64,000 bases of DNA, from positions 823,073 through 887,072 of the forward strand of contig NZ_LT841358.1 in assembly GCF_900177045.1 (NCBI RefSeq). Reading direction: 5' to 3'. Under the pieces are notes generated by a model. It saw only the letters and a program-made list of their open reading frames with translations, did no database searches and was not told the origin of the DNA. The stretch is from Candidatus Nitrosotalea okcheonensis (GTDB taxonomy: Archaea > Thermoproteota > Nitrososphaeria > Nitrososphaerales > Nitrosopumilaceae). The position numbers were made by a program, and so were the translations under genes. Of this stretch, positions 1 to 64,000 are shown one piece after another; positions within the stretch are counted from its first letter, which is position 1; each line of letters begins with the position of its first letter.

Positions 1-650
1 AGATGAGCCAATGCTGCAAGCTCAACCGGATTCATCCTGGATTTTGCAGACTGGTACCATTTGAAAAATTTTCTTAGGAGAGAAAAAACCTGATCACCTG
101 GTGGAAACTTTGTTTTTCTTCCACGAATTGTGATTTCATAATCCCTTACATCACCAGCAAGGTCAATCTTTGTCTTGTTGAACATTTTTGTGTGCCAATA
201 CCTAACAGTATCAAGTGAGATCTGTTTTTCATGTTTTAGCATCTCAAAAAAAACCTGTTCTGCAAGCTCGGTCTCAATCATATCTGATTTTGGTTTGTTG
301 GAAGGTGTGACACCATCCCTCAACAATCTCTCAGTCTCAAGCTTGGTAAGTGTAGATCCTTCAATTCTCTGGGTATGATATGTAAACTGGATGACAAAAT
401 CTTTCAACTCTTGCTCGATTACACTTTCTGGCATCTTTTTTTGGTTCGCAACAAAATTTTTGCGTATTAATTCCAGCTGAGGATACCAATCCTCTCTGTA
501 AAATTCAAGCAGAAATCTTTTCTTTCGTTCTTCAATATCGACCGGTATTTCTTTTCCAAGATACTCTCTTTTGGTTCTCGATTTGTTGTGGTGGGTGAGA
601 TAATAATAATAGGTCTGATTACTAGTTTTTTGTAGTATTACGCTGACCAT
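1..650 (-). CDS. Fic-family protein, N-terminal part (runs off the window)
   Basis: An open frame runs leftward from an ATG at 650 and leaves the window without a stop. The translation starts MVSVILQKTSNQ and includes FTYHTQRIEGSTLTKLETER, the helical N-terminal segment typical of archaeal and bacterial Fic proteins that precedes the HPFxDGNGR catalytic loop. The part with the loop would lie beyond base 1, so AMP-transferase activity cannot be judged. The start fits an AT-rich upstream region (651-720). The gene lies downstream of the leftward secretion operon but is separated from it by 180 bp, so it may have its own promoter. Family assignment rests on the N-terminal pattern only. Confidence 0.7.
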   Translation of the reverse strand, partial: MVSVILQKTSNQTYYYYLTHHNKSRTKREYLGKEIPVDIEERKKRFLLEFYREDWYPQLELIRKNFVANQKKMPESVIEQELKDFVIQFTYHTQRIEGSTLTKLETERLLRDGVTPSNKPKSDMIETELAEQVFFEMLKHEKQISLDTVRYWHTKMFNKTKIDLAGDVRDYEITIRGRKTKFPPGDQVFSLLRKFFKWYQSAKSRMNPVELAALAH

Positions 651-830
651 GAACTGGTTATATTACCCTATGTATTTATATTTTCAATAAATTTACAATA
701 AAGGGGTAATAAGTTGGCTATGAAATACCCACGTTGGTACTATTTCATTTGTATTTGTTTATCTCCTTACTGATCAACTGAAAGGTTAACAGTATCCAAT
801 CCAAGTCTTATCTTCATTTTCTAACTTGTC

Positions 831-1274
831 CTATCCCGCACTAATTTGTCTGCCAGTAACAAAAGTAGACCCGTCATTTGCTGTTGCAGATACCCTTACA
901 GTATAGCTGTTACCATAAACAACTGCTGCATTTAGAATACCTTTTTGCTCCAATGTCTGACTAGGACCAATTCTTGTTGTATTCTGTGAAAGATTATACG
1001 TTACACCGTTAATGTCTACAGATATTGTTGTTTGAATGAAAGGTTTGTTTCCGGTATTTGACAAAACAATGTCATACCAAGTTAAAGTTCCAGACTGGAT
1101 TGCAGAAAGGGTTGCTGTGTTTATTGTGTATTGTATATTTGATGAGAGTATGCTGTTTGATGCATTCATGTAATCATAGACAATGCCAGACATTCCTACT
1201 GCTATGATCACCAGCAAAGAAATTGCATATGCAGAATGTATACCACGTCTTTTCACACATGCAAAACAAATCAA
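831..1274 (-). CDS. Type IV pilin-like protein (class III signal)
   Basis: 147 residues. The N-terminus reads VKRRG followed by IHSAYAISLLVIIAVGMSG: a basic stretch ending in Gly, then one hydrophobic helix, the arrangement cut by archaeal prepilin peptidases (PibD/FlaK type). The rest is Ser/Thr/Asn-rich beta-type sequence, as in minor pilins or secreted adhesin subunits. It is the last gene of the leftward cluster and follows the 87-residue gene by 11 bp. A prepilin peptidase is encoded at about 15.1 kb in the same cluster. Likely role: surface filament or pseudopilin subunit of the secretion/transfer machine. The pilin class is seen in the sequence; the role is inferred. Confidence 0.65.
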   Translation of the reverse strand: MICFACVKRRGIHSAYAISLLVIIAVGMSGIVYDYMNASNSILSSNIQYTINTATLSAIQSGTLTWYDIVLSNTGNKPFIQTTISVDINGVTYNLSQNTTRIGPSQTLEQKGILNAAVVYGNSYTVRVSATANDGSTFVTGRQISAG

Positions 1275-1285
1275 GTTTTAAAGGC

Positions 1286-1549
1286 TCACATGTACTTTTG
1301 TCTTTTTGGCCGACTCAGAAATATCGGATCGTTTCTAATCAACTTGCCTGTACCATCATAAAGACATACATGATAAAGCACCTGTCCATTGGATTCGGAT
1401 ATTTTCTTGACATGCATGGTATAAGTTTGTGTTTCAAATTTATCCCCGACATGAAGATTTCCAATCTTTTCTTTCAAATCAATTTCAGAGATTCCAATGA
1501 TACCAGACATCTCTTGGAAATATTTGTAATACTTGTTTCTAAGCTGCAT
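1286..1549 (-). CDS. Small conserved-context hypothetical protein
   Basis: 87 residues starting MQLRNKYYKYFQEM; charged, with no membrane segment or signal peptide. I do not recognise the family. The C-terminal half (YTMHVKKISESNGQVLYHVC) looks like a small beta sheet. Its start overlaps the end of the VirB4-like gene by 11 bp and it ends 11 bp before the pilin-like gene, so it is translated within the secretion operon. It is probably a cytoplasmic accessory factor of the ATPase, by position only. Confidence 0.55.
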   Translation of the reverse strand: MQLRNKYYKYFQEMSGIIGISEIDLKEKIGNLHVGDKFETQTYTMHVKKISESNGQVLYHVCLYDGTGKLIRNDPIFLSRPKRQKYM

Positions 1550-3341
1550 CTGTGTTCAATGGAGATGTTCCAAACATGTCAAGCTCTTCTTTTGATGAAG
1601 TAATGGAACAACGAATCCTATAATCGCGTGTCAAGATCAAGGCATCTCCTGGAACAAATGTCTGAATCATCTCTTTTTCCTGTGGAGACAACTGCAATGA
1701 TTTTGCAAGTTCTTCAGCCGCAATCTCGTTGTTTCGTAGTATTATTTTTGTCTCACTGTTGTCAAAGAATGCACGCCCAGCTTCCGTCTTTGTTACATCT
1801 TCCACCCGTTGTGAAATAAACATGAAAATAACATTCTTTTTTCTTCCCATACGTGCAAGCAAATCAACAAATTTTGAGGCACTGGCAAACCTGAAGATGA
1901 GATGCCCTTCGTCAATTACAAGTATTTTTGGAATCTCCGTTGGTGCGGCTTCTATTTTTTTCCACAATTTGGCCAGTGCAAGAAAGCTAATCTTTGCCAC
2001 AGAATCTTCAGCATATGTTCCTTTTAGGGATATGATAGTACGGTTAGATATTGTAGGTTGGCCCTTGAATAAAGTTGCCATTGGACCAGTAACAAGATTT
2101 ACCAGATATTTTTTCTCTTCATCTGAGAGTTTTTCATAAAACTCATCAAGACTTTTTATCCCAACACACTTTGCCAAAAATGAATTTGCAACAAGTGTTG
2201 GGGCTTTCACAATCTCACACAAAACATTTACCGCATCACTTGGCTTTTCAAACATCTTGAATGGATCAAAGCCGAGTTCTTGTTCTCCTGTGACTCTTAT
2301 TGGTTCCACATCAAGATACTTGGCAATATTTTCATACTCGCCCTGTGGGTCAACAACAAAGATGAATGCATCAGGATATTTTTCCATCAGCCTCTTCATC
2401 ATTAGTTTGGCAGTAACAGACTTGCCTGCACCAGAGCCTGCTAAAATCAGTATGTTATAGTTTGCACGCATGGTATAGTTAAAGATGACAGGTGCACCGG
2501 TACCATAGTTTACACCTATGGTGATTCCGTTTGGAACTTCTAGCATGTCAGCACTTACAAATGGATAGAAAACTGCACAAGAGCCAAGCTCGACGTAGAG
2601 TTTTTTTCCCCATCCGGTTAACATTCTGGCCTGGTTTGCAGATGTGTTGTCAAAACTTGAGAGAGATATCCTGGTTTGTTTTACAAATTTTTTTGATTTT
2701 TCCTTTAATGATTTTAGATCGTCAGCTTGGACTATCACATTAGCAGTAACTGTGAACATTTTTGTACTGTTTTTTTCAAGTGCAGACACGGCCTCAAGTG
2801 CCATCTGTATTTGATGCATCATTTTTGGATTGGTGCTTTGTGTGGCCTGCATGAGGTGAATCTTTTTTCTCAATTTTGAAACTGCACGGTCTTGCTCTAT
2901 TGGGGCAAAATTGAGCATTATTGCATCAGATACAGGAAGCAGGGAGTGGATCCATGCCGGTGAGAGCGTAGATGACATAGAATACAGCGTAAAGCATTTG
3001 GCTAACTTGCCATTCTCAAGTATTACATGTTTTAGAAATTCATTTTTTACAGAAAATGGTACCATATTTGTTGCAAGAAAATAATCAAAACCCTGTCTTT
3101 CAAGTGCCCAATCCAATGGCTCTGTACTTGACATGAAAGTTCTCAAAATTTGGAGATGCCTTATCTCGTTTCCCATCTGTGCATCTAACGGTTCTTTTAT
3201 CATTGTTATACAAAGTGGTTCTTGTATCGAAGTGAGCAATGAATAAAAATGTGATAGTACGGTTCGTTGCTTTTCATCGGAAAGTGTAAAGAAATTTGTT
3301 GGCTTTACTTCATAGTTATGTATTGTCTTGATTCTTTGCAT
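1539..3341 (-). CDS. VirB4/HerA-type conjugation ATPase
   Basis: 600 residues. The C-terminal RecA-like domain has Walker A GSGAGKS near residue 300, followed by FIFVVDPQGEYENIAKYL (VirB4/HerA-type motif), and Walker B ILVIDEGH near residue 474, then RKKNVIFMFISQRVEDV (sensor region). The N-terminal half fits the VirB4 N-terminal domain. VirB4 proteins power substrate transfer in type IV secretion; in crenarchaea the related CedB/TedB proteins drive DNA import. It follows the VirB11-like gene by 48 bp in the same direction. No relaxase or VirD4 coupling protein is visible in the window, so conjugation versus DNA uptake or pilus assembly cannot be decided. Confidence 0.88.
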   Translation of the reverse strand: MQRIKTIHNYEVKPTNFFTLSDEKQRTVLSHFYSLLTSIQEPLCITMIKEPLDAQMGNEIRHLQILRTFMSSTEPLDWALERQGFDYFLATNMVPFSVKNEFLKHVILENGKLAKCFTLYSMSSTLSPAWIHSLLPVSDAIMLNFAPIEQDRAVSKLRKKIHLMQATQSTNPKMMHQIQMALEAVSALEKNSTKMFTVTANVIVQADDLKSLKEKSKKFVKQTRISLSSFDNTSANQARMLTGWGKKLYVELGSCAVFYPFVSADMLEVPNGITIGVNYGTGAPVIFNYTMRANYNILILAGSGAGKSVTAKLMMKRLMEKYPDAFIFVVDPQGEYENIAKYLDVEPIRVTGEQELGFDPFKMFEKPSDAVNVLCEIVKAPTLVANSFLAKCVGIKSLDEFYEKLSDEEKKYLVNLVTGPMATLFKGQPTISNRTIISLKGTYAEDSVAKISFLALAKLWKKIEAAPTEIPKILVIDEGHLIFRFASASKFVDLLARMGRKKNVIFMFISQRVEDVTKTEAGRAFFDNSETKIILRNNEIAAEELAKSLQLSPQEKEMIQTFVPGDALILTRDYRIRCSITSSKEELDMFGTSPLNTDAA

Positions 3342-3389
3342 ATAATTTAGAGAGAATTTCTTTTTAAGGGAACGATGATCAAGAGTTGG

Positions 3390-4874
3390 CTAATTTTTTC
3401 CAGTCGGATAGAATTGATAATATTGACGCAAGATATTGAAAACATCTGATACCTCGTAGGCCTTTTTTTCAATGCATGTATCAAGTAGTGTAATTCTTTT
3501 TTGAATGTCCGATACAGGATCAATACCAAAAAGTTCTGCGACATATCCGAGTCTTTTGCTTTTCTTGACCAGTTCCTCTATGTCATTGAGACCAAAGTCA
3601 TTGTTCTTCCTGTCAAAACTAAACAAATCTGTTGTTTCTATTCCCGTATCTGTTGGATTAATTTCTGTCAGTGTTTTTATTCTTCGCATTGTTTTTCCAT
3701 CCATACCTTTGAGTGTAGTTGAATGGATTGCAAACCAAAGCAACATTTGCTGTGAAAGTTTTATGTTGATTGGCTCTGCTGCAAGTCTTGTTAATGCTGA
3801 TTTTATGTCAGATCCATGAATGGAGCTTAGCCCGCCGTGTCCAGTTGCAGCACTCTGGAACATCTCGTTTGCCTCCTTTCCACGAACCTCTCCCACAATG
3901 ACAAAGTCAGGTCTCATCCTTAGTGTCGCCTTGATTAGCTCCATAATTCCAATATCATTATCTGATTTTACAAGCGGGCTTGACCTTGTATGTAATGATA
4001 TAGTGCGTTTTTGTGGCATCTGAAGCTCAGGCGTTTCCTCTATGGTTATGATACGCCATCTGGGATTGGCCATGGTCATTAGAGAATTTATCAGCGTAGT
4101 CTTTCCAGAACCGGTTTCTCCAACTATAACACCAAACGCCTTTGCGTCTATTAGCATCCAGACATATGCCGCCATCAGTCTGCTTATGGTTCCAAATTGT
4201 AACAGATGCGTGATAGTATAGGGTTTTGACGGGAATTTTCTTATGGATACGGTTGAGCCGTTGCCTGAGACCTCTTTTCCATATATGACCATGATTCTGT
4301 GTTTTGTTCTAGTTGTTCCATCCATTATGGGCTTGGCAACTGTGACAGATTTTCCAGTCTTTTGAACAAGTCTTTGAGTATAAGAATCCATCAGAGTAGA
4401 TTTGCCTATGACAATATTAGTATCAAGTATGTGCATTTCAGAATGTTTTCGATGTATCACTCCAACATCTGTATCATGTCTTTCGATTAGAATTTCCTCG
4501 ATATCATCATCATTCATCAAGACATCTAAAACGCCATACCCCAAAACTTCACGAACAATGTAATATTTTAGACGGTCATAAAATTTTGAGACCTGATTTA
4601 TAATTCCCTTTTCTTGGGCATCTTGCCAGATATATTTTTCTAGATGATGAATGCGCTCTTCCTCAGTCTCTAGTTTGTCAAGAAATGGCAAAGAATTCAT
4701 GAGATGGTCCATTATCTTTTCATAAATTTGAAACTCGTTTTGTTCCAAGTGAGGTTCTTTTATCAAATATTCACCAGTATCTGTAATGAAAACTTTAGCT
4801 TGGTTCACTGTATAATGATCAATGACCTGTACTTGTTCTATGTTTGCGTCAAGTGCAATGATTTTTGAAGTCAC
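3390..4874 (-). CDS. VirB11/TadA-type secretion ATPase
   Basis: 494 residues. The core has Walker A GETGSGKT near residue 248, an Asp box (IITIEETPEL), Walker B DFVIVGEVRG near residue 325 and the His box GHGGLSSIHG. This is the layout of type II/IV secretion hexameric ATPases (TadA, ArlI/FlaI, VirB11). The long N-terminal domain (about 200 residues) resembles archaeal TadA/GspE2 proteins more than short bacterial VirB11. The ATG at 4874 lies inside an 84-bp sequence that recurs at 5866-5949. It probably works with the TadC/FlaJ-like platform protein at 9540-11420. ATPase class is certain; the partner is inferred. Confidence 0.9.
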   Translation of the reverse strand: MTSKIIALDANIEQVQVIDHYTVNQAKVFITDTGEYLIKEPHLEQNEFQIYEKIMDHLMNSLPFLDKLETEEERIHHLEKYIWQDAQEKGIINQVSKFYDRLKYYIVREVLGYGVLDVLMNDDDIEEILIERHDTDVGVIHRKHSEMHILDTNIVIGKSTLMDSYTQRLVQKTGKSVTVAKPIMDGTTRTKHRIMVIYGKEVSGNGSTVSIRKFPSKPYTITHLLQFGTISRLMAAYVWMLIDAKAFGVIVGETGSGKTTLINSLMTMANPRWRIITIEETPELQMPQKRTISLHTRSSPLVKSDNDIGIMELIKATLRMRPDFVIVGEVRGKEANEMFQSAATGHGGLSSIHGSDIKSALTRLAAEPINIKLSQQMLLWFAIHSTTLKGMDGKTMRRIKTLTEINPTDTGIETTDLFSFDRKNNDFGLNDIEELVKKSKRLGYVAELFGIDPVSDIQKRITLLDTCIEKKAYEVSDVFNILRQYYQFYPTGKN

Positions 4875-4932
4875 AACTTGAAATAACGAATCCTATAAAA
4901 ATACACAATGGTTGATTAGTATTTTTACAACC
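4849..4932. repeat. 84-bp direct repeat, copy 1
   Basis: Identical by eye to 5866-5949 over 84 bases. This copy contains the first 26 bases of the VirB11-like gene (codons 1-8 and part of 9) plus its 58-bp upstream region. The two copies bracket the RelE-type toxin-antitoxin genes. Confidence 0.9.
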
Positions 4933-4956
4933 CTTGTTTGGTTTATCGTTACTATT

Positions 4957-5304
4957 CTATAACTTGACAGCATCTACGTAGCTTTTCTTCAATTTTTCAT
5001 TATCTACCGCATATATCCAAGTCCAAGAACCATCTTCGTTATCAATTATCTTCCCTAATCCTTTTAGATATTTCAAAATAATATTCAGAACGGGTGCCTT
5101 CATGCTACCATCTAATTTTCTTAAAATCTGATTTTTAGAATTAAATTCGGTATTCTCTTTGAAGAGTTTTTCAACCTTTAGGATGCTTTTGAGAGTAGGA
5201 TTGTTTTGTTCTAAATCTTCTTCAGATATTATATCGATATTTAGTGTTCTTACCTGCATGTTTTCTAAAAAATCTTTTTTTCCAGAATATACGGTTTTAG
5301 GCAT
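4957..5304 (-). CDS. Probable antitoxin of the RelE-type pair
   Basis: 115 residues starting MPKTVYSGKKDFL. The middle (SILKVEKLFKENTEF... APVLNIILKYLKGLGKII) reads as a helical, winged-helix-like region with a C-terminal WTWIYAVDNEKL strand. I do not recognise a named family. It lies 59 bp downstream of the RelE-like toxin gene in the same direction, so the pair is toxin-first, as in HigBA-type modules. The cassette is bounded by the 84-bp repeats. The antitoxin role is inferred from context and size. Confidence 0.5.
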   Translation of the reverse strand: MPKTVYSGKKDFLENMQVRTLNIDIISEEDLEQNNPTLKSILKVEKLFKENTEFNSKNQILRKLDGSMKAPVLNIILKYLKGLGKIIDNEDGSWTWIYAVDNEKLKKSYVDAVKL

Positions 5305-5363
5305 GTATTGTGTATGTACTTAGAAGTATATGTCTTTTGTGTACCATACCTAAAAGTAACGTA

Positions 5364-5696
5364 CTAAGAAGATGCCTTCTTAAAGTAGCCAAATCTCTTG
5401 TTATATTTATCATGATTCATCAATTCCAATAGTAGTGCCTTTGGTTTTTCCCCTTCATTGAACGTATGAAAAGTATAGATCAGTCGCCATTGTTGTGGCA
5501 AAGCCACTCTGTATAGAATCTGGATGTTATGTCGTTGTATGTAATATTGTGGAATTTGGTTTCGTCGTATATGTTCTCCCACAATCGAATCATCCTTTAG
5601 GGCTTTAATGATCTCTTTCACGACATTTTTGATTGGTCCATCAGAAAGACCTTCATACACAGGATTAAAGTCCCTCTTATCACCAACAACATCCAT
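5364..5696 (-). CDS. RelE/ParE-superfamily toxin-like protein
   Basis: 110 residues. The C-terminal half has the RelE-like pattern: VALPQQWRLIYTF, then LLLELMNHDKYNKRFGYF, a strand-strand-tail arrangement common in archaeal RelE-type proteins. RelE toxins cleave mRNA at the ribosome; some relatives are inactive. The gene is first in a two-gene unit with the 115-residue protein at 4957-5304 and sits between two exact 84-bp repeats that interrupt the secretion operon. Toxin activity is inferred. Confidence 0.65.
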   Translation of the reverse strand: MDVVGDKRDFNPVYEGLSDGPIKNVVKEIIKALKDDSIVGEHIRRNQIPQYYIQRHNIQILYRVALPQQWRLIYTFHTFNEGEKPKALLLELMNHDKYNKRFGYFKKASS

Positions 5697-5865
5697 ACAG
5701 CAGTTTTAGTAACATGACTGTAATAAACAAGTCTTTAACCAGAAAACTAAATCTTGGATAGTTTTGATTTCTCTTTGTCTTATTAATTCAAATCCAAAAC
5801 TCTCATAGAATTGAAAAGTCTGATTCACCAAATTTCTTTATTCCACTCATACCTTCAATTCATAC

Positions 5866-5949
5866 TCAAGTGCAATGATTTTTGAAGTCACAACTTGAAA
5901 TAACGAATCCTATAAAAATACACAATGGTTGATTAGTATTTTTACAACC
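5866..5949. repeat. 84-bp direct repeat, copy 2
   Basis: Exact second copy of 4849-4932. On the minus strand it holds an ATG and the first eight codons of the VirB11-like gene, then diverges into an unrelated frame that stops after about six more codons. It is therefore a gene-start remnant upstream of the toxin-antitoxin unit. Confidence 0.9.
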
Positions 5950-6008
5950 TATGTTTGGCCTGTCAGAAAGTACAGTTGCGAGATAAAGTAAAGTGATTCA
6001 TTTGAAGA

Positions 6009-6938
6009 TCAGTTTCTTAATTTCGTGACAAGTTCTTTCAAATACTTTGTAAATACATCTATGAAATCATGAAATTCTTTTTCATCTAGTTTTGTCAACA
6101 ACAGATCTTTTTCAGACCCCCATTCGAATATTTTTCCTTTGTCAAGAAGTTTTTTCTTATCTGCCAGATTTGTCCTATACTTTTCAAAATGTGCAAGAGC
6201 AAAATCAGTCTTTGCAATAACACATTTTTCCACATCTTGTGGGTGTATACCTAGACTTTTGGAAATAAAAAATATGTCTAGAAAATCTCTAGCTTTTATC
6301 CCCTCTCTTGTCAATAACGCTCTTACCTTTTCACTCAAAATCTCTTTTGCACCATACATCTCAAAGGGTATAGTTTCAGAATATTCCAAATATTCTGTAA
6401 ACAACACCTCCAATTCGCTGTTCTTTCCCGTCACGAGGCTCCTCAGACGTCCTTTCCTAGGTTTCAGACACATTTTCTCCACGAAATTTATCTGTACTTT
6501 CAAGAAAGTCTTCTTCTTCAATATGGCAGAATCATACCACAGTTTGAACGTACAAATTCTGTTGCTTCCACCCAATTCAACGTAATCTCTGTTGCTCTTG
6601 ACGCATTTGAAATCCAGGTCTCTCTTTGCAGATATCTTCTCGAAAACTTTTCCTGTCTCATCAATGATTGCTGACAAATCTCGGCTGATTTGTTTTCCTG
6701 ATTTTCCATTGAATCTAGATTGATTCTTCCATGTAAAATCAATATCTTCTGAGAATCTAAAATAGTCAAGATAATGTTTTATCAGACATGTGCCTCCCTT
6801 GAAGATGAATTTGCTTGAAAATGATTTGTTTGTTGAGAGATCTAACAAAATTTGATGGAGGCGGAGATCCTTTTCTATCATGTCTTTCCGCCTAATTCCC
6901 TGAATTGTTGATACTCTGTCTACAAAATCTAGTATCAT
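6009..6938 (-). CDS. abiEii: AbiEii-type nucleotidyltransferase toxin
   Basis: 309 residues. The diagnostic motif FIFKGGTCLIKHYLDYFRFS then EDIDFT (residues about 43-67) is the GG(S/T)..R.S.DiDf core of AbiEii/DUF1814 nucleotidyltransferases. Further marks are the K-rich FLKVQINFVEKM segment and GAKEILSEKVRALLTREGIKARDFLDI, also typical of the family. AbiEii proteins transfer nucleotides to tRNA and act as toxins in type IV toxin-antitoxin and abortive-infection systems. Its start overlaps the end of the AbiEi-like gene by 4 bp (ATGA-type overlap), as expected for co-translation. It interrupts the secretion operon. Confidence 0.9.
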   Translation of the reverse strand: MILDFVDRVSTIQGIRRKDMIEKDLRLHQILLDLSTNKSFSSKFIFKGGTCLIKHYLDYFRFSEDIDFTWKNQSRFNGKSGKQISRDLSAIIDETGKVFEKISAKRDLDFKCVKSNRDYVELGGSNRICTFKLWYDSAILKKKTFLKVQINFVEKMCLKPRKGRLRSLVTGKNSELEVLFTEYLEYSETIPFEMYGAKEILSEKVRALLTREGIKARDFLDIFFISKSLGIHPQDVEKCVIAKTDFALAHFEKYRTNLADKKKLLDKGKIFEWGSEKDLLLTKLDEKEFHDFIDVFTKYLKELVTKLRN

Positions 6939-7576
6939 TGGATCACCCTGTCAACAATCTCTGCCACTGTTTTTGGATAATTCTTTGAGTATTTCTTGAG
7001 CTTGTCTTTAGAAATATTTTTACACCAATCAGACACGTCAATAATAATTCTATCAGCAGGTACACCATCCTGTCTTGAAAGATATATGAAATCAAGTATT
7101 GTTTTCTCTGGATCGGAGTAGCGCAGCATTGTATTTTCTTTTTTTATCCCGAAATCCAGTAACGATGGAGAAAGTTTTACGAATTTGAATTTGTATCCAT
7201 CTATGTTTATTGGATTTGCCCTGAATAAAGAATCACTGATAACTTCCTCAATAGCAAAATGCTCGTGTGTCATGTTGTTTAGCTTTAATGCAGTATGCAG
7301 GCCGAAATACCATTTTTTCACTCCCTTTAATTCCAGACCCTTCGATACAAGTTCCAGGTGATTGTATTTACTTTTTCCTAGCTTGAACTCTTCTATCGAC
7401 TTTACATAGAAAATCCCTCTGAAGATCCTTACGAGATATTTCTTTCTTGATACAAAATAGCGTATGACAAGATCATAGTTCATCTTTGTCAACTTGCAGT
7501 ATTCCTTCAGCTCATTGGCTGTTACGAACTCCTTGTTCTCAATCCTTAGTTTGTCTAGTATTATGCTCATTCTCAT
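6935..7576 (-). CDS. abiEi: AbiEi-type antitoxin/repressor
   Basis: 213 residues. The N-terminal part (FVTANELKEYCKLTKMNYDL) is a winged-helix region; the rest has the AbiEi pattern with KKWYFGLHTALKL and the conserved YSDPEKTILDFIYLSR stretch. AbiEi proteins neutralise AbiEii and repress their own promoter by binding inverted repeats. Two inverted repeats lie just upstream (7591-7642). A second in-frame ATG lies two codons inside the chosen start. Confidence 0.88.
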   Translation of the reverse strand: MRMSIILDKLRIENKEFVTANELKEYCKLTKMNYDLVIRYFVSRKKYLVRIFRGIFYVKSIEEFKLGKSKYNHLELVSKGLELKGVKKWYFGLHTALKLNNMTHEHFAIEEVISDSLFRANPINIDGYKFKFVKLSPSLLDFGIKKENTMLRYSDPEKTILDFIYLSRQDGVPADRIIIDVSDWCKNISKDKLKKYSKNYPKTVAEIVDRVIQ

Positions 7577-7590
7577 CTTCTATCATAACC

Positions 7591-7642
7591 TCACATTATA
7601 TGTGATGTTCTGATATATATCATAACATCACATAAAGTGTGA
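7591..7642. promoter_or_regulatory. Probable AbiEi operator: paired inverted repeats
   Basis: Upstream of the abiE pair lie TCACATTATATGTGA (7591-7605, perfect palindrome with a 3-base centre) and TCACATAAAGTGTGA (7628-7642), 37 bp apart. Between them is a 12-bp palindrome TGATATATATCA (7611-7622). AbiEi repressors are known to bind two inverted repeats, which this matches. The AT-rich core probably also holds the promoter. Confidence 0.65.
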
Positions 7643-7657
7643 TATTATGATATATAA

Positions 7658-8011
7658 TTACACAGCAATGAATTCTTTGTTTGAACGCCATGCAGTCATG
7701 TGTGTAATCCCAAAAACCAGAGCAATAATACCTGCAGAGGATACATCAAGCCTAAGGGAAAAAATAGACCCTGAGAAAATAATGACAATTTCAAATAGAA
7801 TTTGAAGTGCCAGTGATTGTTTAGGGGTAAATCTACGGGAAAATAATCGTACCATTACATTTGTTTCATATTTTATAAATTCGTTGAATCCAACTGTGCT
7901 TTTGATATCCAATAAAAAGAATGTCATCCAAAATGTAAAAAATGAAAGAGATATCCACCAAGGAAATGAAATGCCAACTCCAAGTAATATCAGTGGAGCA
8001 AATCTGAACAA
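7658..8011 (-). CDS. Small polytopic membrane protein of the secretion operon
   Basis: 117 residues with an N-terminal hydrophobic pair (LILLGVGISFPWWISLSFF and the following WMTFFLLDI) and a C-terminal pair (IVIIFSGSIFSLRL, IIALVFGITHMTAW), separated by a basic segment FSRRFTPKQ. I do not recognise the family. Its start lies inside the 3' end of the VirB2-like gene, so the two are translationally coupled. It is the last gene of the operon before the AbiE insertion. Confidence 0.6.
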   Translation of the reverse strand: MFRFAPLILLGVGISFPWWISLSFFTFWMTFFLLDIKSTVGFNEFIKYETNVMVRLFSRRFTPKQSLALQILFEIVIIFSGSIFSLRLDVSSAGIIALVFGITHMTAWRSNKEFIAV

Positions 8012-8271
8012 GGTGCTAATCTTTTTTTTAACTCTAGCTTGATTCCACCTATGGCAAGAACTAGGGCTGCAATGATACCACCGATAAGCTGACCTGCCCC
8101 AAAGGTGCGCTTCAATAGATCTGGTGGAATTAATGGAGTTGTATCAGATGCATTTACCTTGCCTGATGTTATATCTACACCAGCTATGTAACTGAGCAAT
8201 GTTGGTGCAATCAGTATCAGTACAAGACCTCCAATGCCAGCTATCATCATTTTCGAATACTTGTTGCCCAT
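7990..8271 (-). CDS. VirB2-like two-helix membrane protein
   Basis: About 93 residues from ATG 8271 (MGNKYSKMMIAG); an alternative ATG lies 11 codons upstream at 8304. It has two hydrophobic helices (IAGIGGLVLILIAPTLLSYI and LIGGIIAALVLAIGGIKL) separated by about 35 polar residues, followed by a short basic tail. Size and topology are those of VirB2/TrbC pilins and of the small CedA1/TedC-type partners in crenarchaeal DNA import. It overlaps the downstream membrane gene by 22 bp. The identification is by topology and context, not by strong sequence motifs. Confidence 0.5.
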   Translation of the reverse strand: MGNKYSKMMIAGIGGLVLILIAPTLLSYIAGVDITSGKVNASDTTPLIPPDLLKRTFGAGQLIGGIIAALVLAIGGIKLELKKRLAPCSDLLH

Positions 8272-8327
8272 GTTTACTTCTTCGCCGGCGGCGTGGTCTA
8301 GCATGTTACCATAAAATGATGAATTAT

Positions 8328-8984
8328 TTAAGCCAAATTTTCTTGGTGTGTTTTCACTTCGATGGTTTCTAAAAATACTGGTTCTGCTTGTTCATCTACA
8401 CAAACTGTAATGTTTTTTTTGCCTGGTGTTTTTGGTATGATTATAGTTTCCAATTCCCCGTTGATATCTGTAGTCAGTGCATCCAAGTAAGTTCCATCAA
8501 GATACACTTTGGATTTCTTGTTAGCGAGAACCTTTCCAGTTGGACCTACAAGTTTAACCTTGAATCTGTATGGTCTGAAAAGATCTGACACGGTAATGGT
8601 TCTAATGTTATTTTCTTGCGAATTCTCGATTAATGATTCCGCAAGACCGAGTTTTTTACTTGAACTTGATAACTTTTTGCTCTTTGCCTTTTTCTTTTTG
8701 TTTCCAGTACCATAATGTCTCCCCATGAAAAATAAAACCATGGAGATTACCATTTGTTCTGATGATGTAACTTTTGGTTTTGTTAGAGCCAAGAATGCTC
8801 CAATACCTTCAGGAATTACAGCAATGATACCATGCGAGCTTGAAAATATCAAATAAGATATCATCGAGGCAAGGCCCAAAATGAAAAATTGCCTCATAGA
8901 AATTCTCCCAATTATAGGAAAAGACAGTACTGGTTCGTTTAATGGACTAACATCTTCAAACCACAGGATCTCTAGGTTTCTCAA
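8328..8984 (-). CDS. PrgI/VirB3-like membrane protein with C-terminal Ig-like domain
   Basis: 218 residues. The N-terminus (SFPIIGRISMRQFFILGLAS then two membrane helices, ending KPKVTSSEQMVISMVLFFMG) resembles PrgI/VirB3-type proteins, in which a short G-x-hydrophobic RQ motif precedes two helices. A Lys-rich linker follows, then about 80 residues (PYRFKVKLVGPTGKVLANKK... GELETIIIPKTPGKKNITV) that look like a carboxypeptidase-regulatory/Ig-like beta domain. It is the first gene of the leftward operon. VirB3-like proteins normally work with VirB4, which is encoded in the same operon. The domain calls are by eye. Confidence 0.55.
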   Translation of the reverse strand: MRNLEILWFEDVSPLNEPVLSFPIIGRISMRQFFILGLASMISYLIFSSSHGIIAVIPEGIGAFLALTKPKVTSSEQMVISMVLFFMGRHYGTGNKKKKAKSKKLSSSSKKLGLAESLIENSQENNIRTITVSDLFRPYRFKVKLVGPTGKVLANKKSKVYLDGTYLDALTTDINGELETIIIPKTPGKKNITVCVDEQAEPVFLETIEVKTHQENLA

Positions 8985-9022
8985 TCATATCATGATAAAA
9001 AATAAAATAAAAGGGATTTGCA

Positions 9023-9460
9023 TCATGGAGCAAACAACGATCCGGTCTTTGATGTCACCGACCCATCATCTGATGTAGCTTTTACGATCAGGGGTAATTG
9101 GGTTCCAGATGTAGGATTGGCTGGAATTGGAGTTACTTTACCAGAATAGCTTGCTGTCTGACCCGGTATTAGAGGCAATGGAGCAAGAGTATATGGTACA
9201 GAATCTTGTACTTGTACAGTCAAGTTGTTCAGTTTTTTGTTGCCATCGTTTTTGACATCAACGGTAAGATAGTATGTCCCATTGAAGGTCTTTGTAAATT
9301 CACTGTGTGAAATGCTGACTGATGTGCGTTGTGTCAATGATTGTACTCCTCCAGTAACAGAGAATGCAACAACTCCCACGATGGCAATTACGACTCCAAC
9401 AATCAACGCTATTTCCATTGATTGTGACATTGCTTTTCTTTTTTGCAGTTTTACCATCAA
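9023..9460 (-). CDS. Type IV pilin-like protein with CARDB-like C-terminus
   Basis: 145 residues. The N-terminus QKRKAMSQSMEIALIVGV is a short basic leader followed by a long hydrophobic helix, the archaeal class III pilin signal (cleavage after KA). The C-terminal part (FNGTYYLTVDVKNDGNKKLN) has the CARDB-like fold signature of archaeal secreted filament proteins. It is divergent from the TadC-like gene at 9540, with a 79-bp shared promoter region. Likely a structural or minor pilin of the machine. Confidence 0.7.
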   Translation of the reverse strand: MMVKLQKRKAMSQSMEIALIVGVVIAIVGVVAFSVTGGVQSLTQRTSVSISHSEFTKTFNGTYYLTVDVKNDGNKKLNNLTVQVQDSVPYTLAPLPLIPGQTASYSGKVTPIPANPTSGTQLPLIVKATSDDGSVTSKTGSLFAP

Positions 9461-9539
9461 CTGCCAAATGTTAGATTGTTTTTAAACCAGAACCCAGAGC
9501 CTTTGGATTTATCTTTTTAATCACATCTTGTTGTAATGT
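9461..9539. promoter_or_regulatory. Divergent promoter region of pilin and platform genes
   Basis: 79 bp between divergent genes. CTTTTTAATC (about 9509-9518) lies about 22-31 bp before the rightward GTG start, and GGTTTAAAAAC on the minus strand (about 9478-9488) lies a similar distance before the pilin ATG. Both fit archaeal TATA boxes at the spacing of leaderless or nearly leaderless transcripts. Confidence 0.45.
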
Positions 9540-11420
9540 GTGAATTATAATCATGTAATAGTTGCCCTTGTTGCAATAATCTGGCTATCATTGGCGTTCA
9601 ATAATCTAGCTGTCTTTGTGATTTCAACAATAGGATTGCTATTCATGGTATCAAAACGTACATCAAAAAAGTTTGATTGGAAAAAACTTGTTGAGAAATT
9701 TTACAAATTCTCCTTACTGCAAAAATTAAACACGCCAAATATCAAAAAACCCACTGCCAGAATAATTCCTTTGTCAACCAACCTACCAATTTTTATCTCA
9801 AAACCAATACTGGATATGCCAATATTTCAAAAATTACAGAAAAAACTTGGCAGCCAGATTGAAAGATATATCAGGATGTCAGGCAAGCCTGCAAACTCGC
9901 TTAACATGATAAAAAAGAGCATGTCATTTTCTGTCTTGTTTGTTATAATCATACTTCCAATTGCTATTGCATTAGGGATCTTTGTAACTCCATTATTTTT
10001 TGTCCTCATTATACTACCAATTGGAATCATGTTTTATCCAAGAATGGCACTAGGACTTGCCAAATCAAAACGTGAGACGGCAATCAACCACGAACTGGCA
10101 TATTTTACAAAATATGCGTCAATAATGCAGAGTGTAGAAAAGATGCTGTATGACTCGCTAGTTGAAATGATAGGTAATGGATTGTTTGAGATTATAGAAA
10201 CTGATGCCAAGATGGCTTATCGTAATGTCACCATGTTTGCGATGGATATCTTTGAGACCCTCAATGATATAGCACTGCATCATCCAAACAGAGCGTTCCA
10301 GTCATTTCTTTTGAGTTATGTAGCAACTGCACAGACGGGCGGAGATCTTACAAATCTAATTGAGAGAGAAGCTGAATCCTTCTTTGAATCCCTAAAAGAA
10401 AATCTCAAGAGATACTTGGGAACTGCAACAACCTTTGGTGAGATATTGTTGATAATACTTTTGATCATGCCTACATTTTTGATTGCAACGTCATTTCTTT
10501 TACCGGGTGGATCTGTTACACTTCTTTTGCTTGTAGGTGTAATAGGAATTCCCATGATGAGCATGGCATTGATTGTAATGGTAGATTCGTCACAGCCAAG
10601 AAATTTGAACAAGATAACAATTGGAAATCTTGCCTTTGTGGTTGCCATAATAATTGCAGTTGCAATGACATCTCTGCGCCAAGCACCATGGCTTGTAATC
10701 ACATCAAGTGTGCTGGGGTTTGCATTGGCAAACATGTTTAATACGACACCGCAATTTTTGCGAATCAAAAATATCGAAAATGCATTACCTGAATTTCTCC
10801 GAGATGTAACAGAATATAGAAAGATAGGATATGACATGACAATATCGCTATACAGACTTTATGGAACACGAAAATATAATAAATATTTTGACAAATTGTT
10901 CGGAATGATTTATTCGCAGTTAAAATCTGGCGCAACACTGTCTGGCATTGCAGGTATTGAAGACAAGTCGTGGATAACCAAACTAGTGTTATTTATTTTG
11001 GGAAAACTTGCAGACACTGGAGGGGGAACACCATTGACTCTCGAACACTTGACCAGATTTGTGTCAGATGTTACCACCATAAAAAAATCAACGATATCAG
11101 CATTACGTATGCAAATGTTACTGGTGTACATTGGTCCAATCATCATGGTTTTTGTGTCAAAGACATCCATCTCATTGCTAACAAAGATGAGTTCGAACTT
11201 GTCATTTTTTAGCAATTTGGGAGTAGGTAGTGCATTTGCCATAACACCAGAGTTTGTAGATGCCATAAATATGGTAATAGTGATATCATCACTAGCCATG
11301 GGATTTGTCTTTACCAAGGTAAGCATGTTTACCCTCAAGGATACAAAAAATGTGGCAATTACAGCAATCATAGTAATCATTGCCATTTTGATTTCTCCAT
11401 ATCTTCCGTCCATTTTTTAA
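9540..11420 (+). CDS. TadC/FlaJ-type membrane platform protein (double T2SSF)
   Basis: 626 residues from a GTG start. It has many membrane helices in clusters and two cytoplasmic loops with the T2SSF pattern: first about residues 180-290 (INHELAYFTKYASIMQSVEK ... LSYVATAQTGGDLTNLIERE), second about 420-520 (ALPEFLRDVTEYRKIGYDM ... LADTGGGTPLTLEHLTRFV). Such tandem-domain FlaJ/TadC proteins form the inner-membrane platform on which the PilT/VirB11-type ATPase acts in archaella and archaeal pili. The ATPase is encoded at 3390-4874. It is divergent from a pilin gene. Family call is firm; filament type is unknown. Confidence 0.85.
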   Translation: MNYNHVIVALVAIIWLSLAFNNLAVFVISTIGLLFMVSKRTSKKFDWKKLVEKFYKFSLLQKLNTPNIKKPTARIIPLSTNLPIFISKPILDMPIFQKLQKKLGSQIERYIRMSGKPANSLNMIKKSMSFSVLFVIIILPIAIALGIFVTPLFFVLIILPIGIMFYPRMALGLAKSKRETAINHELAYFTKYASIMQSVEKMLYDSLVEMIGNGLFEIIETDAKMAYRNVTMFAMDIFETLNDIALHHPNRAFQSFLLSYVATAQTGGDLTNLIEREAESFFESLKENLKRYLGTATTFGEILLIILLIMPTFLIATSFLLPGGSVTLLLLVGVIGIPMMSMALIVMVDSSQPRNLNKITIGNLAFVVAIIIAVAMTSLRQAPWLVITSSVLGFALANMFNTTPQFLRIKNIENALPEFLRDVTEYRKIGYDMTISLYRLYGTRKYNKYFDKLFGMIYSQLKSGATLSGIAGIEDKSWITKLVLFILGKLADTGGGTPLTLEHLTRFVSDVTTIKKSTISALRMQMLLVYIGPIIMVFVSKTSISLLTKMSSNLSFFSNLGVGSAFAITPEFVDAINMVIVISSLAMGFVFTKVSMFTLKDTKNVAITAIIVIIAILISPYLPSIF

Positions 11421-11650
11421 TTATAGTAATTGCAAAGGAATTATGTATCACACAATTGGATAATCTGTGTGAATTATTATATGATCACTTTTAATGTATC
11501 ACGCAAAAATAATTCCTCGTGAGAGGTTTTGTTCACGGGGTTTAGTTCCTCCCTTAAAACATGAATAAACTGATTGTAGTTTAGACCCGGGGTTACCACT
11601 AGAACAGTTAGTATGCACCACCTAATTTTTTAGCACATATATTTTATTTT

Positions 11651-13123
11651 CTATAGTAATTTTGCCCAACCTCTTTGCACAAGATTAGTAACATCTTTGG
11701 GTTTTACACATGCCGGAAAGTTATCTTCTGATTTTAATATAAGTGTAAAATCTTTCTTGCATGTAATATCTTTTACAGAGATACCAGATTTAAATTGCAT
11801 CAATGGGGACATAATATTAGATGGCATGTGAGGTAGGGACGATAAAGGATCTGCAGTATTTTCATTCTGTATTTTGTTATCAGATATACTTCCCATGAAT
11901 ACCGGAGATGCTAAAGTTATCCTCATATTTTTAATAAACTGCTTTTCTCCGATGTTCTCCTTGATTGCAACCGTATAGTTTCCAGCAGGTGCAGATGGTG
12001 TATTCACTGTGATCATAAAGTAATATGGTTGTGTAGCGTTCAAATCGAATGAAGGTTTTGAGATATTAACATCAAGCCAAGATGGCAGGGGGATAATATT
12101 GTCTTTTTTTATTAATCCAAGAACTGAAAGGTTCACTGGCAATGATGTAGAATTATAATGTGGATCATACACCACACCAAATACTCCGTAGTTAGTACTA
12201 TTGATGTTTGGTCCTATTTCCCCTGCCAATTCTATTGGAGCAGGAAAATTAAGTATGGTCAAGTTTTGTGTTTTTACAATGGGTAAAAAGCTTGTTACCA
12301 TATCACCATTTGTAGATGCTGCTTGTATTGTCATTACATTGGTAACTAACGGATTGACAAGTGGTGGTTTTTCAATACCAGACATGATAATCTTTGCTGA
12401 ACTTCCATTAGAGTTAGCAACAATTTGTTGTGGAATGATCCTTAGCCAGGACCCCGTTGGCACAATAGATGCATTTAGTTTCATATCCACGGTATTCTTG
12501 GAATAGACAGTCAGAGAAAACTCCTCATAAGTCACAAGCGAATTACACATTGTAAATCCATGAGGATCCTTAGCACAAAAGTTCTCTTGGTGCATTTCAG
12601 GTGTACCTACATTCATTCTAATCTTGCTTGGATTAGGTTGTATGGTAAGATGGATTGTTCCTAATGTATTGTTGTTTAACTGGAGATAATTCCCAGTAAC
12701 TAGATCTTTTATTGTTCCACTACCCATTATTGCTAGCGTATAGTTTCCAGTCTGTGTTTCAGAATCTACTAGAATAGTAATTGTAGTATTTTCAATATGT
12801 TTGATGTTGATTTCATTTGATAGCATGTTGGGGTTTGTCCATGCTTGTACCTTTGATGGTAAACTGCTAATTGTTTGATGCATGTCTTCAATCTCGTAAT
12901 TCTTACCTAGTTGAATTTCAGCAGATATGTGTACTGAATTTCCTTGTTTGATTATAGCTTCTAAAGGTAGTCCTTTTGTTGATGTCACTTCTAATGGCAT
13001 AGCAATTACAGAACTTGCATGTGTTTGTATAACATAATACGAATTAAAAAGTAGACATACTAATAATGCCAAAATAGATAAGTTTGAAAAATTCTTGAAT
13101 AACATTTTAATAATTATTGGCAT
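11651..13123 (-). CDS. Secreted/surface protein, beta-rich, unknown function
   Basis: 490 residues. The N-terminus has a hydrophobic signal (NLSILALLVCLLFNSYYVI), then a long Ser/Thr/Asn-rich beta-type sequence with many N-x-S/T sequons and repeated phrases such as TGNYTLAIMGSGTI and AGNYTVAIKENIG, which look like repeated Ig-like or CARDB-like modules. Near the C-terminus is SGISVKDITCKKDFTLIL then PACVKPKDVTNLVQRGW, a Cys-containing tail I have seen in archaeal secreted proteins. No enzyme motif. It lies 53 bp downstream of another secreted-protein gene. Confidence 0.6.
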   Translation of the reverse strand: MPIIIKMLFKNFSNLSILALLVCLLFNSYYVIQTHASSVIAMPLEVTSTKGLPLEAIIKQGNSVHISAEIQLGKNYEIEDMHQTISSLPSKVQAWTNPNMLSNEINIKHIENTTITILVDSETQTGNYTLAIMGSGTIKDLVTGNYLQLNNNTLGTIHLTIQPNPSKIRMNVGTPEMHQENFCAKDPHGFTMCNSLVTYEEFSLTVYSKNTVDMKLNASIVPTGSWLRIIPQQIVANSNGSSAKIIMSGIEKPPLVNPLVTNVMTIQAASTNGDMVTSFLPIVKTQNLTILNFPAPIELAGEIGPNINSTNYGVFGVVYDPHYNSTSLPVNLSVLGLIKKDNIIPLPSWLDVNISKPSFDLNATQPYYFMITVNTPSAPAGNYTVAIKENIGEKQFIKNMRITLASPVFMGSISDNKIQNENTADPLSSLPHMPSNIMSPLMQFKSGISVKDITCKKDFTLILKSEDNFPACVKPKDVTNLVQRGWAKLL

Positions 13124-13176
13124 TCTTTAACAAGACAAAAAAAGAGGGAGTGTAAGAATTCATGATTTTATGAATC

Positions 13177-14187
13177 CTAACAACTAGTAGCGGTGAATGT
13201 TGCTTGTGCTGGCGAAACAGGTGGTGTTGAAACACTTACACATGATGATCCCCATGGAGTATTCCATCCTGTAACTGATACAGTTTTTCCACTAGTTGGT
13301 GTATCATAGAATCCAAAGGTGAATATCTGTGATCCCCAGTTGTATGCTACAGGAAAGCTAGAAGCTGATTGTTCTTCTTCTTCAGGTCCACTTGAGTAGT
13401 GACAAGATCCTGTATCTATTTGACCGAGGTTTATTGTTTTTCCCGTATCGCTGCTTTCTGAGAAACCAAACACGGTGCCATGATTGTTAGATAAGTCAGT
13501 TTCTCCCATGGAATATACTCCTGCCTGTGTTCCATCTGCCTTGATGAATGATTCGATTGAATCTCCTGTTGAGACTGTTTGTGGTGCAGATACACTGTTG
13601 AAATCTCCAGTGAAACAACCACCTGTCTGGATAGAATCATACTGCATTCTCCATGCTGGTGATCCGTAGAGTCCAGCATTATCATAAAATAGACCAGCCT
13701 GAATCCAGTGCTGGTTATTTGAGTTCATTGCGTTTACGATTTGGAGCAGATTAGAGTTTGTATTGGATGCCTTGGAGTTAAAGTCCATGACTTCTTTGTA
13801 TATGGCTGTACCAGATGCGCTAGTATCCTTTACTATCCCTACAGCTTTGTTTACTGTGGTTGATGCAGTCAAAGGACCTGCGGAGACGGTTGGAGTCATG
13901 TATAACTTGGCTTTATACGGATTTGATTCTGCTGGTCCAACATAATTCACTGTAGAACTTGTTGAGTTCCATGACATCAGATAGATCCAGCCTGTGTGGC
14001 CATGGATCTGCTGAGAAAGAGATCTCTCCAAATTAGCTGCATGTGTTGGTAGAACAGAACGATCCGTGTTCATGTCTGCAGCATAGGATGTTTGTGCTCC
14101 TATGCTTGGAGCCATAATGGCGGCTACTATTGCCATTATAGCTACGGTTTGGATGTTCTTAGACAGATTTGTCTTAAAGTTCGTCAT
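13177..14187 (-). CDS. Secreted protein, possibly lectin/peptidase-like beta fold
   Basis: 336 residues with a Sec-type signal (TVAIMAIVAAIMAPSIGAQT then SYAAD). The mature part is rich in aromatic residues in short strands (GWIYLMSWNSTSSTVNYVG, NQHWIQAGLFYDNAGLYG, FTFGFYDTPTSGKTVSV), with Cys residues near 195, 262, 317 and the C-terminus. The pattern resembles jelly-roll secreted proteins such as neprosin or glutamic-peptidase relatives, but I cannot identify catalytic residues. It is divergent from the membrane winged-helix gene at 14289, which may regulate it. Confidence 0.55.
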   Translation of the reverse strand: MTNFKTNLSKNIQTVAIMAIVAAIMAPSIGAQTSYAADMNTDRSVLPTHAANLERSLSQQIHGHTGWIYLMSWNSTSSTVNYVGPAESNPYKAKLYMTPTVSAGPLTASTTVNKAVGIVKDTSASGTAIYKEVMDFNSKASNTNSNLLQIVNAMNSNNQHWIQAGLFYDNAGLYGSPAWRMQYDSIQTGGCFTGDFNSVSAPQTVSTGDSIESFIKADGTQAGVYSMGETDLSNNHGTVFGFSESSDTGKTINLGQIDTGSCHYSSGPEEEEQSASSFPVAYNWGSQIFTFGFYDTPTSGKTVSVTGWNTPWGSSCVSVSTPPVSPAQATFTATSC

Positions 14188-14288
14188 TAGGCAACTAATT
14201 CAAGTTATCAATACATCTGAGTTTACCAAAACCAGTTTTCTTGTTTTGAGAAAAGCACAAATATGTCGTAAACCAAGTACCGCACATT

Positions 14289-14870
14289 ATGAATAGAAAG
14301 TATCTGAAGTTAGTTACTTTGTCGATAGCAGTAGTATTCACGTTTCCCGTTATAATTAATCTGTCAACTGAAGCAATTCATACAATTTCTAGTAACCATT
14401 TTCCTCCATTCATGAAACCAACATCAGATACTATTTTCCTAACAACTGTGTTTCCACTCCTAGCTTTGCATTATAATGATCCATTATCATTACTTATTGT
14501 AGGACTCTATGCTAAATCCACATACATTGCATCAGCGGCATGGGGATTATTTTTATTATCATCATTTTACAAAGGTAAAACAAAAAGTATGTGGCACAAG
14601 AATGGTTATGATTATGATCTCTTCAAGATGCTTGTAAAAATGCGAGGAGGTCCAATTCGCATAAAGATTTTACAAAGTTTGATCTTACCCAAAAACAAAC
14701 TACAAGTTGCAAATGAAATTGGTTTTGATTGGAGATCAGCTGATAGTCATGTTGAAATCCTTCTAAAACATGGATTGATCAAAGAAATGGTTTCTATTGG
14801 AACAACTACATATTTTATAATAACTGAAAAAGGAAAGGACGTTCTTACTCTTATGAACAATAAGAATTAG
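14289..14870 (+). CDS. Membrane-anchored winged-helix regulator
   Basis: 193 residues. The N-terminal 95 residues hold hydrophobic segments (LVTLSIAVVFTFPVIINL, LTTVFPLLALHY, AWGLFLLSSFY). The C-terminal 80 residues form an ArsR-like winged helix: MLVKMRGGPIRIKILQSLI, VANEIGFDWRSADSHVEILL, HGLIKEM, YFIITEKGKDVL. Membrane-bound regulators of this layout are common in archaea. It is divergent from the secreted protein at 13177-14187, with a 101-bp shared upstream region, so it may control that gene. Confidence 0.65.
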   Translation: MNRKYLKLVTLSIAVVFTFPVIINLSTEAIHTISSNHFPPFMKPTSDTIFLTTVFPLLALHYNDPLSLLIVGLYAKSTYIASAAWGLFLLSSFYKGKTKSMWHKNGYDYDLFKMLVKMRGGPIRIKILQSLILPKNKLQVANEIGFDWRSADSHVEILLKHGLIKEMVSIGTTTYFIITEKGKDVLTLMNNKN

Positions 14871-15064
14871 AAAATAATTCAAGGGTTCCTGATACTAGAG
14901 AAAGCGGATCCGGGGAGACAATCTTGGTCTTATTTTAGACCCGTCTATGAGAGTTATTCAATCAGTTTAATTCCCACACTTTGAAAGGCCAATGGAATGA
15001 CTACCATTTTATTCCAACAAATGACGAAAAACCTGTGTTAAAAAGAGATGCAATTTTCATTCCC

Positions 15065-15703
15065 ATGCCAGACCCGGACACCATACTTTTTCTAAGACAG
15101 ATCATAACATTGACGATGTTATCAGTCGCGTCATATTTTGACATAAAGACACGTAGAATAGACGATAGAATCTGGTTGATTTTTGCAATCCCTGGAATTG
15201 TATTATATTTTCTAGCCCCACTGCCATCTTTTGCTACCATTTTCTTTCTGGTCATCGGCATAATCATTGGGATGACATGGTTTTTCACAAGAGTATTTGG
15301 CCAGGCAGACGGGCTTGCCATAATTGCACTTGCAATTGTATTTCCAATATTTGACAATATGCCAGTTTCGGTACTAGTTGCACTTGCAACAACTGTATTA
15401 CTAGGATTATTTGGTATGCTCTACAATACGATATACAACATTTCAGACATGTTACATGGCAATCTATTTCTTGGAATCAATGAAAAGCCACATCGTAAGA
15501 TACTTGCATTTCTTACCATGCATAGAAAAAGAAGCTACGAAAAGTTTGTCATACCAACACAGACAGGTGACAAGTTTTCATTTCATTTCAAACCAAACCC
15601 AGATGAAGATTTTACAAATGATTTTACAGGTTATGTATCATCAGCATTCCCGCTTGTCCCATTTATGCTAGTTACACTTGTTGCATATCTTGCAATATTC
15701 TAG
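15065..15703 (+). CDS. Prepilin peptidase (A24 family, PibD/FlaK-like)
   Basis: 212 residues from ATG 15065; an in-frame TTG at 14981 would add 28 residues. The two catalytic Asp sites are visible: YFDIKTRRIDDRIW near the N-terminus and FGQADGLAIIAL (the GxGD-type site) near the middle, each between membrane helices. These aspartyl peptidases remove the class III leader from pilins and archaellins. Substrates are encoded at 831-1274 and 9023-9460. A cytoplasmic C-terminal stretch precedes a final membrane helix. Confidence 0.85.
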   Translation: MPDPDTILFLRQIITLTMLSVASYFDIKTRRIDDRIWLIFAIPGIVLYFLAPLPSFATIFFLVIGIIIGMTWFFTRVFGQADGLAIIALAIVFPIFDNMPVSVLVALATTVLLGLFGMLYNTIYNISDMLHGNLFLGINEKPHRKILAFLTMHRKRSYEKFVIPTQTGDKFSFHFKPNPDEDFTNDFTGYVSSAFPLVPFMLVTLVAYLAIF

Positions 15704-15744
15704 TAGTATACACCTTCAAGTCATAGAATCCGTACTCAGAAATT

Positions 15745-15787
15745 AATTCCATCCCAGCTACGTAATTTTCCGTCTTGGGATGGAATT
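15745..15787 (+). promoter_or_regulatory. Long hairpin before the VirB6-like gene
   Basis: AATTCCATCCCA (15745-15756) and TGGGATGGAATT (15776-15787) form a perfect 12-bp stem with a 19-base loop, ending 4 bases before the ATG at 15792. In RNA it could end transcription from the peptidase gene or hide the start codon. As DNA it could be an operator or recombination site. Confidence 0.6.
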
Positions 15788-15791
15788 TTGA

Positions 15792-17567
15792 ATGGATTGC
15801 GAAAAAATGACTCGTCGTGTTAGCCGCTTTAAAAGTACGTTCCCTATTGATTTTGTGTTTAAATCAAGAGATGGTTTTGGGTTAGACTCTATCATAATTT
15901 TGATATCAACTATTGCCATCATTGCCATAATGATCGGAGTGGGCAAGATGTTTATGACGACACTTGAGAATTCCTATGTTTCACTTACAACTACAATGCC
16001 AAAGTTTAGCACAACAGGAGATTATAGTACAATACAAGGCAAGACAGATTCGCTTCTCTCAGTTTACAACATGTTACGGTCTGGAATAATTTGGGCATTT
16101 GTAGCAGTCTTGATGATTGCCGGGATTTTATTCATGCTAGAGCAAATACAAGTTGTTCCTGCATCAACAGCATTTGGAATTATTTCAAAAGGCACATTAT
16201 ACTTTGTAATTTTATTTGGCTTTCCTCCAATTTGGGACCTGTATGCTGGTACAATCGAACTAGGATCAAAAGCAATAATGGATCCTGCAAATACAGGCCA
16301 GACTCCAGAATCCGTTGTCAAGGTGTTTGGTACCATCAACGGGATGGGAATATCGCAAGGTAAAGTACCGCAGGTAGATAATTCTGTTCTAAACAATCTT
16401 GTACAATTATTCAACGGTTCAGATATTTTATCTACTTTCTCAGACCAGGGCAAAGCCTTGATACTTGGCGCAATTGGGTCGCTTCTTTCACTAATGTTGT
16501 CATTTTTGACATACATGTTTGCAGCAATAAGACAGGTACTAACAGCAGTATTGATTGCAGGACTGCCTGTTATTCTGATACTATCACTTGTACCATGGTT
16601 CCAGGGAATAACAAAAAGACTCTATGATACTTTGTTCGGTCTCTCGCTTGTTCCAATATTTTCAGCTCTTGTCATGGTAACAGGTGCAGCATACCTTGGT
16701 GGTATCACAACTCATCCAGTAGAAGAACAATGGTTTGCGTCTGTTGCAGTGCTTACACTATCAACATTTATTCCAACAATTTTGGTTCCACTGCTTGGTT
16801 CCCTGTTTAGTTCCATGACATCAATAGCAACAACTGCTACAGGTTTTGGTGGAATGATGTCAATGATGGCAATTCAGGGCGGAAAAGGAATTGGAAGCGG
16901 TGCATATGGTGCTGCCATGTCGGCACAATATGGTGCGGCAGAGATGGGCCAATCAATATCAGGAATTGGCATGGTAAAGGCTGCAATGGGAGGAGGTCTG
17001 GCAGGAGGGTTTGGAGGTATCGCACAAGGCTTGTCAAATGTTGGCTCTCATGCCCTAAGACGGGTAGGTGCAAAAGACTTGGCTTATGACATGCGAGGCG
17101 CTGGCTCTCAAATTGTAAAAAAATCACAGGACATGGCACACCAGTACGGCAATTCAGTGATACAGCCAGTTGTGGATAATGCCCTTACTGAAAATTCGGC
17201 AGGAATGATGACCAGGCTTGCAACCATTCCAGTTCCGAAAGAGCAAGCAGGAGTACACCTGCAAAATGGAATGACTATGTTAAATCTGGCACAGGATTCC
17301 ATCAAGACTGGGAATTATTCCAAGATACTTGACCATCAGTACTTCAAATCTGTTCCAGTCCGAGACACACAGAGTTTTGCAAAAGCTGTTTGTGCAACAA
17401 TTGTAAATCATGGATTTGAACCTCAAAAGCTTGCAAACATTTCTTACAATTTAGAAAAGATGGGAGGTCTGACTAATGAAAATATCAAGGAGTTTATTCG
17501 AAATCGTAAGACATACGATTCATTACACCAAACAGACAAATCACAAACATTCAACGAGAATGTTTAA
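15792..17567 (+). CDS. VirB6/TrbL-like polytopic membrane protein
   Basis: 591 residues. After an N-terminal helix (SIIILISTIAIIAIMIGVGK) come five or more membrane helices, including TYMFAAIRQVLTAVLIAGLP and LILSLVPWF, then a region from about residue 350 rich in Gly, Ala and Met (GGKGIGSGAYGAAMSAQYGA) and a cytoplasmic tail of about 170 residues. This is the VirB6/TrbL/CedA-type layout: polytopic core plus low-complexity tail. VirB6 proteins form the inner-membrane channel of type IV secretion and crenarchaeal DNA import. The start is placed just after a 12-bp hairpin. Confidence 0.75.
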   Translation: MDCEKMTRRVSRFKSTFPIDFVFKSRDGFGLDSIIILISTIAIIAIMIGVGKMFMTTLENSYVSLTTTMPKFSTTGDYSTIQGKTDSLLSVYNMLRSGIIWAFVAVLMIAGILFMLEQIQVVPASTAFGIISKGTLYFVILFGFPPIWDLYAGTIELGSKAIMDPANTGQTPESVVKVFGTINGMGISQGKVPQVDNSVLNNLVQLFNGSDILSTFSDQGKALILGAIGSLLSLMLSFLTYMFAAIRQVLTAVLIAGLPVILILSLVPWFQGITKRLYDTLFGLSLVPIFSALVMVTGAAYLGGITTHPVEEQWFASVAVLTLSTFIPTILVPLLGSLFSSMTSIATTATGFGGMMSMMAIQGGKGIGSGAYGAAMSAQYGAAEMGQSISGIGMVKAAMGGGLAGGFGGIAQGLSNVGSHALRRVGAKDLAYDMRGAGSQIVKKSQDMAHQYGNSVIQPVVDNALTENSAGMMTRLATIPVPKEQAGVHLQNGMTMLNLAQDSIKTGNYSKILDHQYFKSVPVRDTQSFAKAVCATIVNHGFEPQKLANISYNLEKMGGLTNENIKEFIRNRKTYDSLHQTDKSQTFNENV

Positions 17568-17597
17568 GGGTATTAATCACTAGGTTCTGTTTAAAGA

Positions 17598-18101
17598 TCA
17601 ACCAAGTCTCCTGTACATCCAAATTTTCTTGCCTACCGGAGGTTTGGCAGACATGCGGAATTCAAATCTCTTATACAATGACGTTCCAGTGGTACCAGTC
17701 TGCAAAATTACGTACCTGCAAGCAATTTGTTTTCCAAGAACATCGGCCAAACCAAGACAAAAGTTGCAAATGTCACTTCCTATTCTCTTTCCTCTATACT
17801 TTTTATCTACGCCTAACTGACCTAACAACATTGCAGGATACCGAATTGAGGTTACACCCTCTACCTTTTCTCCACTTGCAAGAATATCTACACTTATTGC
17901 TGACATTGAAACCGTAAAATATGCAACTATCTCTTTTTTATCCCGCACTACCCGCACTGTGGCAATCTTATTTTCATGATATTTGGCAGCCTTTGTTCTT
18001 GCAAACTCGGCAACTCCCAGTGGATCTGTGCCATCAGATTCGGCAAAGTCCAGCAATGAAAGGTCGTCGCCAGGAGAGATGATATTGTAATCTAATTCCA
18101 A
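17598..18101 (-). CDS. GNAT acetyltransferase, TacT/AtaT-type toxin candidate
   Basis: 167 residues. The order AYFTVSMSAI, then YPAMLLGQLGVDKKYRGKRI (acetyl-CoA loop R-G-K-R-I-G), then ILQTGTTGTSLYKRFEF is that of TacT/AtaT-class GNAT toxins, which acetylate aminoacyl-tRNA. The conserved leading LGQLGVD matches the family's LgRLAVd. A 45-residue gene lies 34 bp upstream in the same direction and is a plausible antitoxin. It is convergent with the VirB6-like gene. Confidence 0.7.
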   Translation of the reverse strand: MELDYNIISPGDDLSLLDFAESDGTDPLGVAEFARTKAAKYHENKIATVRVVRDKKEIVAYFTVSMSAISVDILASGEKVEGVTSIRYPAMLLGQLGVDKKYRGKRIGSDICNFCLGLADVLGKQIACRYVILQTGTTGTSLYKRFEFRMSAKPPVGKKIWMYRRLG

Positions 18102-18135
18102 TACGAGATGATTTAGAAATCAGATTAAAAAAAGT

Positions 18136-18273
18136 CTAGGTTTTACATTTGGAGAGGTAGTATTCACGTGCTTTTTTCAGTGTTGCTTTTTCTTCTGCAG
18201 TCAACTCTCTAGAGTCATACTCGAGAAAGGCCTTGGCGTCATCGCCTTCCAGTGTTAGGATCTCTTCTGCCAT
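18136..18273 (-). CDS. Small antitoxin-like protein paired with GNAT gene
   Basis: 45 residues: MAEEILTLEGDDAKAFLEYD continuing with a helix SRELTAEEKATLKKAREYY. It is charged, helical and too short for many gene finders. It is placed 34 bp upstream of the GNAT gene on the same strand, as antitoxins of TacT-type modules often are, although most of those are RHH proteins and this one is not obviously so. Confidence 0.6.
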   Translation of the reverse strand: MAEEILTLEGDDAKAFLEYDSRELTAEEKATLKKAREYYLSKCKT

Positions 18274-18375
18274 GATAACGATATTCTGGAAGAGTTATTT
18301 AAAATGTGTCTCCAGTACAGAGACCGTAGTATACACCCAAACTCAATATATGACTGATATGATTGTAATCTTTTC

Positions 18376-18588
18376 TTAACTTGGAATTTCTATGACCAGT
18401 TTTCTGTATTTTCTAGCATCTTCTTCCAGAGACTCGAGAACAAGCTCGATGGCCTCAGTCATGTTTTGCTTTAGTTCCTCGATTGTTCTCCCTTCGCTTA
18501 TAGCCCCGCGTAACTCAAGACACCTTCCTGTATACCCACCTTCAGGATCTTCTTGTATTATAATAGTAAACTTCCGTTTTGCAGCCAT
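18376..18588 (-). CDS. hicB: HicB-family protein, orphan
   Basis: 70 residues: FTIIIQEDPEGGYTGRCLEL then GAISEGRTIEELKQNMTEAI and a C-terminal strand RKLVIEIPS. This is the partial RNase H-like fold of HicB antitoxins. No HicA (short double-stranded RNA-binding-like protein with a conserved His) is seen on either side, so it may be an orphan or act on a distant partner. Confidence 0.8.
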   Translation of the reverse strand: MAAKRKFTIIIQEDPEGGYTGRCLELRGAISEGRTIEELKQNMTEAIELVLESLEEDARKYRKLVIEIPS

Positions 18589-18615
18589 GAGATATCCACA
18601 AGCATCTTGCTAATT

Positions 18616-19419
18616 TTAGCTCTTCGTTGCTTGAGATTGAACTTCCTGTCTCTTCTTGCCACTTTCTAATTTTTCTCTTGCAACTATTGTTACAAATTGA
18701 TACAAAAGATATCCTTTCCGGGTAAAGTTATGTTCAAGCGGCTTGCACATTTGAACATCCATCTCAAGCGTTCTGACAGAAAAATCCTCAAAGTCTCGAA
18801 ATACATCAACCATCATATCTACTTCCTTGTCTGACATGGTATCATATCTCCACTTTAAAAATCCAGGCAAGTCTGCAAAGTCTTTGTAAGTTAGATTCTC
18901 ATAGTCTACTACTAGCAAATACGGATCTACATCTGGAGTTCCGATTTTTGCATTCTTGACATACTCGTTAAGATAAGTCACTCTTTCCAGTTTGAGAAAT
19001 TTCATGATATCATTCCAGTTATCCTGGAACCATCTGGCCTCTGAAAGTGAATGTGCATTCTGGTCAAATTTATCATCATGGTTTTCAATATTTTTTATAT
19101 CAGATGTGAAATCAGGTGAAGTGTTTCTAGCATACTCTTGATTTACCTCGGAGATATCATACTCGACTTGATTGGCAGTATTTACTTTAAACTCAATCGA
19201 CTTGCGGCCGTCTGATGTGCGAATCACTACAAGCAATTTGTCCCTCTTTACTGCCTCAAAACTTGCCAGATAATCAAAATTGCATTCAAACTTGACACCC
19301 TCTCCCCTCTTTTCAAACATGATTCCATCGTTTAACAGGTACAGTATGCCTTTGCCTGTTTTTTGCATCTCGGCATCGTAAAACTTGACTATTTTGACGC
19401 CTGCAGGAAGCGATATCAT
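18616..19419 (-). CDS. Uncharacterised cytoplasmic protein, possible PH/GRAM-like N-terminus
   Basis: 267 residues. The first 100 residues are beta-rich (GVKIVKFYDAEMQKTGKGIL, YLLNDGIMFEKRGEG, LLVVIRTSDGRKSIEFKV) and read like a bacterial PH or GRAM-type domain. The remainder is helical and acidic with a Lys/Gln-rich tail. There is no signal peptide or membrane segment. It is 27 bp upstream of hicB on the same strand. Function unknown. Confidence 0.55.
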   Translation of the reverse strand: MISLPAGVKIVKFYDAEMQKTGKGILYLLNDGIMFEKRGEGVKFECNFDYLASFEAVKRDKLLVVIRTSDGRKSIEFKVNTANQVEYDISEVNQEYARNTSPDFTSDIKNIENHDDKFDQNAHSLSEARWFQDNWNDIMKFLKLERVTYLNEYVKNAKIGTPDVDPYLLVVDYENLTYKDFADLPGFLKWRYDTMSDKEVDMMVDVFRDFEDFSVRTLEMDVQMCKPLEHNFTRKGYLLYQFVTIVAREKLESGKKRQEVQSQATKS

Positions 19420-19557
19420 GGTAGAATCATCATCCCGGGCATCAGATCTGCCTTTATTTTCCCGTGTTTTGTCATGTTGCCTACGCGGTATAGCACATAG
19501 TAATATTTAAAAATATTTATACATATGATAGTATGAATTGGTACAGAGTAGATACAC

Positions 19558-19710
19558 ATGGTAAAAAAATACCTGCTTACAGTAACAGACGAGATGGCAG
19601 TAAAACTTGAAAAAGAGATGAAAAGGCGTATGATAGAAACAGTCCCGGAGACTGTAAGAGCCATATTGTCAGAGTATCTCACAAATAGTAAAAAACCATA
19701 CATCAAATAA
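19558..19710 (+). CDS. Small ribbon-helix-helix-like protein
   Basis: 50 residues from ATG 19558: KKYLLTVTDEMAVKLEKEMK then ETVPETVRAILSEYL. A short strand followed by two helices is the ribbon-helix-helix pattern of small archaeal DNA-binding proteins and antitoxins. A TATA-like AAATATTTATA lies about 40 bp upstream. No toxin gene is next to it. On the other strand a longer frame overlaps it, but that one has no protein-like features. Confidence 0.55.
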   Translation: MVKKYLLTVTDEMAVKLEKEMKRRMIETVPETVRAILSEYLTNSKKPYIK

Positions 19711-19909
19711 ACAAGAATGAATGTGTATCAGCATGCAAATTTGGAAACAATTTACATATACCCTGACAACTGCACCAGAATTCAAAGAGATGAGAAATAT
19801 CCAAGATTACAAAAGTGGTTAGGCTGCCTAATAATTTTAAAATAAAAAAAATTATCCATGAAATAGTGTAATGATATGACGTGTAATTACATATTTTTGG
19901 TACAGTTTT

Positions 19910-20101
19910 TCAATAAAGAACTTTTCTGATTATGATCACATTCTCGGTTACTGATACATCCAGTTTCTCACCCTTTTTCAATCTGAGTTGCTCTACAATT
20001 TGTACCGGTATCGTAACACGATACTTGTAGTAATTGTTGCCATTGTTGACTCGCGACCTTTGTTTCTGGAGAATAATTTCCAACACAAAAGATAGTCCCA
20101 T
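19910..20101 (-). CDS. AbrB/SpoVT-type DNA-binding protein
   Basis: 63 residues with the swapped-hairpin signature YYKYRVTIPVQIVEQLRLKK then GEKLDVSVTENVIIIRK. Such proteins are transition-state regulators or antitoxins. It stands alone between intergenic stretches of about 200 and 270 bp that show nothing I can name. Confidence 0.65.
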   Translation of the reverse strand: MGLSFVLEIILQKQRSRVNNGNNYYKYRVTIPVQIVEQLRLKKGEKLDVSVTENVIIIRKVLY

Positions 20102-20368
20102 CTGATTTAAGGAAATAATTTGGATGAGCTACCGTGTAACATATTAAAAATATTGTGACATGTTTTCTCACACCTGAGACTTGCCCACCCCTTTGCATTT
20201 ATTTTTGTCCTTAGATCATATTGTGTTCTATATCTTCTCAAAAATGCATGTGTGTCTTTGTATCCACATCAGTGCAAGTCTGGCAAAAAAATATGATGGG
20301 TTCCCTACACACAATACATCTCGTGCATGGAATTTGATCTGACCCGCATGACCTGCAAGAATCAAGTC

Positions 20369-20806
20369 TCAACTTATCAGACCCACTTTTCGTGCATCAG
20401 ACTCTTCCAGTACAATATAGTCATCATACTTGAAGTTCTTGCCTGACTTTTTGCCCTTTCCGGCTATGAATATTTTTTTGCCTGTGAGTGGTGCAAGATT
20501 TGGCATGGCAGTATGCAAGACAGATTTTGCCAAAGTTAGAGTGCGCTCTTCATTTGCATATTCTTTTTGGCATGTCTTTGTTTTTTCCCTGCCCATCTCT
20601 TCATAGATCTCTTCTATTGTTTCCATCCCCTGGAGAATCCTGACATCTACAACATCTACGTCTGACTTCATGTTTCCTGTCTTTGCGATATGCCTGATCT
20701 CACTCAGGCATTCTATCATTCCAACAAAGTCCAATGTAGGATTCCAGAATTTCAATGCAGGCCTTGGCTCGAACTGTGTTATCTTTTGCATGTCAAAATT
20801 GTACAT
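20369..20806 (-). CDS. Hypothetical protein, possibly plasmid-borne
   Basis: 145 residues, or 140 from the second in-frame ATG. Two halves: LKFWNPTLDFVGMIECLSEI with helices, and LTGKKIFIAGKGKKSGKNFK then YDDYIVLEESDARKVGL, which looks like a small beta barrel. No recognised family. It is isolated on the minus strand of a plasmid-like region. Confidence 0.5.
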   Translation of the reverse strand: MYNFDMQKITQFEPRPALKFWNPTLDFVGMIECLSEIRHIAKTGNMKSDVDVVDVRILQGMETIEEIYEEMGREKTKTCQKEYANEERTLTLAKSVLHTAMPNLAPLTGKKIFIAGKGKKSGKNFKYDDYIVLEESDARKVGLIS

Positions 20807-20894
20807 GCCAAAGAAGAGACGTTTGTTTTTAAGGTCTAGATTTTATTTCTGCATTTGATTTTTGATTTGAAGAGATCGTCGTGGTCAGAAAGAT

Positions 20895-21154
20895 TTAGTA
20901 GATATTGTGCAGTCCTACACGAAGCAAGATTATTACATGTTCTTCGTTTACCACGTCATACAGGATTCGATACTGTCTGCCAATTTCATAGGTATGCAGA
21001 CAGCTTAGTGGACCTGTCTTATGCGCTCCTAATTTTCTAGGATCTTGGCTTGCTACAAGATCATGTATTGTTTTCATGGCTTCTTTTGCAGATCTGAGCT
21101 TAGATGTTTATAGTCTCGTTTGAATTGATTGCTCTCTTGATCTATGTTCCACAA
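20895..21154 (-). pseudogene. ParE/RelE-type toxin, frameshifted copy
   Basis: The 5' part (TTG start at 21152-21154; WNIDQESNQFKRDYKHLSSD) and the 3' part (KTIHDLVASQDPRKLGAHKT ... GRQYRILYDVV) lie in different frames. Together they align end to end with the intact toxin at 21422-21691 (WDADFDNLFRRQYKRLDSQL ... GRQYRIIYNIS). Adding one G to AAGAAGCCATG near 21080 restores the frame, so this is a single-base loss or a sequencing error. Its antitoxin-like gene lies 21 bp upstream. Confidence 0.75.
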
Positions 21155-21175
21155 ATAAAATCAACTCAAGTAAGA

Positions 21176-21337
21176 TCAGGAATTAAGATCTTTTAGGCAG
21201 TCTTCTACATTTTCGAATCTTTTGAATTTCAGCTTGCCTGCCTTGTAGAGTTTGGCAACCTTTTCCTCTTCTGGACAGAGTTTGTCATCTCTTTTTTCTT
21301 TTGTTTGTTTGCGTTTCTGTTGCGTTGCTTTAGGCAA
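21176..21337 (-). CDS. Antitoxin-like paralogue upstream of the broken toxin
   Basis: 53 residues from a TTG start. The C-terminal segment LYKAGKLKFKRFENVEDCLK matches LESGKGKYRHFENAEDAIKW of the antitoxin at 21698-21910, and it is preceded by a Lys-rich linker in both. An upstream in-frame stop lies only five codons before the TTG, so the start is well bounded. Confidence 0.6.
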   Translation of the reverse strand: MPKATQQKRKQTKEKRDDKLCPEEEKVAKLYKAGKLKFKRFENVEDCLKDLNS

Positions 21338-21421
21338 TGTCTCTTCTTCTCTTTGGTTTCAAATCAATCTTGTGAATGATTTTTTGAAGCTTGACAGGTA
21401 TCATGCAATAGACCACATATG

Positions 21422-21691
21422 CTAGTCTTTGCCATAGACTTGTTTGTGAGAACCAACATTGGAGAAGATTATTGTCTTTGTATTGTACGAGATATTGTAG
21501 ATGATTCTGTACTGTCTTCCAAGATCGTATGCATAAAAATGCTTTAGATGCCCCCTTTTTTGTTCACCAAGCTTTGTGGGATCTTCCGAACCTACAATTT
21601 CTGCAACGGCATCATCTACTCTTTTTTGTAGTTGTGAATCCAGTCGTTTATACTGTCGTCTAAAGAGATTGTCAAAATCAGCATCCCACAA
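21422..21691 (-). CDS. ParE/RelE-type toxin
   Basis: 89 residues. The pattern is F(x)RQYKRLDSQLQKRVDDAV, then KLGEQKRGHLKHFYAYDLGR, QYRIIYNIS and IIFSNVGSHKQVY: the RelE/ParE fold with its R-x-R/H surface and C-terminal strand. These toxins cleave ribosome-bound mRNA or poison gyrase. The antitoxin gene is 6 bp upstream on the same strand, the usual order. Confidence 0.8.
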   Translation of the reverse strand: MWDADFDNLFRRQYKRLDSQLQKRVDDAVAEIVGSEDPTKLGEQKRGHLKHFYAYDLGRQYRIIYNISYNTKTIIFSNVGSHKQVYGKD

Positions 21692-21697
21692 ATGGAT

Positions 21698-21910
21698 TCA
21701 CTTTCTTGATTTTCGATCCTTGCCGTGCAGCCACTTTATTGCATCTTCGGCATTCTCAAAATGTCTGTACTTGCCCTTACCTGACTCGAGTCTCTCTATT
21801 GCTTCTAGTTCTTCTTTGGTAAGGTCAGTACTTGGTTTTAAAGGGGTTTTGCTTTTTTGCACTGCTTTACCTTGCAGCTTATTTCTAATTAAGCTTCTGG
21901 ACTCACGCAT
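21698..21910 (-). CDS. Antitoxin of the ParE/RelE-type pair
   Basis: 70 residues from ATG 21910 (MRESRSLIRNKLQG); an ATG three codons earlier at 21919 is possible. It is Lys/Arg-rich and disordered at the N-terminus, with a C-terminal helix TKEELEAIERLESGKGKYRH then FENAEDAIKWLHG. This resembles small antitoxins that wrap a RelE-type toxin. The start overlaps the end of the ArdC-like gene by 8 bp, so it is coupled to it. Confidence 0.65.
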   Translation of the reverse strand: MRESRSLIRNKLQGKAVQKSKTPLKPSTDLTKEELEAIERLESGKGKYRHFENAEDAIKWLHGKDRKSRK

Positions 21911-22699
21911 TGATAACATCCTCCTTTCCTTCGTGGGTCTCCAAGATCAAGGTGATTACCTTTTGGACCTTGGACAGTACCCTCATGCATATTCTTCCTA
22001 CTGCTTCAGGAGATTTTTCTTCTGCATATGACGCGATATAGTTCCAGGAGAAAGTTGTCGCGTCATATCCGTAGAGTTTTGCCAAGACACATGCCGATAG
22101 TTGTGCCACTGTTTCCTGTTCTGGATCCTGCACCGGCTTTAGGTTCTCAAATGTGGAATGAGCCTTGTGTGCAAGTTCATGGAAGAATGTGTCTGGATTT
22201 TCTTGGCTCAACTTGATTACATTTGTTACCAGGTTGTATGATCCTCCCTCACCTGATACAGTTGGACCATATTCCACCTTGACTCCAAACTTTTCTGCTA
22301 CATCAAGCAGTGGCGGAAGCTTTGTTGGCTGGTATGCTTCAATTGTTTTTCCTTCCGTATCCTCATATCGGAAGACAGGTATTCCGATAAATCCGACAGG
22401 AAATTTTACGTCATCTTCCTTGCCTTCTTTGTTACGACTTTTTTGTGTCGTATCATTGGCGCCAAGATGTAGAATGCTTTTGCACCTTTCTTGACATGCC
22501 TTCCAGATTCATGCCACTGTCTGTATCCTCTGGCGTCAGCAGTACCATGCAACAGCATGACAAGCCTGTTTCCTAAAGACCACTTTCTTGATGGTCCTAC
22601 GCTTTGGATAAAGACCTGCTTGCACATCTCCGGAAGTTCTTGGCTAGAAAAGAGTTTGACTAGATTACCAAGCTCCTCTAATGCTTTTTGTATGGTCAT
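21903..22699 (-). pseudogene. ArdC-like antirestriction protein with frameshift
   Basis: The N-terminal part (ATG 22699; WSLGNRLVMLLHGTADARGY, QWHESGRHVKKGAKAFYIL) is the ArdC single-stranded-DNA-binding domain. The C-terminal part (FFHELAHKAHSTFENL with HExxH, then EQETVAQLSACVLAKLYGYD) is the matching metallopeptidase domain. They are in different frames; one more T in the T6 run near 22440 (A on the coding strand) joins them through RNKEGKEDDVKFPVGFIGIP. ArdC proteins block restriction of incoming plasmids. Either the gene is dead or the sequence lost a homopolymer base. Its start overlaps the previous gene by 4 bp. Confidence 0.8.
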
Positions 22700-23193
22700 T
22701 GTACCGCTTCCTCCCCTGCTAGCAGTTTTTTTTCTGGTGCAACCAACGGGTGTTTGGAGTGAAAGACAAGCTCCGCATGCTTGCATGCGAGTGGGTCTGT
22801 CCTGCCTATTTCATAACACGTGATGGTTTTCCCATCAAGGTCTGCCACGTAAAACCACTCAATCCATGTCTCCGGTTCAGGGTCTTGCGCTTCAACAATT
22901 CCATATCCAGTCAGGATTCCGCTCAAATGAGTTGGGTTTTTCCAGATTGGACCTGTGAACTCTTCAATTTTTTCGTCTTCTTTTCTTTGTTCTACTTCAT
23001 TTTCTTCTGCACTTCTTTTGAAGAAATAAAAGAAGTTTGCAACCGTATAGGACAGGTCGTCATTCCTGCCTTTGTTCCAGGCAAAAAATTCCTGTAGGTC
23101 CGGTACCACTCCTTCTGGATATCCATCCCAGTGTCTGTAGATCTGGAATTTTCTGTTTCCACTCTGGATTCGTATGTTGCTTCTGGTACTCAT
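22696..23193 (-). CDS. Plasmid/phage-type protein with YRHWDGYP motif
   Basis: 165 residues from ATG 23193 (MSTRSNIRIQSGNRKFQIY then RHWDGYPEGVVPDLQEF). The opening MSTRSNI plus YRHWDGYP is a recurrent hallmark of uncharacterised phage and plasmid proteins. A charged middle and a beta-rich C-terminal half (WIEWFYVADLDGKTITCYEI) follow. It overlaps both neighbours by 4 bp, which shows a tight operon with the ArdC-like gene. Function unknown. Confidence 0.7.
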   Translation of the reverse strand: MSTRSNIRIQSGNRKFQIYRHWDGYPEGVVPDLQEFFAWNKGRNDDLSYTVANFFYFFKRSAEENEVEQRKEDEKIEEFTGPIWKNPTHLSGILTGYGIVEAQDPEPETWIEWFYVADLDGKTITCYEIGRTDPLACKHAELVFHSKHPLVAPEKKLLAGEEAVQ

Positions 23194-23399
23194 TGGTACC
23201 ATGCCTCCGTCTTTATGTCAAGTTTCTTGACATATTCCAAGAGCACTGCAATTGGTCTTGGTTTCATGTAACTTGTACACAGGTAAGAAACACTTGTGCC
23301 AGAACTTTCTACAGGCGTCCTGATGTAGGCAAGTTTCTTGCAGATGCAGTACTGTCCTGTTTCATATTGTGTTGCATTTGTCTCGTTTTCTTGATTCAT
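23190..23399 (-). CDS. Small operon protein, Cys-containing
   Basis: 69 residues: YETGQYCICKKLAYIRTPVE then SYLCTSYMKPRPIAVLLEYV. A CxC and one further Cys could bind metal, but there is no clear zinc-finger spacing. The 3' end overlaps the next gene by 4 bp. Unrecognised; real by its place in the operon. Confidence 0.5.
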   Translation of the reverse strand: MNQENETNATQYETGQYCICKKLAYIRTPVESSGTSVSYLCTSYMKPRPIAVLLEYVKKLDIKTEAWYQ

Positions 23400-23613
23400 T
23401 TACACTACCTCCTTTTGGTTTGTGCCAAGATTCCAGTAGGTCTATACTGTACAGTAGTGATGTCATTTCTGCATTTTTTGTAAAAACTATTGCAGGAGCA
23501 TATGCTCGCTCATCCTGTGATTTTGGCACAGGGAATATTGTTGTTCTGTGTTTGTTTTCCGAATACTGGAATCCTAGAATTTCATATGGACCGAGTGGAA
23601 ATTGGATCCACAT
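23362..23613 (-). CDS. Small operon protein
   Basis: 83 residues: MWIQFPLGPYEILGFQYSEN then a helix TKNAEMTSLLYSIDLLESW and a Lys-rich tail. It overlaps the downstream small gene by 38 bp, more than usual, so the true end or start of one of them may differ. Unrecognised. Confidence 0.4.
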   Translation of the reverse strand: MWIQFPLGPYEILGFQYSENKHRTTIFPVPKSQDERAYAPAIVFTKNAEMTSLLYSIDLLESWHKPKGGSVNESRKRDKCNTI

Positions 23614-23795
23614 CTATCGAGTGACAATCGATTGTTTGACGATTGAACTATCAGTCCATATTTTTATCTCTCACACCAGCCGGCCGAGTCCGCATAGCTT
23701 ATGCTATGTATTTGCTGGTTTGGAGAAAATTGACCCGGTCAGAAAAAGATTATTTGGATTTTTTTACACTGTTCATTTGTTTTGCAGTGATTCCA

Positions 23796-24053
23796 TCAAG
23801 AGTTATCAGCCTCATATCCGTCAAGCCGGACAACCTCGTAGATTCCAGTCCTGTTGACAAATCGGAGGCCTTTGGAATACATCCTGTCTTGATCTCCATC
23901 TACCTGCGTATAGATCTGGCCACTGATCTTCTCTGCATATTTTTTTATCTCTTCAATGCTGGCTTGCCTGTCAAGTCCGAACTGCTTGCTTTTGATCCAA
24001 GGCATCTCATCGAATTCATCAAGAGTCATCTCATCGGGATATTTCTTCATCAT
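23796..24053 (-). CDS. Small acidic operon protein
   Basis: 85 residues: MMKKYPDEMTLDEFDEMPW, a helical middle (SIEEIKKYAEKISGQIY) and a beta C-terminus (RFVNRTGIYEVVRLDGYE). No known family recognised. It follows the 24057-24209 gene by 3 bp. Downstream, 23614-23795 is non-coding and holds a short hairpin CATAGCTTATGCTATG (23693-23708). Confidence 0.5.
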   Translation of the reverse strand: MMKKYPDEMTLDEFDEMPWIKSKQFGLDRQASIEEIKKYAEKISGQIYTQVDGDQDRMYSKGLRFVNRTGIYEVVRLDGYEADNS

Positions 24054-24056
24054 GAT

Positions 24057-24209
24057 TCACTCCAGTATTGACATGGATGATTCAAGATTGTCCTGAACCA
24101 TGCCTGTGATCTCTTTTTTGCCAGTCACCAGGGGTCGTTTCCTGTGAACGAGTTTTTTCATGGCTTTTCCATGTATATCCAAGACTTGTTTGATGTTTTG
24201 TTTACTCAT
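24057..24209 (-). CDS. Small basic operon protein
   Basis: 50 residues from ATG 24209 (MSKQNIKQVLDIHGKAMKKL). Lys-rich, helical; overlaps the preceding gene by 4 bp. Unrecognised; real by operon position. Confidence 0.45.
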   Translation of the reverse strand: MSKQNIKQVLDIHGKAMKKLVHRKRPLVTGKKEITGMVQDNLESSMSILE

Positions 24210-24376
24210 TTTGTTTCCAACTCTTGGATTTTTTTCCTGTACGCTTGCCATGCTTTCCAGCATGTTACTTCATAGTTTTTCCAGGCTTTTTGATATGCGG
24301 CGTGCATTACTTTTTCGATCCGCTCAAATTCTGCGAGTGCTTCTTTCTTTAGTTTTTCCTTGTCTTGTTTATTCAT
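24206..24376 (-). CDS. Small helical operon protein
   Basis: 56 residues from ATG 24376 (MNKQDKEKLKKEALAEFERI) forming one long amphipathic helix rich in Lys, Glu and Trp (QKAWKNYEVTCWKAWQAYRK). It overlaps both neighbours by 4 bp. Possibly a coiled-coil partner; unrecognised. Confidence 0.5.
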   Translation of the reverse strand: MNKQDKEKLKKEALAEFERIEKVMHAAYQKAWKNYEVTCWKAWQAYRKKIQELETK

Positions 24377-24660
24377 GCCTTGTTCTCCTTGATCATGTTC
24401 ATTGCCTCGTTGAATTTGCAGGGCTTCCAATCTTGGACTAGTTGTGCACCATTGTCTAACAATTCTTCGATGGAGATGTAGCCCCACTCTGCATTGAAAT
24501 CATCATGCAGGTTGGCATACCCAAAGGCAGTGTTTGTTTTTCTATCAAGTTCTGCAATTAGCCAGTAAAAGCCAATTGCGCTTATCTCGTATTTCTGATA
24601 GATTATTTTGTCCTGTGCTTTTGTTTGTTCTGTTTCATATAATTTTGGAATGTTTTCCAT
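24373..24660 (-). CDS. DUF2958-family protein
   Basis: 95 residues. FYWLIAELDRKTNTAFGYAN then AEWGYISIEELLDNG matches the DUF2958 core (WyitEld...aFGyv...AElGYislsEL). These short proteins are found on plasmids and integrative elements, often next to ArdC-like genes, as here. It begins the leftward operon that ends with the ArdC-like gene and the toxin-antitoxin pair. Molecular function is unknown. Confidence 0.7.
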   Translation of the reverse strand: MENIPKLYETEQTKAQDKIIYQKYEISAIGFYWLIAELDRKTNTAFGYANLHDDFNAEWGYISIEELLDNGAQLVQDWKPCKFNEAMNMIKENKA

Positions 24661-25050
24661 GTTTTTCTACCTCCTGTAAAAAATGGGTTTAGCATTAGCT
24701 GTTTGTGATATTATCTGGTTGTGGTGATGTCATACATCTTGTTTTGAAAAATTAGATGTTGTGGAAATCCACTTGTTCTATTTTTTTGCAATAGAAAATT
24801 TTGCTGCGAGCAGATATTTTTGATAGTTGGCGTTTACCCAAAAGATGGGCAATCCAAGCATTACAGAATTCCGTAATAATCACATGTCAAACCAGTGCAG
24901 GGTTGTGTTGTTTGTTGGATATAGGTTAAAAAAATCAAAAGAGATTCTAGAATTGGTGGCGATGTTGCCAGATGACATGTGCGGAGATTTTTATTGTGTA
25001 AGCTGGTGTTGCTTGGACACAAAATGTATTTTATTTATAAAGAGTTACGG
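24661..25050. other. Non-coding stretch between operon and segregation genes
   Basis: 390 bp with no convincing gene. A rightward frame from TTG 24827 (MAFTQKMGNPSIT...) exists but has no recognisable features. A near-palindrome lies at 24860-24877. The promoter of the leftward operon probably lies in 24661-24720. Confidence 0.4.
24860..24877. repeat. 18-bp palindrome, copy 1
   Basis: ATTACAGAATTCCGTAAT, a palindrome with one mismatched pair. It recurs as a perfect palindrome 264 bp to the right inside the small gene beside the actin-like gene. It could be a partition site or an operator. Confidence 0.5.
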
Positions 25051-25332
25051 CTAGGCCAACTTGTTCATATCTAAAATGGACATTTTGTGACCCTTTGCGT
25101 CAATGTGCTTTTCCTTTTCAAAAATTACAGAATTCTGTAATGGTTCATGGTCAAAAAGTTCGGCAAGTACACCAAGGTTCAATTGCAATTCAGAATTTTT
25201 TTCCGTAACAAGTTTGAGATCAGAGCCAAATCTTTGAATCTTCTTGTTTATTCTACTCTTGAGTACAGCCTTGTATGATTTAGAAACCGAGTTTGGGTCA
25301 TCAATGAATCTGCGTTCAGACTTTGTCAACAT
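25051..25332 (-). CDS. Small partner of the actin-like protein, ParR-like candidate
   Basis: 93 residues: SERRFIDDPNSVSKSYKAVL then KSRINKKIQRFGSDLKLV, a helical, basic N-terminal half that could bind DNA, followed by a polar tail. The gene overlaps the end of the actin-like gene by 7 bp. In ParMRC plasmid segregation the actin gene is followed by a small DNA-binding adaptor ParR, so position, size and charge fit. No direct sequence signature confirms it. Confidence 0.5.
   Translation of the reverse strand: MLTKSERRFIDDPNSVSKSYKAVLKSRINKKIQRFGSDLKLVTEKNSELQLNLGVLAELFDHEPLQNSVIFEKEKHIDAKGHKMSILDMNKLA
25124..25141. repeat. 18-bp palindrome, copy 2 (perfect)
   Basis: ATTACAGAATTCTGTAAT is a perfect 18-bp palindrome inside the 3' half of the ParR-like gene. 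Its near-copy lies at 24860-24877. Confidence 0.55.
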
Positions 25333-26165
25333 TCCTGAGATGCTAGTTTGAACAGGCCCAACGCATTTGACATGACCGGATCTTCTGGCAGGATGATATC
25401 CTCCAATAGTCTTGTTTCTAGTGCTTCCTTTAGGCCAGGAATCATTATGCCTCCTCCGGATACAACTATTGGCAAGTGCTGCAAGTCTTGGCGCATCCCG
25501 TTGAGGTCATCAAGTATTGAATCTGCAAGCATTGCTACAAGTGGATTTACCTGCGGGTTTGTGAAGATATCATTATCAAGATAGGCAGTTTTAGAGGTTC
25601 CAAGTTTTGAGCTGATGTCATTTACTGCATGATGAATTGAGATGCCCCTGATTGCAGAATAATCCTTGAATGCGACAATCTCTGTTGTGCCCTGCCCAAT
25701 ACTTGTAACAATCGCAGAAGACAAATCTACATCAATCAGGGTACCGAGCACCTGGGGCACTATATCGCACCTCTTTGGATGAAATAATCGCGTTACCATT
25801 TTTTGGATATTTTTGGCATGAGATCTTGCTTCATATGGCAGGCCAACGACCATAAAGAATCTTGCCAAATCACATTCTTGTCCGATTGCATCGTTGTTTT
25901 GCAAGACCAATTCCACTGCCTTTTTGACCAATTCTTCAAAGCCTTTTTCATGTACCGGTCTACCAAGCATGACAGGCCTTATCACCACAGCGTCAGGATA
26001 TTCAGATATCTTTACTGCCTCATCACCCACAGCCTCAATCTTTCCTTTTTTATTTTCCCAGATTGCATGTTGTCTATATGCACAAAGCGATGGAAATTTT
26101 ATTTTCTTTGTATCAGAGACACATTTGACAAAACCTGTTCCAACATCAAGACCAATCGCTGTCAT
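25326..26165 (-). CDS. Actin-like ParM/Alp segregation ATPase
   Basis: 279 residues. The actin-superfamily nucleotide motifs are visible: phosphate 1 AIGLDVGTGFVKCV at the N-terminus, phosphate 2 SAIVTSIGQGTTEIVAF in the middle and the adenosine motif LPIVVSGGGIMIPGLKEAL near the C-terminus. The length is close to archaeal Ta0583-type and plasmid Alp proteins. Such proteins form filaments that separate plasmid copies. The overlapping downstream gene would be the adaptor. Upstream TTAAATATTTA on the minus strand at about 26181-26192 is a plausible TATA box. It suggests that this part of the region came from a low-copy plasmid or an element that replicates on its own. Confidence 0.85.
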   Translation of the reverse strand: MTAIGLDVGTGFVKCVSDTKKIKFPSLCAYRQHAIWENKKGKIEAVGDEAVKISEYPDAVVIRPVMLGRPVHEKGFEELVKKAVELVLQNNDAIGQECDLARFFMVVGLPYEARSHAKNIQKMVTRLFHPKRCDIVPQVLGTLIDVDLSSAIVTSIGQGTTEIVAFKDYSAIRGISIHHAVNDISSKLGTSKTAYLDNDIFTNPQVNPLVAMLADSILDDLNGMRQDLQHLPIVVSGGGIMIPGLKEALETRLLEDIILPEDPVMSNALGLFKLASQEC

Positions 26166-26278
26166 ATCCGCAAATAATTTGTAAATATTTAAGGCAACCA
26201 GGAGTGGGAATTTTCCTTGTAAGATGTCCAGTCATAATTTTTGTGATAAATGACAATGTAACAAACTTGGTATTAACA

Positions 26279-26698
26279 TCAAAGATAACGACGGGCTTCT
26301 TTTTGCGGAAATAGCTGTTTTATGGTCCTAGGTTTTTTGTCTTCAAAGACCTTGTCTGCAAACCACTTGGCGCCAAATTCTACAAGTTTGACAAGTATTG
26401 GCAAGGTATCATCACCTTTTTCTGTCAACTCCCACCGTACAATCTTTGGTGTACCATTTTCCTCAATACGCTTGATGAATCCATCTCTTTCCAGTTCCTG
26501 CAATCTCATTGATAAAACACGTGGTGTGAGTCCAGGAGTTACATCCAGCATCTGGTTGAATCGCTCTTTTTTAAAGACGCCAATGTTTCTGAGAATAAGA
26601 AGTGTCCATTTTCGCCCAAGAACTCCCATGCTTGACTCGACCGGGCATGCCTTCATTGGTACAACAGGCAAAAGTGGAGGAATCGTGTTTTGCTTCAC
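26279..26698 (-). CDS. HxlR-family winged-helix regulator
   Basis: 139 residues. The family opening CPVESSMGVLGRKWTLLILR, then RFNQMLDVTPGLTPRVLSMR and LQELERDGFIKRIEENG, is the HxlR/YodB pattern. The lone Cys near residue 18 is where thiol-sensing relatives react. It is divergent from the glyoxalase-like gene (52 bp between starts) and probably controls it. Confidence 0.9.
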   Translation of the reverse strand: MKQNTIPPLLPVVPMKACPVESSMGVLGRKWTLLILRNIGVFKKERFNQMLDVTPGLTPRVLSMRLQELERDGFIKRIEENGTPKIVRWELTEKGDDTLPILVKLVEFGAKWFADKVFEDKKPRTIKQLFPQKEARRYL

Positions 26699-26749
26699 TA
26701 TACATTTACTCCCTTTCTATTTTATATATCATACAAGATATCCAGTTTC

Positions 26750-27220
26750 ATGGTAAAACCAATCCCGGACGGATATCACACTGTCACTCCAACATTGATA
26801 ATAAGCGGAGCAGCAGATGCGATAGAATTTTACAAAAAGGCCTTTGACGCAAAAGAGGTCTTTAGATTTCCAGGGCCAGATGGCAAATCAATAATGCATG
26901 CGGAGATAAAAATTGGAGACTCTCCAGTCATGCTTGGTGATGAGATGCCAAAAATGGGATGCCTGTCTCCAAAAACAACAGGAAGTACAAGTAGTGGTAT
27001 TTTCTTGTATGTGCAAGATGCAGACAGCGTCTTTAACAAAGCCGTTGCTGCAGGAGCAAAACCTCAGATGCCTATGATGGATGCGTTTTGGGGAGACCGA
27101 TTTGGCTCTGTCATTGATCCGTTTGGACATGTCTGGAGTATTTCTACCAGAAAAAAAGACATGACAATGGAAGAAATACAAAAGTCAGGCGCAGAATTTA
27201 TGAAAAACCAGTGCAAATAA
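26750..27220 (+). CDS. Glyoxalase/PhnB-type VOC protein
   Basis: 156 residues from ATG 26750. YHTVTPTLIISGAADAIEFY then KKAFDAKEVFRFPGPDGK, MHAEIKIGDSPVMLGDEMP and DRFGSVIDPFGHVWSIST are the PhnB/YkcA-type VOC fold (3-demethylubiquinone-9 methyltransferase-like). This family is related to bleomycin-resistance and glyoxalase proteins. The H/E metal positions are partly present. Substrate unknown. Divergent from HxlR, suggesting a stress-responsive pair. Confidence 0.85.
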   Translation: MVKPIPDGYHTVTPTLIISGAADAIEFYKKAFDAKEVFRFPGPDGKSIMHAEIKIGDSPVMLGDEMPKMGCLSPKTTGSTSSGIFLYVQDADSVFNKAVAAGAKPQMPMMDAFWGDRFGSVIDPFGHVWSISTRKKDMTMEEIQKSGAEFMKNQCK

Positions 27221-27389
27221 TATTCAAATTTTTTTTATTTTAATTTCTGCATCCTAGAATATGAGTTTGACTGGTCACCTACAAGAATGAGGCCTGTAGG
27301 ACCCGATCATAAAGACAGTTATTTCTTAGACCCACATTTACTAAAATCATTAAAATTGATTTGCACACTCTTGCTGTTTTACGATGTTC

Positions 27390-27908
27390 CTAATTTTTTG
27401 CCAGATATTCTAAAGTAGTTTTCAGAGTATCGACTTCAGTTTTACTTCCTGATAATTTTTCAAGCAGCTTCCAGTCTATTTGTTTTAATCTTTGAACAGC
27501 CAAAATTCGCAAGTCAGGATAATCTTGAGATGGCCTATTTGCTCTGAATTTCGCCAAAATGAGGGCTTCCAATCCCATTGCATTGACTTTATGACCTTTA
27601 TTATCAACCTCAAAATCGTGGGAGGTTTCAATTATTGTTTTTATTGGAATTCCGTTCAACGGCCTGTCTGAATAAATATCAATTTTGTAATTTCTAGGCG
27701 TATATGTTTTTTCTTTGCCATTTTCTACTATGAATCTATAGTGTTTATCTAAAAGCTCTTCTCGAGTTATTGGTTTTGCCATTACAAAATCCAAATCCTG
27801 CGATTCCCTAGTATTCTTACTGTGTAAAAATACTGCCACTGCACCTACAAACGTCACTGATCCTAAATCTTCGGTAATTTTTAGTGCTTCACGTATTAAG
27901 GGATGCAA
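27390..27908 (-). CDS. Nucleotidyltransferase, AbiEii-like
   Basis: 172 residues. VTFVGAVAVFLHSKNTRESQ then DLDFVMAK is the nucleotidyltransferase core G-G/A-x-A...R-x(T/S)-x-D-x-D. KIDIYSDRPLNGIPIKTIIE and NAMGLEALILAKFRANR follow, as in toxin-type nucleotidyltransferases. It overlaps the upstream regulator gene by 20 bp. It could act as a type IV toxin like AbiEii or MenT-type enzymes. Separate from the complete AbiE pair at 6-7.6 kb. Confidence 0.75.
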   Translation of the reverse strand: MHPLIREALKITEDLGSVTFVGAVAVFLHSKNTRESQDLDFVMAKPITREELLDKHYRFIVENGKEKTYTPRNYKIDIYSDRPLNGIPIKTIIETSHDFEVDNKGHKVNAMGLEALILAKFRANRPSQDYPDLRILAVQRLKQIDWKLLEKLSGSKTEVDTLKTTLEYLAKN

Positions 27909-28587
27909 TTTCTTGTGACCTTTCTGATGGCATGTCTTCTTGTACCTTAGTGACTGTTTCTACTGGAAAACGTCCTTTGACAGCAATTTGTTCTGGATAA
28001 AGCAATTGAATCGCTACTGCGTCTAGGATACTTCTGTCCCCGTTTGCAATGCAATCTAGATATGTTCGTTCAATTTCATTTTCAAAGGATCCAATTTTTG
28101 GCAGCAATATAACATGCCCACGATCGCCTTCGCTGAATCCACTATCCTTTAGAAATTTAGCACCAGCTTCAATATCAGCAACATACATGTAAAGATCATT
28201 TGGAAACTGAAACTTTGTCAAAGACCATGCCTGAAAATCAAGCGTTACTATTGATGAGTCTGGTTTATGATCAAGTGCAAAATTAATGTCTGCGTTGTTG
28301 TATGATCTGCCAAATCTTCGCGCTTGTTTTAATGCCAGGAGGGACGGTAACATTTTTTCAATCACGTCAAGCGGTTGCGAAACAGCTTCTTTTTTTATTG
28401 AAAATTGACCGCGATGAAAAGTTGCAAGACCAAGTGGTACTAGCGATTTTATTCTTCGATATGCAGTCTTTTCTGAACCGGCCATTTCTATTCCATGCTG
28501 CTTTATACTATAGACAGGTCTAGGGTCAAGCCCCTGAGCAAACAACAATCCAGGGGCTACCTTTTCAATAATACCGCTTTCATACAT
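27889..28587 (-). CDS. AbiEi-like/winged-helix partner of nucleotidyltransferase
   Basis: 232 residues: HGIEMAGSEKTAYRRIKSLV then PLGLATFHRGQFSIKKEAV reads as a winged helix, and the C-terminal part (LLPKIGSFENEIERTYLDCI ... SILDAVAIQLLYPEQI) as a regulator domain that ends in a conserved-looking helical tail. Overlap with the downstream nucleotidyltransferase gene and the order regulator-then-enzyme fit a toxin-antitoxin pair. Family not firmly recognised. Confidence 0.6.
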   Translation of the reverse strand: MYESGIIEKVAPGLLFAQGLDPRPVYSIKQHGIEMAGSEKTAYRRIKSLVPLGLATFHRGQFSIKKEAVSQPLDVIEKMLPSLLALKQARRFGRSYNNADINFALDHKPDSSIVTLDFQAWSLTKFQFPNDLYMYVADIEAGAKFLKDSGFSEGDRGHVILLPKIGSFENEIERTYLDCIANGDRSILDAVAIQLLYPEQIAVKGRFPVETVTKVQEDMPSERSQEIASLNT

Positions 28588-28966
28588 GCCATATAATATT
28601 GTATTGATCTATTTATATTGATTGGTCAATTTTGACCAAATACTAGTGAATAACCAATGGGACCCCCACAAGGTTTCCTTAGAATCTAATCATCGGTAGT
28701 TCATCCTATCAAATGTGAAAAAGGTTAGACCAAAGATAATGCCACTTTAGTTGTGCAGATGCAAGACCTACTAGACTCAGATATTGTTATGATACAATTT
28801 CAATACCAGAATCTGCATTGGGGGACGGTATCATCATGAGCTTAATTTTAGACCCACTTTTTAGATGATTTGAATCCGATGGGGATGATCTACAAGTCGG
28901 TTAGCCGTTCAGAGTGAGAATGATGATTCTATAAAATATCAAATGAGCATAAAATGAATTACATCC
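28588..28966. other. Non-coding stretch
   Basis: 379 bp. I see no gene. It probably holds the promoter of the leftward nucleotidyltransferase pair near 28590-28630 (TATTTATATTG-like sequence) and the 3' region of the operon ending at 28967. No clear repeat or RNA fold. Confidence 0.4.
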
Positions 28967-29566
28967 TTAGAACAATTCATCAAGTGCTGCAGAAACTAAC
29001 TCAGACTCTTTTTCCTGGATTTTATCAAGCCATTTTTCCATGGAATGAAAATGTTCACCATACTGAAGCATTAATTTCTTGTGTATTTTTGGATAGATTC
29101 TCAAACTCTTTTTTGTAACTCTAAAACCAAATCCATTTGTTCGAAGATTGATGAACACCCGCTCTAACCACGATTTTGAGTAATATTTTTGAAAGATCTC
29201 CTCAAAACTTGGCAACAGATAAAAACCATCCTTGCCATGTGACTGGGATCTTTCTTGTACACAACATGCGCACGCAAGCGCACAAAGTTCCAAAAATGTT
29301 ATACCGAGTTGATTCGATATGGAAAACCAGATACCGAAACTGGTCAAACAGTACAAGTCATCTGGATCCTGAATCACGAGTCCCTGATGTTTGAATCTGA
29401 CCAGTGTTGATTTTATACCTGAACCATGCTCTTTCACTAGAACAGGTAATGGTTTTTTCTTGTCAGGATAAAGTGAATTAATTATCATGGATGCCTTGGA
29501 TTTGGAAAATAGTTTTTTATTTCCGTAAACATGAGGCCAGAGTTTTCTCCGGATTTGCGGAATCAA
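28967..29566 (-). CDS. Unknown protein, third gene of the TFB/ParB-like operon
   Basis: 199 residues, basic: IPQIRRKLWPHVYGNKKLFS, a winged-helix-like middle (VKEHGSGIKSTLVRFKHQGL, then VIQDPDDLYCLTSFGIWFSI) and a helical C-terminus. There is a CACACC-type run (ALACACCVQ) with three Cys. No family recognised. The ATG overlaps the stop of the ParB-like gene (ATGA), so it is the third gene of one overlapping operon. Confidence 0.55.
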   Translation of the reverse strand: MIPQIRRKLWPHVYGNKKLFSKSKASMIINSLYPDKKKPLPVLVKEHGSGIKSTLVRFKHQGLVIQDPDDLYCLTSFGIWFSISNQLGITFLELCALACACCVQERSQSHGKDGFYLLPSFEEIFQKYYSKSWLERVFINLRTNGFGFRVTKKSLRIYPKIHKKLMLQYGEHFHSMEKWLDKIQEKESELVSAALDELF

Positions 29567-30588
29567 TTACAAGTAACTACAACCATTCTAAATGAACCTG
29601 ATTTTAGGCTCTTTGCAAACTTTTCAAGTTCCCTTGAGCCATTTATGGTAACAACTCGAAGTGATTGCCCGTCTTCAACGTTTAAAAACTCGATGACGGT
29701 AGGCGGTACAACATATGCTGCCTGTCCATCTCCATCTACAAGTTTTATGCACTGGTTCTCTTTATCGAAATTTACATTTGAGACCCTGTGCGTTTTTGTG
29801 TCCAAAAGTAGGTCTCTGCCACATTTACAATGTACAAGACTGTTATGTGATGAACCCCTGATTAGATTCTCTGCCTCTTTCATGTCTGGTTTTTTCCAGT
29901 CTTTCTTTTCAGATTCAAGAGGCTCAAATATGATCATCTCTTTTTCAGAGTGCTTTTGAGAAAGAGATGAAAGTATCACCTCAAGTGCTGGAGGTGCAGG
30001 AAAGACAAATCTGTTGGGCTTCAAAGCCCGCACGGTATCCAAGATGACAGTTGTCGCAGTCAGTTGCTCTTTTTCAGTGGAGAAATCGGCAATTTTTTCT
30101 ATAACATGCATTGGAATCTCAACATTTGGATGCCTTTGACATGCAGTAACGACAAAGTCGTCCCATTCCTGGCGCACCTTTGGATACAAAGTTTTCTTGG
30201 CAAGCTCCAGGTATCTTTTATCAACTGATGGTATCACGTTATGTTTTTCAAGATAATTCACAGCTTCTGCCATCTTGATGGGGTTAATGGAACCATGTGT
30301 GTTCAATTCCATATGCAGTCTTACAACATCTGAAATCGTCTTTACGTTGATACACCAAGCCTTGATGGAATATTTTCCTGTATTTTCAAATGCCTTGACA
30401 CGTAGATCACCATTTGCAACATATTGTTCAGAGCCAAGAATCGCAACCACAATTGGTTCAATTTGCCCTGGATTTGTTTTTACTATACTTGTAAGTTCTT
30501 TTAGCATCTTTTCAGTATGTAGTGTAACCTTGACAGGACATGGTTTTAGTTTTGAGATATTTACTAAATCTTCTTCATACTTGAACAT
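29563..30588 (-). CDS. ParB-like protein
   Basis: 341 residues. The N-terminal domain has the ParB/Srx fold pattern: VANGDLRVKAFENTGKYSIK then AWCINVKTISDVVRLHMEL and NTHGSINPIKMAEAVNYLEK. The remainder has a middle DNA-binding-like helical part and a C-terminal part with HCKCGRDLLLDTKTHRVSN (CxC) and beta strands. ParB-like proteins bind DNA in partition or replication control. Its start overlaps TFB by 14 bp. The pairing with a TFB suggests a regulatory unit of a plasmid-type element. Confidence 0.65.
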   Translation of the reverse strand: MFKYEEDLVNISKLKPCPVKVTLHTEKMLKELTSIVKTNPGQIEPIVVAILGSEQYVANGDLRVKAFENTGKYSIKAWCINVKTISDVVRLHMELNTHGSINPIKMAEAVNYLEKHNVIPSVDKRYLELAKKTLYPKVRQEWDDFVVTACQRHPNVEIPMHVIEKIADFSTEKEQLTATTVILDTVRALKPNRFVFPAPPALEVILSSLSQKHSEKEMIIFEPLESEKKDWKKPDMKEAENLIRGSSHNSLVHCKCGRDLLLDTKTHRVSNVNFDKENQCIKLVDGDGQAAYVVPPTVIEFLNVEDGQSLRVVTINGSRELEKFAKSLKSGSFRMVVVTCN

Positions 30589-31363
30589 TTAATTTTGCTC
30601 CCTCCAATGCAAGGTCCAGGGCTCGTTGTGCTCTGGTATTTTCTCGTGTATCAGTAATGTATGATAGATTCTCAATGGCCTGTCTTTGTATTTTATTAAA
30701 AAGATGTCCATCACCAATTTTGGAGCGTATCTTACCGAGAAGAATGCGCATGTAGTAATTGCTCTTGTCATAATCACACACAATTCCAAGACTTTCAGCA
30801 GTAACTCGGTTCAATGAATATGTCTTTAAAACAGTAAACGTGCGTTTCATTCCAAAATTCATTTTGATTGCCTCAATTATCTGTACATCAGACCTTGGTA
30901 GGCCATATTTTCTGCATGACAAGTGTACTGCAAATGCCACAATGTGTGCTTTTGTACATCCTTTTGGCCTGCTTCTTTTTAATGTGGAGGTGTCCTTGTC
31001 ATTAATTTCATGCTGTTTCATCAAATCAGAGTATGTCTTTTTTTCTTGTTGCTTGTGTTTTGAGAGTTTCTGATATACAATGTTAATGTCCTGTGCGACA
31101 TAGATTGGAAGATCTAGTTTTACACAGACATTTGATATCTGGGATACGTCAGACTTGTTTTCATGGATATGTCTTGCAAATTCAAGGTTGACCTTTTTGC
31201 ATCCCACTTCGGCAATCTGGTACAAGTTTAGTTTGGAGCTCAGAGTGGTCTCTTGTAAATGGCAATCAGGTCCAAGCACAATTCCACATTTGCTGCAGCA
31301 AACCTCATCATCCATGACACAGAGACCAAGTTTGTTACATCGTGGACACTTGTTGTCATCCAT
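30575..31363 (-). CDS. tfb: TFB-type transcription initiation factor
   Basis: 262 residues from ATG 31363 (a TTG start would add 11). N-terminal zinc ribbon CPRCNKLGLCVMDDEVCCSK then CGIVLG, with four Cys in the TFIIB spacing. The core has TFB-like cyclin-fold helices (KKVNLEFARHIHENKSDVSQ ... AHIVAFAVHLSCRKYGLPRS). Archaea often carry extra TFBs on mobile elements to change promoter use. It is shorter than a housekeeping TFB (about 300 residues) and probably divergent. First gene of an overlapping operon with the ParB-like gene. Confidence 0.85.
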   Translation of the reverse strand: MDDNKCPRCNKLGLCVMDDEVCCSKCGIVLGPDCHLQETTLSSKLNLYQIAEVGCKKVNLEFARHIHENKSDVSQISNVCVKLDLPIYVAQDINIVYQKLSKHKQQEKKTYSDLMKQHEINDKDTSTLKRSRPKGCTKAHIVAFAVHLSCRKYGLPRSDVQIIEAIKMNFGMKRTFTVLKTYSLNRVTAESLGIVCDYDKSNYYMRILLGKIRSKIGDGHLFNKIQRQAIENLSYITDTRENTRAQRALDLALEGAKLNVQV

Positions 31364-31510
31364 GCTGTAACTTGAGAGGTCTTGTCTTTGGCTCAATTCA
31401 CATGTTCCTCCAAAGGTGTGGTCTTGGTTCCCCGGATGCTAGGTCTGGACCATCGTCTATAGCAGAATATTTTTGCTTTCTGAAATTTCCAAGGTATAAA
31501 CTTGTAGTTA

Positions 31511-31630
31511 ACATGTCAATAACATGTAATATGATGATAATAAAGTTTACTTGTTGAGAACTCTTTACCTACGTGCAAGTAACATGTAAAACATATATTC
31601 AAGTTAATATCATACCATGTCAAGTACATG
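31511..31630. promoter_or_regulatory. ACATGT-type repeat cluster (operator candidate)
   Basis: ACATGT or close relatives lie at 31511-31516, 31522-31527, 31582-31587, 31615-31620 (CCATGT) and 31625-31630 (TACATG), in the region between the TFB operon and the rightward RHH-like gene. Spacings are 11, 60, 33 and 10 bp. Short palindromes in a divergent promoter suggest control by one of the flanking DNA-binding proteins. Confidence 0.45.
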
Positions 31631-31981
31631 CCAATAAAAGACAAGCAGAAACGCAAGCCAACTGTTGCCATAGAAGAGGCAATATATCAAAAAGTAAAGA
31701 GCAAGGCAAAAGAAAAGGGATTGTCTCTTGTAGACTATGTAAATGAGACTCTTTTATTGAATGCTGAAAAGGACGATTTTCTGAAGAGATATGCACCGTT
31801 TCTTGAAAAGATCAGTGTAGGGGAGACTCTGATACTCAAGGATCACAAGATAGGAAAACTAGTAGAGGTATATCTTAAACAAAACAAGATGTATTGTACC
31901 CAAGATGAAGATGACGATTGTATACACATTCATTTTGCTCTAGCACTGCCTGAGCTTGCGTTGCTCAAAAAGTCTGGCTAG
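31628..31981 (+). CDS. Small basic DNA-binding-like protein
   Basis: 117 residues. KPTVAIEEAIYQKVKSKAKE then KGLSLVDYVNETLLLN is a ribbon-helix-helix-like N-terminal half, followed by a C-terminal domain of unknown type with an acidic tail (TQDEDDDCIHIHFALALPEL). It is divergent from the TFB operon across the ACATGT repeat region, so it may be the regulator. Low-copy plasmid-like context. Confidence 0.6.
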   Translation: MPIKDKQKRKPTVAIEEAIYQKVKSKAKEKGLSLVDYVNETLLLNAEKDDFLKRYAPFLEKISVGETLILKDHKIGKLVEVYLKQNKMYCTQDEDDDCIHIHFALALPELALLKKSG

Positions 31982-32198
31982 TACAGATTTAACTAGAATG
32001 ATATTTTTGGAAATTGACTTGATATTTCCAAGTCCTATCTACAAGACTTGGATCAATACACAAGTTCGACATCATCAGTGGTACCAGGCAGTCAATCAAT
32101 GCAGGCTTGAACATAACTCTCTACCATTTTATTTTGGATATGATAAATTCCAAAATGCCATATTGGAGATGTGTATACATATCAAGTCTGAAAGTTAA

Positions 32199-34490
32199 CT
32201 AGCATGATGTAGCAAATGTCATAGACTGGGTAAGGGTACCGGTGGTTGTGTGGAATAGTTTTGGTATCAACTGCCAGTATGTTTGTATGGTCGACATTCC
32301 TACAAAATTGGACAAAATTGTCACCGGGTTTCCATTGAGATTAAGATGTGTTGGAATAACTGAGGAAGTAATTGGCGATGTTGCAAAAGCGGTCTCGTTT
32401 ACCAATATGAATACTGTACTTCCTACACCTGTCCAGTTGCCAGCACTTACCGTAAGAGTGGAAGTGGTACTTCCAGTGTTACTCAGATTAGTTGGGTTGT
32501 TTGTCGCATTGACCGGAGTGGTTCCAGGCTTGACAGTGCCATAAGTGATTGTAGTCTGCGATAAAGATACACCGCATGTTGGTGGATTTACAGTTACACT
32601 AACAGTTGATGGGTTACTACCTACAATTCCATCGCTTACAACAAGCTTGAATGTAAGTATTGTACTGGAGGTTACAGTTGGCGCAACAAATGAGGGAGTG
32701 GAAGAATTTGGATTGGATAATGTCACAGCAGGTCCTGCCACCTGAGTCCATGAATATGAAAGAGGATCACCGTCAGAATCAGAACTTGCAATTCCATTTA
32801 GTGTAACAGTGCTACCACTTGTTACGGTTTGATTCAGACCTGCATTAGCAACAGGTATAGCGTTCGTATTGCCTATATGAGTTGCCCATAAAGATGCAGT
32901 AGATCCATATTCTCCTGCCATCCACACATGTGCAGGATTTGATGGGTCAACTCCGGACCCAAAGTAATCGCCATATCGTGCAATTCCTCCTGTTTGACTT
33001 GAGAGAAATGTTACGGCAGCAGTGCCAGTCTTGAGAATTTGAAGAGGTTCAACAGAATTTGCAGGGTCGGACAGAGTTTGAGCCGTAAACATTATGCTCG
33101 GATAATTGTTTGCAGACGAGTTTGCAAAAACGACATTTAGTGCAGAGTTGCTATCAATACTAAGAGATGGATAAAAAAAGTAAAAATTCGGTTTTGCAAT
33201 ATCAAAGTCTTGCAAGACCGAAGAGGTAGTGGTGTTCAACTCTGTCAACCTAACACAGGCACGAGATTGCAAGTCTCCGCTTGGAGTACAACCATCATTG
33301 AGTGTTAACCATAATCTCTGCTTGAACCAAACTGCATCCTCAATTCTGTTATCACCAGTGTCCAATGGCACAGTTGTTCCTTTCTGTAACGCGTTAAGAG
33401 GATTGTTAATCGGGTTTATTTGGAGTGTGATTTTTTGAATGGAAACGTTTGGAGTTGATCCAACAATCTTATAAAAATAAAGGTTAGTACTTGATGTACC
33501 ATCATCGCTTACCATGAAGAGAGTAGAATTTGAGCTAAGATTTTGGACAGGTCTGACAGCAAACTCGCCTATATTTGGACCAAAGAACTTGTAATCAGAG
33601 GAAGTTAAAGGTGAACCGGATAACAGAGATGATTTGTTAATAACAATATATTCTGCTCCTTGAAATGGGCTATTACATCCTAGTCCAAAATCATTACCGC
33701 TTATTACAAATTTATCATCACTCAGACCAATATATGGCTGGTCAGCACAATTACCAAAATTGATGCTGTACAATGTCCATATCGCAGTTGGATCAGCAGT
33801 GTTCGATATGGCGATCACTACACTATTTGTAGTTATATCAAGCATTGATGCAAACCATCTGCCGCTCAAAGAATCAAAAAGTATTCTAGGATCTGAAATA
33901 GAATCAGTGCCTGTTCCAAAAAATGAACTAAGAGATATCGAACTCACCAGTGTTCCAGTTTTTGTCCAAATTTCTTCTTCCGTGTTTACCATCTCCACCA
34001 CATAGCTTGTACCAGCTGCCACCTGTACATCAGGAGGAGTACAACCACATGATGATTGTCCTTCGTTTATTCCGTCAAACTGAGGGTATGCTGTTATGCT
34101 GGCAGGACTGCTGCTAGCCTGTGTAAAAGTTGACGGAGCAGCTGTAATTTTTGCAGATGTGGATGGGGCAGCTGTAATTTTTGCAAAACTTGTGGTAGAT
34201 TGTACCACCTCAGTATGGTTCTTGTCTGCAGCATATGAAACTGGATCTTTTGGATGAAATGGTATAACAAACATGCCTCCGGAGGCGGGGTGCGATACGC
34301 GCGGTAGATTGGATACTGAAACCTCGCCGATATGAGTTACGTGTAAACTGCTGCTTTCATTTACAACATAGGTGTTAGTACTACTGCCATTCCCTAGTGT
34401 CTGTTGAGCAGAAACAGTCGGTTGAATTGCAACAAATAGATTACCAAGAATAATGATTGAAATAATCAGCCTGCGTATCAACAAGTTCAA
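32199..34490 (-). CDS. Large secreted protein with PKD-like domain
   Basis: 763 residues with a signal (IISIIILGNLFVAIQ). The N-terminal half is beta-propeller-like (CGCTPPDVQVAAGTSYVVEM then SGRWFASMLDITTNSVVIAI, CADQPYIGLSDDKFVISGN). A PKD/CARDB-type module follows at about 540-630 (GLNQTVTSGSTVTLNGIASS, DPLSYSWTQVAGP). The last 125 residues (CGVSLSQTTITYGTVKPGTT ... ) match the mature part of the 36480-36980 protein. Surface or S-layer-associated role inferred. One of five neighbouring leftward or rightward secreted genes in 32-37.8 kb. Confidence 0.7.
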   Translation of the reverse strand: MNLLIRRLIISIIILGNLFVAIQPTVSAQQTLGNGSSTNTYVVNESSSLHVTHIGEVSVSNLPRVSHPASGGMFVIPFHPKDPVSYAADKNHTEVVQSTTSFAKITAAPSTSAKITAAPSTFTQASSSPASITAYPQFDGINEGQSSCGCTPPDVQVAAGTSYVVEMVNTEEEIWTKTGTLVSSISLSSFFGTGTDSISDPRILFDSLSGRWFASMLDITTNSVVIAISNTADPTAIWTLYSINFGNCADQPYIGLSDDKFVISGNDFGLGCNSPFQGAEYIVINKSSLLSGSPLTSSDYKFFGPNIGEFAVRPVQNLSSNSTLFMVSDDGTSSTNLYFYKIVGSTPNVSIQKITLQINPINNPLNALQKGTTVPLDTGDNRIEDAVWFKQRLWLTLNDGCTPSGDLQSRACVRLTELNTTTSSVLQDFDIAKPNFYFFYPSLSIDSNSALNVVFANSSANNYPSIMFTAQTLSDPANSVEPLQILKTGTAAVTFLSSQTGGIARYGDYFGSGVDPSNPAHVWMAGEYGSTASLWATHIGNTNAIPVANAGLNQTVTSGSTVTLNGIASSDSDGDPLSYSWTQVAGPAVTLSNPNSSTPSFVAPTVTSSTILTFKLVVSDGIVGSNPSTVSVTVNPPTCGVSLSQTTITYGTVKPGTTPVNATNNPTNLSNTGSTTSTLTVSAGNWTGVGSTVFILVNETAFATSPITSSVIPTHLNLNGNPVTILSNFVGMSTIQTYWQLIPKLFHTTTGTLTQSMTFATSC

Positions 34491-34546
34491 CTCCAGATCA
34501 AATTATTTAAACTCACATATCGTCTTACAAGCAAAAGGTCGTTTAT

Positions 34547-35338
34547 TCAAATTGGGCAACGATTATCAGGCTCTGTCTTTTTAACAAATCTTGCATGATC
34601 TGACTCTATTGTGACAAGTGTGAGAATTTCATTGCATCCGTTACTTACTGAATCTCCCGGGTGCAAAGTCACTGGAATTCCCTTCAGCAATGCAAGGGGA
34701 TAACTTAGGTAGTGGAGGCCTGTAACATTATAGTTGTTTATTTTGCTTACCATAAATGGATCTTCCCTTTGCCCTTGCTTGAGAGTTATGGTTTGATATG
34801 TGACATTGGGAGGCCAGGTTTTCATTTGGAACAAGTCAAATGTAAGATTGCCAAATTTTTCACCAGTCAAATACAGTTTGAAGTTTGTACTATTTACTGC
34901 CACATGGATTTTGTTATGCATTACAGAATCTACATTGGTGATGTTTCCACTGGTATGGATCTCTTGACCACTGCATTCTGAATTCACTGGAGAAAACAAG
35001 AAGAGTTCTCTTTTGAGGTTGCCGTTTGGATCATGTACAAAAAGAAATATGGTGCCGCTTGGCCGAAGTGAATTCCATCCAACAATTACCTCAGACACGT
35101 TTTGATTCTTTACAAAGACCGATTTTATAAAAACATGTTCACAGTTAATTGTAGAATTTGTCATAATTTGTGACTTGTTGCCTGAAGCAAGAACTAAATA
35201 ATTTTCATGCAACGGAATCTGTGATGTGTTAGATAACATTCCTTCTGCTTCATACGAAATTCTGTTTACTACAAATGGAAGCATTCCTCCAGATAATAAT
35301 ACTAGAACAAAGCAAATGGTAAGAAGTCTGTTCTTCAA
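34547..35338 (-). CDS. Secreted protein, beta-rich, sequon-rich
   Basis: 263 residues with an N-terminal membrane anchor or signal (LTICFVLVLLSGGMLPFVV). The mature chain has many N-x-S/T sites (SNTSQIP, GNKSQIMTNSTINC, HTSGNITN), typical of archaeal surface proteins, and four Cys residues. No family recognised. It lies 56 bp upstream of the 763-residue secreted gene on the same strand and may share its transcript. Confidence 0.55.
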   Translation of the reverse strand: MKNRLLTICFVLVLLSGGMLPFVVNRISYEAEGMLSNTSQIPLHENYLVLASGNKSQIMTNSTINCEHVFIKSVFVKNQNVSEVIVGWNSLRPSGTIFLFVHDPNGNLKRELFLFSPVNSECSGQEIHTSGNITNVDSVMHNKIHVAVNSTNFKLYLTGEKFGNLTFDLFQMKTWPPNVTYQTITLKQGQREDPFMVSKINNYNVTGLHYLSYPLALLKGIPVTLHPGDSVSNGCNEILTLVTIESDHARFVKKTEPDNRCPI

Positions 35339-35649
35339 TTGTTATAACTTAGGTTAAACCAGCTATTTAGTGTGTATCTAGACAAGCCTTGGGCATTATT
35401 TCATGTATGTTTACAAAGAAATCTCATACAAGAAAATAGCCATGCTGTAAAAAACTTTACAGATTTACATGTCAATACAAGTAAAATAAGATACATCGTG
35501 ATGAATTTTTAGACATATGATATGTGTGGTGATTGTTTAGCGTCAGTATTTGGATTACTACCATGTGACTAGGAGATGAGAATAAGTATTATAAGTTGAG
35601 ATTATTATATAGAGGAGAAATTTTGTGGTCTAATTTTTATCTTTATTAC
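35339..35649. other. Non-coding stretch
   Basis: 311 bp. I see no gene and no strong repeat. It probably holds the promoter of the 34547-35338 gene near 35340-35380 and the 3' end of the RTX-like gene. Confidence 0.4.
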
Positions 35650-36402
35650 CTACTTTGATTTGTTATCGTGATGATTGTCATTCTTGTAATGTTGGTTATC
35701 GAAGAAATAATGTAACAAAGAAGTAAGGTCATCGTTAGATATCGAATCGTTCTCCCACCACGATAGATCCTTCTTTATCCATGAAGGAATGTTATTTGGT
35801 TTTCCATCTGAATTTGGCAGGTTGTTGCCAGAGATAAAATTGAGAATAATGTTTTTGATATCGTCTTTTGAGGGTTTCTCATCATGGTGCTCATGCTGTG
35901 AGACAACAGTACAATTTACAATAATGCTGTGATTTATCTTGCCTATGCAATAGTTTTGACCAGTACCCCCATCTATGATATTATTGCCCTTGCCAAAGAA
36001 GATCACATCGTTTGTAGGACCTCCAACTATCACGTTATTGCCATTACCAACAAATATGATGTTAATTCCAGAACCGCCCAAGATGACATTATTGTCATGA
36101 CCGCCCATCAGTGCATTATTGCCATGGCCTCCAACAAGACAATCATCCCCGCCTTTTCCAAAAATCAATGTATTTTCAAAACCTACCATGAGATCATTTT
36201 GGTCTGTTCCTTTCAATTTTTCATCATTTCGGGTTGCAAAAAACATGTGATCAAGGTGATCTATATGACCCTTGCAAAGTGTCGGGATGATCAGTACTGT
36301 TGATTTTACTGTAACAGCTGCAGCTTGATCAATTTGAACAATAATCAAGGCTAAAAGAATTATTGAGCAGATAAAATAGTTTCTATGATTCAAACAGTAC
36401 AT
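35650..36402 (-). CDS. Secreted RTX-like repeat protein
   Basis: 250 residues with a signal (ICSIILLALIIVQIDQAAA). Residues about 65-155 are G-x-G/N-rich repeats: LIFGKGGDDCLVGGHGNN, ALMGGHDNNVILGGSGIN, IIFVGNGNNVIVGGPTND, IIDGGTGQNYCIG. They resemble hemolysin-type (RTX) calcium-binding nonapeptides but the consensus Asp positions are often Asn, so calcium binding is uncertain. The C-terminus is His/Asn/Lys-rich, with a helix (DIKNIILNFISGNNLP). Surface protein; function unknown. Confidence 0.6.
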   Translation of the reverse strand: MYCLNHRNYFICSIILLALIIVQIDQAAAVTVKSTVLIIPTLCKGHIDHLDHMFFATRNDEKLKGTDQNDLMVGFENTLIFGKGGDDCLVGGHGNNALMGGHDNNVILGGSGINIIFVGNGNNVIVGGPTNDVIFFGKGNNIIDGGTGQNYCIGKINHSIIVNCTVVSQHEHHDEKPSKDDIKNIILNFISGNNLPNSDGKPNNIPSWIKKDLSWWENDSISNDDLTSLLHYFFDNQHYKNDNHHDNKSK

Positions 36403-36479
36403 CCATCGTTGTATAACTTAATTCCAGTATAAAATATTGGTGTAGAGATTACAGTAGATAAAAAAGGAAAATTGGTGTG

Positions 36480-36980
36480 TTAACACGAAGTTGTGTATGT
36501 CACTGTTTGTGTTAAGTTGCCTGCAAATGGTCCCAATGTTTTGGCCAGGAGAGCCCAGAATGTATTAAGCGATCCTGCGGGTACAAGCGAATTTGTTAGA
36601 GTCACTGGTGTTCCAGTGAGAGTCAAGTGCGGTCCGGCAGGATTTATCTGACTGGCATGTATTGCGGATGGGCTCACAAATGTTTCATTTGCATAGATTA
36701 CAGTTAATGGTCCAGTAGTAGTCCAGTTGCCTCCCGATACAACAAGTGTAGCTGACACAGTGCCTGTGTTGCTTGCAACAATTGGATTATTTGTTGCATT
36801 AGCTGCTTGGCCTGGAGTAACTGTACCATAAGCTATTGAGTTTGTGTTTAGCGCTAGTCCACAGGTACCTGCAATGGTCACACTACCTGTTGCACTTCCT
36901 CCTCCTCCTGCGGCATATGCCGACGCTGGAAGCAACAATACAATTGCAGCCAAAGCCGGCAGGATTAACAATGTTTTCAT
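36480..36980 (-). CDS. Secreted protein sharing a C-terminal module
   Basis: 166 residues from ATG 36980 (MKTLLILPALAAIVLLLPAS signal, then AYAAGGGGS). The mature part CGLALNTNSIAYGTVTPGQA ... NWTTTGPLTVIYANETFVS ... NTFWALLAKTLGPF closely parallels the last 125 residues of the 32199-34490 protein, including the final T-S-C. It is thus a free-standing copy of that module. Ends with Cys, as does the larger protein. Confidence 0.65.
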   Translation of the reverse strand: MKTLLILPALAAIVLLLPASAYAAGGGGSATGSVTIAGTCGLALNTNSIAYGTVTPGQAANATNNPIVASNTGTVSATLVVSGGNWTTTGPLTVIYANETFVSPSAIHASQINPAGPHLTLTGTPVTLTNSLVPAGSLNTFWALLAKTLGPFAGNLTQTVTYTTSC

Positions 36981-37222
36981 TATCAGGTGGTTGACACGCA
37001 ATTATTTAAGCATTATCAGGTGATGTGTTGTATGATTCTAAAAATTGTAATTTTATCAAGAATGTCGATGTGATATCAAATGAATTTAAAAAAAGTCTAT
37101 GAAAATTACATCATCAAATAATAAATTCCATATGTATGCAAATAGTTGAACCGTTTGAGGATCAGAATTTTAGAAATGTGTAACGTAAATCGATAAATAT
37201 ATGCATATGAAGTAAACATTAC

Positions 37223-37756
37223 GTGAAGAAGATATATTTCAGCATCATAGTTGGTGTGGCACTCATTTCAATGATCTCAAGTAGTTATGCATTGCAAGAA
37301 GTTGCAGGAAAAATAACCCTGCAAATGAAACCTGGTGAAAACCAAAATTTTAACTGGGGCTTGCTATCAGATAGTGATAATACGACTACGGTATCACTTA
37401 GTGCCAGCGGTAATGGTTCTCAGTTTCTCTCCTTTCCAAAGACCATAACTCTTCCACCTCATCAAGTTGTGACCGTGTCTGTAACTGCTACCGTTCCATC
37501 AAACTATAATGGTCAAATGGAGCTTACACCATACTTGTTTGCAACCCAGGCAGGCCAGTCAGGTGGTCCCACCATATTAAATGTTCAAGTCATGAAAATT
37601 GTAACATTGAATATCAACGAAACTCAGAACACCCCAACCACATCACATGCAGTAGGGGCAGTACCCGAGTTTCCATTTGCAATACCCGTTCTTATTATTG
37701 CAATCATGTCTTTGATTGTAATCCATAGACTAAAGTCATCCAGCGTAAAGATTTAA
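37223..37756 (+). CDS. Secreted protein with PEF-CTERM sorting signal
   Basis: 177 residues. Signal peptide YFSIIVGVALISMISSSYA, a beta domain of about 110 residues, then a tripartite C-terminus: VPEFPFAIPVLIIAIMSL followed by a basic tail (HRLKSSSVK). PEF or PEFG-type tails are archaeosortase substrates in archaea, so the protein is probably processed and anchored to the cell surface. The archaeosortase is not in this window. Confidence 0.75.
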   Translation: MKKIYFSIIVGVALISMISSSYALQEVAGKITLQMKPGENQNFNWGLLSDSDNTTTVSLSASGNGSQFLSFPKTITLPPHQVVTVSVTATVPSNYNGQMELTPYLFATQAGQSGGPTILNVQVMKIVTLNINETQNTPTTSHAVGAVPEFPFAIPVLIIAIMSLIVIHRLKSSSVKI

Positions 37757-38099
37757 CAAGCAATGGAAAGATAATTGAGGGTTTGGACATCATTCTAAGA
37801 TAATTGTCTTTGAAAGAGTCTAATTACATTAGAACCGGGAAACATGTAAATTTTCTTCTCAATCCAGAATTAATGTATGATGTAGGATTATTCTGTTTAC
37901 AATTTTTGTTGATGTCAAGTTCTAGTGGAATACAATTCCAGCAAACGTATATTGCTCATGCCGTTCTTCCTAGATCATCGATGCTAACTATAGACTATGC
38001 TCCTTTCATTGCTTAGGATCTTTACCAGTTCTTTTATTCTCAATGAACCAATCATTTTGCCCCATTTATTAAGGGGTAGCAGGATACAATCGCCTTTTC
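37757..38099. other. Non-coding stretch
   Basis: 343 bp with no gene I can support. A rightward frame (37804-38016) is present but lacks protein-like features. TTAAGGGGTAGCAGG at about 38067 onward precedes the end of the helicase gene. Confidence 0.35.
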
Positions 38100-40766
38100 T
38101 TATTTTGTGAGTCTTTCCTTTATTGCTCGATACAATAGATCATCTCTTGGATTATCCAACAGTTCTTCAATGAATTTCTGAGGATTTTCCTTCCATGCCA
38201 GTACGGTTCTCAGATGCTTTTCAAATGTGGGAAATGCATTTTTATTTTCTTTTGATATTTCCCAGTCAAACTTGCCTGTATTAATGGAACCCCTCAGTGC
38301 AACAAAGACAACAAAAATCTTGATCTTGTCCTCTGGAATTTTATTGAGCACTGAAAACATTCGCCTATATACTGCAAGTTGTTTTTTGTGGTCTGCCGAG
38401 TAATTGTTGTTCTTATCAGTCTTGTAGTCTATTATTACATAGCCTCCATCATGCTCAAAGATTGCATCAACATAGCCTTCGAACATGAGGCCTGCGCCAT
38501 TGCATTCAACCATGGAGCCAAGCGCAAGTTCATATTTTTTTTCCACGCCCAAAATCTTCATTCCCGGATACTCTGATTTGAGTTGTCCAACTGCTGCCAT
38601 TCCATTTTCAACTGCTTTTCTGACATCGCCATCAAAGTCATCTATCATAGCTTTGTTGTTTGAAATCCTGGCAAGCGCCTTGTGAACCCTAGAGCCAAAG
38701 TCTGCTGCTGCAAAAAATGCCGGTATTACAATTATGTTTTCAACAAGAAAATCATACGGGTCTGTTTTGACACTTGAGTAGGAAAGATGATCAAGTTCGT
38801 TGAAGTAATTTATTATAAACTCTTCAAGCCAGGTATCCTTTTCTTTGAGCAATTTTTCAGAATCCTTGAATCTTCCTGCCACAAACAATGAAAATGCCTC
38901 TGACAATCTATTGTCAAGCCTTGTTGCAACCAACACATCTTCCTTGTCATCAATTTCAATCTCAGACAAGTTCTCAATGTGATAATTTTTTGAATTCTTA
39001 TCATCTGTTATGATGTAAAGACTTTTCCTTGCCCTTGTGAATGCAACAAAATCAATTCGAAGAGACTCTTCCTCAAGCTCTTCTTTTGGATCCAACCCTT
39101 TTGATTGCAATATTGCCTTTACAACAATATCCACAAAACTTGTCCTTGCTGCAGAAGATGTTGGAAGATAGATCACGACATCAAAATCCCTTCCCTTTGC
39201 CTTGTGTACCGTTGTAAGTGTAATTTTAGATTCCCCGCCTCGTTCAATGTATGCATCTTCGGAAATTGCGATAAAATCAAACAGGCCATTTATTGTTGGA
39301 ATTTCCGCAGACAGATACTGGTTGATCTGTTGTTTTGCAACAAGAGCGGTAGAAAACCATTCTGCGCCTTTTGATACACAGACTGGAACTATTACTTTGT
39401 TAAACAATGCGTCAATGTCAGATTTTTTTAGTGAAATTCCCCATGACGAAATTTTTTCCAGTTTTTCCTTGTCCTCATCATGATAGGCTTCGGATATCTC
39501 GAATGCCTCCTTTAGAGTATATGGAGAAAAGACAGTAAATGTAGCAGAGACCTTGTCCTGTATCTTGTCAGAGATCAATCCACGGATAAACCCAAGTATC
39601 TCAGTCTTTGCCTGCTCTGTTGTTGCCTGTGACGATGTTGATGAATACTTGATATTGTTCGTATCAAGATACCGCGATATTTCTATAATCTGCCTGTTGG
39701 TCCTGGTTATAATCCCAATTGATTTTCCCTGATTTTCGTCCATTATCTGACAAATCTTGGCAAATGGCGCCCCGGTAGATATTATCTTTGGTATTACTCC
39801 AGTGTCTAGCGACTTGAATGATTCGAGTTCCTGCTCAAATATTTGCCTGCTCTGGGTTCTGTCAAGGAAGAACTTTTTTGAATAATCAAGTATCTGTTGC
39901 GAGCTTCTCCTGTTTGTTGACAGGATCTTGGGCTGGCAGATTTCCTTGAATCTCTGAAAGTTTTTGATGGATCCTCCTTGAAAGCCAAATATTGCCTGCT
40001 TGGCGTCTCCAACAAGAAAGATGTTGTTTCCAACCATCTCTGCAATCTTGGCTTCTATTTCGTTCATGTCCTGTATTTCATCAACTAGAACATGATCAAA
40101 TTTTTTTCCCTGGAAATTATCAGTGAACATCAAAAGCATGTCAGAATAGTCTACAGCGTCTTTTTTGGATTTTTCATAATATTTGTAGGCCTCTACAAAA
40201 TAATTCAAAAATGCCTTTACCTCGTCAATCGAATAAGACGTTGAAATTTCTTTGTAAGATGTATCCAGCAATGAACTTGCCATTGAGACATCAATCTTGT
40301 CTGGCGTTATGCCAAAACTCTTGATGTACCTTAATGCGTTTTCTGTCTTGGGTACGATTGTAGATATGATATAATCTTTGGAATAGGTAAATGCCTTGTT
40401 TTTCTCAAAGCTTTGCAATATGGAATATCGGAGAACATTGTTTTCAACAATATCTCCTGTTACTATTCCAGAGTCTACCAGATAGTTGTATGCAAAGCTA
40501 TGAAATGTATGGATGTTCAGCTTCATAATGTCAGAATCCGTAAATTTGCCCTTGGCAAGATCAAATATTTTATCAAACATCTCCTTCTTGGCTTTTTCAG
40601 TAAATGTGATGCATAGGATATTTTCTGGTTTGTTTCCATCTTGGAGGAGTTTTAGCACCTTTAGCGAAAGAGTTGTAGTCTTGCCTGTTCCCGGGTTTGA
40701 TGTGACTATGGTGTTTTTATCAAGATGGATGATTTCTTGCTGCTCTTTGGAGGGTTGCACTGGCAA
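38100..40766 (-). CDS. UvrD-type helicase with C-terminal RecB-like nuclease
   Basis: 888 residues. SF1 motifs: Walker A SNPGTGKTTTLSLKV near residue 18, motif II LVDEIQDMNEIEA, motif III FLVGDAKQAIFGFQG, motif V TLTTVHKAKGRDFDVVIYL, motif VI IDFVAFTRARKSLY. The C-terminal part has the PD-(D/E)xK nuclease core FEGYVDAIFEHDGGYVIIDY then KTDKN, after a RecB-type helical region. It combines helicase and nuclease as in RecB or AddA. It may serve DNA repair or defence. Stands alone on the minus strand. Confidence 0.88.
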   Translation of the reverse strand: MPVQPSKEQQEIIHLDKNTIVTSNPGTGKTTTLSLKVLKLLQDGNKPENILCITFTEKAKKEMFDKIFDLAKGKFTDSDIMKLNIHTFHSFAYNYLVDSGIVTGDIVENNVLRYSILQSFEKNKAFTYSKDYIISTIVPKTENALRYIKSFGITPDKIDVSMASSLLDTSYKEISTSYSIDEVKAFLNYFVEAYKYYEKSKKDAVDYSDMLLMFTDNFQGKKFDHVLVDEIQDMNEIEAKIAEMVGNNIFLVGDAKQAIFGFQGGSIKNFQRFKEICQPKILSTNRRSSQQILDYSKKFFLDRTQSRQIFEQELESFKSLDTGVIPKIISTGAPFAKICQIMDENQGKSIGIITRTNRQIIEISRYLDTNNIKYSSTSSQATTEQAKTEILGFIRGLISDKIQDKVSATFTVFSPYTLKEAFEISEAYHDEDKEKLEKISSWGISLKKSDIDALFNKVIVPVCVSKGAEWFSTALVAKQQINQYLSAEIPTINGLFDFIAISEDAYIERGGESKITLTTVHKAKGRDFDVVIYLPTSSAARTSFVDIVVKAILQSKGLDPKEELEEESLRIDFVAFTRARKSLYIITDDKNSKNYHIENLSEIEIDDKEDVLVATRLDNRLSEAFSLFVAGRFKDSEKLLKEKDTWLEEFIINYFNELDHLSYSSVKTDPYDFLVENIIVIPAFFAAADFGSRVHKALARISNNKAMIDDFDGDVRKAVENGMAAVGQLKSEYPGMKILGVEKKYELALGSMVECNGAGLMFEGYVDAIFEHDGGYVIIDYKTDKNNNYSADHKKQLAVYRRMFSVLNKIPEDKIKIFVVFVALRGSINTGKFDWEISKENKNAFPTFEKHLRTVLAWKENPQKFIEELLDNPRDDLLYRAIKERLTK

Positions 40767-41068
40767 ATTATGACTTGTTGGAGTTGTCGATATTTAATCC
40801 AGATCCCTTTTGTGGACATGTTCCTAATTGACAGAATAATCATCAATTGGAGTTTGCATCAGCACAACTGTTGCTGCAAGCACAAGCAGACAGTGGCAAT
40901 AGTTCAAAAACAGTACAACAAAAATCATCACATGGATGAACAGTTTCCTGTGTGTGATTTATCATACGTCAGCGGCAGATGACTTGAAATTTTAAAAAAA
41001 CATGTGCTGAAAGTTGTTGCTAAACAATGTTAAGCGAGTCTTTTATGTGTCAACGAGATAAACAATAC

Positions 41069-41290
41069 ATGAATACTCCAATAGATAAGTTGAAACCAAC
41101 AAGCGCGTTACTTGGCGTTCTGGTTTTGCTTGCCATTGTAACCATATTCCCACATGCTTTTGCGCAATTGTCGTATACGGATGCCAACAATCCTCATGGC
41201 CCGCTCCAACCCGTGACATGGGCAGCAGGACTAGTCGTAGTTGGCGTAGTAGCAGGCGTGGGAGTCTTTACCACAGTCAAGCACAAATAA
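41069..41290 (+). CDS. Small secreted/membrane protein
   Basis: 73 residues from ATG 41069 (MNTPIDKLKPTSALLGVLVL, signal-like), a short segment FAQLSYTDANNPHGPLQPV and a C-terminal helix WAAGLVVVGVVAGVGVFTTV with basic end. Two-helix small membrane protein; function unknown. Confidence 0.5.
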   Translation: MNTPIDKLKPTSALLGVLVLLAIVTIFPHAFAQLSYTDANNPHGPLQPVTWAAGLVVVGVVAGVGVFTTVKHK

Positions 41291-41469
41291 ATTCCATCCA
41301 ACCGCACACCCAATTTTTTATCATTTAAAAGATTGTACAAGTCATGCTAGACATTCTGTTAAAGGTAATCACAAGTTACGAAAAGCGTTATTAAATCACA
41401 TTTTTTCAAGCAATTGCTTTTACTTCTTTTTCAAACAATACATAAAAAATTACAAGAACAGAATAACTT

Positions 41470-41562
41470 CTAAAAGTCTTTTATTTCATTTCCAAGATCT
41501 TCGAATAGCTGTTCATTTTCCTTCATGAATGTATCTATGAAATCAGATTCATCTTGGGTCAT
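41470..41562 (-). CDS. Very short frame downstream of the Fic/Doc-like gene
   Basis: 30 residues (MTQDESDFIDTFMKENEQLF ...), acidic helix. It lies 43 bp downstream of the Doc-like gene on the same strand. Could be an antitoxin fragment or chance. It lacks the Fic-inhibitory [S/T]xxxE[G/N] motif. Confidence 0.25.
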   Translation of the reverse strand: MTQDESDFIDTFMKENEQLFEDLGNEIKDF

Positions 41563-41605
41563 AGTGGTTTAGTGTTTTTTCTAATATATAAAATTAGTCT
41601 ATCAA

Positions 41606-42031
41606 TTATCGCTGCCTGAAGTTCTCCCTCTCTTCTTGGATTTTAAACAAGAGTTGTCTTAATTCACGTTGTTCCTCTGGCGGAAATTTGATGGATAATT
41701 CATTTCTTCGTAAGAATATCGTGGTAGATAGTATTGCGGTTCGTTTGTTTGCCCCACTAAACGATTGAGCCCATGACATACCGCCTAGAAGATGAGCTGC
41801 CTTTACAATTATTTTGTCTTTATGGTCCACCTCATCATTACCTGTTTTTTCCACCATAGAAAGAACTTCGTCAAGTCCAGATCCTGACTCAGCAATGTAT
41901 TCTGGCAATTCGGGATGCCGTTCATTCCATTCTACAATTATTTTTTTATTCAACTCTATTACAAGTGATTTTTCCAAGTAATGGATTTGCATTGATTCCA
42001 TTTTCTTGTACAGAGTATGGTTAATAGGCAT
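41606..42031 (-). CDS. Fic/Doc-family protein with altered active-site loop
   Basis: 141 residues in the Doc size range. The family loop HxFxDGNKRT is here QSFSGANKRTAI near residue 92: Phe, Asn-Lys-Arg-Thr are kept but His is Gln, Asp is Gly and Gly is Ala. Doc proteins phosphorylate EF-Tu and need His. Thus catalytic loss or a changed activity is likely. No classic Phd-type antitoxin is adjacent. Preceding helical regions (VIELNKKIIVEWNERHPEL) fit the fold. Confidence 0.65.
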   Translation of the reverse strand: MPINHTLYKKMESMQIHYLEKSLVIELNKKIIVEWNERHPELPEYIAESGSGLDEVLSMVEKTGNDEVDHKDKIIVKAAHLLGGMSWAQSFSGANKRTAILSTTIFLRRNELSIKFPPEEQRELRQLLFKIQEERENFRQR

Positions 42032-42196
42032 TAAAATAAAATGATAGTTTGGGATCTGTTCTTATGTTCCAGTTAAAAGATGATATAATTTTGAATTTTA
42101 ATAAAATTCACAGAGTGGATATCATCGCAACCCAGAGTTCAAGATATGTTCAATAGATATCACATAGTACACAGATAGATTTCTTTTGCGTTAAAA

Positions 42197-43057
42197 CTAG
42201 TATCCACGTTTCCCAAGCCAGTCAGATATGATTTTGTTGGCAAGCTCACTTGGGTGTAGATCCTGACGGCGCGATTGCACACCCAGTCCATGGGATTTTC
42301 TCTTTGACAACTTTAATGAGACATTCTGTTGCAATATCAAGGACCTTGCCTTTTTCATTATTTTTTTATGTGACAAGTTTGGATTGCATTCCAAAACCCT
42401 GAGATATCGCTTTTTTGTTTGCGGTTCAAGCTCTGATATATGATGTGCAATTTGTAGTGCTCTTGAGACATCCGGAATGATTTGGTACAGTCGTGTTGCT
42501 ACATCCCTTGAGATTGTCCTTGGTACAAGTTCTTTTAGCTTGTCTGGCACCCCAGCAAAACCGTGATATTTTTTGAACATGGACATTGAAAGACCCAGAG
42601 ATTGAGCAGCCTTTGATTTGCCCATCTGTTGGGCCAAAAATGCACATGCATCAGCCATATCCTTTACATTCATGTTTTTACGGTGGATGTTTTCAATAAC
42701 AGAAGCTGCCTTGGCATCAGGGGTATCGTATTCTGTTTTCCTAGTCAAGACCAAAACCGGAATTTTTTTTGCCCCCAGTCTTTTCAGTGCAGCCAATCTC
42801 CGTTGTCCTGACATCAAGAGATACAAGTGTCCCTCTTTTTGCACCATGGGTGGATTTTGCAGCCCCTCTGTTTTGATGGACTTGGCCAGCTCTGAGATTC
42901 CCTCTCGGTCAAGTTTTCTTGCCTGTGCCTCTTTCCAGACCTGGATTTGTTTTACTGGAATCTCCCTTAAACGATAGGAAACCCTTGACGTGTATCCTGT
43001 TTTTCTGCCAGTCCGTCTTTTGATGATTTTTCTGGCTTTGTGTTTGGCCTTTACCAA
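42197..43057 (-). CDS. ParB/Spo0J-family protein
   Basis: 286 residues. ParB N-terminal nuclease/CTPase-type domain: IPVKQIQVWKEAQARKLDRE then GLQNPPMVQKEGHLYLLMSG then QRRLAALKRLGAKKIPVLVL. A following HTH-like helical domain has DACAFLAQQMGKSKAAQSLG and LSMSMFKKYHGFAGVP. Basic N- and C-termini. No ParA neighbour is seen. It may belong to a mobile element or be a host nucleoid factor. Distinct from the ParB-like protein at 29563-30588. Confidence 0.8.
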   Translation of the reverse strand: MVKAKHKARKIIKRRTGRKTGYTSRVSYRLREIPVKQIQVWKEAQARKLDREGISELAKSIKTEGLQNPPMVQKEGHLYLLMSGQRRLAALKRLGAKKIPVLVLTRKTEYDTPDAKAASVIENIHRKNMNVKDMADACAFLAQQMGKSKAAQSLGLSMSMFKKYHGFAGVPDKLKELVPRTISRDVATRLYQIIPDVSRALQIAHHISELEPQTKKRYLRVLECNPNLSHKKIMKKARSLILQQNVSLKLSKRKSHGLGVQSRRQDLHPSELANKIISDWLGKRGY

Positions 43058-43489
43058 CTAGCATGTGATAGTTCGGATTTTGTAAAAGGAGGTTGGTTGA
43101 ATCAGATTCGCTTGTGTGTGATGAATAATTAGGCAGTGAAGAGTCTGGCTTGGCAATATGGGTGGGTTATGAATACAGTCGATCAGATATTGTGTAATGT
43201 TTCAATACATGCACAGTAAAAAATTTAGATGTTAAATACAGTCCAAACTTTCTTTGATTTTACAACAGGCCAATTTTCATGACTGACTGGCATTCCTAAT
43301 GCTCAAAACTATACAGACAAAGGCATGGAATAGTAAACTTGTGGGATTGTAGACATGTTACGTCCCCATGGAAAAACTAGATGAAAGGATTAGAACAGAT
43401 AAGGGAAATTCCAACAAATCCCCGTCCTGAAGAAACAAGAAAGGATTTTGAACAGGTATTAAAAGCACTGGAGATGATCTAGACTTGAT
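43058..43489. other. Non-coding stretch with a mini-frame
   Basis: 432 bp. Only a 33-residue frame (43381-43482, MKGLEQIREIPTNPRPEETR...) directly before the HNH-HIT gene looks protein-like. It may be a leader or a remnant. Otherwise I see nothing. Confidence 0.35.
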
Positions 43490-44467
43490 ATGAAGTATCA
43501 GCAACTCAAGGATTTCATCATTAGCAAAATGAAGATGCAGCACATCTATCAGCCTGTCATGATAAAGACATTGCTTGAAAATGAAGGACTGGCATCAGTA
43601 AGAAAGATTGCTGAAGCATTTCTTGAAAAGGATCAGAGTCAGATAGAATATTACGAACAGATTACAAGGTCAATGCCGGGAAAAGTATTACAAAAACATG
43701 GCATAGTAGATTATGCAGACAAGGCATTCGTTCTAAATGTTTCAGATCTTACCAGTGAACAAAGATCTGAATTGATTGAATTATGCAATCAAAAAATTAA
43801 GGAATACGAAAATAAACGTGGAAAACTCGTCTGGAAACACCGTGCAAGAGATTCACGCGAGGTCCCAGGCTCCCTCAGATATCAAGTTCTAAGCAAGGCA
43901 AAATTTCGGTGTGAATTATGTGGCATTGCCGCGGATGAAAAAGCACTAGATGTTGATCACATCGTTCCAGTTAACAAAGGCGGAAAAACTGTAATAGAAA
44001 ACCTCCAAGCGTTATGCTATACCTGCAATTCCCAGAAAAGAGATCTTGATGATACGGATTTTAGGCCATGGAAGGACATGTACAGAAACATTGATCCTCA
44101 ATGTGTATTTTGTAAGATTCAAAGTAAATCTTATGAAAGTAACGAACTTGCATTTGTTCTGGAAGACAAGTATCCTGTAACAAAACATCATACCCTAATT
44201 TTACCGAAGAGACATGTTAGGTCTTTTTTTGAATTAAGTTCTTCAGAGCAAAAAGCTTGTTTGCTGTTATTAGAATCCATTAAAGAGAAGATTAGTAAAA
44301 AAGACTCCAGCATAAATGGATTCAATATCGGCATCAATGATGGACATGATGCAGGTCAAACCATATTTCATTGTCATATTCACTTGATTCCAAGAAGAAA
44401 AGGGGATGTACCCAATCCCAAAGGAGGAATACGACATGTCATTCCTGAAAAGGGATTTTACAAGTGA
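43490..44467 (+). CDS. HNH endonuclease - HIT hydrolase fusion
   Basis: 325 residues. Residues about 120-205 are an HNH nuclease: CELCGIAADEKALDVDHIVP, then NKGGKTVIENLQALCYTCNS with two Cys pairs and the DH dyad. Residues about 205-325 are a HIT domain: CVFCKI, HHTLILPKRHVRSFFELSSS and HCHIHLIPRR (HxHxH motif). The N-terminal 120 residues are helical. HIT hydrolases cut dinucleotide or nucleotidyl-adenylate compounds; HNH cuts DNA. The combination in one chain suggests a DNA-processing or defence enzyme. Free-standing. Function unproven. Confidence 0.85.
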   Translation: MKYQQLKDFIISKMKMQHIYQPVMIKTLLENEGLASVRKIAEAFLEKDQSQIEYYEQITRSMPGKVLQKHGIVDYADKAFVLNVSDLTSEQRSELIELCNQKIKEYENKRGKLVWKHRARDSREVPGSLRYQVLSKAKFRCELCGIAADEKALDVDHIVPVNKGGKTVIENLQALCYTCNSQKRDLDDTDFRPWKDMYRNIDPQCVFCKIQSKSYESNELAFVLEDKYPVTKHHTLILPKRHVRSFFELSSSEQKACLLLLESIKEKISKKDSSINGFNIGINDGHDAGQTIFHCHIHLIPRRKGDVPNPKGGIRHVIPEKGFYK

Positions 44468-44844
44468 TCTAATGAAAACTCCTGAAATTGAAGGAAGACA
44501 TCTGAAAATATGGAATTAAAACATGATGTGAATTTCAAATGATATGAGGAACTTGCGATATGATGTGCATGTCATATTATCAAGATTTTATCCCACAAAA
44601 AACATTACTTGCAAATTATTGGTGTTTAATTATACTAGCCTTGGGCATGATTCTTATCCAAAACAAGTTTTGATGACAGGACAGCCAAGTTGTCCACAAC
44701 AAGGTCAGGCTCAGAGTCACTGAATTAACAATCATTTCAAGTCATGTCTCTAACTCTTCTTCATCGCCTGGCTATCTAGTAGACCGGCGTCAGATAATAA
44801 TCAATTGGATTGTTTCAAATATGCAAATATTCCTGGAGTAGGCA
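44468..44844. other. Non-coding stretch
   Basis: 377 bp with no gene I can support. It may hold the EamA promoter near 44800 (AATAATCAATTGG region). Confidence 0.35.
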
Positions 44845-45744
44845 ATGAACAAGACTGCAGTTGCAGGATACGCATCAGCACTGGTTGCTTCAGCGTTTTT
44901 TGGGGCAGTCCCTACAATTGCAAAACCAATGACATCAAGCATCAACGTACTTCTCTTGTCTTCAATAGCATATCTTATTGCAGCCCTTACATTTACACCA
45001 ATGGCAAAAAAAGCCAAAACGGCACTTGCAAAAAAAGACTATGCCATACTGGTTGCCATTTCAGTCTGCGGAGCTGCCGCTGCACCATGTCTGTATTTTC
45101 TAGGCCTGCGCCAGTCAAGCGCAGCAGACACGTCGCTTTTATCAAATGTCGAGATAATGTTCACAGTACTCTTTGGGTTGATATTTTTCAAAGAAAGATT
45201 GAGGCCGGTAGGCTTCATTGCAGTAGCCATGGTTGTGCTAGGTGTCATAGTCATAACAACAGATCTACGATTTTCAGGATCATTTCTACAGCTAAACGCC
45301 GGACACTTTTTCATTTTAGGCGCCATGGCGCTGTGGGCACTGGACAACAACCTGAGCAGAATAATATCCACCAAGATGGATACTGCAAGACTTGTCCAGT
45401 TAAAATCAGTCATAGGCGGCCTCATCCTGCTTGGGGCAGTATTTCTGCTTGGCATACCACTTGATGTTAATATGTCACAGGTACCGTACGTAATACTTCT
45501 TAGCGCAATCGGGTTTGGCGGATCATTGTACTTTTTCCTGCAGAGTCTAAAGAGAATCGGTACAATCAGGACAATAGTGATATTTTCAACGTCATCAGTA
45601 TTTGGCCTAGTCTTTGCATCAGCGTTTTTGCACGAACCGATAAGCTTGTACCAGACAGCAGCAATTGCAGTAATGCTGACAGGAGTTTACCTGGTAAACA
45701 GAAAGGAAAGCGTCAAGGAAAAAATAGAGTCATCCAGGATTTAA
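44845..45744 (+). CDS. EamA/DMT-family exporter
   Basis: 299 residues with ten hydrophobic helices in two EamA repeats (for example FFGAVPTIAKPMTSSINVLL ... FLGLRQSSAADTSLLSNVEI and the second FILGAMALWALDNNLSRIIS ... YQTAAIAVMLTGVYLV). The family exports amino acids or other small metabolites; substrate unknown. It is convergent with the permease gene, overlapping by 4 bp. Confidence 0.85.
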   Translation: MNKTAVAGYASALVASAFFGAVPTIAKPMTSSINVLLLSSIAYLIAALTFTPMAKKAKTALAKKDYAILVAISVCGAAAAPCLYFLGLRQSSAADTSLLSNVEIMFTVLFGLIFFKERLRPVGFIAVAMVVLGVIVITTDLRFSGSFLQLNAGHFFILGAMALWALDNNLSRIISTKMDTARLVQLKSVIGGLILLGAVFLLGIPLDVNMSQVPYVILLSAIGFGGSLYFFLQSLKRIGTIRTIVIFSTSSVFGLVFASAFLHEPISLYQTAAIAVMLTGVYLVNRKESVKEKIESSRI

Positions 45745-47072
45745 GACAGCATCCCAAGGGATACAATGAACACATAGTATACCGCCAAGTTTACCGCAGT
45801 CACCAATATACCAATTTTAAAAAACTCGAAAAACGTAAAGGCCTTGACGCCCTTTGATTCAGCGGCTTGTATTATGATAATACTGCTTGCGGCACCAAGT
45901 ATTGTCAGGTTTCCTGAAATCGTAGAGGATGCTGCAAGCATCATCCACTGGGCTACATGTGCACCTGTAAAGCCATTTGCAATCATGACGTGATTGTACA
46001 ATGCGACAAACGGGACATTGCTCAATATTTGTCCAAGTGTTATGCTGTATGCAGAGATTACAGCACTGCTCTGCACCAGGTCATGCGGGTTTGGAATCGG
46101 GAGATATTTCATAAACAATGAAATTGTCCCAGAAGACCACAGGGCACCTGTAACCACAAACATGGCTGCAAAAAATACCAGGACAGTATAGTTTACACTC
46201 TTTAGGATATCATACCTCTGGCCGCTTGCAGCATAGAGGGCTGCTGCGCCAATCAATGCAACGATGCTGATGTCAATGTCAATTACATGCAGAAAACGCA
46301 AGACTTCGGATACAAAAAAGCCTGCAATTGTTGCAAGCAATACAGCAAGCGATATCTTTGCAAGGCGCGGGTTTTCAATTTTCACACTAGATATCATGGT
46401 ATTATCTTCATAGTTGTGAGACATTTGCTGCAAGTCCTTTTTGAAATAAATTTTAAGCACATACCACGTAAGGAACAGGTTCACAACAGTTGGAACTGCA
46501 AGAAATTTCAGAAAACTTGTAAACGGTAATGAAATTCCACTCTGTAGGGCAATCAAGAGATTTTGCGGGTTGCCAATTGGAGTCATGGCACTTCCCACCG
46601 TAATTCCAAATGCAAGTGCAATCAAAAGTACCACAGGTCTTGCACCAACATGCCTTGAGATGTATATTATCAGAGGAATTCCCATCAAGGCAAGGGTATC
46701 ATTTACAAGAAATGCCGAAAGCAACCCCATGCCGACAACAATTGCCATCAATAACAATTCAGGGGTCCTGGCTTTTGACATCATCTTTGCAGCTACAAGT
46801 TTTAACAGGCCCGACCTGTCAAGCGCTGAAATAATACTAAACATTGCAAAGAGAAATACAATGACATCAACCTGGATGGATTTTGCAGCAGATTTTACAT
46901 CAATGACTTGGAGTGATACCATGAGTACCGCCCCAATAGACATTGCAATCCATATTGGTACCTTGAATCGAATCCTTCCCACAATTAGAACATAGACAAT
47001 TGCAAAAACTGCTAGCGCGATATACTCCTTCATTGGCAAGTCAAGAATACGCTTGGGTTTATTTCTTGCCAA
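45741..47072 (-). CDS. ArsB/NhaD-type anion permease
   Basis: 443 residues with about 11 helices. FGITVGSAMTPIGNPQNLLI is the citrate/arsenite-permease motif G-x-x-x-T-P-I-G-N-P, with a second half AASSTISGNLTILGAASSII. SLC13/ArsB/NhaD superfamily. Substrate (arsenite, sulfate, dicarboxylate or Na+) cannot be told. Convergent with EamA; probably ordinary chromosomal gene. Confidence 0.85.
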   Translation of the reverse strand: MARNKPKRILDLPMKEYIALAVFAIVYVLIVGRIRFKVPIWIAMSIGAVLMVSLQVIDVKSAAKSIQVDVIVFLFAMFSIISALDRSGLLKLVAAKMMSKARTPELLLMAIVVGMGLLSAFLVNDTLALMGIPLIIYISRHVGARPVVLLIALAFGITVGSAMTPIGNPQNLLIALQSGISLPFTSFLKFLAVPTVVNLFLTWYVLKIYFKKDLQQMSHNYEDNTMISSVKIENPRLAKISLAVLLATIAGFFVSEVLRFLHVIDIDISIVALIGAAALYAASGQRYDILKSVNYTVLVFFAAMFVVTGALWSSGTISLFMKYLPIPNPHDLVQSSAVISAYSITLGQILSNVPFVALYNHVMIANGFTGAHVAQWMMLAASSTISGNLTILGAASSIIIIQAAESKGVKAFTFFEFFKIGILVTAVNLAVYYVFIVSLGMLS

Positions 47073-47085
47073 TCACCGGTACGGA

Positions 47086-47661
47086 TCATTTCTTGCACTT
47101 GAAACAATCTTGCGTGTGATCATTTACAATCCCTATTGCCTGCATGAATGCATAGCATATCGTAGTTCCTACAAAATTAAAGCCCCTTTTTTTCAAGTCT
47201 GCACTAATCTTGTCTGATAGATTGGTTGATACAGGAACATCAGAATGTCTTTTCGGGCGGTTGACGATGGATACATGGTTGACAAAACTCCAAATGTACC
47301 TGTCAAATGAACCAAATTCTTTCTGAATTTCTAGAAATCTCTTGGCATTATTTATGGCAGAGTGTATCTTTAGCTTGTTTCTAATTATTCCATCATCTTC
47401 CAACAGCCTGGAGATATCCCTCCGAGTATACTTGGAAATTTTTCTTGGATCAAAATTATCAAACGCCTGCCTGTACGTATCTTGTCTTTTAAGAATAGTA
47501 CTCCATGACAATCCTGCTTGTGCACCCTCAAGTATCAGCATTTCAAACAGCTCTTGGTCTGCATGAAGCGGAATGCCCCACTTGTCATCATGATAACGTA
47601 CCATCAAATCCCCTGTTGCCCACTTGCACCTTGGCAGGGTATCATCATGGTAACATTCCAT
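47086..47661 (-). CDS. tag: DNA-3-methyladenine glycosylase I
   Basis: 191 residues from ATG 47661 (MECYHDDTLPRCKWA). Hallmarks: C-x-W, YHDDKWGIPLHADQELFEML, LEGAQAGLSWSTILKRQDTY, KRGFNFVGTTICYAFMQAIG and a final HTQDCFKCK with zinc-ligating Cys/His. This is a complete Tag enzyme that removes 3-methyladenine from DNA. An upstream in-frame ATG at 47712 would add 17 residues; the shorter one fits family length. Confidence 0.92.
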   Translation of the reverse strand: MECYHDDTLPRCKWATGDLMVRYHDDKWGIPLHADQELFEMLILEGAQAGLSWSTILKRQDTYRQAFDNFDPRKISKYTRRDISRLLEDDGIIRNKLKIHSAINNAKRFLEIQKEFGSFDRYIWSFVNHVSIVNRPKRHSDVPVSTNLSDKISADLKKRGFNFVGTTICYAFMQAIGIVNDHTQDCFKCKK

Positions 47662-47721
47662 GAAAAAAATATTTTGCCAAGTTGTAATAGAGTTTACTCG
47701 AGATAATATCATTTTTAGAAC

Positions 47722-47922
47722 ATGTACAAATACAGGTCCGTGGCAATACTACATATGGTTGGACCACAAGATGGCGGATTCGGGTTTGACGGCGCTCCAA
47801 AATATTCCTCACTTGATGGCAAAAATGCAATATGCGTCCAGTGTCAAGCAGGCCAGCACAGCAAGTGCCTTGCCAAGATTGACCAAGGCATACTTTGTGA
47901 CTGTGAGTTGTGTCTTAGTTGA
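47722..47922 (+). CDS. Small Cys-rich protein
   Basis: 66 residues: GGFGFDGAPKYSSLDGKNAI then CVQCQAGQHSKCLAKIDQGI and LCDCELCLS. Seven Cys with CxxC, a C near His and CxC-xx-C look like a small zinc-binding protein. Divergent from tag. ATG 47755 (MVGPQDGGFGF) is a possible alternative start. The last gene before the casposon. Confidence 0.6.
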   Translation: MYKYRSVAILHMVGPQDGGFGFDGAPKYSSLDGKNAICVQCQAGQHSKCLAKIDQGILCDCELCLS

Positions 47923-48058
47923 ACCAAGTCATTTGGTTACGCAATTTTCATCTAGATGAAAAATATGAATGTCATTTAATGAAGACGGGATCAGCCCAGA
48001 AAAAAATAGGTCAAAGATGAGTTTTAAAATATCAGTAACAGGCGTAGCCTAACGTATA

Positions 48059-48073
48059 CAAAATGAAAATGGG
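48059..48073. repeat. Target-site duplication, left
   Basis: CAAAATGAAAATGGG, identical to 63895-63909. It borders the left end of the casposon and copies the end of the tRNA-Pro gene plus 11 bases after it. Confidence 0.9.
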
Positions 48074-48104
48074 GGGTATAGATGAGGACTCTGCGTTTGA
48101 CTAT
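48074..48104 (+). repeat. Casposon terminal inverted repeat, left
   Basis: 31 bp beginning GGGTATAGATGAGGACTCTG, matched exactly and inverted at 63864-63894. Weaker similarity continues inward for about 16 bp (10 of 16), as far as 48120. Confidence 0.9.
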
Positions 48105-48210
48105 GAATTAACGTATGAATCAAAGTAAGAATTTTAGTTAGAATGAAAATTAGAACACGAGTTAAGATGAAACTGATTTTTCCTTAAATAATTCAATAGA
48201 TTTTCTAACA

Positions 48211-49002
48211 TTGTTGGTCACAAAAACAGATACACATGAATTACTGCATTTTATTGATCACCTATCGAATCTGAATACTTTGTTTGATGATTTTCCAGAT
48301 TTTAAAGAAGAGTCTTCTAAAATTTATGTTAGAACATCTGGTGGCATAGCAGATTCATTTGAGACTTTGCTTGAGAGATTAGACAATATTGGAGAGAAAA
48401 TAGAAAAAGTTGATGGTGTAAAATCGTCAATTAGACGATGGATAAACCGATTAGATAAAAATTATAGCGAGGATGAAGGTACCAATCTCCCGGTATATCT
48501 CACAAAAGAAGATGCAAAAGCTCTGAGGAAAGAAACTCAAAAATGGCTCGATAAGATAATTGAATCGTTTGATAATTCTGGCACGGCCATAATAAAGGAA
48601 AATCAAATCAATGAAGTCTTTTCAAAGGAAATAATGGATAGGTTAGACAATGATGCACAAAAGGATTTGAAAGAAGGAATTGACGTACTATTACATGGCT
48701 ATCCAACTGCAGCAACTATGATTTTATTCAGAATGGCAGAGAGAATGATCCGAGAATTATACAAAAACACTACAGGAAAGGAGGTTGGGAAAGAAACATG
48801 GGGACATATGCTTACAGCAATAGGACAACATGAGGACTTTCAAAAAAATGACGATAACAAAGTGTTGATGGGATATTTGTACTATCTTAACAAAAAGAGA
48901 ATCAATGCAGCTCATCCTTATAGAAGATACACTCAGGAAGAGGCAGAACGAATACTATTACAAATCAAAGATATGCTTGAAGAGATACATCATAGAAAGT
49001 AA
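48211..49002 (+). CDS. HEPN-type/DUF4145-like cargo protein
   Basis: 263 residues from a TTG (position of the start uncertain). N-terminal two-thirds are helical. The C-terminal part GIDVLLHGYPTAATMILFRM then AERMIRELYKNTTG and KKRINAAHPYRRYTQEEAER reads as a DUF4145/HEPN-type domain; RINAAH (residues about 230-235) is an R-x4-H motif. HEPN proteins are often RNases in defence and toxin systems. Function not tested. First gene inside the left end of the casposon. Confidence 0.55.
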   Translation: MLVTKTDTHELLHFIDHLSNLNTLFDDFPDFKEESSKIYVRTSGGIADSFETLLERLDNIGEKIEKVDGVKSSIRRWINRLDKNYSEDEGTNLPVYLTKEDAKALRKETQKWLDKIIESFDNSGTAIIKENQINEVFSKEIMDRLDNDAQKDLKEGIDVLLHGYPTAATMILFRMAERMIRELYKNTTGKEVGKETWGHMLTAIGQHEDFQKNDDNKVLMGYLYYLNKKRINAAHPYRRYTQEEAERILLQIKDMLEEIHHRK

Positions 49003-49139
49003 TTTTTAGAGAACATTTATTCTCAAAATTAACCAACAGTTCAGGCTCTACTTTTAGATACAATTCTAACTTTTCTAAATCATCTTTTCTATCATTCTAA
49101 AATGATCATCTTTATCTCAACAATACATCTAGTCTACAT

Positions 49140-49283
49140 GTGAGAACCGGAATACTGGTTACAGGGGCAATTCTCATAGTATTTGGAGTAATTGGATATG
49201 TGTATCCGGTAACAAGTGTAGGTTCAGTATCTGACATAGATGACCTGTGTAAATCAACCATTGGTTCTATAGGAAGGTGTTAA
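49140..49283 (+). CDS. Small membrane protein, 5' half (frameshift suspected)
   Basis: 47 residues from GTG 49140: LVTGAILIVFGVIGYVYPVT then SVGSVSDIDDLCKSTIGSIG. It ends just after the start of the next frame, whose opening LNEQVRENCQLAKYAVLGVY continues the same kind of protein. One extra base near 49276 would join them. Confidence 0.4.
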   Translation: MRTGILVTGAILIVFGVIGYVYPVTSVGSVSDIDDLCKSTIGSIGRC

Positions 49284-49546
49284 ATGAACAAGTTCGTGAA
49301 AATTGCCAACTTGCAAAATATGCTGTACTTGGGGTATACGCATTAATTGGAACTGGTGCAATTCTTGTAATTATAGGTAGTATAATAAAGAACAACTCTT
49401 ATTCAAATCAACCACTCAGCCCACATGCAAAAAAATCAATCATTGTTGTAATTGGAATAATTTTTGCAATAATTGTTGGAGTAATCGTATATCCGTTTTA
49501 TTGCAACCTGATATTTAAACGTCAAATCTTGCCTTTAGTGCAATGA
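49277..49546 (+). CDS. Small two-helix membrane protein, 3' half
   Basis: 89 residues: AVLGVYALIGTGAILVIIGS and SIIVVIGIIFAIIVGVIVYP are membrane helices. The start is GTG 49277. It probably continues the 49140-49283 frame as one disrupted gene of about 137 residues. It overlaps the next gene by 4 bp (ATGA). Confidence 0.5.
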   Translation: MLNEQVRENCQLAKYAVLGVYALIGTGAILVIIGSIIKNNSYSNQPLSPHAKKSIIVVIGIIFAIIVGVIVYPFYCNLIFKRQILPLVQ

Positions 49547-50073
49547 AAAATCAGCAACTAGTCAAAGTGTTAGATCAAGGTAGGGTTTCAAACACAGGGA
49601 ATTTTCACTATACTTCAAGTCATGATGATACATATTTCATCATCTTTAGTAATGAATTTTCAATCATTTCGACAAAGTCTGTGTCTTTTACATATGTATA
49701 CAACGGGCAACAGAACCATCAATCTTTTACAATACCACCGGGTGCATTCAAAAGTATGCCTGTATTGATACATTCAGGTCAGTCAATAACTGGAACTTTT
49801 ACGGCTTCTGGCGGTTCTGGAAATGATGTGGACTTTAACATCAGTACTATGACTTGTACTCAGACAGTCAACTTTAGTTTTAGTTTATCCAATACAGGTC
49901 AAGCAAATGGAAACGCGGATGTTGCATTTGAGGTAGATGGAAAACCAGTTTGGTCAAACAATTATTCAGTAGACATGGGAAAACAAACTAGCGTAAGTGG
50001 TTCTACATCATTATCAGATTGCAATCCGCACGATTACAAGGCAGTTGTTACAAACCAACAACGAACTAGATAA
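49543..50073 (+). CDS. GSGND-domain beta protein, N-terminally truncated
   Basis: 176 residues. Its start (YFIIFSNEFSIISTKSVSFT) matches the end of the domain in the 51449-51958 protein (YLIYDNTFSVLSSKEVSTDV), so it opens mid-domain. A second domain then begins with FTIPPGAFKSMPVLIHSGQS and ASGGSGNDVDFNIS (GSGND loop shared with the other protein). The first domain half and any signal are missing. Perhaps an extracellular beta module; function unknown. Confidence 0.55.
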   Translation: MKNQQLVKVLDQGRVSNTGNFHYTSSHDDTYFIIFSNEFSIISTKSVSFTYVYNGQQNHQSFTIPPGAFKSMPVLIHSGQSITGTFTASGGSGNDVDFNISTMTCTQTVNFSFSLSNTGQANGNADVAFEVDGKPVWSNNYSVDMGKQTSVSGSTSLSDCNPHDYKAVVTNQQRTR

Positions 50074-50136
50074 TCTGCAATAGATGAAAAACCTAGATAC
50101 AAAAAATTTATTATCTTCATTAGAGATTGTATTACA

Positions 50137-50244
50137 TTGGACAGTTTATCAGAAATGGCATTAGCAGGATTTGTTGGTACTACAGCTGCTAATCTAGTTA
50201 CTTTAATGCTGTCAAACGTCATAGAAAGTAAAAAAAATTACTAA
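50137..50244 (+). CDS. Very short possible membrane frame
   Basis: 35 residues from TTG (MDSLSEMALAGFVGTTAANL...). It looks like one hydrophobic helix with a Lys end. It sits alone in the 217 bp between two real genes. Could be chance. Confidence 0.25.
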   Translation: MDSLSEMALAGFVGTTAANLVTLMLSNVIESKKNY

Positions 50245-50290
50245 AAGTGTCACCTATTTCGACACTTTCATACGATGGTGGAGAAAATTT

Positions 50291-51019
50291 TTGAAGCCCC
50301 GAGTGATTTATCGCAATAGATTCATTAGATCTAGAACTGGTACTTTGGTGCTTGTCATTCCAGCACCATTGGCAAAAGAGATGGGTTTTAAAATTCATAA
50401 AAAATCGCGTGATTATGAAAAAGAGACTGTATTGAATTCAAGAAATGAAGAAGCCGGTTTATACATTTGGCTTAATTCTGATTATGAAATTGAGATGTGT
50501 GATACTTCAAAACCCTTGCAGAATACAAACGGCATAATGTCTACAGAGGGAGTACATCCGCATGGTAAATCATGTGAACTTACTATTCCATATAGTATAA
50601 GAACCACATATCAATTGCTAGGTATTGATCTTAACAAGGTGGATATTCTAAAAAATGAACAGGGCAATATAGTAGTCAAACCCCATCTAAACTCGAATAC
50701 CGTTTCAAACACATCTGGAACTAAAGTGCTAATTGATATAATGCGTGACGGGCTAGATGATACTCTGAGAAAACATGATTATGATGCACATAGCGTAAAA
50801 AAACTATGTGAGGAACAATCATTGAATCTTAGAAGCGATTTTTCCCTTATGAAATATGCAGAAAAACACAACATGATTATAGTAACAGAAGATAAAGACA
50901 ATGTACTGGGCTGTAGAGAAAATAATATGGACTGTGTTGAATTCGGTCAATCTGACACACTAGAATATCTTTTAGAAGAACTTGAAAAAATAATGCGAAA
51001 GCGAAACGATGATCTTTAG
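50291..51019 (+). CDS. AbrB-like plus DUF5615-type PIN fusion
   Basis: 242 residues from a TTG. N-terminal part has two AbrB-like hairpins: GTLVLVIPAPLAKEMGFKIH and HGKSCELTIPYSIRTTYQLL. The C-terminal part (from residue about 145) resembles DUF5615/Mut7-C PIN-like nucleases: VLIDIMRDGLDDTLRKHDYD, then NLRSDFSLMKYAEKHNMIIV and TEDKDN. Three Asp sites fit the catalytic positions. A toxin-like nuclease joined to its DNA-binding part would be self-contained. Activity is inferred. Confidence 0.65.
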   Translation: MKPRVIYRNRFIRSRTGTLVLVIPAPLAKEMGFKIHKKSRDYEKETVLNSRNEEAGLYIWLNSDYEIEMCDTSKPLQNTNGIMSTEGVHPHGKSCELTIPYSIRTTYQLLGIDLNKVDILKNEQGNIVVKPHLNSNTVSNTSGTKVLIDIMRDGLDDTLRKHDYDAHSVKKLCEEQSLNLRSDFSLMKYAEKHNMIIVTEDKDNVLGCRENNMDCVEFGQSDTLEYLLEELEKIMRKRNDDL

Positions 51020-51072
51020 AGAGTATTATAAAATAACCACATTTCTTTATTTATGAAAAATAATTAGAGTAC

Positions 51073-51381
51073 ATGGCAGTAAAGAAAGCAATCTCATCCA
51101 TTGATCTTTTGATTCAAGAAAAGAAGGAGTTTAGAACAAAAGTAGTAGGTTCGGAGGAATTGCCACCTCTCATTCAAGGTGATATTATCAATCGATTTGA
51201 TAGAGCAATGTGGTCTATGTTACAAGGAGACATTGAATGGTTACAGGCAATAAAAAGACAACTTTTGCCAGACCAACACAGAACAAAGATAGTTTGCAGA
51301 CATCCAAAGAAGGATCATGATACTGATGGCAGTGGTCAGAAATACTGTATGAATTGTAATGCAAATTTGCCCAGTTTATAG
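51073..51381 (+). CDS. Small protein with zinc-ribbon-like tail
   Basis: 102 residues. Helical N-terminal region (SSIDLLIQEKKEFRTKVVGS) and a C-terminal CRHPKKDHDTDGSGQKYCMN then C, i.e. C-x-H...C-x-x-C spacing for metal binding. No family recognised. 53 bp after the AbrB-PIN fusion, maybe same transcript. Confidence 0.55.
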   Translation: MAVKKAISSIDLLIQEKKEFRTKVVGSEELPPLIQGDIINRFDRAMWSMLQGDIEWLQAIKRQLLPDQHRTKIVCRHPKKDHDTDGSGQKYCMNCNANLPSL

Positions 51382-51448
51382 TTTCATTGTAAACAGAAAC
51401 ATGAATAAAAGTTAAGAAAATAATTCAGAATTATTGTTTTTAAAATTA

Positions 51449-51958
51449 CTAACTTGTGTATGTTAAAGATACATCGGTTGATACTTCTTTGCTTGATAAT
51501 ACGGAAAAGGTATTATCATAAATAAGATAAAGTGTTTGCCCGGACGGAATATTTGCATTAATGTTACCTACTGTCTCTTGACCACTGTTGTAATACACAT
51601 TTGATTGATGACCATTTCTCCAGTTGATAAAATTCTGATCATCCATTATGAATACACGTATGTCATTACCGCTTCCTCCTCCTGCAGTGAATTTGCCGCT
51701 TACGTAAGCATTAGTAGAACCAGAAGGGGCTGAAAATGTGTAATAAGTATAGGTATGTGCATTGACGTGAACCATGTCATTTACCAAAGACGCTGTATGT
51801 TGTGTAGGAACATAGACCGGAGCATTGTTCCCTCCACCTGAATAATTATTGGTATTGACCAAATGTGGTGCCACCATGAGAACTACAAAAACTACTGCTG
51901 CCCCTACAGCTGCAGGAATTGCTAATTTTGAATATTTTCTTTGTTTTGGCAGACTCAT
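51449..51958 (-). CDS. Membrane-anchored GSGND-domain protein
   Basis: 169 residues with an N-terminal anchor (LAIPAAVGAAVVFVVLMVAP) and a Gly/Asn linker, then a single beta domain: HTYTYYTFSAPSGSTNAYVS, KFTAGGGSGNDIRVFIM and YLIYDNTFSVLSSKEVSTDV. It shares both the GSGND loop and the closing segment with the 49543-50073 protein, so the two are paralogues on the casposon. Confidence 0.65.
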   Translation of the reverse strand: MSLPKQRKYSKLAIPAAVGAAVVFVVLMVAPHLVNTNNYSGGGNNAPVYVPTQHTASLVNDMVHVNAHTYTYYTFSAPSGSTNAYVSGKFTAGGGSGNDIRVFIMDDQNFINWRNGHQSNVYYNSGQETVGNINANIPSGQTLYLIYDNTFSVLSSKEVSTDVSLTYTS

Positions 51959-52090
51959 GTATGACTATCAAAAAATAATAGAAGATAAAGATGATCATAT
52001 GTTTCGTCATATGGAAACATGGCACTGCTTGTACCTGACAACAACAAATCATCAAATTCAGATGTATTCATGATACAAGTTTCTCGAATT

Positions 52091-52220
52091 TTACCGATAG
52101 TTGAGGAATAGTTACCGACAGTTTACAAGTTTCGATGATTCTTTTACCGACAGTTTACAAGTTTCGATGATTCTTTTACCGACAGTTTACAAGTTTCGAT
52201 GATTCTAGTATCGATAGTTT
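52091..52220. repeat. 32-bp tandem repeat, three exact units plus decayed ends
   Basis: Units start at 52112, 52144 and 52176 with period 32 (TTACCGACAGTTTACAAGTT then TCGATGATTCTT). Only the last base of unit 3 differs. Decayed starts lie at 52091 (TTACCGATAGTT) and 52208 (GTATCGATAGTTT). There are no spacers, so it is not a CRISPR array. It could be a replication origin with iterons or an operator. Confidence 0.9.
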
Positions 52221-52264
52221 TGGAAATTATCTTTTTTAATTCATCATACTTATTAGAAATCATC

Positions 52265-52393
52265 TCAAACTTTCCATTGACGTTGTATTCTCTCTACTAG
52301 TTTTGCACGTAATTTGATATTTTCAACCTGAACCTTTTCATATTCTATTTTCATTTTTTGTATTTTTTGATCCTTATTGACATCTTTTAACAT
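52265..52393 (-). CDS. Short coiled-coil protein
   Basis: 42 residues: MLKDVNKDQKIQKMKIEYEK then VQVENIKLRAKLVERIQRQW, a charged heptad-like helix. The ATG overlaps the stop of the 52387-53085 gene (ATGTTAA), so it is likely coupled to it. It ends 45 bp before the tandem repeats. Confidence 0.45.
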   Translation of the reverse strand: MLKDVNKDQKIQKMKIEYEKVQVENIKLRAKLVERIQRQWKV

Positions 52394-53085
52394 GATCTTC
52401 CAGAGAGTTTCAATTCATCAAAATCTTTGTCAGAATTCAACATTTTAGATGTCTGACCACCACTGTCTGTTCTATATGTTACCTGTATTTCCCATCTTTG
52501 ACTAGATTTCGTATAGGTGTCTATTGGATGTATTCCATGAATCAAACAATCTGACAAATTTGGCTCTTCTCTTCCAGTATGAATTTTAAAAAAATAACCC
52601 AGACCAATTACGTCCATTTTATAAAACTCTGAACCTCTGGATGATATTATTTTCCCCACCTTTTCATAAGTATACGAAGTAAGAAGATTACATTCATCAA
52701 TCAAATCATAGAATGACTCGACATCTTTTCTAAAATTGCTGTCTTCTATTAGGTGATAAGTGTAATTGTTTTTTATTGCTTTCCAAGTATTGACGATGAA
52801 TTGATAGTAATGTCTTGTACTTGATAGTAAATCATATCTTGTTTCAATTAGGATGCTTTCATCATAAAGGGGGCCATAAACACTGTCTACGGTTTTTATT
52901 ATGAAATCTCTCTTCCATGCTCTTCGTTGTGTTTTGGTCTGAACTACATATGATAATACAAAACCTATTGTCACACCTATAACAGTACCCGCAATCGGAT
53001 AATTTACAAAAAAGCTTATGGCCATTCCAGCAGTGGCCAAGATGGAAATTATCAATATACTTAGTTTATTCCATTCTGTTTCCAT
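52387..53085 (-). CDS. Membrane-anchored protein with cytoplasmic domain
   Basis: 232 residues. Two N-terminal helices (ILIISILATAGMAISFFVNY, TVIGVTIGFVLSYVVQT), then a basic segment (KTQRRAWKRDFIIKTVDSVY) and a cytoplasmic helical domain. The C-terminal part (QRWEIQVTYRTDSGGQTSKM) is beta-like. No family recognised. Divergent from the HEPN gene at 53149 (63 bp between starts), so it may form a pair: membrane protein plus nuclease. Confidence 0.55.
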   Translation of the reverse strand: METEWNKLSILIISILATAGMAISFFVNYPIAGTVIGVTIGFVLSYVVQTKTQRRAWKRDFIIKTVDSVYGPLYDESILIETRYDLLSSTRHYYQFIVNTWKAIKNNYTYHLIEDSNFRKDVESFYDLIDECNLLTSYTYEKVGKIISSRGSEFYKMDVIGLGYFFKIHTGREEPNLSDCLIHGIHPIDTYTKSSQRWEIQVTYRTDSGGQTSKMLNSDKDFDELKLSGRSC

Positions 53086-53148
53086 CTAGTATGCTTAGGT
53101 TGAATCTAGCATAAATAAAGATATGATTGACCTAGATTTGATTATATC

Positions 53149-54153
53149 ATGAGCAATGATAGTAATCCAGAAAAACTTCCAAGCGATAAAGAAATCAAGA
53201 AATTCATGAAAGATTTCATTCATGAATTCAAGCCATATGCAGCTAAATTAACTGGAGAAAACATGTCAATGCATTATGACAACAATGATTTACAGAATAT
53301 TAAAAATTTCATTGAATTGGCAAATGATTACAATCGAAAAGAAAACTCCATTGCAAGTGAAGACATTGCGGAACACGCAAAGTTACAAAAACGAATGGAT
53401 CTAACAGATGATATTCTAAAATCTATTTTGGGATTAACGTCAGATAATCCAGCACTTGAATTGGCTCAAATATCCAATCCGAAAAATTCCTACGAAAAAA
53501 TCATTCCAGATATAAATTACAGGACATTAATGCGGGGTACAATACATAAGGTTCTTCACACCATAGATCAGATGGGAAAACTGGAACAAATTAACAATTT
53601 CATAAAATCCATGAGACCTGATGATGTTTTTGCAATGTCACAAAGTGCCATTAGGGTTAACGAGATTATACGATCTGTATTGAAGACTAGAAAAAGAATT
53701 ACAAAGGAAATAGTGGAACAATATGTAGAAAACTATAAAGAAATATCGGGTTTCTTGGAACCGCTAATTGTAGTGCTTTTTGGTATGCAACAAATCATAC
53801 AGGATAAATACAAACTTTTTACGGAAATTAAAGAGAAAATTCCCATTGGAAATCTAACCAATCAACTAAAATCTGATCAAATGTTCAATCCTCTAGTGGA
53901 AAAATATGATCCACGCACAAGGAATTCTATAATACATGTTAGTTATCATATAGATCCAATAAATAAAAAAATCGAATTTAATGATAAAGGAAAAATGTTT
54001 TCATTAACTTATTCGAAATTTGTTGAATATGTGCAAGAAGTGACCAAGATTGCAATCATAATATGTCATTTTGAGGAGGAGATCAGATTTCTCACATTTC
54101 TAGGATATGCCAAAAAAAGAGATGATACTCTCAATCTCAATATTGAATACTAA
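53149..54153 (+). CDS. HEPN-domain protein
   Basis: 334 residues, nearly all helical. Near residue 258 the motif RTRNSIIHVSYHIDPINKKI holds RNSIIH, the canonical HEPN R-x4-H with a polar residue after Arg. FSLTYSKFVEYVQEVTKIAI follows, as in HEPN proteins of the apea/C-terminal type. HEPN RNases act in many toxin-antitoxin and abortive-infection systems. The N-terminal domain (about 190 residues) is unknown and may sense or bind the partner. A four-helix membrane protein is 38 bp downstream. Confidence 0.65.
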   Translation: MSNDSNPEKLPSDKEIKKFMKDFIHEFKPYAAKLTGENMSMHYDNNDLQNIKNFIELANDYNRKENSIASEDIAEHAKLQKRMDLTDDILKSILGLTSDNPALELAQISNPKNSYEKIIPDINYRTLMRGTIHKVLHTIDQMGKLEQINNFIKSMRPDDVFAMSQSAIRVNEIIRSVLKTRKRITKEIVEQYVENYKEISGFLEPLIVVLFGMQQIIQDKYKLFTEIKEKIPIGNLTNQLKSDQMFNPLVEKYDPRTRNSIIHVSYHIDPINKKIEFNDKGKMFSLTYSKFVEYVQEVTKIAIIICHFEEEIRFLTFLGYAKKRDDTLNLNIEY

Positions 54154-54191
54154 GACAACAAATACAAACTATTATTGTCACATGTTAGAAT

Positions 54192-54737
54192 ATGTCTGAT
54201 GATTGTGCACCTACTCGTTTAAGTAAGATACTAAGTTTTTTGCCACCAATACGGATTGTAACCATTCTTAGTATCATGGTATTATTCCCATCTCTGAGAT
54301 TATCGTGGGAATTTGCTGTTGTGATCTATCAAGGGTTTGCTTTCTTTTTCGTGGGTAGTTTTGTAATGGAATGGATTTTAATTTCCAAACTAAAAGGACT
54401 TCGCAAGGAATTCTGGCCTCTGTATAGCAAATATGTGGCATCGCTACCGTTCGAATTTCTTGGCGTGTTTGTATTTGTCATATACAGCTTTAGGCCTAAT
54501 TCTGGCTCTGTTGATTGGGATGAAGTAAAGTTTGCTTCAATAGCATTGGGAGGGGGAACGATTTTAGAAATACTTCATCGTTATGTATATCCAAAACTGC
54601 CTAAAGGTAAGGAAATTAAAAGTGCAAAAGATATAGGTGTAAAAGAAATTCTGTCAATCATATCATTGACGGTATTGATTGTTTTTCTGGGATTATATAC
54701 AGTCATATGGCAAGATAACGTGATTTTAAAAATTTAA
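54192..54737 (+). CDS. Four-helix membrane protein
   Basis: 181 residues with membrane helices at about 20-38, 48-65, 80-105 and a C-terminal one (ILSIISLTVLIVFLGLYTVI). Acidic/basic loops. It follows the HEPN gene by 38 bp on the same strand, so possibly an effector or partner. Similar small membrane proteins occur at 61371 and 63433 in this casposon. No family recognised. Confidence 0.55.
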   Translation: MSDDCAPTRLSKILSFLPPIRIVTILSIMVLFPSLRLSWEFAVVIYQGFAFFFVGSFVMEWILISKLKGLRKEFWPLYSKYVASLPFEFLGVFVFVIYSFRPNSGSVDWDEVKFASIALGGGTILEILHRYVYPKLPKGKEIKSAKDIGVKEILSIISLTVLIVFLGLYTVIWQDNVILKI

Positions 54738-54758
54738 TGAGTGTTTTAAAAATTTAAA

Positions 54759-55988
54759 TTAATCTTTATTAAATTTTAACAAACTTTTATCGTAAAATTT
54801 AACTTTTTTACCATCTTGTATGTTCTTTTTCATGTACCAAAGCGTAGATTTGTTGATTCCAAGTCTTTTCCTCTCATCAGGCGTCATTTTCAGTATTTTC
54901 CCTTTAAAATCCAAAGTATCCTCGTTTTTAATTTTAAATTCTGGAATTTTAAAATCAATTTTATCACTTTTATCAGCTATTAAATTTGCATAGTCTTGAA
55001 TTTTATAAAATAAAACATTTTCATAGGTGTAATTCTTGCCTTTAAACGGGGCTTTTAAATTAAAATTATTTTTAATTTTTAAAATTAATGCCTTGGCAGT
55101 TGACTCTTTTAATCTTATATTATAATTCTCTGTCACAATAAAATCTGATTTCTTCAACTTGGGCTTGCTGTCAAGTAATTGGATAACTGAATAATCTACA
55201 ATCCATCGAAATAACTCCTGAAAGTCATAGACTAACGGAGTTTTAGCATATGCTAACTCGTGCAACAAGCCAATAGTTGGGTCTAAACCAATAGAGTTTA
55301 ATGACTTTTTAACTTCTGACTCTAAAATGGCATATCCGTAATTTAACAAGGCATTAATTTCATCGGATGCATTGGCATTCCACGAGTTAGACTTGTTCAT
55401 TCTTCCCACGAATTTAAAATCAGGCGCCAATTCTGTAACTAATTTTTTAAATTGATCAAGATAAATTTGGGCAATCCGACCTTCAAAATTCATTAATTTT
55501 TTCAATTTATCTGAAATTGTGCCTGTTTGATCTTTAAAATTTAAATTATTAAATTCATTGTTAAATTGTTTATTAAATTTATTAAAATTTAAAACATTAT
55601 AAAATCTTGATAATTCTTTAATTAAATTCAATGAACTTGTTATTTTGCTATTAACAATTTCAATGGCAATTTTAAACCTGAACTCGTTGTCAAGATACTT
55701 TTGGTACTGTTTTATTCTTACTTTACCTATTTTTGGCTCTTGTGGGAGGGTTACTCCTAGCAGATTCCCATTCCAATTTAACATCGTGAGATTGACATCG
55801 TGTTTTAAAAGCCACCTCATGGACTCGAATGTTATGCTACCAGAATGTCCATCTACTACTATGCTATCATGATCAATTTGATGTGGATAAAACTCTAGTT
55901 TCTCATTTTTTAACTTGTTTTGAATGACTAGTTTTCGTTTTTCTACATTGATTGATGTACCAAAGCCTGAAATTAATAATGGATTCAT
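54759..55988 (-). CDS. cas1: Casposase (Cas1 homologue with C-terminal HTH)
   Basis: 409 residues. The N-terminal beta region (VVDGHSGSITFESMRWLLKH then VNLTMLNWNGNLLGV) and helical domain are Cas1-type. Catalytic metal ligands: E223 (AILESEV), H243 (IGLLHELAY) and D255/E258 (VYDFQEL). A C-terminal HTH at about 365-395 (PDERKRLGINKSTLWYMKKN) is the casposase tail lacking in CRISPR Cas1 and very like the end of the polymerase. No Cas2, Cas4 or CRISPR array is nearby. Cas1 here inserts the element. Very high AT with TTTAAAAT runs; codon use is more AT-biased than neighbours. It overlaps the upstream HTH gene by 4 bp. Confidence 0.95.
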   Translation of the reverse strand: MNPLLISGFGTSINVEKRKLVIQNKLKNEKLEFYPHQIDHDSIVVDGHSGSITFESMRWLLKHDVNLTMLNWNGNLLGVTLPQEPKIGKVRIKQYQKYLDNEFRFKIAIEIVNSKITSSLNLIKELSRFYNVLNFNKFNKQFNNEFNNLNFKDQTGTISDKLKKLMNFEGRIAQIYLDQFKKLVTELAPDFKFVGRMNKSNSWNANASDEINALLNYGYAILESEVKKSLNSIGLDPTIGLLHELAYAKTPLVYDFQELFRWIVDYSVIQLLDSKPKLKKSDFIVTENYNIRLKESTAKALILKIKNNFNLKAPFKGKNYTYENVLFYKIQDYANLIADKSDKIDFKIPEFKIKNEDTLDFKGKILKMTPDERKRLGINKSTLWYMKKNIQDGKKVKFYDKSLLKFNKD

Positions 55989-56704
55989 TTTTTCTTGTCT
56001 CCTATGTGATATTTGAGAATATATGGTCTAGTATGTGGAGTTACACTATCTTGAATCCATATGGCATCAATCGCTTTTTCTTTTTTCCACAGTTTTCCCC
56101 ATTTTTCATAAGAGTCATTTTTTACCATTTTGACTATTTCATCATAGTTTAGCGATATGCCCAAAATGATACTTCCTGTTTTATCGTCTCGTAAATCCAG
56201 TTTTTTGTTTTGAATATTTTCAAGTATGTGACGGATAAGTTCATTTTGAATTCTAATCAAATACTCTTTAGAGATTAGCTGAAAAAGATCAATGCTCTGA
56301 TCTACAGCAACATGAACCGTGCTAGGCCAAAACAATGGTTCTGGTTTACCAGATTTTGGTACTGGAGCCATTGGGACTCCACCTGAAAGATATTTCCCGC
56401 CTCGCTCCTTTATCTCGGTTAAAATATTCTGTAACAGAAAAATTTCATTATATGCAGATTCTCCCTTTTCTGTTAGCTTGTAGGCTTCGTTTTCATTATG
56501 AATTGTTTTTGTAATCAATCCATTTTTTCGGAGTAATTTTAAGTGCTTACTTAGAGTAGTATGAGAAAATAATACTGCATTTTCCAGTTCTTTGAATGTT
56601 TTAGGAGATTTTTCAAGCGCTAGAAGTATGTCTTCTTGATGTTTTCCCTCATCATATTTCTGCTGTCTAGCTGTATATTGCACCATTGACTTGAGTTTAC
56701 TCAA
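55985..56704 (-). CDS. Winged-helix protein paired with casposase
   Basis: 239 residues from TTG 56704 (ATG 56686 is the alternative). N-terminal ArsR/MarR-like winged helix: ILLALEKSPKTFKELENAVL then FSHTTLSKHLKLLRKNGLIT and YKLTEKGESAYNEIF. The remainder is unknown, with PVPKSGKPEPLFWPSTVHVA in the middle. It precedes cas1 by a 4-bp overlap and is divergent from the AbrB-HTH-HNH-polymerase operon (42 bp between starts), so it may regulate both. Confidence 0.75.
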   Translation of the reverse strand: MSKLKSMVQYTARQQKYDEGKHQEDILLALEKSPKTFKELENAVLFSHTTLSKHLKLLRKNGLITKTIHNENEAYKLTEKGESAYNEIFLLQNILTEIKERGGKYLSGGVPMAPVPKSGKPEPLFWPSTVHVAVDQSIDLFQLISKEYLIRIQNELIRHILENIQNKKLDLRDDKTGSIILGISLNYDEIVKMVKNDSYEKWGKLWKKEKAIDAIWIQDSVTPHTRPYILKYHIGDKKK

Positions 56705-56746
56705 CTCATTGGAGTAGTTTAAGTTTTCGCCTCCATATACTATGTC

Positions 56747-56929
56747 ATGGTTAAAACAAATATTCGTAAAATCGGAAAAATCGGCAGTTATACACGCATG
56801 CTTACATTGCCTTTGTTTTGGCTAGAGATAGTCGGGCTTGATGTAGGCGATTTTGTAGAACTGTCACTTGGCAAGAACAAGGAACTTGTCATAAAACCAA
56901 AGAGGGTTAAAAATGAAAAGAAGGAATGA
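56747..56929 (+). CDS. AbrB-like regulator
   Basis: 60 residues: NIRKIGKIGSYTRMLTLPLF then WLEIVGLDVGDFVELSLGKN, the swapped-hairpin pattern with a basic tail. First gene of the polymerase operon. Its end overlaps the next gene's ATG by 17 bp. Confidence 0.7.
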   Translation: MVKTNIRKIGKIGSYTRMLTLPLFWLEIVGLDVGDFVELSLGKNKELVIKPKRVKNEKKE

Positions 56930-57407
56930 AAATTGGAAAGTAGATTTAGATCTACTCACTCCAAAACAACTTGCAAAATATCATGATTCGATTGAAGCAT
57001 TATACTTGATACGTCATGGTTCTTTACTAAAAAAAGCATCAAAAATAACTAGAGTTTCTGTTTCAACGATAAAAAAATACGTTGGTTCTACATTAAGAGT
57101 AAATAATCGTAAAACAATTGCAAGAAAATCTGATAGTCTATTACGTAAAATGAGCATCTATGAAAACGGAAAAGAAGTTTTCATTCAAGTAAAAGGCAGA
57201 AAAAAAGCATCACTTATTGGCAAGTATCATAGTGCAATTGGAAGACTAGATCAAAATGATATGACCAAATTACAGTCGTTCCAAGAAATAAAAATCAGAG
57301 ACATTAAAGGCAAAGTACACAAATTCGAAATCAATGTTGACAAGATAAAGCAAATTCTTGAACGTATTGAAGAACCAGAATTCTTCGATATTTACAGGAG
57401 TAATTGA
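56913..57407 (+). CDS. HTH-containing protein
   Basis: 164 residues. IRHGSLLKKASKITRVSVST then IKKYVGSTL is an HTH resembling recombinase or resolvase-type helices near residue 40-70. The rest is basic and helical. It ends one base before the HNH gene's ATG region, so translation is coupled. Such HTH proteins are known in casposons but their role is open. Confidence 0.65.
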   Translation: MKRRNENWKVDLDLLTPKQLAKYHDSIEALYLIRHGSLLKKASKITRVSVSTIKKYVGSTLRVNNRKTIARKSDSLLRKMSIYENGKEVFIQVKGRKKASLIGKYHSAIGRLDQNDMTKLQSFQEIKIRDIKGKVHKFEINVDKIKQILERIEEPEFFDIYRSN

Positions 57408-57408
57408 A

Positions 57409-57744
57409 ATGAAAGATTACTTTACCAAAATATTAGGATTAATTGCAGAAAAGACATGGACTGATAAATTTGCAACAGGACAAGGATTTTGCATAATCTG
57501 TGGGCACGATGATCCATTAGATCTGGAATATCATCATGTTGCAGGGAAAAACAACAGTTCTCTTGTTGTCTCATTGTGTAGAAATTGTCATGGTAAAGTT
57601 TCAAGGAAACAACAAATTTCATGGCCAGATGAATGGTCAAGTAAAGACAACAGTCTCAAGTACAAAGAAGGATTGATGTTAAGAGGGCTCTCAGACCTTA
57701 TGCGTGTAAAATCTGATCATATTCTTCATGGTGATACTGTATGA
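57409..57744 (+). CDS. HNH endonuclease
   Basis: 111 residues from ATG 57409, preceded by GGAG at about 57396-57399. CIICGHDDPLDLEYHHVAGK then SSLVVSLCRNCHGKVSRKQQ is an HNH core with CxxC, HH and a second CxxC. HNH nucleases are a constant casposon gene; they may nick the ends or the host. It overlaps the polymerase by 4 bp. Confidence 0.85.
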   Translation: MKDYFTKILGLIAEKTWTDKFATGQGFCIICGHDDPLDLEYHHVAGKNNSSLVVSLCRNCHGKVSRKQQISWPDEWSSKDNSLKYKEGLMLRGLSDLMRVKSDHILHGDTV

Positions 57745-60464
57745 ATGAAGAAACCATCGCCATTCGTGCCTACACCGTGCCCAAAAAGAGTAATTTGGGT
57801 AAAAATAAACCCAAATCATACAAAAGACCAGATGATAACGCAAATCCCACATTTGATAGGGTTCTAGTCTTTGATACAGAAACTACTACAGACCTATATC
57901 AGAACCTCAAATTCGGGTATTTTGAAACTTATCAGTATGGCGTTCTTGAAGAAAAAGGCCTCTTTTACGATCCCATAATTGTAAAACCAAAAGAATTGGC
58001 AATACTGGAGTCATACTCTAATGAAAACAATATTTCATTGTACACACTAGAAGATTTTCGTAAAATATTTCTTGGTGAAGTTTATGATCTTCAGACATTA
58101 TGTATTGGATTTAACTTGCCATTCGATCTTACAAGAATTGTATTAAAATCAACTAATGCTAGAAAAAGAAAAGATGCATTTTCACTTGAACTTTCCAAGA
58201 ATCTAAAATATCCAAGATTATATGTCACACATGCTACAAACACGTTATCATTTATCGAGTGGGCAAATTCAATGATATGGAACGGGTTCAAAGGGAATTT
58301 TGTTGATCTTCGTACCTTGTGCCATGCCCTTACCGATACAAAACATTCTCTTGAAAGTGCATGTAAAGCATTTGATACAGAATTTCAAAAATACAAAGCA
58401 AAAGAACATGGAGTTATCAACACTACATACATTAATTATTGCATTAACGATGTAAAATCTACCTATTCACTATACCAAAATACGAAAAAAGAATTTGATA
58501 CTTACGGATTGAAAATTCCTGTAATTAGAGCCTACACACCTGCATCAATTGGAAAAGAATTTCTCAAGAAAATGGGTGTTAAACCATTCTTTGATAAAAG
58601 CCCAAAGTTCTCAAATGAAATAATTGGAAATATAATGACGGGATATTTTGGTGGAAGGACAGAATGCAAGATTAGAAAGACTCCTGTCAAAGTGGATGTA
58701 CTTGACTTTCTTAGTATGTATCCTACCGTTTGTACACTACAAAATCTTTGGAAATTCGTAATTGCAGATCATATAGAGCACGTTGAGGCAACCCAAGAAA
58801 TAATCCAATTTGTAGACGGAGTCACTTTGAGAGATATCCAAAACAAGGAAAACTGAACAAAATTACAGGCAATTGTGCTTGTAGAACCTCAAGAAGATGT
58901 GCTTCCCATCAGGGCAAAATATGGTCAAAAACACGTCTGGAATATAGGCACAAGCCACGTTTCTTCTAAAACGCCCCTTTGGTACAGTCTTGCTGATGTA
59001 ATTGCCTCAAAACTATACACAGGAAGAACACCCAAGATATTGCGTGCTATTAGATTTGTTCCAATAGGCACACAAAAGAGACTAGAAAAAATAGACATTC
59101 ATGGAGTCAAGATCAATCCTTACACTCAAGATCTATTCAAAGAATTAATCGAATATAGACAAACCTTGAAAAAGAAACGTGATGGTTTTACAGAAACTGA
59201 TTCTAAATATTCCTATTATGACAGAAAACAAAACGTAGTCAAGATTATAACAAATGCAATAAGCTATGGAATTTTTGTTGAAATAAACACTTTGGAAGAA
59301 TCATACAAGGTTCCAATTGATGTCTATGGTCTGTATCATTTTCAACAAGAAAAAACCAAGATTGAAAAATCTGGGTTTATGTTCAATCCCATAATTGCTG
59401 TGTGTATAACATCTGCATCAAGATTATTGCTTGCAGTAACGGAAATTTTGCTATCAAATAATGGTTCTAGTCATGCATATTGTGATACAGATTCTATGAT
59501 GGTACATTCAGAGCATACAAAAGAAATTCAAGAATTCTTCCAGTCATTAAACCCATATAGTTTTAATACGGAGATATTCAAACTAGAAAGAAAAGATGTT
59601 TGGTTTTATGGAATATCTGCAAAAAGATACTGTCTTTATACAATAGAAGATAATAAAATTATAATCGAAAAAGAAAATTATTCATCTCATGGTCTGGGGC
59701 ATCTTTTAGATCCATTTGCTAATGACTCCGACAAAAAAGATGACTGGCACAAAATAATTTGGCATGATATTCTCGGTTTGCATTATGGAACTGTATCCAT
59801 GGAACAACTGATTGAAAAATATGAAAACAAGTATGCCTTGTCTCAACTTTCAATTTCAACTCCTAGAATACTTGATAGATTAAGAGAATTTAACGAGGGT
59901 AAAGACTATCATCATCAAATCAAACCGTCAAATTTCTCTCTAGTGGGATTTGCAAATGCCACTGATGAGAAAAATTCTCAAATCAAGCCAATTGCGCCCT
60001 ATAGGAATCCTGCAAAACATGCAGTCTATGACTATTTTGTGGATTATTATGACAAATCTAGGCACAAATTAAGAGGAAAGCAGTACTGGAAGACCTTTTG
60101 GAGTACATTTAGGGATTATCTTGGTCATCATGAATCAAAATTTGATGGCAATACTGGAATATTAGCAAGAAAGTATGTCGATGTCATTGGAATAGTACAC
60201 ATTGGAAAGGAAAGCAACAATTTGGAAGAATCAGAGGTTTTAGGAACTAGTTCGGATAGTTATGAAATCTATGAGAATATTGAAAACATAGAACAAAGAT
60301 TCATTAAGATTGCAAAAGATGTTTTGAAATTAAACCCAAGAGATGTTAAAAAATTTGGAATATCAAAGCAGACTTTGTGGAATGTAAAAAGAAAAATAAA
60401 ATTGAATCAGTATAATAAAATTTCAAATAAAATTAAATCACAAATTTTGTGTACCATTAGTTAG
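57741..60464 (+). pseudogene. polB: Protein-primed family B DNA polymerase with in-frame TGA
   Basis: About 907 codons with one stop (TGA at 58854-58856). Exonuclease: FDTETT (about 45-47), NLPFD (about 124-128) and YCINDVKS (233-237). Polymerase: DFLSMYP (about 321), KIITNAISYGIF (about 502) and YCDTDSMMVH (about 579). After the stop the same frame resumes with TKLQAIVLVEPQEDVLPIRA, so a TGG Trp codon became TGA, or it is read through. A C-terminal HTH (LNPRDVKKFGISKQTLWNVK) matches the casposase tail. Would copy the casposon by protein priming. Listed as pseudogene because of the stop. Confidence 0.85.
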
Positions 60465-60492
60465 TCTAATAACACTTGATATCAGATTAATT

Positions 60493-61230
60493 TTAAAATT
60501 CAACCGGGAATCTAGGAGTAAAAGTTTGTTCTAACTCTGTTACATTTTTTATTCTATCCATTCTAAAACCTCGAATGGCATTTTTTCGTATATCCCATGC
60601 AAAAAAGAGTACGGTTCCTCCTTTTCCTCTATGTCTAAAGCTGTATGGTTCTACAACTCTTGGCTCCACAGACCCATCTTCTTCACGTGCTTCAATCCAC
60701 ATCAGCCTACGTTTTTGCCCTGTATGTTGAATAATCCGAGTAATGCTTTCGTGATACAATATTGCCTTTACATATGCAAGTATATCTACTGTAAATTCAT
60801 CTTTCATAATTGTCAAGTCTAATCCGCATACTAGACCCAAGATGCCATTTTCATAACCATTCGTGAAATCTGCATATTTTATGTCGATTATTATTGATGG
60901 GATTTCACATTTCTCTTTTAATACTAGGAGAATTCTTACTGAGTTATCTTTCAGTTTCTTCATTACTGCCGAGGAAAGTTCTTTTTTAACCCAATTGGAA
61001 TTAACAGAATTTGTTGATAATATTATTATCAAATCTGTCATTTTACCAAGAGCAGAATCAATCTTTCCTACTATAGAATCTCCAACTTTAATTTCCCACC
61101 TATCAAAGAACATTGGAAATTTGTATTTTGTTAAATCAATGGCTAGATTTTCTACAAACTCTTTGTCTGTTGAGGAATAACTAAGAAAACCAAATCTCTC
61201 TTTTCTAGTAGACATAATATCTCGTGCCAT
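60493..61230 (-). CDS. TIR-WYL fusion protein
   Basis: 245 residues. TIR domain 1-135: FLSYSSTDKEFVENLAIDL, FDRWEIKVGDSIVGKIDSAL and SNWVKKELSSA, with E84 at the NADase position. The C-terminal part (about 175-240) has the WYL pattern: VEPYSFRHRGKGGTVLFFAW and GFRMDRIKNVTELEQTFTPR. TIR enzymes cut NAD+ in antiphage and plant defence; WYL domains bind nucleic acid or nucleotides and often regulate defence genes. No Thoeris ThsA, SAVED or other partner is seen. ATG 61215 is an alternative. Convergent with the polymerase. Confidence 0.75.
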   Translation of the reverse strand: MARDIMSTRKERFGFLSYSSTDKEFVENLAIDLTKYKFPMFFDRWEIKVGDSIVGKIDSALGKMTDLIIILSTNSVNSNWVKKELSSAVMKKLKDNSVRILLVLKEKCEIPSIIIDIKYADFTNGYENGILGLVCGLDLTIMKDEFTVDILAYVKAILYHESITRIIQHTGQKRRLMWIEAREEDGSVEPRVVEPYSFRHRGKGGTVLFFAWDIRKNAIRGFRMDRIKNVTELEQTFTPRFPVEF

Positions 61231-61235
61231 AATAT

Positions 61236-61283
61236 GTTATTAAATAATAACAGTATGAAGATTTAGTATCTTAAACTTAAGAT
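61236..61283. promoter_or_regulatory. Two 7-2-7 palindromes before the TIR-WYL gene
   Basis: GTTATTAAATAATAAC (61236-61251) and ATCTTAAACTTAAGAT (61268-61283), both 7-base arms with a 2-base centre, lie 5 and 37 bp upstream of the TIR-WYL start and also in front of the rightward membrane gene at 61371. A dimer-binding site for the WYL part is possible. Confidence 0.55.
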
Positions 61284-61370
61284 GACATACGATCATCGTA
61301 AAAATATTATGAAAAATGATTTCTCTGAAAACCGCATTGTTTAATTTTATAGCATTGATTCAACAAGCAA

Positions 61371-61991
61371 GTGAGCAATTCTAATAGAAAAAAGGATTAT
61401 TGGGAAATTTACTTAGATTTGGCAGATGTTATTTTTGGAGTAATTATTGCAGCCAGTTTTCTGAATTTCCAAGCAATACTTGTACCCTTTAAGCTTAATT
61501 TTGCAACCATGATGTTACTGTCAGCATATTTGACAGTGGTTCTCAGTTGGATTGGTTATCATAAGGCAGTGGAAGATAAACCTCACAAAAATGTGTCACG
61601 ATTTGTTATTGATCTGATTCTTTTGTATTTTTACTTTTATCTCATATTCACTAATAATATCAAAGATTTCCTTGGCGTATTAGCAGCTATATTCCTTCTT
61701 TATCTAATATGGGTAGTTCTACGAAATAACGAATATAAGAAAGAAACCAAAGAACAACGCAGACAAGAGCACTTTAAAATTGTCCGATCTTCTATTTTCT
61801 TTCTAGCATTCATTATTTTATGGGGATACTATAGAACCTATTTACAAGGAATCGGTGATGAGTTCCTAGGTGGAAAATTAATTGATTGGGTCATGTTAAT
61901 TATAGCAACAAGTTTGAACATACTTTATAGAGTTATTTGGCCTCTCCTGTCAAAAAGATTCAGTAGTTCATTGTCATCAAAAAGTAATTAG
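61371..61991 (+). CDS. Polytopic membrane protein
   Basis: 206 residues from GTG 61371. About six helices (DVIFGVIIAASFLNFQAI, TMMLLSAYLTVVLSWIGY, FVIDLILLYFYFYLIFT, FLGVLAAIFLLYLIWVVL, IFFLAFIILWGYYRTYL, LIDWVMLIIATSLNILY). Divergent from TIR-WYL across the palindromes, so it may be its partner or membrane effector. No family recognised. Confidence 0.6.
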   Translation: MSNSNRKKDYWEIYLDLADVIFGVIIAASFLNFQAILVPFKLNFATMMLLSAYLTVVLSWIGYHKAVEDKPHKNVSRFVIDLILLYFYFYLIFTNNIKDFLGVLAAIFLLYLIWVVLRNNEYKKETKEQRRQEHFKIVRSSIFFLAFIILWGYYRTYLQGIGDEFLGGKLIDWVMLIIATSLNILYRVIWPLLSKRFSSSLSSKSN

Positions 61992-62004
61992 TTCATCATG
62001 CAAC

Positions 62005-62367
62005 TTATTTTGCAAACTGGTATCTATGTTCAATTTTTTGTTCTGGAATTTCTTTAATGTTAAAGAAAATCTTCTTTCCATGTTGTTTTGCATATTCTAA
62101 TTCAAGATTTGCACCACGTGATGGTGCCAAAAGTAGTAATGCATCGCAATCCTCTAACCACGCATGATCCATTTCTATGTAATCTTCCCATTTCAAACCT
62201 TGTTTTGTTTCTTGACTTCGTAATTCTATCCAGTGAGTCAAATGTGGAAGATACGGATAATGTCCTTTTTTATAAATCGCAATAGCCGCATCAATAGCAT
62301 TATTGACATTCTTCTGTATTTCTAAATCAGTAGATGCAGTATAAGGCCCTGCAACATATATTTTCAT
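62005..62367 (-). CDS. Nucleoside deoxyribosyltransferase-like (DUF4406) protein
   Basis: 120 residues from ATG 62367: MKIYVAGPYTASTDLEIQKN then YPYLPHLTHWIELRSQETKQ and MDHAWLEDCDALLLLAPSRG with NLELEYAKQHGKKIFF. This is the NDT/DUF4406 Rossmann-like fold; GPY and SRGAxxE are the substrate sites. These enzymes move or hydrolyse deoxyribose or NAD-type glycosides. Near a TIR gene it may act in a nucleotide-based defence, but it could be metabolic. Convergent with the membrane gene. Confidence 0.7.
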   Translation of the reverse strand: MKIYVAGPYTASTDLEIQKNVNNAIDAAIAIYKKGHYPYLPHLTHWIELRSQETKQGLKWEDYIEMDHAWLEDCDALLLLAPSRGANLELEYAKQHGKKIFFNIKEIPEQKIEHRYQFAK

Positions 62368-62502
62368 ATTGTCTGCCATCATGTAAGAAAGTATCAAAAA
62401 CCGGTATATAATGAATAGTTTCTTTAGGATGTGAACTATCAGTCAAACTAAAGTTCTTTGTATTAAGAAACCTGTAAAATATCTATGTAGTAAAAATTGG
62501 AT

Positions 62503-63432
62503 TTATTCCTTTAATGTTTCATGTCTTTTTTCGAATTCTTCGATCTGTGCCTGAAATTCTACCTCCGAAATATCTGGTTGTTCACTTACCCACTGAGCTA
62601 AACTTTTAGCTTCAAGATCGTTATCACTTATGTCCTGCAAAGTTTCCACAATATCCTTGTCAAAAAATTGTCTTATTCTTTCTACTTGATAAGGTTCCAG
62701 AAATGTTCCCGCGGGACCATTAATACCAAATTTTTGTTCTATGGGAGTATACTGTAATGCAACTGGATACTCTAGAATATGCAAGATAATTACAGATTTA
62801 GCAACCTTGATCACCAACTCAGACCATTTCAATAAGGATTTTTCATTGAAGCGATTGCAAGTAGAATTGCCTAAATCCATATTAGAATGAGAACGTCCTT
62901 TGGTATGTACAAAATCTGATAACTGTTTGAAAATATTGTCTAGTTCATTAAAGATTTCATGCTTATCATCAAATTTTCTAAAGTTTTGATTGGTTTTGAG
63001 TTTTGTATACATGGTTTTTTTACGCTGGGTATTTTCAAACGAATGTAACCATTTCTGAATATCCACATGGCTTCTTCCATCAATATCCCAGTATACCGAT
63101 AGAAGTCCAAGCTCCAGAACACTTCTTAATGCTATGAAGGCATGTTTGTAAAACCCAAGTTTACAAAGCATAATTGAATTTTCCAACTCGGAATTGGCTT
63201 CTACAATAGGAAACATATGACCAGACCAAAACTTTTCTACTGTCTGAGGCATCAAATCTTCAAGCGAATGGAAAACAGAGAGGAGACTCCTTATTCTAGA
63301 AGATAGATCCTTATTCGATTCCAAGTACCTGTTACTTTGTTCTAAAACTTGTAGAATATTTTCGTCTGAGTTAATTAGATGCATATGACTCTTGTTTGAT
63401 TTGTTGGTAGCCATTGAATAAATTGATTTCAA
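62503..63432 (-). CDS. DUF5677-like/HEPN-type cargo protein
   Basis: 309 residues, helical. MLCKLGFYKHAFIALRSVLE then LGLLSVYWDIDGRSHVDIQK and FKQLSDFVHTKGRSHSNMDL resemble DUF5677/AbiV-type HEPN relatives with Arg and a later His. The C-terminal quarter is acidic. It overlaps or abuts the membrane gene at 63433-63801 (same strand, no gap). Probably paired with it. Confidence 0.5.
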   Translation of the reverse strand: MKSIYSMATNKSNKSHMHLINSDENILQVLEQSNRYLESNKDLSSRIRSLLSVFHSLEDLMPQTVEKFWSGHMFPIVEANSELENSIMLCKLGFYKHAFIALRSVLELGLLSVYWDIDGRSHVDIQKWLHSFENTQRKKTMYTKLKTNQNFRKFDDKHEIFNELDNIFKQLSDFVHTKGRSHSNMDLGNSTCNRFNEKSLLKWSELVIKVAKSVIILHILEYPVALQYTPIEQKFGINGPAGTFLEPYQVERIRQFFDKDIVETLQDISDNDLEAKSLAQWVSEQPDISEVEFQAQIEEFEKRHETLKE

Positions 63433-63801
63433 CTAGAATTTTGAAAATGGAAGAAATACATACGTCATTCCTCCTAAAACAATGAATACCAAGGTAAAAC
63501 ATGCGACACCATAATAATATGAAAATCGTATTTTTTCGTGAATTTCTTTTCTATTGGCTAATCCGCTATAAAGGAAATATCCTATTAACATACTCATCTC
63601 GATAAGAAAATTCTGACTTGTCAATTGTTTGTGAAATGCCCCGTTTATGGCATCATTAACAACAAAGGTGATCATTACCGCTAAAATTATCATAAATACT
63701 GATCTTCTCAAAATTGGCTTCTTTTTTACTATCATGGGAGCAACTCTGTCAGCAATCAGCATTACAATGAAACTCAAAATGAATATAGAAAATGAATCCA
63801 A
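63433..63801 (-). CDS. Small membrane protein
   Basis: 122 residues with four helices (SIFILSFIVMLIADRVAPMI, VFMIILAVMITFVVNDAI, FLIEMSMLIGYFLYSGLA, YGVACFTLVFIVLGGMTYVF). Abuts the DUF5677-like gene. The last cargo gene before the right terminal repeat. No family recognised. Confidence 0.55.
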   Translation of the reverse strand: MDSFSIFILSFIVMLIADRVAPMIVKKKPILRRSVFMIILAVMITFVVNDAINGAFHKQLTSQNFLIEMSMLIGYFLYSGLANRKEIHEKIRFSYYYGVACFTLVFIVLGGMTYVFLPFSKF

Positions 63802-63863
63802 CAGTATACTATCTCATCATTACTTTAAAAATTTAGTTCTAGTTTTCATTCGTACTTTGGTAT

Positions 63864-63894
63864 ATAGTCAAACGCAGAGTCCTCATCTATACCC
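63864..63894 (-). repeat. Casposon terminal inverted repeat, right
   Basis: Exact inverted match to 48074-48104; ends TATACCC at 63888-63894. Weaker match continues inward to about 63848. Confidence 0.9.
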
Positions 63895-63909
63895 CAAAAT
63901 GAAAATGGG
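63895..63909. repeat. Target-site duplication, right
   Basis: CAAAATGAAAATGGG; identical to 48059-48073. The last four bases (63906-63909) belong to the tRNA-Pro 3' end. Confidence 0.9.
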
Positions 63910-63979
63910 ATCGGCCGGATTTGAACCGACGACCTCAGGTACCCAAAACCCGAATCATGCCAAGCTAGACCACGATCCC
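63906..63979 (-). tRNA. tRNA-Pro (anticodon UGG)
   Basis: 74 bases. On the minus strand the acceptor GGGATCG pairs with CGATCCC plus discriminator A; the anticodon loop is TTTGGGT in a CGGGT/ACCTG stem (TGG anticodon); the T arm is GTCGG-TTCAAAT-CCGGC. CCA is not encoded and no intron is seen. Its last four bases are inside the duplicated target, so the tRNA is intact after insertion. Confidence 0.95.
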
Positions 63980-64000
63980 GATGTGATTTGCACAAAAATG

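Follow-up and report, generated by a model that had tools for sequence, protein, structure and literature searches.

The casposase (Cas1) and the DNA polymerase (PolB) of family 2 casposons end in homologous helix-turn-helix (HTH) tails, and patterns across related elements make it probable that this one duplicated module has come to serve two addresses, with the PolB tail directed to the ends of the element itself and the Cas1 tail to the tRNA gene into which the element inserts. The case is strong for the predicted pairing of PolB tails with the terminal inverted repeats (TIRs) and moderate for that of Cas1 tails with the tRNA T-loop. The window analysed here is a 64,000-nucleotide stretch of the 1.97-Mb thaumarchaeal genome of Candidatus Nitrosotalea okcheonensis. 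A preliminary description of it had noted similar C-terminal modules on the two enzymes and had suggested that both are led to the same DNA, for example the terminal or tandem repeats, so that replication would be coupled to integration.

The casposon in the window

A family 2 casposon spans positions 48,073-63,895 of the window at the 3' end of a tRNA-Pro gene and is bounded by 32-nt TIRs and a 14-bp target site duplication (TSD), AAAATGAAAATGGG (Table 1). The element displays the traits of its family, namely a Cas1 with a C-terminal HTH, a PolB with a similar HTH, likewise C-terminal, and TIRs flanked by a TSD of 14-15 bp at the 3' end of a tRNA gene. Within the core gene set, one winged-HTH protein is clear, the HNH match is weak and the second HTH protein has no Pfam match. 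The interval to which the preliminary description had assigned the paired tails, 55985-60464, takes in the PolB tail and leaves the Cas1 tail outside. Elsewhere in the window, a TIR protein domain (PF13676, 1.4e-22) is fused to a WYL domain (PF13280, 1.9e-6) at 60493-61230 on the minus strand, and 3.4 copies of a 32-bp repeat lie within the casposon at 52112-52220.

Table 1. Features of the casposon and its insertion site, numbered from the first nucleotide of the window
Feature	Position	Strand	Basis or remark
Left TSD AAAATGAAAATGGG	48060..48073	.	Boundary uncertain by one G
Left TIR GGGGTATAGATGAGGACTCTGCGTTTGACTAT	48073..48104	+	32-nt inverted repeat with TSD
Inner TIR word TTTGAC, left arm, candidate PolB-tail site	48096..48101	+	Predicted from word position in TIR
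Cas1 casposase, 409 aa	54759..55988	-	PF01867, 1.7e-56; aligns to M. mazei casposase 6OPM, residues 2-396
Cas1 C-terminal HTH tail, about residues 352-409	54762..54935 (about)	-	Helix 3 NKSTLWYMKKNI, about 54819-54854
Winged-HTH protein, core family 2 gene	55985..56704	-	HTH_5, 1.2e-07
Second putative HTH protein	56913..57407	+	Place in conserved block; no Pfam match
Putative HNH-like nuclease	57358..57744	+	Weak HNHc_6, 0.0099
Family 2 PolB with in-frame TGA (58854-58856) at conserved Trp	57741..60464	+	Alignment with relatives
PolB C-terminal HTH tail	60228..60461 (about)	+	Helix 3 SKQTLWNVKRKI, about 60363-60404
Right TIR	63864..63895	-	Inverted repeat with TSD
Inner TIR word TTTGAC, right arm, candidate PolB-tail site	63867..63872	-	Predicted from word position in TIR
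Right TSD AAAATGAAAATGGG	63896..63909	.	Repeat of left copy
tRNA-Pro, insertion target	63906..63979	-	tRNA gene at casposon end
T-loop TTCAAATC, candidate Cas1-tail site	63918..63925	-	8 bp outside TSD; TCAAATC requirement in A. boonei, PMC6614799
T-loop word TTGAAC	63921-63926	+	

The window PolB is not a single open reading frame, as alignment with relatives reveals an in-frame TGA on a Trp that is kept in all seven aligned relatives. Recoding, with the TGA read as Trp, was set aside because a single gene is affected and the relatives are intact, a combination that favours a nonsense mutation or a sequence error. No relative turned up when viral contigs were scanned with the PolB alignment.

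Homology of the two tails

Homology of the tails was tested on relatives taken from whole genomes, and the result is decisive. A hidden Markov model (HMM) built from PolB tails only matches nearly all intact Cas1 tails with E-values of 1e-12 to 1e-5, while reversed decoys begin near E=1; the reciprocal search with a Cas1-tail HMM retrieves most PolB tails, and each model matches the other set and little else. Profile-profile alignment of 21 against 21 tails with hhalign gives a probability of 99.1% over 67 columns, and the likeness extends across about 50 residues, beyond the 18 first quoted. Predicted structures place four helices in identical order in the two tails, with model confidence that is moderate for Cas1 (mean pLDDT 72) and good for PolB (83). 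The earlier observation of similar C-terminal tails thus holds far above chance, and the mutual profile matches, which the preliminary description had proposed as a check, support its notion of a common module on two enzymes.

In the collections searched, the module could be assigned to no HTH family. No Pfam or NCBIfam HTH model scored above its curated cut-off with the tails (the best, HTH_psq, reached 15.1 of the required 20.4 bits), and Foldseek searches with the two tail models, PolB and Cas1, yielded nothing significant; in VIA-align, run with the PolB tail model only, 5 of 15 aligned chains had a Z-score of at least 2, the best being 2.6. Across nine thaumarchaeal genomes, the PolB-tail profile matched casposon PolB and Cas1 proteins and short fragments like them, with zero matches in the three genomes picked as being without casposon Cas1. 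In the genomes tested, the module is restricted to casposons.

In a tree of the tails, which rests on 51 columns, Cas1 tails group together save that one Methanomicrobiales PolB with a Cas1-type tail (L099:1202-3874) is placed, on a long branch, among methanogen Cas1 tails. A second, decayed Methanomicrobiales PolB (L246:8945-9283) has a tail 77% identical at the protein level to Cas1 tails. Taken together, these two cases point to at least one probable transfer of the module from Cas1 to PolB later than the origin of the two copies. The candidate pairing of the L099 PolB with a Cas1 gene of the same genome (G300, L243) as one element was rejected, since their target duplications differ. Other derivatives of the tails were also encountered: a stand-alone 75-aa ORF like the Cas1 tail (L047:11120-11344) occurs in a genome (G273) that has family 2 Cas1 genes and no match to the window PolB, and at three loci (L244, L245 and L054) pieces of Cas1 and PolB adjoin in casposon remnants left by deletion or rearrangement. 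L054 was considered as a genuine fusion gene and rejected, being taken as a rearranged remnant.

Co-variation of the PolB tail with the inner TIR

Relations between tails and TIRs were examined in 35 mapped elements with TIRs and both genes, comprising 22 methanogen elements and 13 others, nearly all with a target duplication. The outer 13 nt of the TIR are common across elements and track phylogeny, as represented by the enzyme cores, and not the tails; the inner part is variable. When the TIRs are aligned at GGG, AC occupies about nt 27-30 in 33 of the 35 elements (L085 and L116 are without it) and is preceded by four variable bases and mostly, before those, by an A/T run. We take the resulting NNNNAC, about 24-29 nt from the element end, as the candidate word for the PolB tail.

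The inner TIR co-varies with the PolB tail when the PolB and Cas1 cores are controlled for in a partial Mantel test, both in the full set (r=0.447, P=1e-4) and within the methanogen (r=0.605, P=1e-4) and non-methanogen (r=0.262, P=0.024) elements; the same test with the Cas1 tail gave nothing significant in the 35 mapped elements. Three close elements illustrate the pattern. L218, L225 (which is MetMaz-C1 of Methanosarcina mazei Go1, judged by TIR and TSD) and L229 are 92-93% identical in the Cas1 core, 97-98% in the Cas1 tail and 91-92% in the PolB core; their PolB tails are only 45-60% identical, and their words are GTGTAC, CGCAAC and TTGTAC, respectively, each of which recurs in distant elements with a similar PolB tail type. 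When per-column association with the inner TIR is averaged by region of the PolB tail, it peaks in helix 3 (mean 0.39) and falls to about zero in the linker.

The relation is also predictive. For elements beyond the mapped set, the word was read off one TIR head by a search that demands AC, and hence only the four variable bases test the prediction; with this restriction, the nearest PolB tail gives the exact word for 23 of the 30 elements held out, against a permuted mean of 4.0 (P=5e-5), and is wrong by at least two bases for 4 of the 30. A helix 3 motif, xY[LIM]K, pairs with TTGN in 11 of 12 elements with the motif and in 0 of 58 without it, a rule first spotted in part of the same data. 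On the PolB-core tree, motif and TTGN each change nine times, and all seven independent pairs agree (p=0.016). An exception is L246, whose decayed PolB bears a Cas1-type tail and whose word is TGCAAC. In L073, L087 and L099, PolB tails with a Cas1-like xY[LIM]K accompany TTGAAC, which is the T-loop sequence on the opposite strand.

The Cas1 tail and the tRNA T-loop

Helix 3 of the Cas1 tail is near-constant, with its Tyr present in all 35 tails, and the targets are the 3' ends of genes for tRNA-Pro, Ser, Glu, Val, Arg, Leu and Gly. TTCRAATC lies 20-22 nt from the TIR in 28 of the 35 targets. Because every tRNA gene has a T-loop, its presence at a tRNA-end target is by itself no proof that the tail reads it. 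Mutagenesis described in PMC6614799 shows that the A. boonei casposase depends on a TCAAATC located 8 bp upstream of the TSD. The M. mazei casposase is inactive without its HTH or when target bp 12-17 are mutated, and its authors suggest that the HTH may read an upstream sequence (PMC6977970). A 17-nt TIR end still integrates in vitro, so that the inner word is dispensable for the integrase in vitro, as fits a role with the polymerase. In one element (G299, loci L063/L064), Cas1 is without the HTH and is itself decayed, whereas the tail of the family 2 PolB is retained, together with the word TTTGAC; at its site, no tRNA gene and no T-loop motif were found nearby. We consider it most likely that the Cas1 tail reads the T-loop sequence TTCRAATC.

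Among the alternatives, the one that fares best, and still an unlikely one, is that the Cas1 tail is structural, acting in assembly or bending, and that the T-loop is recognised by a different part of Cas1, an arrangement that would leave the PolB half of our model standing. In its favour, the M. mazei HTH is disordered in the crystal, no DNA binding was seen for the isolated HTH (PMC6977970), and a family 1 casposase without an HTH still integrates at its own target. However, the solved M. mazei complex did not include the required upstream target sequence, so that no reader other than the tail is known, and a T-loop-like word occurs in elements whose PolB tail has a Cas1-like helix 3, which points to the tail, and not the Cas1 core, as the probable reader of the T-loop.

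Alternative readings of the PolB association

A quite improbable explanation of the PolB association is hitchhiking, whereby the 3' end of PolB and the right TIR recombine together and the left TIR is homogenised afterwards, with no need for the tail to read the TIR. Between close elements, the conserved block that runs from Cas1 to the PolB core does stop at the start of the PolB tail, and both outer arms differ, as recombination of this kind would leave them. In two pairs of elements (L080/L209 and L223/L228), however, tail type and word are common and the DNA from the tail to the right TIR is unrelated (about 55-60% in global alignment), as are the left arms; such unrelated DNA where tail and word agree counts against simple linkage. 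Nor would hitchhiking account for the peak of association in helix 3 or for the recurrence of the tail/word association across phyla.

Less probable again is the proposal of the preliminary description that the two tails share one DNA target, whether TIRs or tandem repeats, and so link replication to integration. Besides the homology of the tails, it draws support from the two Methanomicrobiales PolBs with a Cas1-type tail and from the thaumarchaea, in which helix 3 is similar in the two tails and the TIR word TTTGAC and the T-loop word TTGAAC are near-identical; the intuition of similar readers was in this respect sound. Yet Cas1 tails do not track the TIR word, and L218, L225 and L229, whose Cas1 tails are 97-98% identical, have three different inner words, as described above. 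In 33 same-element pairs, Cas1 and PolB tails are no closer than tails of different elements within the clade (P=0.46), the Cas1 targets share the T-loop instead, and the 32-bp repeats contain neither word, which counts against the tandem repeats as a common site. Support for guidance to the terminal repeats is accordingly confined to PolB, whose tail type varies together with the inner word and allows it to be predicted.

That a different protein of the element reads the inner word is the least probable alternative, given that, although HTH and HNH-like proteins are also encoded, the DNA that separates Cas1 from PolB is 86-92% identical among L218, L225 and L229, whose words differ.

A proposed two-address model

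In the model that we prefer, a single HTH module common to family 2 Cas1 and PolB gave rise to copies that diverged. The PolB tail would recognise NNNNAC at about 24-29 nt from either end of the element that encodes it and thereby carry the polymerase to the casposon ends, its specificity residing mainly in helix 3 and changing along with the word. The Cas1 tail, with its near-constant helix 3, would read the T-loop sequence TTCRAATC 8 bp outside the target duplication and thereby fix the integration site. Physical binding by both tails, like the action of the polymerase at the casposon ends, is what comparison of sequences leads us to expect. We also lean, with some hesitation, towards a more general conception in which the casposon HTH is an evolvable reader of NNNNAC words: a near-fixed integrase copy would serve T-loops, a fast-changing polymerase copy would provide a private end address, and exchange of tails would re-address the polymerase and keep it off neighbouring casposons.

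The model makes two questions testable, namely the role of the casposase's essential HTH and the means by which a casposon polymerase locates its element. The first bears on the casposon origin of CRISPR adaptation because CRISPR Cas1 is without this tail. In addition, a readable tail-to-word relation would allow the polymerase partner of given element ends to be predicted from sequence.

Comparison with known systems

The casposon of the window is probably the same element as NitNCS1-C1 of Ca. Nitrosotalea okcheonensis CS (PMC6563490, 2019): both are inserted at tRNA-Pro, and both encode a WYL protein and a fragmented PolB. The two accounts differ in that a TIR-domain/WYL fusion is seen here and only WYL is mentioned there, and in that the PolB break is here placed at a TGA on a conserved Trp. 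The window Cas1 aligns with the M. mazei casposase (PMC6977970, PMC10359463) along its length, HTH included, whereas MetMaz-C1 differs from the window element in PolB tail type and has the word CGCAAC. The target motif TCAAATC of A. boonei recurs at the same distance at the window tRNA-Pro; where PMC6614799 treats this motif, it neither assigns it to the HTH nor extends it to other tRNA genes.

The paired tails themselves have been in print since 2014 and are not new. Krupovic et al. 2014 (PMC4046053) stated that every family 2 Cas1 has an HTH at its C-terminus and that the PolBs end in a similar one, a statement repeated in PMC9939771, and the window element conforms to their family 2 in its Cas1-HTH and its PolB with a similar HTH and resembles it in its putative core gene set; the parts of that paper concerned with the tails name no partner DNA for either. 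Co-variation of the PolB tail with the TIR was not reported in the casposon literature searched, a body that did not include PMC4779613 on M. mazei casposon mobility. What the present analysis contributes is this co-variation and, with it, a candidate word through which each polymerase may recognise the ends of its own element.

Follow-up and report, generated by a model that had tools for sequence, protein, structure and literature searches.

Does a casposon whose DNA polymerase gene is interrupted by one in-frame stop codon carry a polymerase that has recently died, one that is recoded, divided or replaced in trans, or simply a wrong base? The question is raised by a 64,000-nt stretch of the genome of Candidatus Nitrosotalea okcheonensis, an ammonia-oxidising member of the archaeal Nitrosopumilus group (contig NZ_LT841358.1, positions 823,073 to 887,072; henceforth termed the window). 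On translation, a 907-codon frame for a casposon family-B DNA polymerase (PolB; 57741-60464, plus strand) contains a sole internal stop, the TGA at 58854-58856 (codon 372). The frame and its one stop are a real, confirmed observation; their meaning has to be sought in the element that carries the gene, in the relatives of the polymerase and in the decoding capacity of the host.

The interrupted gene lies within a family-1-like casposon of about 15.8 kb (48073-63895) at the 3' end of a tRNA-Pro gene (Table 1). Two of the features that mark a casposon are found, namely a Cas1 integrase (PF01867) and terminal inverted repeats with a target-site duplication, and the earlier note's assignment of PolB to such an element is borne out by the intact 32-nt ends, the target duplication and the presence of Cas1. 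At up to three mismatches, the terminal inverted repeat occurs in two copies only in the 1.97-Mb genome. The Cas1 gene is likewise the only one in the genome, and its product mismatches 2 of 101 columns that are invariant in 10 relatives. The core genes (Cas1, the regulator, the MazE/AbrB-like, 164-aa and HNH-like proteins and PolB) also adjoin one another in relatives, and the five conserved casposon genes besides polB showed no frameshift. Matches of the HNH-like gene (57409-57741) in PHROGs are weak, the best having E=1.2e-5. Two genus members without a PolB match (G205, G210) carry the duplicated block joined directly to tRNA-Pro (99% identity), and the left flank's first 56 bases are found 0.8 and 1.3 kb off, an arrangement that resembles an unoccupied site.

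Table 1. Coordinates of the casposon features and the interrupted polymerase gene in the window.
Feature	Position	Strand	Remarks
Left target-site duplication	48060..48073		AAAATGAAAATGGG; direct repeat with 63896-63909; 14 bp (13-15 depending on shared-base assignment)
Left terminal inverted repeat	48073..48104	+	32 nt; matches the right end perfectly
Cas1 (casposase)	54759..55988	-	409 aa, uninterrupted; PF01867 E=1.7e-56
Winged-helix (ArsR/HxlR-like) regulator	55985..56704	-	Overlaps cas1 start; homologues in 5 relatives' loci
MazE/AbrB-like protein	56747..56929	+	60 aa; PF04014 E=5.6e-4, under the curated cut-off; homologues in relatives' casposons
Casposon-conserved protein	56913..57407	+	164 aa, without family match; homologues in 12 relatives' loci
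HNH-like small protein	57358..57744	+	Listed start TTG, ATG at 57409; directly 5' of polB; homologues in 12 relatives' loci
polB 5' part	57741..58856	+	371 codons before TGA; contains the exonuclease motifs plus polymerase motif A
In-frame TGA	58854..58856	+	Column is Trp (TGG) in 20/20 relatives reaching the position
polB 3' part	58857..60464	+	In frame with the 5' part; carries motifs B, C and KxY and an HTH-like tail at the C terminus; earliest candidate restart codon GTG 58875
Right terminal inverted repeat	63864..63895	-	32 nt
Right target-site duplication	63896..63909		Overlaps tRNA-Pro 3' end
tRNA-Pro(TGG)	63906..63979	-	Integration target; from tRNA search

The casposon also carries cargo. 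Directly 3' of polB, 60493-61230 encodes a protein with TIR (Toll/interleukin receptor) and WYL domains, which may be cargo with a role in defence or regulation, and at 52112-52220 a 32-bp unit stands three times in tandem. A 102-aa cargo protein (51073-51381) is identical over 100 residues to one encoded in G180 (L069:15294-15599), near the right end of a casposon at the same tRNA-Pro, with 94% DNA identity over 302 nt; since the core genes of the two elements are only 45-76% identical, this points to recent exchange of the cargo. Further afield, an 18-nt pattern from the terminal inverted repeat found two IMG/VR contigs (L104, L105), each with a 22-nt exact match that may be due to chance, and the examined DNA of these contigs showed no Cas1 or PolB homology.

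Relatives of the polymerase align with query residues 1-903 of 907 in a single tblastn alignment, at 52-65% identity (64% in one example). As these matches run unbroken over both sides of the TGA, the polB frame is one gene rather than a chance join. The earlier note had read the same protein-like frame on both sides of 58854-58856, which the full-length homology to uninterrupted relatives supports, and its finding that the exonuclease and polymerase motifs are all intact likewise holds on either side of the stop. DTETT, GFNLPFDL, the third exonuclease region and DFLSMYPT lie 5' of it; K501-NAISYG, YCDTDS and KRY, the remaining polymerase motifs, lie 3'. Within the 64-kb window, a single stop parts two open stretches of 80 codons or more at six sites, of which two (58854 and 3390) were examined. 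Site 3390 separates what we take to be two distinct ATPase genes, one VirB4-like and one VirB11/TadA-like; this adjoining pair (1539-4874) possibly belongs to another integrated element.

To judge the stop against the family, we compared the gene with its relatives. PolB matches were found in 36 of 250 family genomes and in 36 of 400 order genomes, two overlapping sets. The alignment comprised 23 relatives. Removed beforehand were, by hand, the locus of the window itself, three short or decayed hits (L012, L026, L027) and a fragment (L030), and, by the E-value limit, L028 and L029. These 23 define the scope of the column check, with extra copies in G159, G155, G174, G150 and G175, for which no locus is given, lying outside it. 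Tryptophan occupies the codon-372 column in each of the 20 relatives that reach it, always as TGG, the other three being fragments that end short of the column, and W372 is nearly invariant in alignment A1 (21 sequences). This is the residue that the earlier note had expected in other casposon polymerases, and its proposed refutation, a family alignment with two proteins split here, did not materialise: all 20 relatives are continuous across the column. In G174, a decayed copy bearing 11 stops keeps the tryptophan at this column, and none of these stops aligns to a tryptophan. Matches of at least 500 query residues in the family and order searches (n=28) were free of stops over the aligned stretch in 25 cases; the three others are the window gene (one stop), a 5'-truncated copy in G300 (one) and the decayed G174 copy (11).

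No near-identical copy of the element by which the mutation could be dated turned up among the 250 family and 400 order genomes, or in a search of the genome contig database (6 loci), and a profile scan of IMG/VR, in which 28 stretches matched the pattern, gave no confirmed relative. The closest relative is 67% identical, a distance at which synonymous divergence was judged too large for a useful dN/dS. Constraint was instead read from conserved columns. The window PolB departs at 5 of 216 columns that are invariant in ten close relatives (2/74 in the N part and 3/142 in the C part), and the same count for each relative against the other nine runs from 2/218 to 58/274; the value falls within this range, so the protein, apart from the stop itself, shows no relaxation. 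In a predicted model of the read-through PolB, made with 20 relatives (pLDDT 85.3, pTM 0.82), residue 372 closes a short helix (369-372) ahead of a strand (377-382) and lies between motif A (~322-329) and motif B (~501-510). Because the TGA separates these two motifs, neither product would be a whole polymerase, and on the model neither fragment should polymerise alone.

Taken together, we consider it probable that one recent nonsense mutation has left the casposon polymerase-null. It is the simplest account in that it requires a single change and fits with the lack of accompanying decay and with the intact ends. On this account polB would have gained its one stop recently, at an otherwise invariant tryptophan codon, and translation would end after 371 residues, giving a product with the exonuclease domain and motif A and without motifs B and C, so that no element-encoded polymerase would be expected. 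As Cas1, both inverted repeats and the small genes of the core are intact, the ends should still be usable by Cas1, while self-synthesis would be lost unless a polymerase comes in trans. The sequence itself, the conserved tryptophan, the lack of other decay and the intact element are shown; a genuine base, a non-functional product and lost replication are what we infer. By descent, with a polB gene stopped at codon 372, the element is a casposon; its function is probably that of a non-autonomous element. Among the options listed in the earlier note, a recently dead element and a base error both fit the conserved tryptophan and the intact element.

The latter, in which the TGA is an assembly error and the gene is intact, is the main rival, and we regard it as unlikely. 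A wrong base would give the same outcome in all tests run: the rest of polB is under ordinary constraint, no other conserved gene of the element looks broken, and a faulty base would leave the gene just as free of a second lesion. Moreover, with two of the six candidate sites examined, polB is the only single-stop gene split identified in the window. Against an error stand the assembly, a single 1.97-Mb contig with an estimated completeness of 99.78%, and the unshifted frames of the other conserved casposon genes. Contig quality and these intact genes suggest a decent consensus and are silent on base 58856 itself. Syntenic host genes, considered as a gauge of the error rate, yielded three matches in the flanks of G180 and G200, all at ~45-47 kb, and no usable estimate.

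A further reading, compatible with the nonsense mutation, is that the element is still mobile and draws its polymerase from the host or a co-resident element, which we think quite improbable. Both ends and Cas1 are intact, and casposase by itself can integrate end-bearing DNA in vitro, according to the excerpted text of PMC9939771. The genome, however, has no second copy of the polymerase, the insertion may predate the mutation, and the helper polymerase resident in the genome that the earlier note had offered was not found, the sole genome match to PolB being the gene itself. We attach a comparably slim chance to the broader idea of a real and tolerated stop in a casposon clade that moves with Cas1, intact ends and a borrowed or host polymerase, its own PolB being dispensable.

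Less probable again, and in our view very unlikely, is a polymerase of two polypeptides, in which translation stops at the TGA, reinitiates at GTG 58875 and the parts assemble. This start codon lies just 18 nt 3' of the TGA, and the C part is open from there for a second fragment of 529 aa. Certain phages and archaea have family-B polymerases that are split by nature. The polymerase gene of the casposon NitNCS1-C1 has, in addition, been reported as fragmented, and its functional state as unclear (part of PMC6563490). In the present family, however, where the relatives of a two-subunit enzyme would be split at the same place, the 25 long matches without a stop are all unsplit, and the stretch between stop and GTG encodes residues that relatives share, so nothing here looks evolved for reinitiation. 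The truncated G300 polymerase, which starts at about residue 388-390, was considered as a natural split and rejected on account of its extra stop and the unrelated frame upstream.

Readthrough of the UGA, or its reassignment to tryptophan (or selenocysteine), is scarcely credible even though the replaced codon is exactly a tryptophan codon and the frame downstream is still conserved: TGA ends 20 of 57 ORFs in the 64-kb window (a greedy non-overlapping set of at least 120 aa, the truncated polB among the 20), and it also closes three core genes of this casposon, namely the regulator and the pair immediately 5' of polB; the 41 tRNA matches in the genome comprise an intron-bearing Trp(CCA) and none assigned a UCA anticodon, the L088 assignment being doubtful; tRNA-Sec gave no genome match over the cut-off and three weak ones below it; a cmscan of the window returned two tRNAs only and no SECIS over the Rfam cut-off; none of the 20 relatives has a stop at the codon-372 column; and the stops of the decayed G174 copy avoid tryptophan positions. 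A recoded gene would share its stop with relatives or be accompanied by a decoding tRNA, and neither was found. On stop usage, tRNA content and the family alignment we therefore reject UGA recoding, and with it the corresponding options of the earlier note. If the stop is real, this UGA should not be annotated as recoding.

Under the preferred reading, a recent nonsense mutation, a real stop would mean that a near-intact casposon has been caught just after the loss of its polymerase, and nature would offer a test of whether a casposon can move without a polymerase of its own.

The insertion site allowed a side observation on targets. In seven of 13 related loci (L067-L079), a tRNA lies 7-10 nt before the start of the repeat (GGGGTA-like or close): tRNA-Pro in G180 and G200, tRNA-Ser in G217 and G037, and tRNA-Glu in G115, G027 and G138. 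In an eighth, G159 (L074), what looks by eye like the 3' end of a tRNA stands there, and the remaining five are without a tRNA-adjoining repeat start, some of them ending at contig ends. G180, G200, G037 and L074 show duplications of ~13-14 bp that take in 3'-terminal bases of the tRNA, and the casposon may point either way relative to the tRNA among this element and relatives L069, L070, L072 and L074. These sequences suggest that casposons of this group use tRNA 3' ends; a limited literature check found no report of tRNA-targeting family 1 elements.

Placement among known systems draws on several features and, for published casposons, on text in PMC4046053, PMC6563490, PMC9939771, PMC12097351 and PMC7544198. 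In a fold comparison, the predicted PolB matched phi29 DNA polymerase (PDB 1xhx) with Z 14.1 over 498 residues at 4.6 A, many other B-family polymerases lying within one Z unit, and a sequence profile gave weak matches to Pol alpha and archaeal PolB. The two proteins share 16% identity, and the casposon PolB differs in being longer, with a C-terminal tail. As far as the available portions of PMC4046053 and PMC6563490 describe them, the family 1 casposons of Thaumarchaeota (NitAR1-C1, NitSJ-C1, NitNF5-C1 and others) resemble our element in having Cas1 and a family-B polymerase, terminal inverted repeats, target-site duplications and conserved small genes directly 5' of polB, and in their host group. 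The description of 3-4 small genes directly 5' of polB is matched here by 56747-56929, 56913-57407 and 57358-57744, and the same portion of PMC4046053 names a protein-primed PolB as the defining feature of family 1, along with a compact Cas1 without an extra domain. The known family 1 elements differ in targeting ef-2, another protein gene or an intergenic site, whereas the present one occupies a tRNA-Pro 3' end, tRNA genes being the target given for family 2 in the excerpted casposon papers. The polB stop and an HTH-like C-terminal tail shared by Cas1 (54759-54900) and PolB (60300-60464) also set our element apart, and the same excerpts give such a tail as a family 2 trait. The two tails align with a score of 73, which none of 1000 shuffles reached (maximum 50), and that of Cas1 looks like an extra domain.

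Stops in casposon genes are themselves of a kind already known, to judge from the portions of these papers that report stop mutations in MetBur-C3 and a fragmented polymerase in NitNCS1-C1. MetBur-C3 of Methanococcoides burtonii, judged to be inactivated, has stop (amber) mutations in two genes (PMC4046053, in part); it is alike in that casposon genes bear stops, and differs in its methanogen host, in having UAG in place of UGA, in having two genes hit and in adjoining related copies. NitNCS1-C1 of Ca. Nitrosotalea okcheonensis, as described in part of PMC6563490, is alike in its interrupted polB and its insertion in tRNA-Pro, and differs in being reported as family 2.

Follow-up and report, generated by a model that had tools for sequence, protein, structure and literature searches.

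The window, that is, the whole 64,000-nucleotide stretch of Candidatus Nitrosotalea okcheonensis contig NZ_LT841358.1 analyzed here, contains a casposon of 15,821 bp bounded by perfect 31-bp inverted repeats and a 15-bp target-site duplication. Between these ends lie genes for Cas1, a winged-HTH protein, an HNH-like protein and a family B DNA polymerase (PolB), together with a gene whose product joins a TIR domain to a WYL domain (Table 1). The inverted repeats and the duplication flank the TIR-WYL gene on both sides, which confirms an earlier note, made from the sequence alone, that had placed it on a casposon, and rules out a location outside the element.

Table 1 Features of the casposon and of its TIR-WYL gene (positions in the window)
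Feature	Position	Strand	Evidence or remark
TIR-WYL gene, 245 aa	60493..61230	(-)	intact ORF
TIR domain, residues 13-137	60820..61194	(-)	Pfam TIR_2 1.4e-22; PDB sequence matches BtTir, AbTir
E84 codon, catalytic-type Glu of W80-x3-E84	60979..60981	(-)	alignment to AbTir chains
WYL domain, residues 158-245, basic R191/K216/R220/R223/R226	60496..60759	(-)	Pfam WYL, AF2, Foldseek
Left terminal inverted repeat	48074..48104	(+)	
Right terminal inverted repeat	63864..63894	(-)	
Target-site duplication, left copy CAAAATGAAAATGGG	48059..48073	(+)	
Target-site duplication, right copy CAAAATGAAAATGGG, overlaps 3' end of tRNA-Pro	63895..63909	(+)	
tRNA-Pro(TGG), insertion target	63906..63979	(-)	ARAGORN, Rfam
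cas1 (casposase), 409 aa	54759..55988	(-)	Pfam Cas_Cas1 1.7e-56
Winged-HTH protein	55985..56704	(-)	Pfam HTH_5 1.2e-7
HNH-like protein	57358..57744	(+)	weak Pfam HNHc_6/HNH_5 matches, below cut-off
Family B DNA polymerase (PolB)	57741..60464	(+)	in-frame TGA at 58854-58856

The polymerase gene is one reading frame broken by a single TGA, and its counterparts in the casposons of two other genomes of the genus, G180 and G200, are uninterrupted at 896-898 aa; the HNH-like gene occupies the same position in both of these elements. The window element is very probably NitNCS1-C1, a family 2 casposon of Ca. Nitrosotalea okcheonensis CS published in 2019, because all of the features named in its published description are present: insertion at tRNA-Pro, a fragmented PolB (already reported there), Cas1, HNH, HTH and a WYL protein (PMC6563490). 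The main text of that paper names the WYL-domain protein and does not report its TIR half.

The TIR-WYL gene stands alone within the casposon, converging with PolB on one side and diverging from a gene for a membrane protein on the other, so it has no obligatory partner there. Directly upstream of its start codon we noted by eye, in AT-rich DNA, a palindrome (TGTTATT-AAAT-AATAACA, 61235-61252) that is a possible operator of the gene.

Domain composition of the TIR-WYL protein

The earlier note had described a TIR-WYL fusion within 245 residues, and this description holds: both Pfam domains score above their curated cut-offs in the window protein and again in a homolog with 69% identity. On the TIR side, the matches are to TIR_2 (PF13676; E = 1.4e-22, residues 15-130) and to TIR (E = 1.4e-10), and PADLOC TIR models cover residues 15-139. 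The closest solved TIRs by sequence (phmmer) are BtTir (3.6e-10) and AbTir (6.5e-9). An AF2 model of the full-length protein, built from a two-sequence alignment, reached a pLDDT of 47, too poor for reading domain arrangement or contacts, and the best Foldseek matches of this low-confidence model were likewise TIR domains.

Residues W80-VKK-E84 form a WxxxE motif, and W80 and E84 are kept in both TIR-WYL members. E84 aligns with the position of the catalytic glutamate of AbTir, E208 of its WxxxE motif, which is needed for NADase activity (PMC11374754); the NADase-type motif that the earlier note had read around E84 is therefore upheld, and by this motif the TIR half is a predicted NADase. The two members differ at position 43, which is D43 in the window protein and A43 in the homolog. 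Alignment and the published work on AbTir suggest that D43 corresponds to AbTir D167, a residue important for activity (PMC11374754), so the two copies may differ in activity.

The C-terminal half matches Pfam WYL (PF13280) at residues 172-231 with 28.2 bits against a cut-off of 21.8, and PADLOC WYL models match residues 162-241. Structure prediction had been proposed in the earlier note as the check on a WYL fold in this region. When residues 157-245 were modeled in isolation by AF2 from a three-sequence alignment, the result was a confident WYL barrel (pLDDT 89.6), with one helix followed by five strands in the manner of an Sm-like SH3 barrel. Foldseek agreed: the best 27 PDB matches of this model were all WYL proteins (PafBC, BrxR, CapW and DriD), with TM-scores by query length of 0.64-0.79, and among them are ssDNA-bound structures of DriD and, in one entry, CapW.

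PafBC is recovered at the sequence level as well, with a profile built on the WYL segment (E = 3.5e-4). In PafB, mutation has identified R181, R204, R208, R211 and R214, along with Y196 of the tripeptide, as necessary for ssDNA binding (PMC11804915). These residues align with R191, K216, R220, R223, R226 and F209 of TIR-WYL, respectively, and all five basic positions are thus arginine or lysine. The 4-3-3 spacing of K216, R220, R223 and R226 recurs in DdPif1 (R491, R495, R498 and R501), and WYL domains of this Pif1 type bind ssDNA without a WCX domain (PMC9964779). The W-Y-L tripeptide position reads L-F-F in TIR-WYL; across the superfamily, four basic residues are conserved and the tripeptide itself is not strongly so (Makarova 2014, PMC4012209). 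No HTH was matched by Pfam in TIR-WYL, and based on Pfam and AF2 the chain ends directly after the WYL barrel, so that WCX is absent. In PafBC, the WYL and WCX domains form between them the tunnel in which ssDNA is bound. From its fold and contact residues, the WYL half is predicted to bind single-stranded nucleic acid, with ssDNA favored.

Distribution and conservation of the fusion

Among 250 genomes of the family we found one full-length homolog of TIR-WYL, the 69% identical protein mentioned above, encoded in a Nitrosopumilus MAG (contig NZ_JANQTA010000001.1); its WYL domain scores 28.7 bits (cut-off 21.8), and all other matches in these genomes cover the TIR part only. When profiles were run against the class (400 genomes) and the phylum (398 genomes), the same two proteins were the only full-length matches, and the WYL half alone matched nothing further in the 400 genomes of the class. 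In the order, Pfam WYL is present in only 4 of the 201 genomes searched, and two of these four cases are the TIR-WYL proteins. A peptide-pattern scan of 84,980 GTDB genomes and 2.9 million viral contigs recovered only the Nitrosopumilus copy, although such scans see close relatives only and distant bacterial TIR-WYL fusions lie outside their reach. Among plasmids, the TIR domain was matched by 32 records, none of which covered >80% of the query. The longest of these TIR matches, a protein from a Nostoc plasmid, was rejected as a further member, as its ORF, read by eye, has no WYL C-terminus. The members found number two.

Between these two copies, dS is about 2.2 (saturated) and dN is 0.23, with dN/dS of about 0.1 or less in the TIR part and in the WYL part. 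Identity is 74% across the TIR domain, 43% across the linker and 78% over the last 59 residues. Selection maintains both halves and leaves the linker to drift, the pattern of a working two-domain protein. Because dN/dS is about 0.1 in both halves, we conclude that the fusion is real and maintained. A chance match to WYL was also considered and is ruled out by scores above the Pfam cut-off in both members, the agreement of AF2 with Foldseek, and purifying selection.

The surroundings of the homolog differ from those of the window gene. Neither cas1 nor PolB was found within the 55 kb examined around it. Instead, the genes immediately upstream of the homolog are two for ThsB-type TIRs (ThsB_TIR, 5.9e-22 and 1e-19) and one for a SLATT/DUF4231 2TM protein, the end of which overlaps the TIR-WYL gene by 8 bases; SIR2 and PLD-type genes are also near. 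These neighbors point to defense and perhaps to partnership with a membrane effector in that genome, with the caveat that two members give thin gene-neighborhood support. The two adjacent ThsB-type paralogs and the SLATT 2TM gene coupled to TIR-WYL (L015, 9283-10594) form a cluster that is possibly a Thoeris-like system without ThsA.

Comparison with known systems and possible function

Fusions of TIR with other recognition domains are well known, and TIR effectors normally depend for their activation on a second protein, on a receptor fused to them or on a cyclic nucleotide. The TIR-WYL pair had not been known to the earlier note as described, and the literature searched agrees: no paper in it contains TIR-WYL or WYL-TIR, and none of the papers listed for TIR domains or NADases mentions casposons. 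The parts are known and the pairing is new. We regard TIR-WYL as a new combination and not a new kind of thing, because the element and its WYL protein were published in 2019 and WYL in fusion with other effector domains had already been described in 2014 (Makarova 2014, PMC4012209). The main text of that 2014 catalog lists nucleases, helicases and a nucleotidyltransferase as fusion partners and no TIR.

By sequence, the nearest WYL module is the C-terminal WYL of AbiEii-type nucleotidyltransferases from bacterial plasmids (E = 1e-7), with which TIR-WYL has the residues EPYS-x-R ... FTPR-VE in common. In the AbiEii/AbiGii nucleotidyltransferase-WYL proteins of Rhizobium and Thiodictyon plasmids, WYL is likewise C-terminal to a conflict effector, which suggests the same module behind a different conflict effector. 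AbiEii, however, combines a nucleotidyltransferase effector with the AbiEi antitoxin, whereas TIR-WYL carries a TIR domain and has no AbiEi-type gene adjacent; PADLOC does not make it an AbiEii member, as model PDLC02317 is matched by the C-terminal 58 residues only, and through no more than the last 57 positions of the model itself. PafBC, DriD, CapW and BrxR have the WYL fold and ssDNA-contact residues in common with TIR-WYL, but their output is DNA binding, whereas TIR-WYL lacks HTH and WCX and its output is the TIR. TIR-SAVED, TIR-STING, TIR-NLR and RT-TIR resemble TIR-WYL in placing TIR and a recognition domain in one chain, although the recognition part there is SAVED, STING, NLR or a reverse transcriptase rather than WYL. 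Accordingly, the SAVED-TIR model of PADLOC matches TIR-WYL by its TIR part only (residues 15-102), and no CD-NTase was matched among the casposon proteins scanned. The TIR half also bears a weak but significant likeness to ThsB of Thoeris (PF08937, 1.2e-4), but it differs in its main TIR family, TIR_2, and in the extra WYL domain, and no ThsA was matched among the proteins scanned around the gene, including those of the casposon.

Our preferred reading, to which we assign a probability of about 45%, is that TIR-WYL is a single-chain immune sensor-effector carried as casposon cargo, in which WYL binds single-stranded nucleic acid and the TIR NADase is thereby switched on. An infected or damaged cell would yield single-stranded nucleic acid, most likely ssDNA, that enters the basic groove of WYL. 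Binding might gather several chains or release the N-terminal TIRs, which could then pack into the dimeric or filamentous form that a TIR active site requires. E84-dependent cleavage of NAD+ would follow and would either starve the cell into dormancy or death or supply a partner with a cyclic-ADPR-type signal. The casposon would in this way shield its host, and hence itself, from viruses or rival elements. This sensor-effector model draws on the retention of both domains, the WxxxE motif, the WYL fold, the ssDNA-contact residues, selection, the lone gene in the casposon, the defense-like cluster around the homolog and the SIR2-type cargo of a related casposon; it is weakened by the absence of WCX, the L-F-F tripeptide, A43 in the homolog and the thin neighborhood support. 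A more ambitious version, which we consider doubtful, is one-protein immunity: WYL-bound ssDNA would directly gate the TIR NADase with no second messenger or separate sensor, and the protein would have been spread among archaea by mobile elements including casposons.

Were the sensor-effector model true, the 245-residue TIR-WYL would be about the smallest complete sensor-plus-effector, the role of WYL would move from transcription regulation to direct control of an NAD+-consuming enzyme, and a TIR immune gene would be added to the cargo of casposons, elements that are thought to be the origin of CRISPR adaptation. Work on PafBC, DriD and CapW has defined the contact residues, which makes the proposed ssDNA ligand directly testable.

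Other readings concern the ligand of WYL or the work done by the TIR. WYL could instead sense a small nucleotide, for instance one that neighboring ThsB-type TIRs produce (an ADP-ribose derivative or a cADPR isomer), or it could bind the product of its own TIR as feedback. The setting of the homolog, next to two ThsB_TIR genes and an overlapping SLATT 2TM gene, fits this reading, and a published prediction has WYL regulators responding to ADPr or cyclic nucleotides (PMC9503650). No ThsB, SLATT or SLOG gene accompanies the casposon copy, however, and where the ligand of a WYL domain has been solved it is ssDNA, whose contact residues are kept in TIR-WYL; on balance we consider a nucleotide ligand unlikely. 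WYL might also serve to target a substrate, holding RNA or ssDNA such that the TIR removes nicotinamide from NAD-capped RNA. Several TIRs, including an archaeal one, de-NAM NAD-RNA, and this activity correlates with positive charge near the TIR active site (PMC10937652); the WYL groove is basic. As the nucleic acid seen in solved WYL complexes is ssDNA, we give this proposal very little weight.

TIR-WYL might, on the other hand, serve the casposon rather than antiviral defense, by monitoring the single-stranded intermediates of the element and punishing its loss or runaway replication, or by regulating it. WYL proteins are mostly regulators (PMC4012209), and the gene has PolB on one side and the right end of a self-synthesizing element on the other. 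Yet TIR-WYL is absent from the nearest casposons and so is not core machinery, the 55 kb examined around the homolog show no casposon gene, and the protein has neither an HTH nor an adjacent antitoxin-like partner; a role in addiction or transposition control thus seems improbable. We hold it equally improbable that the TIR is non-enzymatic, acting only as an assembly scaffold with WYL as the binding or regulatory module, or that the gene is decaying cargo. A43, which replaces the D167-type aspartate of AbTir in the homolog, would be in keeping with a non-enzymatic TIR, and the interrupted PolB suggests that the casposon may be dying, but the ORF is intact, W80 and E84 are present in both members and dN/dS in the TIR half is about 0.1.

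Related casposons and the tRNA-Pro site

The casposons of G180 and G200 lie at the same tRNA-Pro as the window element, and their Cas1 proteins are 75-77% and 68-69% identical to its Cas1, respectively. Since TIR-WYL is missing from these two nearest relatives, it is optional cargo and not casposon machinery. The cargo of the G200 casposon includes a SIR2-type gene (PADLOC Aga_SIR2, 7.4e-23) and a gene that weakly resembles Mrr/PDDEXK, both located beyond cas1 (L072, 4321-7575), which suggests that casposons of this group carry interchangeable defense-like cargo.

Within the genus, the tRNA-Pro is apparently a hotspot for casposons. Casposon-like ends of the form '...TCT(T/A)TACCCC' were seen at the tRNA-Pro 3' end in several genomes (63895-63979 in the window; loci L083-L112), whereas the site is empty in others. 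In two members of the genus (L086 and L092), the flanking genes lie close to the tRNA-Pro with no casposon between, and in G205 (L117) only about 1 kb separates the flanking gene from the tRNA, with a casposon-like end present.

Three further observations were made within the window casposon. The gene at 62005-62397 encodes a DUF4406/DUF7768 protein (Pfam) that is nucleoside 2-deoxyribosyltransferase-like, and nucleoside-cleaving relatives of such proteins occur in anti-phage systems. A gene-poor stretch at 52112-52220 holds 3.4 tandem copies of a 32-bp unit, which are possibly iterons. Finally, a gene for a 102-aa protein at 51073-51381 has a counterpart near the opposite end of the G180 casposon (L071, 18294-18599), with 100% protein identity over 100 residues and 94% DNA identity, while Cas1 and PolB of the two casposons are only 63-75% identical. 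The presence of this near-identical gene in two diverged casposons reflects either recent exchange or strong constraint.
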